DNA of 64,000 bases from Neocallimastix lanati (nom. inval.) (Eukaryota > Neocallimastigomycota > Neocallimastigomycetes > Neocallimastigales > Neocallimastigaceae). Below, one piece after another: positions 1-64,000 of this stretch. The stretch is taken from assembly GCA_016946835.1 (NCBI GenBank), contig JACVTC010000014.1, forward strand, positions 325,001 to 389,000, written 5' to 3'. A program made the position numbers and the translations under genes. Below the pieces are notes generated by a model, which did not search any database, was not told the origin of the DNA, and worked only from the letters and a program-made list of their open reading frames with translations. Numbering within the stretch: position 1 is the stretch's first letter; each line of letters opens with the position of its first letter.

Positions 1-262
1 TATTTTATTTTATTTTATTTTATTTTATTTTATTTTATTTTATTTTATTTTATTTTATTTTATTTTATTTATTTTATTTTATTTTATTTTATTTTATTTT
101 ATTTTATTTTATTTTATTTTATTTTATTTTATTTTATTTTATTTTATTTTATTTTATTTTATTTTGTTTTGTTTTGTTTTATTTTATTCAATATGTATTT
201 TATATTTAATATTCTACTATTTATTTTATTTTATATTATTTTATTAATTTCTTATTACATAG
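1..262. repeat. (TATTT)n pentanucleotide repeat, likely within an intron
   Basis: Bases 1-165 are an almost pure TATTT/ATTTT array with one phase break near base 70 and a few TGTTT variants at 165-180. It passes into a variant of the minisatellite unit seen at 1591-1740. A good splice acceptor (TTACATAG) ends at 262 and the downstream frame is open, so the array probably lies in an intron of the gene that begins left of the window. Confidence 0.75.
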
Positions 263-3150
<2,888 letters not shown>

Positions 3151-3159
3151 ATTCCAATT

Positions 3160-3790
3160 TGATGTGAAATCTTATGTTAATAGCAAATTGGTATTAGAAG
3201 ATTGCCCCATCATGCTGTCCTTGCTGTGATGAAAGTATCAAGCATACCTAGTTTTACACATGGGATACTTTTATGTTCTAAATTTAAAGAATTTAGGAAA
3301 CAATGAATTCATTTTATTTACGAAGTTTTTATTAATTTTTTTCTGATTGTTTATGAGAAATAAGTGAAGATTCCTGATGGCAAAGAGGAAGAATTTGATA
3401 ATAGTTATTAATTTCTACATAATGTGTTCTCCTTATTGGTGAGAAATGCAGTATATGCGATCTTATATATCGATTTGGGGGGAGGAAAGAAAGCATTTTA
3501 TGAATAATATTTTTCAATCACCTTCGAGAAAGTCCTCTTTTCCTGATTTCATACTTTATGGGGCTTATGGAATTCCTTATTGATATACCTATTGTGATTA
3601 ATGATTGTTACGTTATGATCAATATGAATACCATTAAACCAACCGTTGCCAAGATCGTCGACGTCTAAACGACAAGGCAAAGAAGAAATTCTGATAATAG
3701 ATTCGAATGATAACTTTTATCCACCTGGAGTTATCATCGACGAATGGGAAAAGTTATGAGGTCAATTAGTTTTCGAAACTCATAATGTAG
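3160..3790 (+). pseudogene. degenerate non-LTR retrotransposon 3' end (probable)
   Basis: This stretch is clearly richer in G and C than its surroundings and has no long open frame. Read with frameshifts on the plus strand it gives CPCCDESIKHT at about 3207-3240, then in another frame THGILLCSKFKEFRKQ. Together these resemble the C-x2-C ... H ... C-x-K-F-x-E-x-R zinc-binding tail found after the reverse transcriptase of many fungal LINE-like elements. Further on are an LGG motif (about 3475) and VAKI(V/L) sequence (about 3650) in positions where related elements carry similar short motifs. Stops and frameshifts interrupt all of it, so it is a dead fragment. The assignment rests on short motifs and could be wrong. 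Confidence 0.4.
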
Positions 3791-4560
<770 letters not shown>

Positions 4561-6189
4561 TTGAAACATAATAAAAAATTGTTGAAACATATTATAAAAT
4601 AATTATTGTATAAGCCACGATGTATTTATACAATAGCATTTAATTTAGAATATTTAAATGCTAGTAACACTTTATCATAAAAATAGTTGATAAAAGAAAA
4701 TTACTACAAATAAAATAAAATTATGAAAATATTAATTCAATAGAGAAAAAAATTGTTTAAGCATATATTAGAGTAATAAATCCTCAAATATCTATAATGA
4801 CTCTTATTGATATTTTAGGCATTTAATAATGGACTATAATTATTTGTAAAGGATTCAACTCTGTGATAAATTATTTAATAATTTACATTTCTCATGCAAA
4901 ATAATTTAAAATATTGTATTGTACATATTTAATAGAAAATATAATATAATGATAATTCCTAGCATAAAATGGGTGCATTCTAACAATAATTGTATTTTTA
5001 ATGTAATATTAAACCTAAAGTGAAATGAGTTTAGATAATAACTTATTTAATATAATCATAATACAAGCCTTCGTGAGGAAAGGAAGAATGAAATAAAAAA
5101 TATAACCATGAGATATACATAAATAGAAAACATTTATTCATCTACAAACTATATTTATTGACTGTAATGTATTCAAGATGTTATAATTACTAGACTTCCA
5201 TCATTAATATTTTAATTATGAGAAAATTCAAATATATAATTTTTTTTTAAAAAAATTTGGATTTTAAGGGGAATAATCAACATAAAATTATAATATAAAA
5301 TGTTAAAAGAAAGTTATTTAACTGATTCTTTGTCCTAGTTATTTAACCATTATATTTATTTTAGAAATGATAAAAATAACCTAAATTGAGAAAATTTCCA
5401 AAAATTAACATACAAGAAGAATTAACTGAAATATTGAATCTTAATAAATAATGAAACAATTTACATTTTTACTAATAGGTTTAAATGACTAGAATAATAT
5501 AGTAAGTTATAAATATATTCAGTTTTAATACTCCAGATTATGATTTATCAAATACATCAATATATAATATCAATTTACTTTAATAGTAATTGCTAAAATT
5601 ACAAAGCCAATAAATATATATAAGCAAGATAGGGTTAGTCTTCAAAACGGATTATAATTGAAAGTAATGTAAAACTAGGTTATATTATAAAAATATTTAA
5701 GAAATTATTTTAACAATAGTTAAATCAAATTGAATAATTAATTTAATATAAAAATTATTTTATTCATGTAAAAATAAAAAATAGTTTAATAATATCATAT
5801 AAATTAGGATAATTTTATATACATATATTCACGTATTCACGATTAAACCAATTTATTCATTATAGAATAATTAGGTTTAAAGGGATATGTTAGAATATGT
5901 GAAATATATGAAAAATAAGCTTCATATGTATTGAAACATATTGTAATATAATTAATGAAAAAGCCACAATGTATTAATATGAAAGTACTTAACTCAGAAT
6001 AATTAAGTGCTAGTTACTCTTTATCATAGAATATATTAAAAAAGTTGAAATAATCTAAACACTAAATTAAATGACTCTTAACACATCTTATATATTATTT
6101 TTGATTCAAAAATATTATCATAATTAATTATTATTTTTCATTATTTAGTAGTAATTGCTACTACTAAAAATTCATTCCTATGAAAAATA
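4561..6189. repeat. AT-rich spacer bounded by a diverged direct repeat
   Basis: About 4579-4690 and 5927-6050 are related in the same orientation. Both run GAAACATATT..., then AAGCCAC(G/A)ATGTATT, then a block ending TGCTAGT(A/T)AC...CTTTATCATA. Similarity continues weakly downstream (ATGACTCTTA in both). The copies are about 1.35 kb apart and start near TG, as LTRs do, but no coding sequence survives between them. It could be a decayed LTR or TRIM-like element, or two copies of a dispersed repeat. Confidence 0.5.
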
Positions 6190-6445
6190 AATTTTTTTTT
6201 TATTTCCATGGTGTACTGTCCATAATTTCAACCCCTCCCCCTCATGGGCAATGAAAATATTGAGGTAATTACATCATTTCATAAAGGTAGATAATGTTCT
6301 TGCTGGAAGGCGTTACTAAGTATTCATCATTGGTGCTCTGGCATGCATATCATTGCTGAGAATTTTCTGGTACGCTTTTTCTCGGAGTGCTTCTCACCTT
6401 CCTAACTTCCTTTGAAGTGAAGCAAGTATAACCTAACCCAAATGA
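6190..6445. other. GC-richer island of unknown origin
   Basis: About 250 bases with mixed composition (runs such as CCCCTCCCCCTCATGGGC and GCTCTGGCATGCATATC) stand out sharply from the A/T background. No open frame spans it and I see no tRNA boxes or snRNA signature. It is probably a relic of a transposon or of a captured sequence, like the islands at 3160-3790 and 9391-9533, but I cannot name it. Confidence 0.5.
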
Positions 6446-8441
6446 GAATGAAAAATAAAAGAAATTAAATATATTATTCAATTAAAAACATTTAAAAATA
6501 ATTAAAGATGATTTAATAAAATTATAAATTATATATTTTAATTAAAAAAATTTACGATTTTCATTTAAAAATTTATCCAATTTAATATTTTTTTTTACAT
6601 ATATATTCTTTATTATTAAATAATCCATAAAAAAATTAAAATTATAGAATTTAAACGAAAAAATATTTAACATTAATGATAAACATACAATATTCTTTAA
6701 ATTACAAAGGCAACAATCCTTGTAATTTAAAGAATATGTACTAATTATAATTAACAAATAATTTAATTTATTTAATATGATTGTAGATACGTTTCTTTTA
6801 AATAATTATTTATAAAATAATAAAATAATTCTTTATTCAATAAATATAAAAAGACAATATTTATTTCCTATTAAAAAAAAAAAATTTAAAAAATCATACG
6901 TGGTTCAATACACAAATAAAGTTTATTACTAATCTAAAAAAAAAAAAAGAAAAAAAAAATACACAAATAAAAAAAAAGAACACAAATAAAAAAAAAAAGA
7001 ACACAATTTTTTATTTAATTTATGTTATATTAAAAGAAAATTCCAAATCTAAATGAAAAAAATTGGAATGAATAGTGCCATGCATACTTAATTCCAGACT
7101 AATCTTTTTTTTTTTTTTCAATTTAATTCAATTTATAAAAAAAACAAAAAAAAAATAAATAAAGGCTTTATGATTATAAATATTTATTTATTATCAAATA
7201 TATCTTTATAAAAATCACATGATTTATATATTTAATATATATGGAGTATATCATAAACATATATATATTATTTATTATTTATTATTTATTATTTATTATT
7301 TATTATTTATTATTTATTATTTATTATTTATTATTTATTATTTATTATTTATTATTTATTATTCAACTATTTATTATTTATTATTTATTATTTATTATTT
7401 ATTATTTATTATTTATTATTTATTATTTATTATTCCATTATATATTATTTATTATTGATTATTGATTATTTATTAATATATTAATTATTGATTATATAAT
7501 AGTATTTTATTATTCCTAAAAAAAGTAAATAATTTAATATAAAATAAAGCCATTAAACGGTATGTTTTAAAATAAATAAAATACAGAAATTTCTACTAAT
7601 AAAATAATTTTTAAAAACTTGTACATTTACTAATAAAATAATAATCAATAAAATTTAGCAAAAAAAAAAAAAAAAAATCTGTGTTACGAAGAATTCTTAA
7701 TATAGTAAACGTTTGATCAAAACTAATAACTATAATTTTTGTTTTTTCTACTTTTTGTAATAGAATATGAAAAAATAATATTATAATATATATTCTTGAA
7801 TATTCATTAATTAATATCATATTTAAAATTAATATATTATTATTCCTTTATTTACACTATACATACTTTATTATTATAATATAATTTTATTATTAAAATA
7901 TTTATGGTGTTATATAGTTATAATTTTTTTCCTTTTTTTTTCTGTTTTGTTTATCATTGTATTTCGTAAAAGAAAAATAATTATATAACCAAGAACATAA
8001 TAGAGTAAAATACGTAATTAATTATATATTAATATATAATATAATATATCTAAAGTATATAGTAATTATATTTAAACAAATGGATAGAATTTATCATTTA
8101 AATATAATATCGGTATGGCATTTACAAAAAAAAAAAAAAAATCCTTGTTACTTTTATTAATATACTTTACATGTTAAATATAAATATATTAAATTTTTTT
8201 ATGGATCCTTTTTATAAAAACTTTAATTCGCCATTCCATAATTTATATTGATAAATCACTTTATTTAATTAATTTTAAATAATAAGGAAATAAAAAAAAA
8301 TAATAAAAAAAAAATAGGAAAAATAAATCTTAATTGATAATAAGAAAATATGTAATAATTTAATCTTAATTTATTATTTATTATTTTATTATTATTTATA
8401 AATTTTATTAATTATTTATATTTATTATTTTTTATTTATTA

Positions 8442-8472
<31 letters not shown>

Positions 8473-9390
8473 TTTATATATTTATATATTTATTATTTAT
8501 TATTTATAATTTATTAGTTATTATTTATTATATATTATTTATTATATATTATTTATTATTAAAGTTTTTTTTTTTTTTTTATTATTATTATTTTGTTCTG
8601 GTTTGATTTGTTTATTCATGAATCTTTTTAGTTTTTTATTCATAACTGCCATTATTTAAAAATTATAATGGATGATTTTATTATTATTATTATTATTATT
8701 ATTATAAAATAAAACTAAATAAATCAATCTTTATAAAATAATTTTCAAAAAAAATAATAATAATCATAAAATAACACTAGAACTGTCTATTTTTTGAAAA
8801 AAATAATAATAATTTTAAAATTAGATTTAAAAAACAAAAGAGTTTTTGTTTTTTAAGCAAAATATTATAACATATTAAATATTAAATAAATCAATGAGTA
8901 ATTAATTAATAATAAATGAATATGATAATATAAAATAAAAATAATATGAATAAATAAATATAAATAACATATAATGAAATACAATAAATATTGAAAGAAT
9001 ATGAATAATATAATAAATATATAAGTGTTAAAAAACAAATATATTACAATATAATTAATAATTATATTGTAATATATAATTATATAAATATTAATAATAT
9101 AAGTTAAGGTATTACAAATAATATTTCTCCTTTAAAAAAATTTTTTTTATAAAAAAACCTATATCGCTTATTATATAATTATAAAACGAATAAAAACAAA
9201 GAATTTTTTATATTTTCTACATATAATTAAATACAAATACATTAATTGAATTTATTATCTTTAATCCAAAAAAAGAAATAAAATAATTTAATAAAAAAAA
9301 AAAAAAGCTTCTTTTAAGGATTAACACACTCTTTTTTTTTTATTAATATTAAATTTATAAAAGATTAAATGTAATATTTTTTTTTATTAA
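6446..9390. other. AT-rich spacer with a 7-mer repeat and hairpins
   Basis: No gene is seen. The spacer contains an imperfect inverted repeat at about 6686-6738 (arms around ATTCTTTAAATTACAA), a TTATTTA 7-mer array at about 7270-7437, and a perfect inverted repeat at about 9041-9075. Short open frames (e.g. 7611-7820 minus) are A/T chance frames without recognisable features. Confidence 0.75.
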
Positions 9391-9533
9391 TGGCATCCCT
9401 GAAACGTCAGTTGACAAACGCTCCTGCTCTGGAGGCTCCAAAAGTTAAAGAGCCCATACTACTATACATAGCAACAAATTGTCGTGGTGTGAGAGAGAAC
9501 CGTCATGGTGGTAGGGAGGCAGAAAATTTTTAA
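9391..9533 (+). pseudogene. Ty3/gypsy polyprotein fragment (RT-RNase H junction)
   Basis: A 47-codon open stretch from the ATG at 9391 to a stop at about 9531 is near 50% GC inside a region of about 85% AT. It reads LKRQLTNAPALEAPK, then EPILLYIATNCRGV, then a charged segment ending in REAENF. This closely resembles the segment joining reverse transcriptase and RNase H in plant-type Ty3/gypsy elements, where L-K-x-x-L-T-x-x-P-x-L-x-x-P ... EP-L-LYIA(A)T is characteristic. The frame past ATN no longer matches well, suggesting an early frameshift. Only this small piece is present. Confidence 0.55.
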
Positions 9534-12500
9534 AGGATAAAATATGATTCTTAAACTTAAATATAATTCCTAGTAATAATAATAAATATCAATAGATAAC
9601 AATCACCTCTGTTCTAATTAACACAATTTGTTACATTATGTAATCACCTCTGTTCTAATTAACACAATTTGTTACATTATGTAAAGTCTTTTTTTTCGCA
9701 TTATATAACTAATAAATCGAATTCACTCGAATATATTATAAAATATTCTATAGCAATAAATTAAAAAAAATGTATGCTTTTTATATTATATATGTAATGG
9801 ATAAAATAGTATAAATATTTATATATAACATTGCTATTAAATATTCTTCTTAATTAATATTGAATGAGATATTAATGTTGTTATTAATTAATAAATAATC
9901 CAATATTAAAATTATATATATATATATATAAAAGAAAGAAATAATAGTATATTAACATTATTAGTATTATTGATAATTTTAAATTATATATTTAAAATTT
10001 TGTTGGTTAGAGTTAAAAATGTAGATCTAACTTTTATTAGGATTAGAAATGGAAAAAATGATATTGAATTATTATTTATAAATTTAATAAGAGGTATTTT
10101 TAATTAAATACTACTTTTTCTTTTAAAGATTTTTACTTTATATACGAAAATTTTAAAAAAAGAAAACAAAAACAAAAATACATATATATTTGAATATAAA
10201 AAATAAAATTAATAAAATATATAAATGTGTATATTTTTAAATTTTGGTAAACGTCTTTATGATCAAAATTATAAAGATGTAATTTATTCATAAATATTAT
10301 ATAAATTAAATAATGAAATATAAACAATATTAACTAATATTTTAAATGGAAAATAAATTATAAATTTAAATATTAATTGCCAGGGCAAACAATTAAATAT
10401 TGTTTATTAGGTATAATTATTATTAATATATGCGTATATTTGAAGTATAATAAATTGGAAAAAATAGAATAAATTACCTATAAAATCTATAAACTTTATT
10501 GGGAAAAATTTGAATAAAATTTTTTGATTTTTTAATATCTTTTTATTTTGTAAATATTAATTATTTTTTAATATTAATTTTTATATTTAAATAAAAAAAA
10601 ATCAATTAAAATAAAATTATCCATTAATTTGAAAAAAAAAAAAAATTATTAAATATATACACCAAATTTTTGAAAATATTATAATATATAAATATATATT
10701 TATATTAAATATTTACATATATTAATATATAAAGTAATTAATTGAAATCATTAGTTAAAATTTATTATTATTTATTTATTTTCATTTTTATTCAATTTAT
10801 ATTAATCTTTTCTATTAAATTAAAAATTTTTTTATCAAGAGTTTTTCATTTTTATAATTAATAAGCTAATATTAAAAAAAAAAACTTCTTCAAAACGCGG
10901 TTTTCTTCATAAAATATATATTTAATTAGCAAAATGTTTTAAGTAGTGATTTATATTTACATATAAAATTCAATGCTATAATAAATATTATAATTTTTAT
11001 TATTTATTAATAAAATTTTTTTAAAGTTTATATATAGAAAATGATTAGTAATACTATATAAGTAAATACAAAAATATATTTATTATTAATAACAATAGGA
11101 TAATATAAACAACAACTACTACTTTTATTTATTTATTTATTTACTTATTTATTGTTTTCTTACAATTAATTCTTGTTCTTTGTTTTTTATATGATATTTG
11201 TATATTTTTTTTAAAGTTTTCTTTTTTTTTATTTTATTTTTTTGTTTAAATAATATAATAAATCAAAAAATTAAAGTTTATATATATATAATTTATATGA
11301 TTAATATTATATTTTATTTTTAAGTAAAATTTTTATATATGATTTTGTTTAACAAAAATTTACTTTATATATAAATAATATATATAAACCATTATTATCT
11401 TATTATATACTAGATTGTAAATTAAATAATTAAATAGAAATAAATAAATAAATAAATAAATATATGTGTAAAATAATAGATAAATGAATAAATGAATATA
11501 AATATCTAAATCTAAATAAATATTATAAGAAGATAAGTAAATATCTATCTATTATTAATTTAATTAATTTTATTTGTATTAATTTAAAATTTTAATTTTA
11601 TATTGACATTTAATTATATTATAATATAATCAATTATATTAATTTTTTTTTTATTTGTACTGAATTATAAATACTATGAATTAATGATTTGAATTGAAAA
11701 TAAAATTAATTAGACACTTTTATATTATTTATTTTTTCTTCCTTTTTTTTTTCTTTTCCTTTTCTCTTTGTAAAATTATTTGAAAATATATAATCAACTC
11801 ATCAAAGATATATTATCAACTCAAAAAAATTCTTTATTTTTATTTATTTATTTTTTTTAAAAAAAGAGAAGAAATATTATAAATAAATTATATACTTAAT
11901 AATAAAAATATAATTATTTTACTAAAAACAATTTGAAATTATTTTTTTTTTGATAAACGCAATAGTATTATTTTTAATAAACATAGAGTTTGAATTAGAT
12001 TTTTTTTTTTTTTTAAATTATAAAAGTAGATTATTTATTATAAAAAATATAGAGTAAAAGAAAAACATTTATTAATGTTAAAAAATAACATAAATTTTAA
12101 ATCTCGTATGTATTAAAAATAAATAAAATAAAAACAAAACAAAAGCGAAAAAAAAGAATACAAGCATATAATATTAATAAATTAATATAAAAAAAAATAC
12201 ACACATTATATTACTCAGAGAACAATAAAATATTTATTAAGGTATAATATGATATATTTAAATGCACTTTATTAATAATTTAATATTAAAATTTATTAAA
12301 TTTTATATTTAATATATATATATTTAATAAAAGTATTATTAATTACAATCATAACATTTTTTAAAATAATTTAATTAAGCAAATAAATTTGAAATTTACT
12401 ATATTTTTATATAATTTATTTGTTTTTAAGAGCATTTAAAACGAATACATTTTTTTTTCTAAAAAATGTAATATAACAAGGAATAAATTTATAATATTTA

Positions 12501-12820
12501 TAGTTACTTTAATATATATTAATATAATTTGTTTTTTATTTATATATGTACATATTAGTTCATTTTCATAGAACTATTAATAATCAAACTTTAAACTAGA
12601 AATTTCGGAATAAAAACTTTTTTTACACATAAAGAAAAAAGTAAGTATTAATAATATATATTTTATAAATTAATAGATAATAAATAATTATAATTACTAA
12701 AAAATAATCATTGATATCTATTATTTTATATACGATATTACCTTAATATATGAATATATACATATATATATATATATATATATTTTTTTTTTTTTAAAAC
12801 TAAAAAAGAAAAATTTAAAA
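9534..12820. other. AT-rich spacer upstream of the megasynthase
   Basis: A perfect 41-base tandem duplication lies at 9601-9682 (unit starts AATCACCTCTGTTCTAATTA). The rest is A/T-rich with scattered homopolymers; no gene, tRNA or conserved block is visible. The promoter of the megasynthase should lie near 12821. Directly upstream of its ATG is an (AT)n stretch, then a T run and an A-rich leader (12764-12820), but I see no named promoter element. Confidence 0.7.
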
Positions 12821-15800
12821 ATGTCTTCAAGAGTTATTAATATTCCTCCAAGGGAAAATAGAAAGTCCAAGGAAGCTTGGGCTTTAATTGATAGTACTAT
12901 ACCATGTGAAGAAATGAAATTCAACTTGACTCAAAACAAATTAGCTAAAATTGAACACTCTGGTGCTTATGTATATCATGATTATTCAGAATGTATTGAT
13001 ATTGCTTGTCCAACAAATAGAGTAAGCATATTATATATATTTATGTATATAATTTTTTTTTAAAAAAAATAAAAAAATAAAATTAAAATATATATTAATT
13101 GACTGCTTATTTTTGTTTTATTTATTTAATTTTAGAAAATTAATTTCTGTTCTACTTCTTATCTTGGTTTAAATCAAGATCCAAGAATGAAACAAGCTGC
13201 TTATGAAGCTATTGAACAATATGGTTTAAGTCCTCTTGGTAGTGCACCATTTGGTGGTTTAACAAATCTTCATGAAAAATTAGGTTACCGTTTAGGTAAA
13301 ATATATGGTTTACCATATGGTATTACTACTTCTGGTGGTATGTATATAAAAATAAAATTTTAAATAGTGATGATTTAATATAATTAAAATTTAGTAAATA
13401 GATAAAAATAATTAATTTTTTTTTTCTTTTTAAATATCTTTTTCTTAAAATAAATAAATATATATTTAATTATAATATTTTAAATTACTAGCTACCCTTG
13501 CTAATATGACTATTATTCCATTAATTGTTGGTGCTAAGGATTTCGTTTTTTCAGATGAATTAAATCACACTACCATCATTGATGGTATTGATTTATCTAA
13601 AGCAAAAATGATTAAATATAAGCACAATGATATGGAAGATTTAGAAAAAAATGTTAAACTAATTCATGAAAAATTCCCAAATAGTGTAAAATTAATTATT
13701 TTCGATGGTGTATTTAGTATGGAAGGTAAGGAATATTGATATAGAAATGTGATTATTTGATAAATTGTCATTATTATTTTTTTTTTTTATTTATTTGTAT
13801 TTATATTAAATGTATTTTATGTTTATTTTTATAATATGCTTTATATTTAATAATGTTTGAAATTTTTTTTTTAAAAAAAAATAGGTGATGTCTGTGATTT
13901 ACCAAACATTGTTAGAATTGCTAAGAAATATAATTGTAAAACAATGATTGATGAATGTCATGCTCTTGGTATTATTGGTATGTTTATAATTTTATAATTT
14001 TATTTTAATGACATGTTTTTGTCTATATATAAAGTAGAAATGATTATAAAAAATATAGTTTTCTTTATATTTGTTTTTAAAATATTTTAATAATATATAT
14101 TCTACCATTATTATTTCTTTATTTTTTATTAATAAATATCTTAAATTTTTGCTATTAAATACTTTAATTCAATCATTTTTAATCTTTCGTTATTTTTTGT
14201 TAATAAAATATTTAATAATTTTTTTTTATTTTTATTTTTATTTATTATTTTTTTTTCTTTAATATCAAGGTCCACACGGTTATGGTACATTAGATTATTT
14301 TAATATGCCAGGATCTGTTGATTTTGTAACAGGTACATTAGTTAAATCTCTTTGTTCTCATGGTGGTTATATTTGCTGTAGAAGAGATTATCAAAATAAG
14401 TTAGAAAATTCAAGCGGTATTATTTTTTCTACAAATAATACACCAGCTTATGCTGCTACTTCATTAAAGGCTCTCGATTTAATTGAAGAAGAAGGTCCAA
14501 ATAGTGTTCGTGCTAGACTTCAACGTAATGTCAAGCATTGGAAAGAAGGTGTTCGTAACCTCGGTTTTGAAATTATTGAAGGTGTCAGTTGTGTTTGTCC
14601 AATTATGATTTATGATGAAATTAATGGTTTAAAGTTTCAAAAACGTTTATATGAAGAAGGTTTGAATTTCTCAGCTGTTGCTTTCCCAGCTGTTCCAAAG
14701 AATATGGCTAGATTAAGAACTACTGTTTTAGGTTCACTCACTGATGAAGATATTGATGAAGCTTTAAGTATTTTAGGACGTGTTGCTCAACAAGAATTTC
14801 CACAAATTTTAGTTAATGGGTCTACTAAGATTTATCCAGCTCTTCCAAATCCATTAAAACCAAGAATCCCTGAATTCGATACTTATGAAAAGAAAAGTTA
14901 TCTTCATCCAATTAACAAACCAAAGTATGCTGTTATTGGTGTTGGTTGTCGTTTCCCAGGTAATATTAAATCTAAGGAAGATTTCTGGGAAATGCTTACT
15001 TCAGGTCGTTGTCTTACTTCAGAAATACCAAATGATCGATGGAATACTGCGGAATGGTATAACAAGGAACCAAAGAGAGGTACTATGCAAACCACAAGAG
15101 GTGCTTTTATGGAAGATGCATTCTATTTTGATAATAAATACTTCTCTATCTCTCAAAATGAAGCTAAAGAAATGTCTCCTGAACAACGTTGGTTAATGGA
15201 ATTAGCAGTTGAAACCTTTGAAGATGCTAACATCAATCCAAAGAAATTAAAGGGTTCAAGAACTGGTGTATTTGTCGGCTCTTCTGGTATGGACTTTGTT
15301 TCAGCCCAAATTTCTCATGCTAATGATTTAACTCAACATTCCGCTACTGGTCTAGAACTCTCAATTCTTGCTAATCGTATTTCTTACTTCTTTGATTTGA
15401 ATGGTCCATCCATTTGTACTAATACTGCTTGCTCAGCTTCAATGACCGCCTTAAATCTTGCTATTAATTCAATGATTACTGATGATTGCGATGCTGCACT
15501 CGTTGCTGGAACTAATTTATTATTTACTCCAGGTAGTTATGTTGCTTATTCTCAACTTCGTGTTGTTTCCACTGATGGTTCATGTAAGCCATTCGATAAG
15601 AATGCTGATGGTTATTCACGTATTGAAGGTGCTGGTATGATTTTAATTAAGCCATATGAAAAAGCTGTTAAGGATGGTGATAAGATTTACTGTGCTATTT
15701 TAGGTAGTGGTACTAATGAAGATGGTCATACTCCATCATTAACTATGCCATCTTACAGTTCTCAATGCAAGTTATTAACACATGTTTGCGAAAAATTTGA

Positions 15801-18800
15801 TATTGATCCAGCTTCAATTGATTATGTTGAAGCTCATGGTACAGGTACTGCAGTTGGTGATCCAATTGAAGCTCGTTCCATTGGTTACGCCTATGGTCGT
15901 AGAGTTCGTGAAGGAAAGCAAATTAAAACTACTCGTCCAGGTGAAACTGAAGAAATTTTAGATCAACCTACTTTCCCATTACTTATTGGTTCAAGTAAGG
16001 GTAATACTGGTCATGGTGAATATTCAAGTGGTATTATTGGTATGATTAAGGCTATCTTAATGTTATACCACCGTACTATGGTGCCAACCATTGCTCATAA
16101 GGAAATGAACCCAGCAATTGATGCTGAAGGTTTAGGAATTAAGGTAGCTACTAAATTGGAACCATGGACCACTCCACATACTTTACGTATTGCTGTTAAT
16201 TCTTTTGGTTTTGGTGGTTCCAATGGTAATGCTATTTTCGAAGAAGTTGTTAATGAAAAACCTGAAGATTTTAGTATGAAAATTAAAGATCCAAAGAATC
16301 CTGTTGTTGCGACTTTCTCCGCCTATGATGAAAAGACCCTTCAAAATCTTTTAAAGAAGTGGAGTACTGAAGTTCCAAATGAAACTCTTTTACAAGAACT
16401 TTTCGTTATCTCTCAATGTCATGAATCAGAAAGTATGCGTTCTGCTATGATATTTAGCTCCGTAGATGAAGCTAAGGCTTTAATTGAAGAAATGAGAAAT
16501 GGCAATGTTGAAAAGTTTAAGAGACATGAGAAAATTTACATGAAGCGTGTTAAGATTAATGAAAAGCCAGGCATTAACTTTGCTTTTTCTGGTCAAGGTT
16601 CTCAATTTATAAATATGGGTAGACGTATGTATCAAGTAAATGGTCTTTTCAAGAGAATTGTAGACTATTGTGCTGCCGTTCTTGTTACCTACAATGGTGG
16701 TGAAGATATTTTTGAAAAGTACCATATTTTCAAGGGTGATGTTTCTCAAATTAGTGAAGCTGATCTTTCTCTTCCACAATACTCTATTCTTGCTATTGGT
16801 GTTGCTCAAATTGCTCTTACTGAAATTTGGAAGGCTATGGGTGTTACTCCAGAAGCTGTTTTTGGTCACAGCATGGGTGAAGTTGCTGCTGCCTATGCTG
16901 CTGGTATTCTTACACTTGAAGATGCTATCTTATTATTATACATGCGTGGACATATTCTTGCTCAATTAGATGGTACCGGAAAAGGTATGCTAGCTCTTGG
17001 ATGTTCCGTTGAGCAAGCTCAATACTTCATGAATAATAAGCCAAATGTTTTCATTTCTGCTGTTAATAGTGCTAACTCTATCACTTTAGCCGGTGATATT
17101 AGCCAAATTAATGCTATCGCTCAAGAAGCTAAGGCTCAAAACCTCTTCGCTGTTGTTTTAAAGGTTAAGCAAGCTTTCCATTCTCCATATGTTGAAGGTG
17201 CTGAACAAGCCTTTAAGGAAAGCATTAGAGGTATTAGTGAACGTACTTCCGCTCCAAAGTGTAAATTTATTTCTGCATGCTTTGGTCAAGAATATGAAGG
17301 TCCATTTGATGAAAACTACTGGTGGGCTAACATTCGAAATCCAGTAAGTTTCTATGCTGCTGCTAGTATTGGTACTCAATTCTCTAAACGTGTATTGGAA
17401 ATTGGTGCTCACCCAGTTCTTAGTGTGTATCTTAAAGAAATTTATGGTAAAGAATATGTTTATCAATCATTATCCAGAAAGATGGATGATGTTGATAGCA
17501 TGTGTCGTACAACTGCTGCCTTATTCATTGATAATGCCGTTGAATTCATGGATTACACTCAAATTTGGGAAGGCAAGGTTGATCTTCAACGTGTTAAAAC
17601 TGGTGACGTTGTACCATTAAAGAAATTACGTTCTATTAACTTCTCTATTCCAAAACATGTCTGGAACCGTAAGGCCATTAGAAAGGAATACACTGATCGT
17701 TTTGGTACTGATTCTAATCATGAAATTTATACCACTCGTGAATTTGTTCTTAAGGAAATGGGTCTCAGTGAAGATGATCTTAAGCTTCTTAAGGATATTA
17801 AATCTGGTAAGGTTGCACCAGCTGCTGGAGCTGCTAATGAAACCTCATTTACTGCTCAATCCCCAGTTTCTATTGCTAAGCCAAAGCCAAAGCCAAAGGT
17901 TGTTCCACAACTTCCAAAGGCTACCTTTATTCCAACTAATGCTAATGTTGTCTATAGTTCTGGTAATCAATGGAACTTTGAAAATCATAGATATCTTCAA
18001 GATCATGTCGTCAATAAAAAAATTGTTCTTCCAGCTGCTGGCTCCGTTAGTCGTGCTTTCAGTGGTTTCGCTACTGCTCATCCATTAAAGGTTGCTCAAA
18101 GAGCCATCATTTCTCTTGAGGATTTGAAGTTTGATCGTATGGGTATCTTTGATAAAACTATTGATTTTAATACTGCCACTGGTCCAATGCCAATTACTTA
18201 TGAAGAGGAAAGAAGTAACCAAACCTATAAAATTATCTTTAATGAGGATGTTGAAGTTTCTTCAGGTAAATTTAATAACAATGATGAAACTGAAACCTTA
18301 AAGAATATTCCAGCTGTAGATTACTTCATTAATCAATGTTCATCGATCGCTGGTGGTCAAGGTGTTACTCCAGCTATGTTTTATAATCGTACTCAAGAAA
18401 TTGGTTTAGATTATGGAGAGGAATTCCGTTTATATAAGGCCATTCGTTCAGGAAAGAATGTTGCTTATGGTAAATTAACTGTAAGTAAAGAACATCAAAA
18501 GATGGTTTGTCACCCTGCCGTTTTGGATAATTGTATTCAAATCGTTTTTGCCTCTGGTGTTGCTGCTGGTGATTGTCAAGCTCTTCCAGTAGGTATGAAG
18601 AAGGTTGTTTTAAGTCAAGGTGGTCATTTCCCAGAAGGTACTCTTATTGTTGCTACTGAATTAGTTAAACAAGATATTAAGGAATGCGTCTCCAATGTTT
18701 ATATCTATGATGAAAATAAAAATATCTTTGGTTATGTTGAAGGTTTGACAATGTCTTTCCGTCGTAGTAGAGCTGAAAAGGCTATTGATTGGATTCATGT

Positions 18801-21800
18801 CTTAGGTTTTGAAGAAAAGGCTCCAACAGCCAATGAATACTTACCAGTCGATTGTCGTAACGTTATTGTCATGTGTACTGAAACTCAACAAGATGAAGCA
18901 AATGCATTTGCCACTCATATTGGTAGTGTTGTTGCCGGTTTACAAAACATTTGGGTCTTACCAGGTAACTATATTGAAAATATCCAACAAATGGTTGAAA
19001 ATAAGATGATTAAACCAAAAGAAACATTTATTATTGATGCTAGCTTCATTGATAGTCCTGAAATTGATCGTGCATTCATGATTCTTAAGACTGTGGTTAA
19101 CTATGAAATTCCAACCTTATTTGCTGCTTCTAAATACATAAAGGATGAATCAGCTCAATCTCATGCTGTAGCTACCAGTAAGGCAGTTATTGGTATGGTT
19201 CGTGCTGCTCGTGCTGAATGTAAGGTTCCATTATTCACTGCTCATACCGATAAATTCGAGGATTTATATTTGGCTGCTTTACGTAGTGGTTTAACAATGG
19301 ATGATCCAGAAGTTGAAATTATTGATGGTAAGGTTCAATGTGTTAGATTTATAAAGCTTGATAAGGAACCCGTAGTTAAATCTTCTAATATTAAGTTAGA
19401 AAGAAGTGCCAATGGTCAAATTGGTCAAATGAAGTATAGTGAATGCATTGGTCTTCCGGCCTACACTGATGATGAAGTGGTCATTAAGGTTAAGGGTGTA
19501 TCCATGCAATTCAAAGATATTATGACTGCTATGGATGCTCTCATTGGTTTCGATAGCTATGAACCTGGTATGGAATGCATTGGTCGTGTTGTTGCCATTG
19601 GTAAGAATGTCGCTAGCAACCCAAGAAATCAATTACAAATTGGTGATCCAGTCATTGCATTCTCTCACAAATATGGTCATCTCTTACGTACGTATGGTGT
19701 TGTTGATCCACTCTCTCTTCAAAAAATTCCAGAAAGTATGTATAAGGTTGAATATGCTGGTATCTTTATTGTTTTCATTACTGCTTATTACAGTTTACAT
19801 GTTCGTGCTGGTGGTATTAAACCCGGCCAAACTATTTTAATTCACGCCGCTGCTGGAGGTGTAGGTCAAGCTGCCGTGAAGTTATGTCAACTCTGGGGTG
19901 CTAATATTATTGCCAGTGCTTCTGCTTCGAAGCAACAATTCCTTCGTGATACTTATGGTCTTGAGCATGTAACCAACTCCAGAGATCCAGAAGAATTCTA
20001 CCGTGATGTGATGAAGTGGACTGATGGTAAGGGCGTTGACTTTGTGTTAAACTCTCTTTCCGGAAAGAGTCTTAAAATGGGTATTAAGTGTTTGAAGAAT
20101 GGTGGTAAGTTTGTTGAAATTGGAAAGACTGATATTTTAAATGACAGCAAGTTAGGTCTACATTGTCTTCTTAATAATATCTCCTTTGTCTCATCACATA
20201 TTGATCTTCTCAACAATCAACAAATGAATTATTACAAGAATATCTTGTTTGAAATGTTTAGTACTGGTAAGCTTACTCCAATTCCTGCCAAGATCTTCCC
20301 AGGTAATAAGTACAAGGAAGCCTTCTTCTATCTTGCCAGTGGTAGAAATATTGGTAAAACTTGTATTGAATTCGAAGATAACATGAGCTATGAATGTACT
20401 CCAGTCACCTTAATAGATCCAAATTTAACCTATTTAATTACTGGTGCTTTTGGTGGTGTCGGTTTAAGAGTTGTTCTTTGGCTAGTTAGCCGTGGTGCCA
20501 AGAACATTTTATTAACCACTAGTAGTTCTGTTGAAAAACAATATGAACAACCAATTATTAGATCTTTATTGGAAAAGGGTATTAATGTAATGATTAAGAC
20601 CTGTGATATTACTGATTTGACTAGTGTTCAACAATTATTCCAACAAACTACTCCAAGAATTGCTGGTGTCTTCCATTTAGCAAATCGCTTTGCTCCAGGT
20701 TTAATTAGTACTTCCGATCTTGCTTTGCTTCGTAAGGGCTTCAGTGCTAAGGCTGAAGGTGCATGGAATTTACACTTGGTTACTCTTCAAAAGGCTCATC
20801 AAGTTCAATTGTTTGTTGTCTTTTCTTCCATTCTTGATGTTTTAGGTAATCGTGGTCAAACTGCTTATGGTGCTGCTAATGCTTTCTTAAGTTCTATTGT
20901 TGATCATCGTAGAGAAAAAGGTCTCTCTGGTAATTGTATTGCTCTTCCAGCTATGCGTGGTTCTGGTTACTTAGCAAAATGGAATCAAACAAAACAATCT
21001 AAGGACTTTGAACAATTAATTGCTCTCTTAGATACTGATGAATTAGTTAATGTAATGGATGGCTTAATTCGTTATGATCTTCCAGCCAATATATATATGG
21101 CTAAAAATTGGGCAAATATGTCCTATGATGCTACCTTTGTTGCTCCAGTTACTCGTAGTATTTCTCATTTACGTGGTGTTAATCCAGTTCCAGTAGTCAC
21201 CTTCCCAACTGAAAAGAAGCTTGATCTTCCATCTTTAATTAGAAATTGTGGTGGTCATTATATTGCTGAACCAACACATATTCCAAGATCAAGTGCCACT
21301 ACTACTTCTTCTGTACGTTCCTTTACTCCAGTTGCTGTGAAGAGCTTTAGTCCAGTTCCTGTTAGTCCAGTTCCTGTTTCCGTTCGTACATTTACTCAAG
21401 ATTCTGTTGCTCCAGCTGTTCAAGTTAGATCTTTCCAACCAACATCACTTGCAACTCCAGTTGCTGTTCAAGCTAGATCTACTCCAGCTCCAGCTCCAGT
21501 TCCAGTTCCAGCTTCAGTTCCAGTTGCTGATGCTAAGCCAATCAGTAGTCTTAATAAGAATAAATTAACCAAGGATATTACTGATAAATTACAAAGTATG
21601 TTAGGATTAATTGATGAAGAAATTGATGTTACTATTCCACTTCGTGTCTATGGTTTAGATTCTTTAACAGCTATGGAATTAACCAAATGGATTGAAAGTG
21701 AAATGAATATTGAATTCAGTCAAAGTCAATTATTAGGTGATGATATTACTACTGAAGATTTAATTAATATTATTATGGATGGTTCTTCTTCTGCTCCAGT

Positions 21801-24800
21801 TACAGAATCCACTCCAGTAGCTCCAGCTCCAGAAGCTCCAGTAGTTGCTCCAATTACTCAAACTAGAACTTTCCAACCAACTCCAGTTGCTGCTCCGGTT
21901 GCCCCAGTCGCTGTTCAAGCTAGATCTTTCCAACCAACTCCAGTTGTTGCTCCAGTTGCTCCAGTTGCTGTTCAAGTTAGATCAGCTCCAGTTTCAGCTC
22001 CAGTTGCTGCTGCTAAACCAACTAGTGGTCTTAACAAGGATAAATTAACTAAGGATATTACAGAAAAATTACAAAGTATGTTAGGATTAATTGATGAAGA
22101 AATTGATGTTACTATTCCACTTCGTGTCTATGGTTTAGATTCTTTAACAGCTATGGAATTAACCAAATGGATTGAAAGTGAAATGAATATTGAATTCAGT
22201 CAAAGTCAATTATTAGGTGATGATATTACTACTGAAGATTTAATTAATATTATTATGGATGGTTCTTCTTCTGCTCCAGTTACAGAATCCACTCCAGTAG
22301 CTCCAGCTCCAGAAGCTCCAGTAGTTGCTCCAATTACTCAAACTAGAACTTTCCAACCAACTCCAGTTGCTGCTCCGGTTGCCCCAGTCGCTGTTCAAAC
22401 TAGATCCTTCCAACAAGCACCAGTTGCTACACCAGTTGCCCCAGTCGCTGTACAAACTAGAACTTTCCAACCAACTCCAGTAGCTGCTCCAGTTGCTGTT
22501 CAAGCTAGATCTACTTCAGTTCCAGCTCCAGCTCCAGTTACTGCTGCTAAACCAACTAGTGGTCTTAACAAGGATAAATTAACTAAGGATATTACAGAAA
22601 AATTACAAAGTATGTTAGGATTAATTGATGAAGAAATTGATGTTACTATTCCACTTCGTGTCTATGGTTTAGATTCTTTAACAGCTATGGAATTAACCAA
22701 ATGGATTGAAAGCGAAATGAATATTGAATTCAGTCAAAGTCAATTATTAGGTGATGATATTACTACTGAAGATTTAATTAATATTATTATGGATGGTTCT
22801 TCTTCTGCTCCAGTTACTGAATCAACTCAAGTTACTCCAGTAGCTCCAGTAGTTGCTCCAATGACTCAAGCTAGAACTTTCCAACAAGCACCAGTTGCTA
22901 CACCAGTTGCCCCAGTCGCTGTTCAAACTAGAACTTTCCAACCAACTCCAGTAGCTGCTCCAGTTGCTGTTCAAGCTAGATCTACTCCAGCTCCAGTTTC
23001 AGCTCCAGTTTCAGCTCCAGTTGCTGCTGCTAAACCAACTAATGGTATTAACAAGGATAAATTAACTAAGGATATTACAGAAAAATTACAAAGTATGTTA
23101 GGATTAATTGATGAAGAAATTGATGTTACTATTCCACTTCGTGTCTATGGTTTAGATTCTTTAACAGCTATGGAATTAACCAAATGGATTGAAAGTGAAA
23201 TGAATATTGAATTCAGTCAAAGTCAATTATTAGGTGATGATATTACTACTGAAGATTTAATTAATATTATTATGGATGGTTCTTCTTCTACTTCAGTTAC
23301 AGAATCCACTCCAGTAGCTCCAGTAGTTGCTCCAATTACTCAAACTAGAACTTTCCAACCAACTCCAGTTGCTGCTCCGGTTGCCCCAGTCGCTGTTCAA
23401 ACTAGATCCTTCCAACAAGCACCAGTTGCTACACCAGTTACACCAGTCGCTGTACAAACTAGAACTTTCCAACCAACTCCAGTAGCTGCTCCAGTTGCTG
23501 TTCAAGCTAGATCTACTCCAGCTCCAGTTTCAGCTCCAGTTTCAGCTCCAGTTACTGCTGCTAAACCAACTAGTGGTCTTAACAAGGATAAATTAACTAA
23601 GGATATTACAGAAAAATTACAAAGTATGTTAGGATTAATTGATGAAGAAATTGATGTTACTATTCCACTTCGTGTCTATGGTTTAGATTCTTTAACAGCT
23701 ATGGAATTAACCAAATGGATTGAAAGTGAAATGAATATTGAATTCAGTCAAAGTCAATTATTAGGTGATGATATTACTACTGAAGATTTAATTAATATTA
23801 TTATGGATGGTTCTTCTTCTGCTCCAGTTACTGAATCAACTCAAGTTACTCCAGTAGCTCCAGAAGCTCCAGTAGTTGCTCCAATTACTCAAACTAGAAC
23901 TTTCCAACCAACTCCAGTTGCTGCTCCGGTTGCCCCAGTCGCTGTTCAAACTAGATCCTTCCAACAAGCACCAGTTGCTACACCAGTTACACCAGTCGCT
24001 GTACAAACTAGAACTTTCCAACCAACTCCAGTAGCTGCTCCAGTTGCTGTTCAAGCTAGATCTACTTCAGTTCCAGCTCCAGCTCCAGTTGCTGCTGCTA
24101 AACCAACTAGTGGTATTAACAAGGATAAATTAACTAAGGATATTACAGAAAAATTACAAAGTATGTTAGGATTAATTGATGAAGAAATTGATGTTACTAT
24201 TCCACTTCGTGTCTATGGTTTAGATTCTTTAACAGCTATGGAATTAACCAAATGGATTGAAAGTGAAATGAATATTGAATTCAGTCAAAGTCAATTATTA
24301 GGTGATGATATTACTACTGAAGATTTAATTAATATTATTATGGATGATTCTTCTTCTACTCAAGATGTTACCCTAGCCCCAGTTGCTGTTCCAACCTCAA
24401 TTGTTACTCCAGCTAAAATTCCGGTTATTTCACAATCAAAAACTTTCCAAACTACTCCTGTTGCTGCACCAATTCCAAAACCAGTTCCAGTAAGAAACTT
24501 TAAATCTACTCCAGTAACTACACCAGTTGTTGCTCCAACTACAAGACCAGTTCCAGCTAGAAAACTTCAATCACCTCCAGTAGCTTCACCAATTCCAAAG
24601 CCAGCTCCAAAGCCAGTTCCAGTAAGAAATTTCCAATCAACTCCAGTTACAGCTCCACGTGCTCTTCCAGTAGCTACATCAAATACCCAAATTCCAATTG
24701 CTACTGTTAAGAGAACTAGTGGTCTTAACAAGGATAAATTAACTAAGGATATTACAGAAAAATTACAAAGTATGTTAGGATTAATTGATGAAGAAATTGA

Positions 24801-26409
24801 TGTTACTATTCCACTTCGTGTCTATGGTTTAGATTCTTTAACAGCTATGGAATTAACCAAATGGATTGAAAGTGAAATGAATATTGAATTCAGTCAAAGT
24901 CAATTATTAGGTGATGATATTACTACTGAAGATTTAATTAATATTATTATGGATGGTTCTTCTTCTGCTCCAGTTACTGAATCAACTCAAGTTGCTCCAG
25001 CAATTACTGAATCTGTCGCTTCAACACCAGTTAAATCTTATCAACCAACACCAGTTACAGTTAGATCTGCTCCAGTTGTAGCTCCTGCTCCAATTAGATC
25101 CTTCCAATCAACACCAGTTACTGCTCCAAATTCTCAAGTTAGATCTTTCCAACCAACTCCAGTAGCTGCTCCAGTTGCTGTTCAAGCTAGATCTACTCTA
25201 GCACCAGCTCCAGTTGCTGCTTCTAAACCAACTAGTGGTCTTAATAAGGATAAATTAACTAAGGATATTACAGAAAAATTACAAAGTATGTTAGGATTAA
25301 TTGATGAAGAAATTGATGTTACTATTCCACTTCGTGTCTATGGTTTAGATTCTTTAACAGCTATGGAATTAACCAAATGGATTGAAAGTGAAATGAATAT
25401 TGAATTCAGTCAAAGTCAATTATTAGGTGATGATATTACTACTGAAGATTTAATTAATATTATAATGGATGGATCTCCCGCAACTTCAGCACCGGTTGCT
25501 GCACCAGTTGTTAAAGATACCATGGCATCAATTACTCCAGTAGTTCCAACGAATTTTAATGTTCTCCCTGTTGAAGTTCATTCTAGTGTTGATCCTCTTT
25601 ATCAAAATATTTCTTCTATTCAAAAATCTACATCAATGGTTACTCCTGATAGTGTAGCATTAAAGAATGAAATATGTGATAGATTACAAAATATGTTAGG
25701 TTTAGTAGATGAAAAAATTGATCCAGCTATTCCACTTCGTGTTTATGGTTTAGATTCCTTAACTACTATGGAATTAACCAATTGGATTCAAAGTGAATTA
25801 AAGGTTACATTACCACAAAGTCAATTATTAAGTGATGAGATAACTACAAATGAATTAGTTAGTATAATTATTAATTTATTAGCTAATAATAATAATAATA
25901 ATAATGGAACAAATTTCTATAATGCCCCATCTAACAATAATAGTCTGGATTTTAATGATGTTTCAAATTCTAAACCAGTATCAAGTATTGCTGATAGTGA
26001 AAGTACTTTTGATGCCTCACTTGTAAATCAATATAATCCAGCACATGAAACTATAATAACGGATGATTTATTAAAGAAGAGAAGTGCTTTTTCTGGAAAT
26101 AAACAAGAACTTGTTAGAGCTTTGAAAAATGAAGTAGTTGAAAAATTACAAGATTTATTAGGTTTAGTTGATGAAAATATTGATACTAATGTACCATTGC
26201 AAGTTTATGGTTTAGATTCTTTAACTTCAATGGAAATTGTTAAATGGGTTGAGAATGATAAAAAAGTAGAACTACCACAATCAGCTTTATTAAGTAGTGA
26301 AATTACTACTGAAGAACTTGTTAATATGATTGCATCAAAGATTACTGGTGAAGATTTAGTTAAAGCACCTTCTTATGATCAATATATGGATAATGAATTA
26401 CTTATTTAA
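12821..26409 (+). CDS. AOS-PKS megasynthase with ten tandem ACPs
   Basis: Exons 12821-13021, 13136-13337, 13492-13725, 13885-13977 and 14270-26409 give 4289 residues. Domain order: alpha-oxoamine synthase (about 60-415), KS (about 460-890), AT (about 1010-1320), DH (about 1465-1720), structural KR half, ER (about 1955-2270), KR (about 2290-2480), ten ACPs (2700-4280). The PLP-dependent AOS domain keeps INFCSTSYLGL, DELNH, Asp235 and His238 in DECH, and the Schiff-base lysine Lys269 in GTLVKS. KS keeps Cys631 (TACSAS), His766 (HGTGT) and His825. AT has Ser1111 in GHSMGE and AFHS at 1212-1215, which in the family indicates malonyl-CoA. DH has His1489 and Asp1663 (LDNCIQ) but Lys for the usual Gly of HxxxGxxxxP. 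ER has AAAGGVG; KR has Tyr2443. No methyltransferase, thioesterase or C-terminal reductase is seen. Inferred role: reducing chain assembly, then decarboxylative release onto an amino acid by AOS. All catalytic residues look intact. Confidence 0.9.
21540..26330 (+). repeat. ten tandem acyl carrier protein repeats
   Basis: Each repeat encodes an ACP of about 75 residues with the phosphopantetheine motif GLDSL. The modified serines fall at residues 2708, 2868, 3046, 3207, 3384, 3563, 3766, 3938, 4073 and 4227 of the rebuilt protein, so spacing is 135-203 residues. Repeats 1-8 are almost identical in DNA over about 190 bases (e.g. 21592-21780 against 22072-22260), including third codon positions. 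Repeats 9 and 10 differ clearly (LTTMEL and LTSMEI in place of LTAMEL). Linkers are Pro/Ala/Val-rich and reuse short modules such as RTFQPTPVAAPVA and VAVQARS, with the longest between repeats 6 and 7. Tandem ACPs are known from PUFA synthases, where extra carriers raise output; ten is at the top of that range. Confidence 0.95.
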
Positions 26410-28970
<2,561 letters not shown>

Positions 28971-28975
28971 ATCAA

Positions 28976-29255
28976 TAGTTATTTAAATAATTTATTTCTA
29001 ACAATACCATCTTATTATAAATTAATAGATAAATTAAATGAACTTGAACATTTACCATATTATGATTATCAAAGAAAAATAAGAGGAATTTAGAAAATAA
29101 AAAAAAAAGAGCAATAAATAAAGCTAATGAAATCAGTGTCTTAATTGAACTCTACAAAAATATTGAAACCAAGTTAATTGATACTAAATGTGATAGAAAT
29201 AATATTATTAATTTGTGGTTTGATTGTTTAACTGATTTAAATAATATAATATAAA
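28976..29255 (+). pseudogene. coding-like remnant, family not recognised
   Basis: Two adjacent frames on the plus strand read like protein rather than A/T spacer. One gives PSYYKLIDKLNELEHLPYYD up to a stop at about 29092; after a shift, a second gives ANEISVLIELYKNIETKLID and then INLWFDCLTDLNN. Charged, helix-like composition and codon choice resemble real genes nearby, but there is no start codon, and a stop plus a frameshift separate the parts. It could be a decayed gene or two exons of a gene I failed to rebuild. I do not recognise the family. Confidence 0.35.
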
Positions 29256-29776
29256 TATTATTTTATAATAAATAATTAAAAAATGAGGAATAACCAAACG
29301 AAATAATCAGAATTCTGTCATTCAAAAATTTAATTTATAAAGCTTATTAAATTTATACAGTTTAAATAAATATTCAAATAGGTCTCTATAATTAATAATT
29401 TTATCATTATAATTATAATTTTTTTTTAATAACATTTAAATAAAAGAATTATTATCAATAATATTTATATTTTTAATAACATTTATATTTTTATATAATT
29501 TTTTTATTAATAGCATTTAAATAAAAAAATTAAAATCATAAAATCTAACCATTATATGATTTATTTAATTATTCACTTAATAATTAATTTAAAATTTGAA
29601 ATAACAAAATAATACAATAAAATAATATTATGTAGTATAAAATATCTATAGCCACAAATTTATATATATCACGTGAAAAATTGGCGTAATGCAACCTCCC
29701 CCCATAGATTTTATAAAAAAAATAAAAAAAATATGATTACATTATAAATAAATAAATAAATAAATAAATAAATTAA

Positions 29777-29857
<81 letters not shown>

Positions 29858-29900
29858 AATTAATTAATTAATTAATTAAATTAAAATATTATTTTATTTT
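29256..29900. repeat. AT spacer with (AAAT)n array
   Basis: A/T-rich sequence without genes. About 29740-29855 is a long (AAAT)n microsatellite that passes into (TTAA)n up to 29880. Confidence 0.8.
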
Positions 29901-30060
29901 TGTTAAATTGGCATAAACTTTATCTTGCATAAAGAGAGGTTCGCGTCGACACTGAAACGGTACAGCAAAAAATCCACTAAGAGTCTTATATATGTTTAAA
30001 AGAGAGACTGGAGGTCCTATTAAATTCCAGTCTTTAAAAAAAAAAAAAAATAGGGATAAA
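29901..30060 (-). pseudogene. transposase-like relic (tentative)
   Basis: A GC-richer island. On the minus strand it reads KDWNLIGPPVSLLNIY and then REPLFMQDKVYANL. The FMQD followed by a residue where Asn-Ala is usual loosely resembles the second acidic motif of Tc1/mariner transposases, F-x-QDNA. The part at 30000-30041 is shared, inverted, with 3914-3965. Only about 150 bases survive, so the assignment is weak; a generic dispersed repeat is equally possible. Confidence 0.25.
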
Positions 30061-31337
30061 TTTTGTTTATTAATAAATATTGATTTAATGCTAGACATTC
30101 CTTATTTTATTGCCTTTTAGTCCGTTTGATATCATTAATATTGTAATTATCATTATTATATATTAATAATTTTTGGTTTAAAATAATTAATATACAATTC
30201 TATTTACTAAAATTATTATTTAGTTTGATTATTTAATAATTTTTATTATGAATATTTATACAATTTGAGTTTAAGGTATAATTAAGAATATTTATACAAT
30301 TTGAGTTTAAGGTAATATTTACTTAATAGTTTTATTATCATTTATTTTATAATTATTATTAAAATTATTATTCAATTTTAATAATAAATTTAATATAAAA
30401 AAATTTTTATATATCCATAAAAAAAAAAAGCGTTTTTTTTCTAAAATGGCAATATGTATCATATAAAAAAAGATATTGAATATTAATTAAAATTTTTATT
30501 TTTTATCTTTTATTTTTATTTTTATTTTTATGCTTTAATATATATTTCATTATTAATAATTAAAGTTTTAAACAATATTCTGAAATAAATTAAAATTTGT
30601 AAATGTCATATAATGATATATGAATGTGATAAAGTAAGAAGTTCAGGTTCGTTTCTTTTAAGGTTTGTTCTTTAAATGGGGAATATAATTTATATGTTTT
30701 ATAAAAATTATTTTATTTAAATTTTATTTATTTAGAAGAATTACATTTACTTATCATTATTTAAAATGTAAACTAACATTTATTCCTAAAATTAATATTT
30801 ATTTTCATATTTTGATCTCAAGAATTACTATAATCTATTATTTATTATTCTTGGACAGAGAACTAAACTATTTCTAAGTATTTTTCTCTTTTATAATTAT
30901 TTACTATAATAAAGTTTTCCTATATTAAAGTATAAATATTAATTTACTTTCATTATTGTTTAAATTAAATAATAAAAAATATATAAATTAATATCTAATA
31001 AGAAATACAATAAAAACTAGATTAATACATAAATTTATGCTTTTATTACACTTCTTAATTAACATAAATTTATTATTAATTAGAGTTTTTATTTCTATTT
31101 CATATTAAAAGTTTCATAAATTACTTTAATAATTAAAGTAATTTATGAAACATTAAAGTGTATAATAATAAATTTATGAAACATATAAGTTTAAAATTTT
31201 AAAATTTATTATTTTATTTCCTTAGAAACGCCATATTATTAATTATTTATTATCACTTTTTTTAATTGACATTAATATATTTATTTGGTAATTATTTGGA
31301 TTATAAAATAAATATATACCTATAATAATAATTGTAA

Positions 31338-31387
<50 letters not shown>

Positions 31388-32532
31388 TTTATATAATATC
31401 TAAACAAAGCAGAATTAATTCAAAAGTATATAAACGGACTTCACATATTTCATATTATTTTATAATTAATCATTATTGTTTATGATATTTATTATATTTT
31501 ATTTTTATTAATTTGATATTTATATTTATTTATTTATTTTTTTAAAAAAAGAAATAAATTCTATATGCTATTAAAAACGAATTAATTATTAAAAAAATAT
31601 TTCGTAATTTTTTTTTTTTTTTTATTTTGATTGAAATTTTGGTTCTTTTTATAAAAGATTATATATATTTTCTTTTTTATTTTATTTTATTTTATTTTTT
31701 TTTAAAAAAAAAATTACTTTAAATTCGAATTTTTTAATAAATTTTTTCTTTCTTATTATTTACATAAACATTTAAAGACTTTTTTTTCTAATGATAATTA
31801 TAAGAAGGTTTAATTATTTATATAAATAATAATATTAAAAATTTATTTATTCTATATAAAAATATATATACTACCTATTGAAAGAATTTTATTTTTACTT
31901 ATTAATTTTACTTTCAACTTTAGTTTAATATATATATTTTTACTTTTTTTTTTTTTTTTTTTTTTATTACTATTTTTTTTAAATATTATTATTGCTATTA
32001 TTATTGCTATTTTTCTTTTCTTTTTAGGTTTTAATTATATTATTATTTTTTTTTTTTTTGGTTGGAAAATCAAAATCAATAAATATATATATTTTTAATA
32101 AAAAATAAAACAATAAAAAAAAAAAAAAAGAAAAAAAAAAATTCTAAAAAAATTTTAATCTTTTTTTTTTTTTTAAATTTATAAGATTAGTTTTTTATTT
32201 AGTAATTAATAAATATATATATTTATTAAAATTTTAATGATAGAAAAAATGAATAAAATGTGTTTATTAAAAATATTTATTTATAAAAATCTTTTAATTT
32301 TTTTTTAAATAAAAGAGAAATAAATAAAAAAAAAAAAAGAAAATATAAAAAAGAAAATGACAATTTTTTATTTGATAAATGATAAGAAAAAATAATGGTA
32401 ACTTTAATTTATATTTCTTTTTTCTTTTCTTGTTTCGTTTTCTTTTTTTATATTTTTCTTTTTCTTTTCTTACTTTTTTTTATAATATGTATAATATATA
32501 GAAATAATATTACTTTTTTTTTTTTTTTTTTT
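30061..32532. other. AT-rich spacer
   Basis: No gene is seen. It contains a 36-base tandem duplication starting at 30250 (unit begins GAATATTTATACAATTTGAG), a near-perfect palindrome at 31111-31151 (arms GTTTCATAAATTACTTTAAT), and a pure T run of about 47 bases at 31339-31385. Confidence 0.75.
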
Positions 32533-34480
32533 TTACATTATTATACAACAACCGGCTTCACCTTTTGGTCTTGGACTATGCTTTGAACTTTCTCTTGGGT
32601 AATTTGGTCTTTCTTTTGGTAAGTTCAATTCTTTAAGTTCAACATTATTACTTCTATATTTAGCTGGATCAAACTCTTCAGTAGTTGGTTCTGGTTTTGG
32701 TTCTGGTTCAACCTTATGAAGGTTTTCTTCAGCATCTATTATTAATTAATAATTATTTATTATATTTTAATATTTTTATTAATATAATTTTTTTTAATTT
32801 ATTATTGAATAAATATTTAATTTTTATATTTATTTTAGTTATATATATTATTTAAAATTAAATTATTTAAAATTTGAGAAATTACCATTATAACGGTTAA
32901 AGAATTCACTCCAATCATTATCATGCTCAATATTTGTCATATCATCAAGTAAACCCTTCATTGGTGGAAGTGGAGTTCTTTCTTTTGGAGATTCTTCTGG
33001 ATGAGTAATACGTTGTTCTGCTTTGTAGGCACGACGTATAATAATTTTTTCTTCTTCAATCTTTCTTCTACGTGCATCAATTTCTTGTTGCTTCTTTAGT
33101 ATTTCCATAGCTTCTTCTAATTCCTTTTGTTCTTGTTCTAATTTTCTTCTTTCTTCGGCAATCTTCTTTCTTTCAGCTTCAAAATCTATTGACATTTTCT
33201 TGTATTCTTCACTATTTTCATTTGTATTTTGAGTACTTTCACTGAAGTACTGTTGAAGTTGCTCTTCTCTTTGTAAAAGAACGGTTCTTCTTTTTTCATT
33301 ATTTCTATTTCTTTCCATAACATCTTGTGATCTTCTCATTAATTGTTGACGTTCTCTTTCCCAATCCATAATTTCTTGGGCTTCAGTCTTCAACCTTTCT
33401 TGTCTTTCATATTCAGTTTGTCTTTCTTTTCTTTCCCTTTCTTCCTTTTCTCTACGAATCTTTTCTAATCTTTGCTTTTCCTTTTCTTGAGCGTCTCTTG
33501 CCTTTTGTTCTCTTTCTATTTCTAATTGACGTTGTCTTTCTCTTTCTCTAGCTTCTTCTTCTCTTTGTAGTTGAAGTTGACGTTGTCTTTCTTCTTCTTT
33601 CTGTAATTGAAGTTGACGTTGTCTTTCTTCTTCTTCTTTTTGTAATTGAAGTTGACGTTGTCTTTCTTCTTCTTCCTTTCTTTTCTTTTCTTCAGCTTCA
33701 CGTCTAGCCTTAGCTTCTAAATATTCCTCTCTTTGAGCTGGGGTCATACGTCTTAATTTTCTTTCTTCTTCTAATTTTTCAAATTTCATTTTTTGAATTT
33801 TCCACTTTTCAGCTTTTTCTTGTTCCCTTCTTTCTTCTTCTAATCTACGTTCTTCTTCTTCTTTTTGTTTTTGTAATTTCTTATCTTCTTCTATCTTCTT
33901 TTTAACTAATAATGCTTTTTCAAATGCTTGTTGTTCACTTATTTCTAATTCTCTTTTACGTTCTTCTTCCTTTTGCCTTAATAATTCTTTCTTCTGTTTT
34001 TCAAAATCATCCATATGTTGTTTTTGTTCCTTGGATTGTTCCAAATATAATTCATTTTGCATTTTTATACGTTGTTGCTCTTCTTTTAATTTTTCATTTT
34101 GACTTTGAATTAATTTTTCTTTAAGAATATGAGCCTTTTCGAAAACTTCATTTTCTCTATCTTTAATTTTTAATTGTTGTTCTTTTTCATTTTGTAAACG
34201 TTGATTTCTAACTTTATCTTCGAAAGCAGATAAAGCATTGATTCTTTCAGAATTACCAGCTTCTTTAAGTTTTTCTCGTTCATTTTCAACATTTACAGGA
34301 GAATCCGGTCTCATTGTAAATGGTGAAGCTGGTCTATTAGTATATGGAGAGGCTGGTCTATTAGCATATGGGGAGGATGGTCTTTGAGAGAACTAAAATA
34401 TACATAAATTTGTATTATTTTTGTATTAATAACAATCTTCTTTGTGTATTTTATATTTATAAATTTATAATATTTACCAT
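32533..34480 (-). CDS. coiled-coil protein with CaaX prenylation motif
   Basis: Exons on the minus strand are 34480-34478, 34392-32886 and 32735-32533 (570 residues). Exon 1 is only the ATG, directly followed by GTAAAT; the next exon opens at TATTTTAG. The N-terminus has 8-residue repeats (RPSSPYAN, RPASPYTN, RPASPFTM, RPDSP) rich in Ser-Pro sites. A long Glu/Arg/Lys/Gln helix follows (about residues 35-450), including repeated RQRQLQLQKEEE units, as in single alpha-helices or coiled coils. After an acidic linker with PEPKPEPTTEEFDP the protein ends in GCCIIM. The last four residues, CIIM, fit a CaaX box with Met, the form preferred by farnesyltransferase, so membrane attachment is likely. 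I do not recognise a named family. If the ATG-only exon is wrong, the start would be the ATG at 34314, losing the Ser-Pro repeats. Confidence 0.75.
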
Positions 34481-37400
34481 TTTTTATATATACTTGATTT
34501 TATATATATATATTTTTTTGGCAATAATATTTAATAGTTAATAATAATAATAAAAAATAATAATAATAATAAAAAAATAATAATAAAAAAAAAAATTAAA
34601 TATGTATATTTAGATTTTTTTTTTTTTAAATTTATTTTTTTTACTTCACTTTTAATCAATCTTTATTTTATTGAAGTTGTTTTATTTAAGATTAAAATTT
34701 TATAAAATAATCTATCTTTCTATAATTTAATAAAATATTATTACTAAATTATTTAATATTATATTAATTGAAGATGATTTAATTCCGTTTTATTATAATT
34801 TAATTATTTTGATTAGAAATAAACACTTTTAAATATATTATAAAAATTTATACTTACAGATTTAAGAATTTAATTTTATTTATTACTTTTTTATTTTTTT
34901 TGTTTTATATATATTTTTATTCTGTTATTTATTTATTTTATTATTTTATTTGTATTTTTAAATTTGATTTTTAAAATCGATTTTTTTTTTTTTTATTTTA
35001 TTTACTTCTAATTTTTATTATTTAATTCTTTATTTTAATTTTATTATTTGATTCTTTATTTTATTTTGATATTATTTTAAATTTTATTATTTGTTTTATA
35101 ATTTATTGATTTACTTTTTTAATAATTTTTCTTTTCTTTCTTTTCTATTGTGTATACTATTATTTGTTAAAATAATTAAGAAAGAAAAGAAAAATTTAAT
35201 ATATATTAAAAAAGTTAAAAAATAATTAAAAAGAAGCTTTTATATATTATAATACAAAATTGTTTTCTTATTTAATAATGTTTTTAATTTTTTATATATA
35301 TATATATTATTTTTATTTAGTTATTTTATTTAATTTTTATTATTTATTTTATTTTATTTTTTTTTTTACTTTAATTATTTGTTATTTTTAATAAGTAATT
35401 ATAAAAAAGAAAAATATTTCTTTTTTATTAATTATTTATAAATTATTTTAATTATTATCTTTTTAAAATTTTTATTATAATATTTAAAGAATTAAAAAGA
35501 AAAAAAAAATTTTTAACGTAGTTAATTTGCATTTATATTATTATAAAATTATAATTTCCAATAATTATTATTCATTATATTCTATTAATTTTTTAATATT
35601 TTTATCTATTATTACTTAATATTATTAATATTAGTATGTAATGATTATTATTTATTCAATACATTTATAATATTTTTTAAAAATAAAAAAAAAAAAAACA
35701 AAAAGAACATTTAATTATATGAAATATATATTAAAATTAATATATAATATATAATAAATTCATAATAGAAATAATATATAATAAAAAAAATTTTAATTAT
35801 AAATAATAGGTCAACATATAATGATATTACAATATATTACAATATATTATTTCAATAATTTTATATATAACTGTTATTTTTTTTTAAGATAAAATAATTT
35901 GAAAAGTGTACACAAATAATATTCTGTATTACATGATCTGTTATATAAATAAATTAAAAAATCTTATTATTTTTTGGAATATTAATATTTATAATTCAAA
36001 ATATATATAAGATAAACATATAATTTTTTTTACTATTTATTAATATAATAAATATATGAAATTAATTTATATAATTATATTATTTTAATTTATTATTATT
36101 GGATTTTTAGGTCATATATATTATACATAAACAGTTGTGAATATATTTGTAATAAAGGTAAATATATTATTAATTATATATTAATTATATTACATTTAAA
36201 TAATAATATATTAAACTTTTGTGTAACATTCAATATTTTTATTGTTTAAAATTATATTAAATTAAATTAAATTAAATAAAAATATTTCAATTATTTAATT
36301 CTAAATGTTTGAATATATATATTTATTATTCAATTAATTGTTATCTATTATTTATTTTTTTTATATATTACATTTTTAATATTAACAGCTTTAAAATTTT
36401 ATTAATAAAATTTAATTCTATTTTTGAAAGATTTCGTATAACTATTTTAAAATTTTATTAATGAAATTTAATTCCTATTTTTTAAGACAAACAATAATTT
36501 AAAGGCTAAATAAATAAATATATGCATATATATACTATTACTATTATTAAAATTTGATAAATTATTAAATATATATTAATTTTACTATTATTACATTATA
36601 TTTATTATTATTGCTATTATTATCTTTATTTATTATTACTATATTATTACTATTTATTATTTACTAATTATTATTTAGTTTTTATTATTTAATGATTATT
36701 ATTTATATTAATTATTACTATTATTATTACTATTTATTATTTAATGTTTATTATTCAATTATTCAATTATTTATTTCAATTATTTATTATTTATTTATTT
36801 ATTATTTATAATTTATTACCTATATATTATTTATTATTTATTCATTTAATATTAATTATTTGTTATTTGTTATTATTTTACAATAAATTTATATAGTTTT
36901 AAAAAACTTTTTCTAATTGATTATGTAATATTTATAATGATTTTTTTTTTATTTTAATGCATTAAACGTATAATTTTTCTTTTAAAAAAATGAGTGCTAA
37001 AACAATATTTCTTAATTAAATTTTTTTTTTTTTATTGGAATTAATAATTCGGAGATAATTAATAAAAAGTCTAAAGAAAAAAAAATTTTTTTATTTCAAA
37101 AATTTTTGTAGTAAGATTATTTTGATTTAAAAAAATATTAAAAAAAAAATCTTTTTATTATGAAAACTTTTATATTTATATATTCTCAATATAGTTCTTA
37201 TTAATTAGCTTTATAATATATTATTTTAATAAATTATGAATTATATATTATATAATATTTTTTTTTATTTTAATTCTTACATAGACTCTTATTTTAAAGA
37301 GTTTACAAAAGTTATGAAAAATTTTTTTTTTATTTTTTTTTATTTTATTTTTTTTGTATATAATCATATGTTTAATTTAAACATATTAACATTTATTTTC

Positions 37401-38151
37401 AAATTTTAATTTCTTTATATAAATCTTTTTCTTTCTTTTTTTTTTTTTTTTTTTGTCTTTAGAAATAATTTTAATTTTTTTTTTTCATTATTCATTATTC
37501 ACTGTTTATATAAATATATAAATATAAAAGAAAAAAATTAATAAATAATATATATATTAAAAATTTTCATTTCTATATAATATTATGAATAAAGTTATAT
37601 TTATATATTAAATATATAAAATTAAATAAAATTATAATTATATATTAATTATAATTTTATTTAATCAAATAATTATAATAACAAACCAATAATTTATTAA
37701 ATATTTTTTATTATTTTATTTATATCTTTCGTTTTATTACACGGAAATTTTTTTTAGATTTTAAATACAATTAAATTAAAATTATTTGGTGAAATTTTAA
37801 AATTCTAAATAATTATATATTAAGGTTTAAAGTAAAAAAAAAATTTCTTTTTTCAAAATTTATTTATTTATTTATTTATTATTATTATATTTTTTTTTTT
37901 AAGGGAAAACTTTTTTAAACTTTATTTTTTTATTGTTTTAATTTTTATTTATTTTTATTTATTTATTCATATATTATTTATTTATTTATTTTTAATTTTT
38001 AATTTAAATAATAAATAAAAAAATTTTTTAATGATACTATTTTTATATTAAATAGTATATAGTAATAATAAATAAATTTAAAACTCAATGTCTACATTAT
38101 TTAAAAAATAAATATATTTTATATAATTGATTATATGCTAATATAATACAA
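34481..38151. other. AT-rich spacer between divergent genes
   Basis: About 3.7 kb separating the minus-strand coiled-coil gene from the plus-strand F-box gene; both promoters should lie at its ends. A perfect hairpin with 20-base arms and a 5-base loop lies at 37621-37665 (arm ATTAAATAAAATTATAATTA). Otherwise A/T homopolymers and short tandem repeats; no gene seen. Confidence 0.75.
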
Positions 38152-38961
38152 ATGAATATCAAATTACCAGATATATTATCTCAAGTAAAAAAAAGAAATA
38201 ACATAAATTCTCTTTTTACTGCTAGTACAAATCATTTAGAAAATAATAGAACTATAAAACCTAGTTCAGCTTCGAATACCTCCAATATAAATAATCATAA
38301 TAATACAAACACTAAATTTTCATCACAAGCAAAAGAAGTAACTACTCAAACTATTAAAGCATACCAATTAGAGAATGTTGAATCGGAAGACCTTATAAAA
38401 GCAATTTTAAAAAGATTTTCACATCTTGATAAAGAAGTTCGTCATGATTTTATTTTAAAAATATTTAAAGATTGTGATTCAGATGATATGACATTTATAT
38501 ATGAGGTAAAGAGAATTATATAACATTAATAATTGTTTTGAAGATAGGAGTAATAAATTAATAATGAATAAATACATATGTTAAAAAAAAAAAAAACTTA
38601 TAATTAACAATAATTTGCATAAATATGTTTTTTTAATAAAAATTTGAAAATAAAATTATTATTATTTCATTATACAATGTGTTAATTAAAAAAAAAAAAT
38701 GATTCGGATAATTGTATACTGTAGACGTTACCACAATTACACAGAGATTTTCTCACTTTGTTACCTCATTCAATTGCATATGAAATTATAGTTTATACTT
38801 CCCCTAAAGATATTAATACATTTGCTCAAGTTTCAAAAAAATGGAGAAAACTCATTACCGTATATATCAGGATCATAAATATTTATTAAATTTATTAAAA
38901 AAGCATAAAAAAAAATAAAAATAAAATGAAAAAGTATTGATATATATCATTTCAATTTTTA

Positions 38962-39012
<51 letters not shown>

Positions 39013-40242
39013 ATACATTAAATATATTAGCATACAGAATTATGGGAAAGATTATATGATAATATTGGATTAAAAAGTATGTATAAATGTTATTTATGTA
39101 AGAGTATAACACTTAATTGTATAAAGTTTTCACTACTTACCAATTGGGTAATTGGTAATTTTAATTATAGTTCTATTCAAGCTCATAATAGTGGAATATT
39201 ACAAATATGTTTATATGGTGATTATTTGGCAACTGCAGGTGCAGATAGAACATGTAAACTTTATGATATTAATAGTGGAATGTGCTTAAAAGTATATAAA
39301 GGACACGAAAAATGTGTTCTCTGTGTAAAAATGGATGAAAAAAAAGTTAAGACTTACGATATTATTAAAAATATATATGATTATATACATACATATATAT
39401 ATAAACAATTAATAATAACATTTTTTTTTTATAAAAATGATAAAAATAAAAAAAAAAAAAATGAAAATATATATTTTTGAATAAATTAAAATATATAAAG
39501 ATTATTACTGGAAGGTAATTTTAATAATAATAAATGAAAATATAATTACTATCATAATAATTAATTATATTATTATATATTAATATATAATTTCCATTAA
39601 CAAAGTGAAGATCAAACAATTAGAATATGGAATATAAGAACTGGTGAAGAAATTGTAAAATTAATTGATCATAAAGGTTCTGTAAATTCAGTAACATTTT
39701 ATGATTCAACTTTAATGTATGAAATAAAAATTATATAATAATTTTTTATATGTATCTATTTAAACAATTTTTTTTGAAATTGATATAATTAATAAATATA
39801 TAAAAAATGAAAAATATATATATACAAAAAATATATATATAGATCGGGATCTAGTGATAATGTAATAATAATTAAAATGCTTTACCTTTTTAATAATATT
39901 AATTTATATATTAATTTATATATTCATATTCTTCACCTTCTTTTCTTTTTTTTTTTTTTTTTTTTTTTAAATATTCTATTTATTTATATATTTTTAAATT
40001 CAAAAATTGAAATCAATTTAAAATTATCACAGACAATTAAAATATGGAAAATGGAATTGATTAAAAATAATAATAATGCTATATCTAAGAAAAATAGTTT
40101 ACTGAATAAGGTTAATTTAGAATATCGGGTTGTATGTTTACGTACGCTTTTTGGTCATACAGCATCTGTACAATGTGTTGATACCTTACCTACTGTATGT
40201 ATATCAGGTTCAAGTGATGGAACTATTCGATTATGGCATGTT

Positions 40243-40293
<51 letters not shown>

Positions 40294-42786
40294 CTATTTT
40301 TTTATTTTTTTATTTTATTTTATTTTTTTTTTTCATTTTTAATGTAATTGAATAATTTAAAATATTTTGATTTTTAATAAATATAATAAATAAATAAAAT
40401 TAATTTATATTATATTATTGATCTCAACATTAATATTAATATTATTATTATTAATGTAATTAAAATTATTATTATAATTATTATTATTTCATTTCGTTCT
40501 TTTTTCTATTATTACTATATTATTTGTATATTATTGTTGAATTTTTAAAGTGGAAATTGTATAAAAATTATATACCCAACATTATTGAAATCGATACCAG
40601 TATGTAAAATGTGTCCTGAACTTATAAAAATGGAAAATATTGAATATGAGCCAATATCATGTATTAAAATAACTTATAATTATATAGTAGCAGGAACATA
40701 TTCAGGTAATATATATTTATTAGATTTGCATGCTAAAGAAATGACAGCAGATGATGTCTATAAACCAGAATGGACAAATTGGAAAAAATCAAATTTTGAT
40801 ATAGTTAATATTGATACTTCAAATGAAAATAATAATGATAATGATAATAACAATAATAACAATAATAATAATAATAATAATTATAATAATAATAATATCA
40901 TTAATTTTATATCATCCTCTCCTCAAGCAATGTCAAGTAAAAAATCAAGGCTTACTATTGATGAGGATTTCTCTGTTCCATGTAATATATTAACAATTAG
41001 AGGAAGAGAATTTGCTTATGAAGAATTGATTGATTGGGTTAATAACAAAGATAGTATAAAATTAAACAGAATTTATAATTTAGATATTAATGCCATTCCT
41101 ATATTTCCAGATGAATTTAATGAGAAAACATTAACATCGTCAGATCAATCTCAAACAAATAAAGAAAAAGAGAACAATAAAAATAATGAAGAATTAGTGA
41201 ATAATAAGGAAAATAGAAATAATGAAAAAATAAATAAAAAAAATGCTATAAATAAGAAAAATAATAAGTCATTATATAATATTGATGCTTTAAGTGATGA
41301 TATGAACACTACTGAAGATTATAATAGCGGTGATAAAGAGGAAACAAAAGTTGATAAAAACAAAAAGAAAAATGGTAAATCATCGAATAGAAATAGTGAT
41401 AATAGTTCAAATGAAAAATCAAAAGTAACAAATTTAACTCCAAATAATAATAACACTCTTAGTAAAGAAAATAATTTAAGCATGATAGATATGGTAGATT
41501 ATCGATATTCTCATTCATTATCAAATTCAAATTTACAATCCTATCAAAATTATGAATATTTTGAAGAAGAAGATGATGATATTACAGTTTTCGAAAGACA
41601 ATTTTCTCTAAATTCAAATTCATTATTTTCGAAGGAGAATAGTTTAGAAGATATTGTAAAACCATCCTCAATACCAGTATGGGTTTCAGGAAATAGTGAC
41701 AAATCAATAAGCAATAATGAAAAAACAGCAAAAGGGTTATTATCAACACCTAAATCATTAATTGAAGCAAGAAAAAACCACGGTAAAGACAAAACACAAA
41801 TTCCAAAGAGACCTTTATCTATAAAAAAAACTTCAACCTATCAAAATAAAAGTAGGAGTAAAAATAATTTAAGTTCTGGAAAATACAGTTCAAGTAAAAA
41901 GAAAAATAAAACAAAATTGGAAAAAACTGATGCAAAAAAGAGTTTAGAAAACTATATTTTTGAAGATCTTGATAATAAATTGAATAAAGATGAAACTACA
42001 AATAATGATAATCCAACTAGTGAAACTAATAATACAGTTCTTAATAATGAAAATGCTAAGGCAGCTGAAATCCCTAAAACTGAGGAAGTTATTGAAATAA
42101 ATAAAACGAAAAGTGAATCAAATATTGTGAAAACTACAGAAGATAACTCAAAAATCGAAAAATATTTGAAAGAAAGATATTCAAATAATTCAAAAGATTC
42201 TACAAATTTAACCAAAAAATATATTGGTAGTAATATTCATCATTTTAAGTTGGATATGAATGCTGCAAAATGGATTTTAGGTGTTCAAGCTGACGCTTGG
42301 CGTCTAATTGCAGGAGGATGTGAAGGGAAATCTATATTTTGGAATCATAAAGTAGGAGTTCCTATATTTGAAATTAATAAAGATACTACATCAATTGTAA
42401 CAATACCAAGTTTACACGCTACGAAAAGAAAAAGAAAAACACAAAAATCAAAATATCATTCAACAAATGATCATTTAAATAATGATAATTATAGTCAACA
42501 TGAGAGCCAGTCTCAAAATGAAAATAATAGTAGTAATTATAACAACCAGCAAAATAATCAATCTCATTATGAAAATAATAGTTATAAAAACTCTAATAAT
42601 AGTGGAGATTCTAATAATTCGAATATTAAGAATAATAAAAACATTATGAATGCTGGTAAACTTCATTCATTATATACATCTGGTGAGTATCAACCTATTA
42701 CAGATGTAATATTTAATGATAGATTCATTATTTTATCAGATATTAAAGGAAGACTTCGAATATGGGAAGTACATGATTTCAAATGA
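38152..42786 (+). CDS. F-box/WD40 repeat protein (SCF substrate adaptor)
   Basis: Exons 38152-38505, 38725-38859, 39031-39345, 39501-39514, 39606-39716, 39843-39861, 40033-40247 and 40551-42786 close in frame to 1132 residues. Exons 4 and 6 are only 14 and 19 nt, each carrying part of a WD strand (IITGS; SGSSDN). An F-box lies at about 128-160 (LPHSIAYEIIVYTSPKDINT ... KKWRKL). Seven WD-type blades follow, with GSEDQTIRIWN, GSSDNTIKIWK and GSSDGTIRLWH the clearest. A hydrophilic Asn/Ser/Lys-rich insert of about 500 residues separates blades 5 and 6, and a second of about 90 separates 6 and 7; the last blade is at the C-terminus (GRLRIWEV). The architecture is that of Cdc4/Fbw7 or Met30-type adaptors, which bind Skp1 through the F-box and phosphorylated substrates through the propeller for ubiquitination. 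Which substrate is recognised cannot be told. Confidence 0.85.
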
Positions 42787-45083
42787 ATTTCAAAAATTCA
42801 TTAATTCATAATATAATATTATTTTATATTTAATTAACATTTTAATTCAATTTTCAATTTTATGAAATTATTTCAAATCTATATATATCTATTGAACTTT
42901 ATTTAATAAAAAAATTTTTATATGAAATACTATAAAATACTATACATGTTTTATATATATATATAATTTTTTTTCTTGGTAAAGTTATTTAAATAACTGT
43001 AATCTTTATTTAAAAATAATTATTACATTTCATTAAATACAATAAATATTATTAATATTGTTATTATAAAAGTATTAATATAATTATAATTAAATTTTTG
43101 ATTGAAGTAAAAATTACATCTTTATGATTTTATAGGTTTTATTATTTATGTAATAATAACAATAAAGTGGTAATAAATGTCATATAATCATGTAATTTAT
43201 TTTATCTTAATATTAGAAAGATTAATAATACAACAAATAATAAATTATCATTTATTGAAATTTGAAATTTAAATATTTAAATTCCTTAATTTTGAACTTT
43301 TTTAAAGCCTTTTTTTTTTTTTTTTTTTATCTTATATAATATATATATTTATTGCTAGAATTAAATTATTATTAAAAAAATCAATATTATAATTTTATAA
43401 TTTAAATATATATATATATATAAAGAAAAAGCGTATCACATTATTAAAATATAGGGTTTTATAAAAAATATTATATCGATATTAAAATTTTTATTATTAT
43501 TATTTTTTTAATATTTAAAAAATTTTTTTATTATGATAAGATAAAAAATATAATAAAAAACATTGATTTTAAATAAAAATGTATTATTTATAATAAGTTC
43601 ATTTATAATATTTTTAAGGTTTATGAGAGATCCATATATGAAAAACTTTAAATTTTTAAAAATTATTTAAAAATAAAATAATTAAATTTATATCTATGGT
43701 TAATTTAAAGTAATTATAAAGCAAAATTATTATGATAATAATATAAATATGTATAGATAAAAAAAAAAAAAAAAAAGAGTAAAAAAAAAAAAAAAAAAAA
43801 AAATATTAAAATAAAATTAAAATACAATAAAATTATATTAAATCATATAAAATAAATATTACACATAATTAAATATTTAAATATAATATAAATATAAACT
43901 ATTATAAAATTATATTTATACATAATGGTGAAATATGAAATATATGAAATTTAAGTTAAACTATGAAATATAAATTTAAATTAAAAGAATAATAATAATA
44001 ATTTACAAATTATGATAATTATTAGTCTTCATAATATTTTATTGTATAATGATTAAATACATTTCAAAAATAATTATTAATAGAATTTATGAAAAAACTA
44101 ATTTTATATAATATGTATATATGGAAATATATATACAAACTGTAATTGATGTAAGTAAATTATATATACCTTTTTTATTTTTTCTTATGATATTTTATTT
44201 AATGATTAAACACTTTTCATTTAATAATTAATAAATGCTTTTAAAATTAATTATTAATAGAATTTATATCAACTAATTTTAATTACATATATATGTTGAA
44301 AACATATTCAAACTATAATTTATATTAGTAAATATATATATATATATTTTTTTTATTTTTTTTTTTTTAAAAAAATACAATTACTCACATTTTATATTTT
44401 TGTTGCTAGTATGTGTTATTATTTTATAGATTGTTTTATGAAAAACATATAATAAATATTATAATTTTTTTTAATAAAATTTAATTAACATATATATATT
44501 TGACATAATAAAAACGTTCCAGTTTTAATTCTATTACATTTGTAAATTAAAAACATTATTAATAAAATAATTTGAATATATATATGTAATGATATTTAAT
44601 AAAAAAGGGATTAATCAATAGTTTATATATAGATTCATATAGATCAAATATTCTCAATTATATAATATATATATGATTATTAATATTCGTTATCAGGAGT
44701 ATAATCTTCATTAATATTATGAAATAATATATATAAAGAGAGATCCTTTTAAAATTGGGAAATATATATAATATATATATAAATTTATATATATAAACAT
44801 TTGCACAAACTATTTACAACGAGAAAGCTTGAAGTTACATTTATATGTATTCAATAATAATGAAAATATAATAAAAATATTACAATATCAAAGTTATCTA
44901 TATTCATTTATATAACTAATATTTTTATTTTGAAATAAAAATAAAGATTTAGTTTATATAATAAAAATATTTTTTAATATAACTATCATAAATAAAATAA
45001 AAAAAAAAAATTAAAAAAAATACTAAAATAATAATAATAATAATAATTAATGTTTTAATACATCAAGAATATTACAATACTAT

Positions 45084-45115
<32 letters not shown>

Positions 45116-45389
45116 TTATAAAAAAAAAAAACAAAGAAGCAAAATAAAATATTGAATAATAATACTTTTAACTCATTACTATTATTTAAAATTTTCGAAT
45201 AATACTTTTATTGATCATTAAAATTTCTTTCAAACGGTGAAAAAAAAAAACTAAAAAAAAAAAAAAAAAAAAAAATAACAACAATAATAACAACAACAAC
45301 AAAAAAAAGAAAGTACTTAATTAAGAGCATATATAAAAATACATAAATATATATATATATAAACATTAAACATATAACATTATTATATA
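42787..45389. other. AT-rich spacer
   Basis: No gene is seen. A/T-rich throughout, with T runs near 43311 and 44349 and A runs near 43760-43802. A variable (CAA/TAA)n stretch at 45275-45310 precedes the LIM gene. Confidence 0.75.
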
Positions 45390-47429
45390 ATGGCATCAAA
45401 TGGAAATGGAAAATGTTGTATATGTTCAAAAGCTGTGTAAGTGTATTTTTTCATGAAGAAGATAAAACTATTATAGTATTAATTATGATAAATCATATCA
45501 AAAAAAAAAAAAAAAAAAAAAGCAATATTAAAATGAAAACTACATATATATATTTATTTAAAACATATATTTTCAATAACAAATTTAAATTAAAATTAAA
45601 ATTATAACAAAAAAAAAAAAAAAAATAATATATAAAATTTAAATATTAATTAGATATGCTACCGAATTAATGGTGGTTGATGAAAGAGAATATCATAAAG
45701 GGGTAAATATTAAGAAATTTATAATTTACTTAATAAAAAAAAAAAAAACATGCTATTTAATATTATATAAATATATTATTTTATTAAATATCTAATTAAA
45801 ATTATATTATAATTTATTAAATTCAGTGTTTTCGATGTAATATATGTAATAGACCAGTAACTATCACTTCATATACTGTAAATATCTAAATTAAAATTTA
45901 TTCTTTTTATTATATCTTTAAATGATTGTAGTAAAAATTAAATATATTTTTATTTTATATAAATTTTAAATAAAATACTTTTTTTTTTTTTTTATATATA
46001 TATATTTCATATTACAGTCCTATAATGGTGAAATATATTGTAAAACTCACAAACCATCAATTGGTATATATTTAATTTATTTAAAACTTTTTTAAATGAA
46101 TTTAAATATTATAAAAATTTATTAATAAGAGTAAATAATAATAATGTGGAATAATATAAATCAAATATATTTGATTTATATTAAATAATAAAATATAAAA
46201 ATAACGAAAAAAATAAAGATAAACAAAAAAACGTGAAAATTTTTATATTAATACCTGTAATAAACAATAATAATATTAATAATAATATTATTAATAATAA
46301 TAAAATAAATAATATATAATAATAAAATAAATAATATATAATAATAAAATAAATAATAAATAATAAATAATAAATAATAAATAATAAATAATAAATAATA
46401 AATAATAAATAATAAATAATAAATAATAAATAATAAATAATAATAATAAATAATAAATAGTAATAATAATAATTATAATAAATATTAATATGGGAAATTT
46501 TTTTAGATTCTAAAAGTCCAGAACCACTATCAAGATTGCATAGTATTTCATATGATAGTTCAAACACACCACCGGCGCTAAAACATGCTAGAAATCAAAC
46601 GGCACCTCCTCTATTATTTAATAGATCAGGATCAATCAAAGTTCATGATAATGATAATAGAAGTAATAATAATATATTAATTTTTATATTATTCAAATAA
46701 TTTATTATTTATTATTTTTTCAATTTTGATTGTTATTATTTATAATAATTAATATATATGATCAAATTATATACATATTTTACATTATTCATATTATTAT
46801 TTTATTTAATAAATAAACAAACAAACGAACATATATATATATATAGATTCAGCAGAAAATGTGTATTCACTTAAAAATATATTTGAAAAAAATGAATCTG
46901 ATCCACAGTCACCGACATTTGATAGAATAGAATCATTAAAAAAAGAAATTCAGCAAAATAATAATAGTAATAATGAAATTTTATATAGACCCCTATCAAA
47001 AGCAAATTCTCTAAGGATAAAGAAATTAAATTCAGGAGATCACGGTGAAAAAATGGAAAAAATTAGTAAAATACTAAGTGAAATTGATGAAAATTGGAAT
47101 GAATTTGAAAAAACGAACTCGGAGTATGTTAAACAAACTAAAACATCAGAAGACAAAAATGAAATAGAAAATGATGATAAAGCAAATAAAACATCAAAAA
47201 ATGAAGAAGAACAAGAAGAACCAATATTGACAGAAGAAGAAATAAAAGAAAAAATATCAAAAAGTGAAAAAGAAATGGATGAAACTATCCGAAGAATTGA
47301 AACATATATTAGTAAGTTTTATGAACGAAAAAATGAAGCAAGTAGCCCAGAGAGTTCAATAGAATCATTTTTAGAGGAATATTCAATAGAATCGTCAGGA
47401 AAACCCTCAACATTTGTAAAGATTTATAT

Positions 47430-47461
<32 letters not shown>

Positions 47462-48462
47462 ATTTTATTTTTCCTATAAAACAAAAAACAAAAATATTAA
47501 GTTCTTAAAGAAAAAAGAAAGATCTTTGTATTTATTTATTTTTTTTTAATTATTTATTTGGTTATATAAACCTATATATCGAAAATTATATATCAAATAG
47601 AAGGAAAATAATATAATTGGTGGTATAAATAATATATTTAAGAAAAATTCAGAAAGAGGTGTTCAATCTAATGCTAATAAAGCGAATGTAATTTGGATAA
47701 GAGCAATGGTAAATTTCAAATAATTATATATATATAATCATATTATATATTTTATATTACACACATTTTCATTATTTTTCATAATTATATATATAATAAA
47801 TAGTATATTTAAATACAATTGGTTTATTAAAAAAATATTTTTTATAAAAATAAAATATTACGAATATTTTGAAAATAATGTTATATGTATATATTAAACA
47901 TTAATAAAACTAAAATATAAATGACATTAATTCTAAATAGGATGATCTAAATTATGATAAACCTGGAAATGGTCAAACTATTAAAAAACAAAGTAATAGT
48001 CATAAAAAGTATTTAACATCTACGTCAATACAAGATTATTTAAATATTGCATTCGAAACAAGAATTTCAGATAAAAGAACATTAAAACAAATTATAAAAT
48101 CAATGGAGCAATTTTGTAATGAAATAAAACATGGATGTGAATCAAATAAAAATAGGCCATTAGTTGAATCACTAGCATCACCATTAAAATTTCTTATTGA
48201 AACATTAAATTCTTTATATACAAAAATAAGAGGAATCATTCATACTGTGAAATTAACAAAATTTATTAATCTTTTGGTCTCAGTTGAAGACATATTAATA
48301 AAAGAAGGTTTTCAACGAATACCCGAATCTTCATCACAAACTGAATATAGTGAACTATTACAAAATGCTGTAATTGATTTTTATAGTATTCTTAAAAAAT
48401 TTTTTTTATATTTTACTACAAATATATTCAAAGAGACAACTGTTATTAATTATACTAATTAA
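45390..48462 (+). CDS. LIM-domain protein with helical C-terminal region
   Basis: Exons 45390-45436, 45654-45702, 45827-45877, 46018-46063, 46507-46662, 46847-47415, 47601-47708 and 47941-48462 give 515 residues. One complete LIM zinc domain occupies residues 9-60 with ligands C9, C12, H30, C33, C36, C39, C57 and H60, the textbook C-x2-C-x17-H-x2-C-x2-C-x2-C-x17-C-x2-H spacing. LIM domains bind proteins, often at actin or adhesion sites. Then come a Ser/Pro-rich linker, an acidic helical region (about 110-300) and a mostly helical C-terminus with SMEQFCNEIKHGCES and LVESLASPLKFLIETLNSLY. The first five exons are short, and introns carry TTATTTA-type repeats. The gene lies 333 bases upstream of a Rap-GAP gene. 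A donor in frame at 48370 (GTAATT) could instead splice to the acceptor at 48795, making one LIM/Rap-GAP protein. Confidence 0.8.
46340..46455. repeat. TAAATAA 7-mer array in LIM-gene intron
   Basis: About fourteen copies of AATAAATA-type 7-mers in the intron between exons 4 and 5 of the LIM gene. The unit is the complement of the TTATTTA repeat at 4498-4540 and 7270-7437, so it is a dispersed microsatellite class in this genome. Confidence 0.8.
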
Positions 48463-48795
48463 TATTGTTATAATATTATTATATTTATTAAGTGTGCTAC
48501 TCTAATAAATTATTCAAAAAATATATTATTAAGATATATTAGACTGAAAGAAAAAGTAATATAATATTTTGTAATTAGTCTTTTATTTTATTTTATTATT
48601 TTATTTTATTTTATTTTATTTTATTTTTGTTTTTATTTTTTGTTTTTATTTTTTATTTTTTTTTTTTTTTAATTTTTTTTTTTTATTTTATTATATTTAT
48701 TCTATATTTAAAAAAAAAAAAATAAATAAAAAAATTAATGTTTTTGAATACATATATATAATGTATATATAATGTTTATATTAATTAAATTTTAG

Positions 48796-51183
48796 ATGAA
48801 TGTATTTGAGAGGGATACTTTCAGAATAGAGATTATATCAAATTGTGACGATGTTACTTTATCATATCAAGATAGTGTTCTTGATCGATTAAATACTGAT
48901 GCTAAATTATATAGAACTTCATTTATTGATCAAGGTAAAAAAAAAAAAAAAGCCTTATTAATTCCTTTTTTTTAATTAATAATAATGTCATTAATATAAA
49001 CAAAATATATTTATTTATATATAAAAAAATAAAAAGAACATAGAAATTATGTTGGTAATCAACCATGTTTAGGAGGTCCATTTATTATATCTATTAAAAA
49101 ATTGAAAAAAAATCAAACTATCGATGTAAAGGCAGAAGATAATGCTGCATATCAAGCTATTGTTAGAATTAAGGATGTATGTGTATTCTTTATTTTAATT
49201 AAATAATTATATATTTCAAATAAAAATATAATATTTAAATTACTTTATTAAAAAAAAAATAAATATTAGTATTAATATTAAATAAATTATTTATTAATAT
49301 TTTATACAAAAATTAAAAATAAATTATAGGTTCCAGAAATAATTGCATTGATTCCATCAGTTACTGTACGATCACAATCAAAAATTCGTTCATCAACATC
49401 ATGGAAATCCGTATTACAAGCAATTCATCCTGAAATGAATGTTAATAGTGTATGTAAAATAAAAGAAAAAGATAAAACATTCCAAAAAAGACTGACAGAT
49501 TTAGATGAATTTCAGGTAAATTATTATTATAAATTTATATATTTACATGAACATATTAACAAATAAAAAAAAAAAAAAATTTTTTTCAGTTTTTTTTTTT
49601 TATATTAATATCTAATATCATCATTTTAATAATTTAAAAATAATTAGTGTGTTCGAAAATTCAAATTTGGTATTTTATATGCAAAAGAAGGTCAGAAATC
49701 TGAAGAAGAAATGTTTAATAATGGTATATATTTTGTATTATATATATAAAAAAAAAGCTTTTTCATTATTATTATATATTATATATATTATTGTATTAAT
49801 AATATTATTTTAATTAAAAAAATAATTAATAAAGAAAATGGAAGTAGAACATTTTATGAATTTCTATCGATTCTTGGTGATACAGTAGAACTAAAAAATT
49901 ATTCTGGATATGCAGCTGGTTTGGATTGTCAATATGGTAATACAGGAAATAGCACAGTTGTAACAAAAGTGAGTGTTTATTATATATATATGTAAATATA
50001 AATTCATATATATATGTATACATATGCATTAAATATAACATTGATAATATTATATATATTACTTTATAAATAAATTAAAATATAAATTTTTTTAAAAAAA
50101 AAATGTTTTTTTATATAGTGGAGAGATTATGAAGTAACATATCATGTATCTACTATGTTACCTTATGATAAAGAAGATAGACAACAAATTCAAAGAAAGA
50201 GACATATAGGAAATGGTATAACTAAAAAATATTTAGATAACTGTTATAATAAAGATATTAATTATACTTATTTTTATGTTTAATATTTATTTTTATAATT
50301 AAAACATAAAAAATAAAAAAAAAAAAATTTTTTTTTCATAAAATTAGATATTGTATGTTTTATATTTTTGGATGGTAAAGCAAAATTTGATCCAGGTACA
50401 ATCATATCACAATTTTTACATATTTTTATTGTTGTTCAACCATTACAACCTGAAGAAAGTTTAGGTATAGGATATAGGGTTACTGTAGTATCAAAAACTG
50501 ATGTTCCTATATTTGGACCACCACTTCCCCCTTCAGGTATTTTCCACAATATTTCATCATTAAGAGACTTCTTATTAGCTAAAAGTATTAATGGTGAATT
50601 TGCAGCCTATATGGCTCCAAAATTCTCCAAACCACAATTAAGAACTCGTGGTGCTTTAATAGAAGATTTAGTTAAAGATTACTACGATGTTTCCAGTATT
50701 ATTAATTCATCTCTTTCATTAAATAATATGTCAAATCAAGGAACAAATAACAATTCTCAATCCCCAACAAATATATCATTTGATGATGGTGTCATATCAA
50801 CAAATCGAAAAGGAAATGCACCATCAATAACAGCTGTTGAAGAAGAGGAAGATGAACCAGTAATGAAAAAATCACATAGTACAAATAATTTAAATAGCAG
50901 TGAAAAGGTAACCAGTGAAATAAAGTTAAATCGGTACGATTCATGTGATTCCATTTCAATGAAAAATCAAAACTCAAAAAATAATTGTAAATTGAACAAA
51001 AATAAATAATAATATATTCAATTATGTATTATAACAATAATAAATAAATATATAAATAAATAAATAGTATTAATAATAATAGTAATAAAAATAATAATAA
51101 TAGTAATAAAAATAATAATATAATTATAATAATAATAATAATTATAATAATAATAATAATAAAAATAATAATAATAAAAATAA

Positions 51184-51225
<42 letters not shown>

Positions 51226-51238
51226 TAACAACAACAAC

Positions 51239-51285
<47 letters not shown>

Positions 51286-51675
51286 TAATAATAAAGAATT
51301 AACATCAAAATAAATAAATAAACATTTAAAAATAAAAGAAAATATTTAAAATAATAAATACATTTAATTTAAAGACTAAACTTAATTAATATATATATTA
51401 TATAAATTTATTATACATTATATTAGTAATAACTAGATCTCAAACTTCCGTATCCTCAGATAATGGTAATAATAAAATAAATATAATAATAATAAATAAT
51501 AATAAATAGTATAAATATATTTAATTATCTCATTTTTTATTTAAATTCAATATTAATTTATTAATAACACATATATATATTTTAAAAAAAAATAGAAAAG
51601 AAAAAATCCTTGGGTTCATTAATATCATCGATAAGTAATATGGGAAAGGGAAAACCTCATGGACCACATCAATAA
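48796..51675 (+). CDS. Rap-type GTPase-activating protein
   Basis: Exons 48796-48934, 49037-49176, 49330-49515, 49648-49723, 49835-49968, 50119-50215, 50348-50986, 51427-51465 and 51596-51675 give 509 residues. The Rap-GAP fold is clear: [97 protein letters not shown] and [11 protein letters not shown] match Rap1GAP/SIPA1 segments in order. The RHIGND segment carries the asparagine that in this family acts as the catalytic thumb; here an intron splits the N/D pair. The enzyme should stimulate GTP hydrolysis by Rap or a related GTPase. The C-terminus is Ser/Asn-rich. A stop is reached at 51009 if the donor at 50987 is ignored; splicing past a (TAA)n-filled intron adds [15 protein letters not shown]... 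and is my preference. The first ATG follows TTTTAG, so a link to the LIM gene upstream is possible. Confidence 0.85.
51060..51296. repeat. (TAA)n microsatellite in Rap-GAP intron
   Basis: A long (AAT/TAA)n array with AAC and AAA interruptions inside the 440-base intron that I infer between 50987 and 51426. Its presence right after an in-frame stop at 51009 would make an automatic annotation end the gene too early. Confidence 0.75.
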
Positions 51676-52320
51676 TCAAATAATAAATAAATAAATTAAA
51701 AAATTAAAAAAAAAAAAAATAATAATAAAATAGTAATAGTAAATAAATAATAAATAACAATAATAATATTTTTAATAATTAAAAAAAAAAAAAAAAAAAA
51801 AAAATAATTATAAATAAAAAATATATATCTTATTTTATTTCATTTTTTTTAATATTATTATTATTTATATATATAATAATTATCTAATATATATATAATT
51901 TTTTTTTTTAATACAAAATAATAGAAATACAAATATAATAGAAAAAAAAAAAAAAAAAAAAAAAATAAAGATAAAAATAAAAATAAAAAATAAAAATAAA
52001 AATAATATTAAATAATAATGTCAAATTATTATTAACAAACTAAAAAAAAAAAAAAAAAAAAAATACTTTAATACTTTTTAAATATTATTTATATTTGCTA
52101 TGATTAATATAAATGATATAACAAATAAAATAAATTATAAATATAAAATATTATATTTAAAAAATAAAAAACAATATTATGTAAAATAAATGTTAATTTA
52201 TTACTATTAATAACTCATTTATTATATTTATATTTATTTTTTTTTCTGAAAATTAGTAAATTTCAAATTTGTAAATTCTTCCATTATTTTAAATCTTTAT
52301 TAATATTCATAAATTATATA

Positions 52321-52370
<50 letters not shown>

Positions 52371-52831
52371 CATTATTATTTATTTATTTATTTTATTTAT
52401 TTATTTAGATATTTCATTAATTATTTATGATAAACTTTATTGCTATATATATATATATATATATATTTTAAATATTTTGTTTATTTTGTTTAAATAAATA
52501 TATTTTATTATTATTATTATGATTATTTGCTAATTGTTAAACTGTTACAAAATTTAAAGGGATGAATATAAAAAATATATATAGTAGTATGGTATATATA
52601 TAAATATTATATTTAAAAACAAATACACTGTTATTTTTTAATTGAGTTTAATATATAATATTTCATAATTTTATATTTATTTATTTAATATATTAATTTA
52701 TTTACTTAATAATAATTATTAATATTAATGATATTTTTTTAATGTTATTATTATTTTCCTCCTTAAATATATTTATATTTATTCTTGGAAGTTATTACAA
52801 ATATTATAAGTAAATATATTTATTATATTCA
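51676..52831. other. AT-rich spacer between convergent genes
   Basis: The 3' ends of the Rap-GAP (+) and DHHC (-) genes face each other here. Contents are A runs (51781-51803, 51943-51965), a T run of about 46 bases at 52323-52368, an (AT)n stretch near 52445 and short AT repeats. No gene or named terminator signal is seen. Confidence 0.75.
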
Positions 52832-53942
52832 TCATTGAAATTCATGTTTAGGATAATGATATCCATCACCGATACTATAAAACAAATAATAATATAATTT
52901 GTATAAATTAATATAAGGAAATTTAAAACTTTCAATTTTATATTACTTAATAGTTAATAAAATTATAATTAAACTATGAAATAATTTAATAAGAATATAT
53001 ATATATTTATTAATACTTACGAGGAAGGTACTGGTATAAACCAACGTTTAGGGTCTTTACCAAACACTTGATAGAAATTATCTAATTTTCCAATATCATA
53101 TGGGTTATGTAAAATACTCTTTGGTATATTTTTTGGACTATCTGATACAAAGAATGGTGAACGATTTCTTGGACTATCATATTCCTTAATTTTTGCATTT
53201 AACTTATCCTTTTTTTTTTTTAATTCTTTTCTTTTTTCTTCAATATTTGGATCAGAAGGTGAATTATTGATCAATTCTTCTAACTCATTAACTTCATCTT
53301 TCATTTTATCAATTTCTCTTTTACCATTATCTCTTATAATATTAAAACGATATCTACGAATTCTTCTTTGTTTATCAAATAATTCTAAAGTAGTAGCATT
53401 TCCCAATAGATTTTGATAAATGTGAGTAACACAGAAAATTAAAACTGATACTCCTAATACAAATGATAAAAAGATATGAATAATCCAGAGTTTCTTGTGA
53501 TCTGGGAAAAATATAAAATCATCAAATAACTTTAAATAGATTTTATTAAAATAAATAAAACAAAACAAAAACATAAATAAAAGTATAAAAAAAAAAATAA
53601 AAATAAAATTAGTTATTAAAGATTTTTATAAATATGAATAATCTATAAATTTTCTCAAATATCATTTATAAAATGAAACAGTATATATATATATTTTAAA
53701 TTTATCATATATAATTTACTCTATCTGAAAATGGGAAATCTATAACAAATGAAATAAAAACTGTTAGGAATTGGAATAAAATAAAAAATGAACCATAGAA
53801 AAGGAAAAGAATGAAATATTTATAATTATAGAAACCAACACAATTACTTAACCTAAATTTAATTATTTTTATTATAATGAATGTTTAAAACAGATTTATA
53901 TATATATAATTAATATAAAATAATAATAATAATAATTACATA

Positions 53943-53975
<33 letters not shown>

Positions 53976-55752
53976 ACCATGGACAATGACTAGTTATTAA
54001 TTTTGTTTTGAAATAATATATTGATAGATAGATAATCAGTTATAATAAAAATTTAATATTAATATAAAGTAATATTAATTAATTTATTTGTTTTAATATT
54101 TTTTTTATAAAAATTAAAATTAAATATTATTATTTTCATACTGATCCATTTTTAAGACACATCTAAAATAATAATTAATTTAATAAAATAATAATAAAAA
54201 TATATATACAATTAATAATTGTTTATTCAATATTTATTTATATATTCTTTTAAATATAATATATATACCTATTACAAACCGAGCAATGATGAGTTCTGTT
54301 CAATTTAAAATATTAATATATTTTATAATATTATATTATTTTATTAATAAATATTATACTTTTACGTATTTATATATTTGTGTAATTTTTAAACTATTGA
54401 TTAAAAAATATTAAAAATTATACAAATAATTTTTTAATCAATAGTTTAAAAATTACACTATTTACATATTATATATAAATATAAATATATATATATATTT
54501 ATTATTTATTTTTTTTTTTTTTATTGTAATTTTTAAATATTACGTAGTTTACCTTTCTGGTTTAAATCCTAAGCACTTTTTACATACTATACTATTCATT
54601 TCTTCTTCATTTTCAATATTTCTTCTATTACTATTAGAAGGAATTTCCTCTTCAATAGATTCATTAGAATTACTATTTTTATTGAATTTTTTGATATTTC
54701 TTTCAATTATTCTATCATTATCAATGTCAATACTAATCTGGTCTTTTTTATTGACAGAACGGTTAAAAACTGTATTTTCTAAATTTGGTTTTTCGTTTAA
54801 AAATGAAACAGTTTGTTCTTTTCTTGTGGAACTGCTATTTAATGGATTAATTAAAGCTTCTGTACTATTTTGTTCATTTGCATTTGAGGAGGATGCGATT
54901 TCTGTTGATTGAATATCTATTGAATAATTATTATTATTTTCATTGAATTTATTATTTATAATTAAAGAATCTGAAGAGAAATGATTAAAATTAGCATAAA
55001 TAAAAGTAATTAAAAGTAATATATTATAATTATTATCATTATTATTACCACTATTGTTTAGTTTTTCTTCGTTCTTTAATAAAGCACCAGTGGAATGCTG
55101 AGAACTGTTGGTAGATGTAGATTCATTCATTTTTTTTAATTCTGGTATTTCTTCAAGAGTAGTGTAATAAGAAGCTAATTCATCTCTTGATAAAACATTT
55201 ATTACATCCTAAAAATTTCAAATATTAAATAAAATTTATTGTTTGTATTGATTTTATTAAAAAAGAATTTTATATTTATATTTCAATAAGAATTAATAAC
55301 AATACGATATTCATCAATTTTTTTTTTTTTTTTTAATTTTTTTTATTTTATAAGACTTTAATGAATATAATTAATACCTTTGTTGGACATCCTGGATCTG
55401 TAAATGTGACCATATTATAACTATATACAAAAATTACCAATAATACATTATATATAATTAAATATATAATACTTTGTACTATATGACCTTCTGAAATTAA
55501 GGTCCCTTTTTTTATATTAATTAATAATTATTTAAAAAATTAAAATATATTATTGTATTTTTTTATAAATTAATATTTATAGAATACATGTTAATAAATA
55601 TCATAAATATCATATAATAATAATATATTTATATATATAAAAATTATTAACTTACAACAATAATTAAAAATATAATCAATAAATGAAGCCAAAACTAATC
55701 CATATACAAATAAAATTGGTAAATACTGACCAAAACTTTTTCTTAAATACAT
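52832..55752 (-). CDS. DHHC protein S-acyltransferase (palmitoyltransferase)
   Basis: Minus-strand exons 55752-55656, 55505-55378, 55208-54553, 54295-54269, 54162-54142, 53989-53978, 53852-53720, 53529-53021 and 52874-52832 give 541 residues. The DHHC cysteine-rich domain is assembled from six exons: C284/C287 (CKKC), H297 and C298 (THHC), C301, C304, then D309-H310-H311-C312-P-W and NCVG. Exon 6 is 12 nt and encodes HCP plus parts of the flanking codons. Four membrane segments are visible: two before the domain (one leading into VTFTDPGCPTK, the family's DPG motif) and two after it (YFILFLFYGSFFILFQFL; HIFLSFVLGVSVLIFCV). The C-terminus has the TTLEL motif, NPYDIGKLDNFYQVFG and GDGYHYP, all typical of DHHC enzymes. 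It attaches fatty acyl groups to cysteines of membrane proteins through a C312 acyl intermediate. An Asn/Ser-rich insert of about 200 residues before the domain is unusual. Confidence 0.9.
54380..54458. repeat. perfect 30-base inverted repeat in a DHHC-gene intron
   Basis: Arms 54380-54409 and 54429-54458 are exact reverse complements (arm begins GTGTAATTTTTAAACTATTG) with a 19-base loop. It lies in the intron between exons 3 and 4 of the acyltransferase gene and could form a strong hairpin in the pre-mRNA. A small MITE-like insertion is another explanation. Confidence 0.9.
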
Positions 55753-57364
55753 TGTCATTAAATTATTATTATATGTTAATTATTTCAAAATTTTTAATGA
55801 TTCGGTATTATTTAATTTTTTTGCTAATTATTTAATTTATTTGTTAGTTATTTATTTATTTGCTATTTAATTTATTCTTTTGTTATTTATTTTATTTGTT
55901 TGTTATTATTTAAAAGGAATTGAAAGAATTTATATTTATGTATTTAACGAGTGCATTGAATTTAGTTAATTTTAATTAGAAAATTGATATCTATTATTGT
56001 ATATTAAATAATAAATAATTATGAAAAATATCAAATTTTTTGCAATTGTTTATTCTTTTTTATTTTTATTTTTATTTTTTATTTTTTTTTTTAATTTTAT
56101 ATATAAATGTATGTATATTTTTTTATTAGCTGATAATTAATACTTTTATTAATATATTTTAAGTATAAAACAATTTTTATACTATAAATAAATAATAATA
56201 AAACTCTATATTGAAATTTCCTTAATTAATGAAAGGATTCAACAAAGAAAAAAAAATTTCTTTTTTAAATATTTTTTTATTTTTTTGTATTTTTTAAATG
56301 GAAATTCTTTCTTTAAATACTTTATTCCAATTTACTTTCAAAAAAAACAAGATTAAATAAAAAAAGAATAAAAGAAGTATTTTTTTTTTATTGCCGAAAA
56401 TTAAAGTAATAATAATAAAATTTATTATTAATTTATATTTGTCAATAAAAAAAATAATAAATTATTATATTATGAATAAATTATTAAATCAAATAAAAAG
56501 GTTTATTAGTAATAATACTTTATTCAATAAATTTAATATATTATTAATATATAGATTAACATATTTTAATGTATTGTTTTTGTATTAATAAATACATTAG
56601 TTTATTGAGTTTGACTTTAAATAAAATATTTAAAATCAAACTTTAAGAATTATTATTATTAATAATAAATGATATAAAAAATTAGATAATGATGAAAAAA
56701 TAAAAAATGATAATTTATGAATTTCAGTTAATATTTTAGAATTTTAAAATATATTAATCATAATACAAATGAAAAAATTTTTTTTAGATATTTAATAATA
56801 TTTAATAACTAAATAACTAATAACATCTAAAGTAAAAAGAAGTTTAATTTTTGGTGTTATATACGGAACATTATATTAATAAATATTTAATAATTAATAT
56901 TTAAAATTATTTTAGTTTGAATATTATATAATTAGACATTTTAAATTGTGTAACCTTACATTAATATATATTATATTAAATTTTATTTTTTAAATCATTC
57001 CTCTTTTTTTTTTTTTTTTAAAAAAGAAAACAAAATAAAATAAAAATATTAAGAATGATATGATAAATAAAAAGTTTTATATTCGATATAAATAATAAGA
57101 AAGATTATTTTTTCTTTCAAATGTTAATAATACCTTTTACCATCATGCTTTTAATTTTTAAAAAAATTAAAATTTAAATTTAAAAGAGAAAAATAATTTT
57201 TTTTTTTATATTTCCAATGTTAAATAATAATGGAAAATACTCTCTTTTTTTTAAATATAAATCATTATTCATAATTCAATTTCAGAATATATAATATTCT
57301 AATAATTAGTTGATTAATTAATATCTAATAATAATAATAATAATAGTACAATAAAATTAAAAAT

Positions 57365-57396
<32 letters not shown>

Positions 57397-58614
57397 TATA
57401 ATATTTCGAATTATATGAATCTTCTATGAAAAAAAAAATTAATAAAAAACTAATTTAATAATTAATAAACTATTTATTAATAATAATTTTTCTTCGATGA
57501 TAAATTGCTTTTTAAGAACGTAATTATTATTTTATTAGAGTTTAATCAAATATCAGGTAATAAAAAATTTAAAATATTTTTAATCAAATATCAGGTAATA
57601 AAAAATTTAAAATATTTTTAAACGTTCATAATAATTTAAATATTTTTAAGATAAAATATATATCTATTTAATTTTAAAATTTTCAATCCTAAATTAACAC
57701 TGAATATTAAGTTTTATAAAAAAAAAAATAAATTTAAAATAAAATAAATATTGATAATAATAATCAAATTATATTAATAATCAAAGAAAAAATATAATAA
57801 TATTATTATTTTTCATAATAATAAAATAGAAAATAAATAGATTATAATTTGTAATAAATTATTTGAATAGAAAAACATAACAAAAAATTTAAATATATAG
57901 TATAAATTTAAAATATATATTAAAATTTTTTTTATAATTAAAAATATTTTTTTTTTATTAATTTATATAAATAATAATAATTCATGAGGTTATTGTTATT
58001 TTATTATCTAACAATCCAATTAAACTAAATATTATTATTACAAAAATAAAATAAATAAATTTCTAAAACAAATTACTATTAAGTATTTAAATAGATAATT
58101 ATGTTTATTAAATTGAATTCAATGGTTCAAAAATAAAGTCTAAAAACTAAAATAATAATTATAAAAAATAGTAATTGAAATTATTATATAATAAGCTTTA
58201 AAATAAATAAAATAATAAAATAAAAGGGAAGGAAAAGGAAATCATTATTATTTATTCCAAATTATACAACATATACCAAATATAAAAGATAGAAAAAAAA
58301 AATAAAATAAACATAAAAAAGTATTAAAATTAATTTAACAATCAATATTTATTATATTATATTATATTATATTATAACAAGTTTATGTCATTTATATTTG
58401 TATACCAGTAAATAATAAAAATTATATTTGATAGTGTAAATTTAATCAAATCACATAATAAATTTATTGTATATGAAAATTAGAAAAACTAAAAAATTAA
58501 TTAAAAATAATAAAATAAATCAACAAGGAAAAATAATATATATAAATGTTATAATATTATTATAAACTATTTATAAAAATTTATAAATATATGTATAAAT
58601 ATTTAATAAATAAA
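55753..58614. other. AT-rich spacer between divergent DHHC and vinculin genes
   Basis: No gene is seen. A 38-base perfect tandem duplication lies at 57541-57618 (unit starts TTTAATCAAATATCAGGTAA), (TTA)n at about 57367-57396 and (ATATT)n near 58350-58374. Small A/T open frames such as 56391-56588 lack any family motif. Promoters for both flanking genes should lie at the ends. Confidence 0.75.
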
Positions 58615-58934
58615 ATGAATACAGTTACAAAGAAAAAAATATTAACACCAGTAGTAGAAGTAATATCAGAATTAATAATATTAAATGAAGAAGTTACTGA
58701 AAATAAATCAGATTTTCCCGATATAACAGAATTTGCAATTGAAGTTTCAAAGCAAATTGAACAAGTCGTAAATATTGGTTATTCTTACATGAATAGTATA
58801 AAAGAAGATGCCATACTTCAACAAAAAATGCCTGAAGGGTGCAATGAAGGTTAATTTTTAATAAAAAAAATAAATAAAAAATACCTTATTTTTTTTTTTT
58901 AATTTTTTTTTTTAAAATTTTATTTTTATTTTTA

Positions 58935-59005
<71 letters not shown>

Positions 59006-62000
59006 TATAATAATTTATAATTTGATGTAAACTGTTTCAAACATAAAATTATAATAATTATAATGAATTAAAATCAATTAAATTTCAATATTAAAATTTT
59101 TCATATTTTTATTCTCATTTCAGTAATGAAAGCTTCTGAATTACTTCTTCATTCAGCAGAATCATTAAAACAAGATACAAAAAGTAAAGAAGGTCGAGAT
59201 GTTCTTGTAATTGCTATTCAAAGTATATTATCTGGTATTACGAATGTCTTAGATATCTATGATGAGACTGAAATTCGAAAAATTAAAGCAATATCCAAAC
59301 ATATTTGTGATCTTATTGATACAACTAATCAGGAAAAATCAGTTCAGGATTCAATTTCTTTATTACGACAACTTTCTCAATGTTCTATGGCTCTAACCAC
59401 ACAAGTAAGTAATAGAATACCAGAACTTTTATCTCAGCGAACTCAATTACGTTTACGTATATCAGTTGATACTATATCAAAAATTACTCCATTACTTTTA
59501 AATTCATATAAAGCAGAACTTAAAAATTTTGATTCAAATAGTATTACTATTTCAGAAAGTATAATATATAATATTTTAAAGAGAACCTGCCAAGATATTG
59601 ATAAAATAGTCAGTGATAGTGTGCCAGAAAAAATAGAAATTTCAAAAGTAAATTTAAAATCTTCTTCAATCTTATTTTCTTTTTTCTTTTTTTTTTTTAA
59701 ACTATATATAATCAAATAAAAACTTTTTATTTACTATTATTATTATTTTTTTTTATACTTAAATAAAAACATGTAATAAGGGAGGTGTATTGACACAAAT
59801 GATAGATAATGTTAATAATTGTCAATATATATTTCAACAATTGTATTCTAAAAAGAAATATAAAGATGCTTTTGATCTATTAGAAAAGTATCTTTCTAGT
59901 TATAATTCTGTTTTAAGTTATATTCAAGGTAAAATTACAATGAAATAACATATTATTTATTTATTTATTATTAATATGATATGTTGTATTAATTTTATAT
60001 GGATATATATTAAGATCATCTTCCAATTATATACGATCCAAATCAAAAACAAAATATTAGTTCAACAATTGGATTATTGAAAAGAAAAGAAATTGATTTT
60101 AAAGAACAAATTAAAAATTGTCAAGATAATAATTATCCATATTCATTAAGAAATCAATTAGTTGCTGAATTAGATTATCGTACTGAATATCTTCTATATC
60201 TTAAAGATTTATTTAATAAATGTGTGATATCATCTATTGTCGTTATTTCAAATGAAATATCAAATCATACCAATATAGATTCTATCTTTGGAAATTTTGT
60301 TAGTAATGCAAAAGCAGGAACTTTGAAAGAAGCCATATTACAGCCATATCATAAACAACAAATTCAAATGTTTATTCAAAGTCAAAAAGAAATGAAATCT
60401 ATAAAAAAATATAATAATAATAATAATAATGATAATAATATCATTAATAATAATGAAGATGAGAATGAAAATGAGAGTGAATCAATTGTGGAATTAATAA
60501 ATAAAATGGATAAATCAATACCAAGCATAACAGAAAAAGAAAGTTGTACCTTAGTTTATGCTTTAAATACTTATAAAAATCAATTTATATTTATATTAGA
60601 ACGGGTTGTAAATTTATTATCTAATGAAAATTTACAAACACATAAGGATGTTATTTTTAAAAAGATTAGTATTATTGGTCAATTCTATCCACTTCTTTTA
60701 AATACTAGTTACACTGTTTGCCAAAATCAAGATGATCATAATTTTAGTTTATTTTATGAAGATATCATAAGTACTTGGGAGCATTTTGTGAATGATGTTA
60801 AATCATATATTATTAATCAAGAAGGTGTATTTTCCATGAAGGATCTCCTGGATAGTTCAAGTATGAATATATTTTAAATATTATTTATTATGCATAATTA
60901 AATACATATTTTTATTAATTTATTTATTTATAATACTTATTAAATATTTATTATATTTAATTATATATATATAAAAAATATATATTTATTTACTAGGTTT
61001 AAATATTAATGGACATATTAAAGCACTCTGTAAAAATGAAGATATGGAAGATTTACCTTTTGAATATAAATCAATTTTAGCAACAGTAAATCAATTAATT
61101 GATATTTCAAAAAATGAATATATTAATACAGAAGATCATTCTTATCGTGATAAATTAAAAAAATCAATAAAAGAAATTAAAAATGGTATGTTTTTATTAT
61201 ATTTTCTAATTATTATTTAAATAATTATTATTATTATTATTATTATTTATATTTTTAATTTTATTATTATTATTATTATTATTATTTTAACATATATAAT
61301 ATTATATTTATAATATATTATAATTTTTAATTAAATTAACATATGAAATAACATATCTATGTATTTATATATAATTAATAATAAAATAATAATTATATAT
61401 ATTTATTATTATTATTATTAATTAATTAAATTCTTATTTAAATATTGTATATAAAAATAATAAGAAATGAAATTTATTGGAAAAAATATGAATAATCGTG
61501 AGGTTAATGATTCCACACGTAAAACTTTTGAAAAATTTAATGAAGCGATTAGTGCTGGAGATACTTCATTATTAATATCTGATATGACATTTGCTGATCT
61601 TAGTCAAATGCCATTATCATCAGACCAAAGAGATGAATTGGAAAGATTAAAATTTTCTGAAATTAAAAATCGTTTAACAAAATTGAAAAAAGATGTAGAA
61701 ACGTTGGATCAAATTATTCGTATTAATCGTAAATACGGTATTTCCAAAGAACTTCCACCAGTCCCATCTCCTGCAATGAAACGTAGTTCAAAGTCTGATT
61801 ATCTTCTTACACCAAGTCCTTTAACATTAAATAATAGTAAAAATGGACTCAAATCACCTTTATCCCCAAGAACTTCATTATCTCCGTTATCCCCAAGATC
61901 ACCACTTTCACTTGTTACCATGACTCGTCCTCACCTTCGTCAAAATTCCATATCTAGTAACACTAGTTTCAATACAGGTAATTTAAGTTTTATTTATCAA

Positions 62001-62213
62001 TCCCCATTAGCAGATAAAGATACCATTTTACAACCATTAAATAAAGATGAAGCTATCAATAATCCAATTAAAGTAAATATATATATGTATATATATTCTT
62101 TATATAATTATATTAAATAAATTATATACATAAAAAATATATATAGATATAAATATTTTATTATTATTATTTATATTAAATAATTAATTAATTATTCTTA
62201 TTATTCTTGCTAT

Positions 62214-62248
<35 letters not shown>

Positions 62249-63149
62249 TTTTAAAAAATATCTAAATATTAAGACCGCTGCTTATGATCTAAAATTAGCG
62301 GCATCAAAATGGAAACATGAGGATAATCCTTTGATTGATAAAGCTAATGTTATTGCTCAAAAATTAGATGAACTTTCCTATTATAATCAAATTATTCGTA
62401 GTAAACCACAAGCAAAAAAGATGCTAATTCGTACCGCTCAAGAAATGATGGATTGTGTTAAAATTTTAAATTATGCAAAAGAAATTAGTGAAACTTGTAC
62501 AGATAAACGACTTAAATATCAACTTCTTAATACAGTAGAACGTATCAATACCATAGGTCAACAATTAAAGGTTGTAGTTGCCGTTAAATCCGGTGGTCGA
62601 TTTGATATGGATGGTGATAAACAGTTAGTTATTTGTGCTGGTAATTTGGTAGAAGCTATTAAAAGCTTAATTCATGATTCTGAAGCGGCTTGTCTACGTT
62701 CAAATTATATACAAAAAAGACAAGAAGAAGAGGAAAAAGAAGAAGAAAAAGAAAAAGAAGAAGAAGAAGAAAAAGAAGAAGAAGAAGAAGAAGAAGAAGA
62801 AGAAGGAAAAACAGAACAGAAATTACCTAAAGAAAAAGGAAATTTTAAAGAAACTGAAATGGAAAAGGAAGAAAAGATAAAATTAAGTACTGCTAAATTT
62901 ATGGAAAAGGCAATCTCTATAAAGAAAAAGAAAGAACAAGAAAGAATTGAAAAAGAAGAACAAATAAGAAAGGTTATTGAAGATCAAAAAAGAAAAGCCC
63001 AAGAAGAACAAGAACAAATTAATAAAAAAGAACATTTTGATAATTTAGAGGAAGAAATCATTGAATTTGAAGAAAGTGAATTTATACCGACAGATAAAGT
63101 ATTACCTGATGAACTTTTAAACCAAGAAGATGAGGAAACTTATGAATAA
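58615..63149 (+). CDS. vinculin/alpha-catenin family protein
   Basis: Exons 58615-58849, 59124-59647, 59781-59928, 60015-60860, 60997-61185, 61465-62072 and 62274-63149 give 1141 residues against 1066 for animal vinculin. The head domain is recognisable from KKKILTPVVEVISELIILNE and ILQQKMPEGCNE; next come SILSGITNVLDIYDETEIRK, LLHSAESL and long helices of the four-helix-bundle type. A Pro/Ser linker (about 745-800: ELPPVPSPA, LSPRTSLSPLSPRSPLS) separates head and tail as in vinculin. The tail keeps YAKEISETCTDKRLKYQLLN, ERINTIGQQLKVV and the helix with EAACLRS. Vinculin links adhesion complexes to F-actin; the linker normally recruits SH3 and actin regulators. Odd: the tail does not stop at the usual end but runs on for about 140 residues of Glu/Lys-rich helix and an acidic terminus. 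An ATG at 58591 would add eight residues; I chose 58615 because MNTVTKKKILTP fits the family start. Confidence 0.9.
58935..59002. repeat. (TTA)n microsatellite in vinculin intron 1
   Basis: A pure (TTA)n tract of about 65 bases between exons 1 and 2 of the vinculin gene. Confidence 0.85.
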
Positions 63150-63227
63150 AAAATATAGATAAAAAAAATTTTTTTTTAATCATTATTAATAATATTTATT
63201 TTATTTTTTTTATTTTATTTTATTTTA

Positions 63228-63262
<35 letters not shown>

Positions 63263-64000
63263 GTATATATATATATATATATATAATTGAATAGATAATA
63301 ATGAAAGTAAATCATCATAATAGTACCATATATTTAAATTAAATTTTTAGAGATTTAGTTTTTTATTTATTTATTTATTTATTTATTATTTATTTATTAT
63401 TTATTAATTTTGTTTTTTATTGATAAATATTTTAATTCCATTCAACTCTATTAATAAAAAAGAATTAGATACTATTAGAAAAAAAAAATATTAAAAACAA
63501 GAATACTTAATGATAAATTTTAATGTAAAATATAATAAAAAAGAAATGTTTTTTTTTTTTTTTTAAACAAAAATATAATTTTAAAAATTTCAATTTTTTT
63601 TTATTTATTAATAACAATAATATTAATATTAATATTAATATATAATAATAATAATAATAAAAAGAAACATTATATGTACAGATAACAAAGGAAAAAAACT
63701 ATTTATATAAAATATTTTTTTTTTTATAGTACTGTAAGATAAAAAAAAAATTTATAATAAATAGAAGTAAAAATTTTAATTAATATTAAAATAAAATTGA
63801 ATGTAAAAATATATATATAAAAAAAATTTATAATTTTAATTATCTTACTATATACGCCACATTTTTTTATTTTATTTATATATATATTATTCATTTAATA
63901 AAAAAATATATAAAATAAACTTCTTTAATCTGAATGAAATTAAATGTATATTCCCTTTTATAGGTGTAATTAAATAAAAGGCAGTTTTATTACTAATTTA
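63150..64000. other. AT-rich spacer downstream of vinculin
   Basis: T run, A run, (AT)n near 63262-63284 and (TTTA)n near 63360-63405 follow the vinculin stop. No gene is seen up to the window edge. Confidence 0.75.

Follow-up and report, generated by a model that had tools for sequence, protein, structure and literature searches.

A reducing polyketide synthase of Neocallimastix lanati with an N-terminal AOS as its predicted release domain

The window analysed here, a 64,000-nucleotide stretch of Neocallimastix lanati DNA, contains a gene for one giant protein in which an alpha-oxoamine synthase (AOS) precedes a reducing polyketide synthase (PKS). We consider it likely that this protein works as a reducing, iterative PKS of type I with the covalently attached AOS as its release domain: a fatty chain would be assembled first and then coupled to an amino acid by the front-end domain. 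The KS-AT-DH-ER-KR core would assemble malonyl units into a chain on the tandem ACPs and then reduce it, presumably fully. The PLP-bound AOS would catalyze a decarboxylative Claisen condensation between the acyl-ACP thioester and a small amino acid, a release step whose products would be CO2 and a 2-amino-3-keto lipid of the 1-deoxy or sphinganine-like type. New in this analysis are six sister AOS-PKS loci in the same genome; the window enzyme and these sisters, with their dead-looking AOS domains, may form a many-part lipid factory.

Gene structure and gene models

12821..26409, + strand: AOS-PKS gene, 5 exons, 4289 amino acids (GT-AG introns, open frame, independent gene models)

The exons lie at 12821-13021, 13136-13337, 13492-13725, 13885-13977 and 14270-26409; all four introns are GT-AG, and the 4289-residue frame has no internal stops. 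The domain order is AOS-KS-AT-DH-ER-KR-ACP x10. Half of the AOS, including Lys269, and the entire PKS are encoded without interruption by a single 12.1-kb exon, and AOS residues about 244-420 share an open frame of 4048 codons with the PKS. The Neocallimastix californiae database model LY90DRAFT_512986 (P0121, 4276 residues) has the same fusion; aligned with the window protein it shows 9 mismatches and a single gap, of 13 residues, that falls at an exon-1 splice choice. The fusion recurs in the Anaeromyces robustus model BCR32DRAFT_248107 (P0122, 3733 residues), which retains those 13 residues and so supports our gene model.

The shared exon and the independent gene models led us to reject a gene-model artefact as the source of the fusion. 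The initial annotation had placed AOS and PKS in one polypeptide, as is borne out here, and had named separate transcripts as the finding that would overturn it, a concern that the same two observations largely answer. It had also suggested that the domain order be sought in fungal genomes; the fusion recurs in the N. californiae and A. robustus models.

PKS domains and ACPs

14929..16092, + strand: KS (Cys631, His766, His825; Pfam and catalytic residues)
16579..17445, + strand: AT (Ser1111, Arg1136, His1214; AFH motif; Pfam and residues)
17968..18753, + strand: DH (His1489, Asp1663; Pfam and residues)
19468..20361, + strand: ER (nucleotide-binding GGVG; Pfam and residues)
20428..20958, + strand: KR (Ser2429, Tyr2443, Asn2447; Pfam and residues)
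21517..26352, + strand: ten tandem ACPs, outer limits approximate (Pfam and ACP profile)
21661, 22141, 22675, 23158, 23689, 24226, 24835, 25351, 25756, 26218, + strand: ACP Ser codons

In the last open frame Pfam recognizes Aminotran_1_2, the N- and C-terminal ketoacyl-synt domains, Acyl_transf_1, PKS-DH, a zinc-dehydrogenase ER, KR and ten PP-binding stretches. The protein thus has the KS-AT-DH-ER-KR-ACP set, with catalytic residues, of a highly reducing type I PKS, and Pfam and these residues confirm the arrangement of reducing domains and ten ACPs behind the AOS described from the sequence initially. We take the AFH motif to mark a malonyl-type AT. Since the protein has only one KS, we infer that it works iteratively. 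ACP1-8 are near-identical; ACP9 and ACP10 are divergent, and each is conserved between genera. The 16 Pfam families of the last open frame include no release domain of the thioesterase, condensation or reductase kind, and only a short tail follows ACP10, in agreement with the earlier statement that thioesterase and reductase release domains are absent.

The AOS domain

12821..14799, + strand: AOS domain, residues about 1-420, five exons (alignments, residues, structure match)
14344-14346, + strand: codon of PLP Lys269 (position in gene model)
13950-13952 and 13959-13961, + strand: codons of Asp235 and His238 (positions in gene model)

Lys269, Asp235 and His238 are intact, their codons lying exactly where the initial annotation had placed them, and the carboxylate-binding Arg393 and ring-stacking His160/His238 are also present. 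The domain is of fold type I and homologous to SPT, KBL and AONS. An AF2 model of the A. robustus orthologue (pLDDT 86.2) has a Sphingobacterium SPT as its top Foldseek match. His160, Ser210, Asp235, His238, Thr266, Lys269 and Arg393 occur together in all three sequences tabulated from the window's subfamily (window, C334 and A. robustus), the only one of four subfamilies in which this core is complete. Conservation is seen in two genera and a metagenome; between the two genera, AOS is 94% and KS 95% identical. Judged from these alignments, the AOS with its intact PLP residues is under strong constraint.

At 15 positions the window AOS does not have the residue that at least 90% of 34 aligned relatives share (out of 120 matches listed), including Asn74 to Thr, Arg104 to Ala, Ala237 to Cys, Ser268 to Val and Arg292 to Ser. 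Position 268, just before the PLP Lys, is Ser in 33 of the 34. The aligned Ser242 of 3a2b hydrogen-bonds the serine hydroxyl, and Ser there is not exclusive to SPT (excerpts of PMC3870968). With Val in place of the Ser that precedes Lys in SPT, serine is not secured as the substrate, and glycine or alanine is at least as likely. All 14 NCBIfam models matched score under their cut-offs (best 313.1 bits against 460), the SPT equivalogs among them (NF047600, 284.9 against 640; NF047599, 227 against 500; NF047603, 179.9 against 670); these models serve bacterial and archaeal annotation. The comparison with SPT, KBL and AONS that had been proposed yields a homologous fold; membership in SPT itself is not borne out by the equivalog scores or by Val268. 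The proposal that the AOS offloads the PKS chain onto an amino acid is partly supported, by the reducing PKS, the missing thioesterase, the intact PLP core and the two-gene and fused parallels described below; the choice of amino acid, the chain length and action on acyl-ACP are its predicted part.

The AOS is N-terminal, far along the chain from the ACPs, a position that we counted against its assignment as release domain. Excerpts of PMC3870968 tabulate seven non-redundant proteins with an embedded AOS, a bacterial set collected next to a carrier protein; in every one of them the AOS lies downstream of the carrier protein.

Phylogeny of the AOS

Our larger AOS tree has 57 rows, with 24 of the 120 matches listed (every fifth) and 23 of 80 loci; P0123, whose AOS is partial, was omitted. 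The later tree has 46 rows, including 12 of those matches, 11 fungal rows and one SPT subunit 2 row, seven loci scored as having no KS having been dropped (KSs at bacterial AOS loci were counted by tblastn). The eleven fungal rows form one clade (support 100/99), to which neither the bacterial PKS-linked AOS nor the SPT subunit 2 of this fungus belongs. We rejected an origin from that subunit, since it groups elsewhere; its row is partial and long-branched, so that the tree supports this rejection but does not prove it. We likewise rejected the bacterial PKS-fused AOS in the comparison as ancestors, the fungal rows being separate in both trees. The window AOS falls outside the clade of bacterial PKS/ACP-linked AOS, which has no fungal rows and among which SgaB is not included. 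In a KS tree the window KS is placed on a long branch. From these sequences, the fungal N-terminal fusion apparently arose independently of the bacterial ones compared.

Sister loci in the same genome

The six further AOS-PKS loci represent three other subfamilies. All six have lost core AOS residues, and five carry ECH or ECH-ECH-HMGS tails. Subfamily II (C522) has AOS lacking Lys, KS, AT lacking Ser, DH, ER, KR, ECH, ECH and HMGS; subfamily III (C27) has AOS lacking Lys, KS, AT, ECH and ECH; subfamily IV (C124) has AOS lacking both His, KS, AT lacking Ser, DH, ER, KR and ECH. C124 keeps the PLP Lys, and the motifs sought in its ER (22-24% identity) and KR were not found. One of the two subfamily II copies (C13) is broken, and one of the two in subfamily IV (C77) is without a KS. 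The KS Cys, inspected with a decarboxylative KS in mind, is kept in C522, P0242, C27 and C124; a donor ACP for the beta-branching step was not identified.

A profile search, with three held-out PKSs as controls that gave 4 to 7 ACPs, counted 10 ACPs in the window protein, 8 in C334, 7 in P0122, 8 in P0123 and 1 in P0243. At i-E values up to 1 it detected no ACP in C522, C13, C27, C124, C77, P0241 or P0242. Pfam, tblastn and then the profile found no ACP in the five readable sister loci. This and the loss of core residues at all six count against the earlier framing of a single-protein system.

C522 and P0242 have the two ECH domains and the HMGS of a putative beta-branching cassette; the HMGS retains the Cys, Glu and His motifs, which we presume to be catalytic. 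Between the P. finnis and metagenome copies of subfamily II, KS is 93%, KR/ER 88%, AOS 73% and AT 71% identical. An IMG/VR scan with P0242 gave no match. Elsewhere the genome gives 13 further KS matches of nearly full length (31-37% identity) and six fragments. It also has canonical SPT subunit 2 at two loci, which counts against the window gene as "the" sphingoid route. A PF00155 search of the genome gave nine matches; tblastn with six AOS queries matched none of the eight that were retrieved, and these resemble other aminotransferases.

Neighbourhood

39031..40347, + strand: WD40-repeat exons (Pfam; a WD40 gene is a conserved neighbour of PKS family 1, PMC8106346)
50368..51009, + strand: Rap/Ran-GAP exon (PF02145, E 1.2e-15)

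Behind the WD40 exons is a long frame (40549-42786), of which 40585-42786 has no Pfam match. A Rap1-GAP adjoins one family-1 PKS copy in N. californiae (PMC8106346), and the WD40 and Rap-GAP neighbours together suggest that the window gene is a member of PKS family 1 as published for anaerobic gut fungi. That family, described as a secondary-metabolite PKS family, is reported to be expressed, as protein, with its product not known, and is one of three PKS families occurring in all four gut-fungal genera studied (PMC8106346). The main text of that paper, supplements aside, contains "oxoamine", "AOS", "aminotransferase", "HMG" and "sphing" zero times each, and our literature search combining polyketide synthase and the aminotransferase class in Neocallimasti- gave no match. 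Pfam recognized neither a 3-ketosphinganine reductase nor tailoring genes in the 15 distinct window ORFs scanned, a set that excludes short exons.

Comparison with known systems

Release of a PKS chain by an AOS has bacterial and fungal precedents (excerpts of PMC12134224 and PMC3870968), and parallels occur both as two genes and as fusions. PfSgaA/PfSgaB of Pseudomonas fluorescens MYb115 likewise combines an iterative type I PKS with an AOS that joins the chain to an amino acid, yielding long-chain sphinganines with near-exclusive use of serine; it differs in being encoded by two genes with a separate AOS, whereas the window protein is fungal, with an N-terminally fused AOS and tandem ACPs (excerpts of PMC12134224). 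P0243 (from an ENA metagenome, bacterial by inference) and L017, L034 and L065 (bacterial genomes) resemble the window protein in having PKS and AOS in one polypeptide, and P0243 has the same KS-AT-DH-ER-KR-ACP set, but in all four the AOS is C-terminal and belongs to a separate clade, and the ten-ACP block is missing. The P0243 and window AOS are 30% identical, and L017 has the order KS-AT-ACP-KR-DH-AOS by Pfam.

In the fumonisin and AAL-toxin systems the AOS is a separate protein, the fumonisin genes being named Fum1 and Fum8. As in our proposal, a fungal polyketide is released there by a PLP enzyme (excerpts of PMC3870968 and PMC8102738).

LCB1/LCB2 of eukaryotic serine palmitoyltransferase share the fold and reaction class of the window AOS, and the fungus's own subunit 2 lies outside the AOS-PKS clade. 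LCB1/LCB2 form a membrane enzyme that uses CoA thioesters and pairs a catalytic with a Lys-less subunit, a pairing that resembles the active/dead AOS split of the AOS-PKS loci. Like the partner proteins, the CurD and PksG beta-branching cassettes attach an HMGS and two ECHs to PKS function, although the partner HMGS scores 251.6 bits with eukaryotic HMG-CoA synthases against 34.0 with CurD and 29.4 with PksG. It is fused to a KS protein, whereas the HMGS and ECH of the Alternaria ACT-toxin cluster are separate genes (excerpts of PMC8102738).

Alternative explanations

The AOS could have lost catalysis and persist as a structural N-terminal dimerization domain, a role that it may also have in the paralogues; hydrolysis or a further enzyme would then free the chain. 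Three of the four subfamilies do retain an AOS in place without its core residues, and the 15 unusual substitutions fit as well; the complete core confined to the window's subfamily and the 94% AOS identity between genera make this explanation unlikely. A different question is the fate of the product, which has a substantial chance, if somewhat short of even, of being a diffusible sphinganine analogue or amino-ketone natural product of the fumonisin/AAL kind and not a structural membrane lipid. Such a product is compatible with the chemistry of AOS release. The two canonical SPT subunit 2 loci give structural bases a source of their own; publication of PKS family 1 as a secondary-metabolite family and the alanine-using release known for fumonisin (excerpts of PMC3870968) point the same way, while the lack of recognized tailoring genes in the ORFs scanned does not, and a core lipid would be equally in keeping with how well the protein is conserved from one genus to another.

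AOS release may also operate in a larger assembly, an extension that we put forward tentatively: the window protein would contribute the working AOS together with every ACP, and would pair with dead-AOS paralogues through AOS-AOS and KS-KS interfaces, as LCB1 does with LCB2. Partners would add KS/AT/ECH or ECH-ECH-HMGS, so that the released amino-lipid would be beta-methyl branched. The architectures of subfamilies II, III and IV with their defective AOS, the distribution of ACPs, the retained HMGS motifs, the single clade of eleven AOS rows and the greater identity of KS and KR/ER than of AOS and AT in subfamily II are consistent with such a complex. Against it, the genes are on different contigs, proteins of the 13 other KS matches may have ACPs that partners could use, C124 keeps its PLP Lys with motif-less ER and KR, and C13 and C77 are defective. 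About as tentative is the complete picture of a gut-fungal heteromeric machine, with a sole live AOS, expandable ACPs, dead-AOS pairing partners and HMGS-ECH-ECH, that makes beta-branched 2-amino-ketone lipids without oxygen.

Significance

The AOS-PKS fusion described here occurs in a fungus and has its AOS at the N-terminus. For the apparent PKS family 1 it points to aminoketone or sphingoid-like lipids as a possible class of product. With the dead-AOS sister megasynthases in view, one defined complex and one defined branched product can be tested for. If the heteromeric machine exists, dead-AOS pairing would mean that an LCB1/LCB2-like arrangement evolved a second time, independently, within megasynthases, and the HMGS-ECH-ECH set would have been recruited from a eukaryotic-type HMG-CoA synthase. 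The AOS-PKS could also give organisms reported to be without desaturases another way to vary sphingoid-like lipids.

The AOS-PKS gene and its orthologues

The window corresponds to C46:325001-389000 in the organism's own 199-Mb, 762-contig assembly, and is 9-24% GC over most of its length outside the PKS. It contains the following features:

12821-26409 (+), AOS-PKS gene, five exons
39031-40347, WD40 exons
50368-51009, Rap-GAP exon
53017-53625 (-), weak DHHC palmitoyltransferase-like exon, below the cut-off
59072-63149 (+), vinculin-family exons

The DHHC-like and vinculin-family exons near the PKS are probably ordinary neighbors. The five-exon gene model and Pfam bear out the initial annotation of an α-oxoamine synthase (AOS) domain ahead of KS-AT-DH-ER-KR and ten ACPs. 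Lys269, Asp235, and His238 of the AOS are each at the position claimed, and Pfam found no release domain after ACP10, also as proposed. Catalytic residues are present in the KS (Cys, His, His), AT (Ser, Arg, His), DH (His, Asp), and KR (Ser, Tyr, Asn), as is the nucleotide site of the ER.

The annotation suggested seeking the same domain order elsewhere, and a giant-protein search recovered family-I proteins of Neocallimastix californiae, A. robustus, and a JGI metagenome (P0123). Compared with N. californiae LY90DRAFT_512986, the PKS region shows 100% identity across 720 residues, and the protein as a whole differs at 9 of 4276 aligned positions, so that the source probably lies in or close to Neocallimastix. 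Residues 29-41 (13 residues), present in the window frame (12821-13021) and in A. robustus, are absent from the N. californiae model, probably as the result of a misplaced splice site in the database model. The A. robustus orthologue has 3733 aa and seven ACPs; P0123 has eight ACPs and begins inside the last exon.

The ACPs of the window (21517-26352), A. robustus, and P0123 are of three kinds, a near-identical block and two divergent terminal ACPs. The block has eight copies in the window, five in A. robustus, and six in P0123, and because copy number shifts while the sequence remains almost identical, it looks as though it is under concerted evolution. The two terminal ACPs match their A. 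robustus counterparts one-to-one (72% and 82%). A varying block followed by two divergent ACPs suggests that these last two have special roles.

Swift et al. 2021 reported that three PKS families, numbered 1, 2, and 4, are shared by all four strains examined (PMC8106346). Family 1 has a conserved WD40 neighbor, and N. californiae has two copies, one beside a Rap1-GAP; within the proteomics paragraph every family-1 copy is stated to be expressed. Given the WD40 and Rap-GAP exons in the window and a second subfamily I copy on contig C334, we infer from neighbors and copy number, rather than protein identifiers, that the window gene belongs to family 1. The terms "AOS", "aminotransferase", and "oxoamine" do not occur in the main text of that paper.

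Related giant proteins and AOS-PKS subfamilies

With the AOS as query against giant proteins of 0.55-1.75 times the query length, 6 of 3287 candidates matched: the three family-I proteins, the subfamily II proteins P0241 (JGI metagenome) and P0242 (P. finnis), and an ENA metagenome protein (P0243) with the order KS-AT-DH-ER-KR-ACP-AOS. P0242 is 39% identical to the window protein across residues 13-2597, has Tyr at the Lys269 position and an AT without Ser, Arg, and His, and ends in ECH-ECH-HMGS where the window protein has ACPs. Its HMGS scores 251.6 bits to eukaryotic HMG-CoA synthase, versus 34.0 to CurD and 29.4 to PksG.

Four bacterial AOS proteins, from Planctomycetaceae and horse-faeces Bacteroidales, have long upstream parts; Pfam assigns two of them (L005 and L057) the order AMP-ligase-ACP-AOS, and the others (L013 and L058) have only an ACP motif upstream.

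AOS-PKS loci in the organism's own genome
Subfamily I: C46, the window locus, and C334, which has eight ACPs; both keep the AOS core
Subfamily II: C522; open frame of 3492 codons
Subfamily II, second copy: C13 (L107-L108); broken at several points by stops and by frameshifts
Subfamily III: C27; KS-AT-ECH-ECH (Pfam)
Subfamily III: C235
Subfamily IV: C124; KS-AT-DH-ER-KR-ECH (tblastn)
Subfamily IV: C77 (L112, L116); no KS found, though AOS and AT regions are recognizable

Part of one subfamily III copy reads as N in the sequence data. Among 26 KS matches in the genome, seven belong to AOS-PKS loci (58-100% identity); 13 others are near full length (31-37%) and six are fragments (29-42%). Residues of the AOS were tabulated for the six subfamily II-IV loci, P0241, and P0242. 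Lys269 is replaced by Tyr, Gly, or Arg in seven of these eight rows, being retained only in C124; all eight carry Lys, Ser, or Asn in place of His160, and all eight have an altered Ser210. His238 is retained in all four subfamily II rows and is Phe, Tyr, or Asn in all four of III and IV. A profile search found no ACP in C522, C13, C27, C124, C77, P0241, or P0242; three of three held-out PKSs were positive.

In a 46-row tree, the eleven fungal AOS-PKS rows formed one clade (100/99), and the fungus's own SPT subunit 2 grouped with bacterial PKS/ACP-linked AOS (99/96); a 57-row tree gave the same outcome for its four fungal rows. The tree program flags long branches and biased composition, and we therefore rely on the fungal clade itself, not its sister group. 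The simplest account would be a single fusion, followed by duplication, with three of the four subfamilies losing AOS residues. Canonical SPT subunit 2 exons occur at two loci, on C368 (L113) and C335 (L114), and one C368 exon matches SPT2 at 191.5 bits in a check against PDB.

Proposed function

Most likely, the PKS core would build and reduce a chain on the ACP block, and the AOS would offload it onto a small amino acid, releasing CO2. The precedents for AOS offloading of a PKS chain are PfSgaAB of Pseudomonas fluorescens, in which purified PfSgaB joins acyl-CoA to serine and both genes are required for C24-C28 sphinganines (PMC12134224), and fumonisin, whose chain release uses alanine (PMC3870968). 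On the physiological side, dihydrosphingosine has been reported from C. churrovis (PMC12471499), a finding that does not identify the product of the window enzyme. The N-terminal position of the window AOS is unusual, since the bacterial AOS domains compared lie downstream: of a carrier protein in seven of seven non-redundant embedded AOS proteins, a set collected beside carrier proteins (PMC3870968), and of KS in P0243 and three bacterial fusions (L017, L034, and L065).

The proteins that have no ACP must borrow that of another protein, and their nearest ACP-bearing relatives are subfamily I. Subfamily II is constrained in KS (93%), DH (86%), and ER and KR (88%), while drifting in AOS (73%) and AT (71%). 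Together these patterns suggest a bolder extension of AOS release, in which the proteins would serve as partner subunits, keeping their AOS for pairing and contributing an HMGS-ECH set that would introduce β-branches. However, other PKSs exist in the same genome, the AOS-PKS genes are unlinked, the second copy is broken or incomplete in subfamilies II and IV, and the C124 ER and KR are without the motifs searched for.

PKS-fused HMG-CoA synthases with intact catalytic motifs, eukaryote-like and not CurD/PksG-like, are present in C522 (L102-L103), P0242, and P0241, and could possibly represent an independent origin of β-branching. In a fungal case, the Alternaria ACT-toxin, β-branching has been proposed to use separate HMGS and ECH genes (PMC8102738), whereas in P0242 ECH-ECH-HMGS is fused at the PKS end.

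The features seen by the initial annotation are confirmed. Its AOS-offloading interpretation finds partial support, and its single-protein scope would be widened by the multi-subunit arrangement. We regard the window protein as a variant of the already known class of AOS-terminated reducing PKSs, the variant itself being new.
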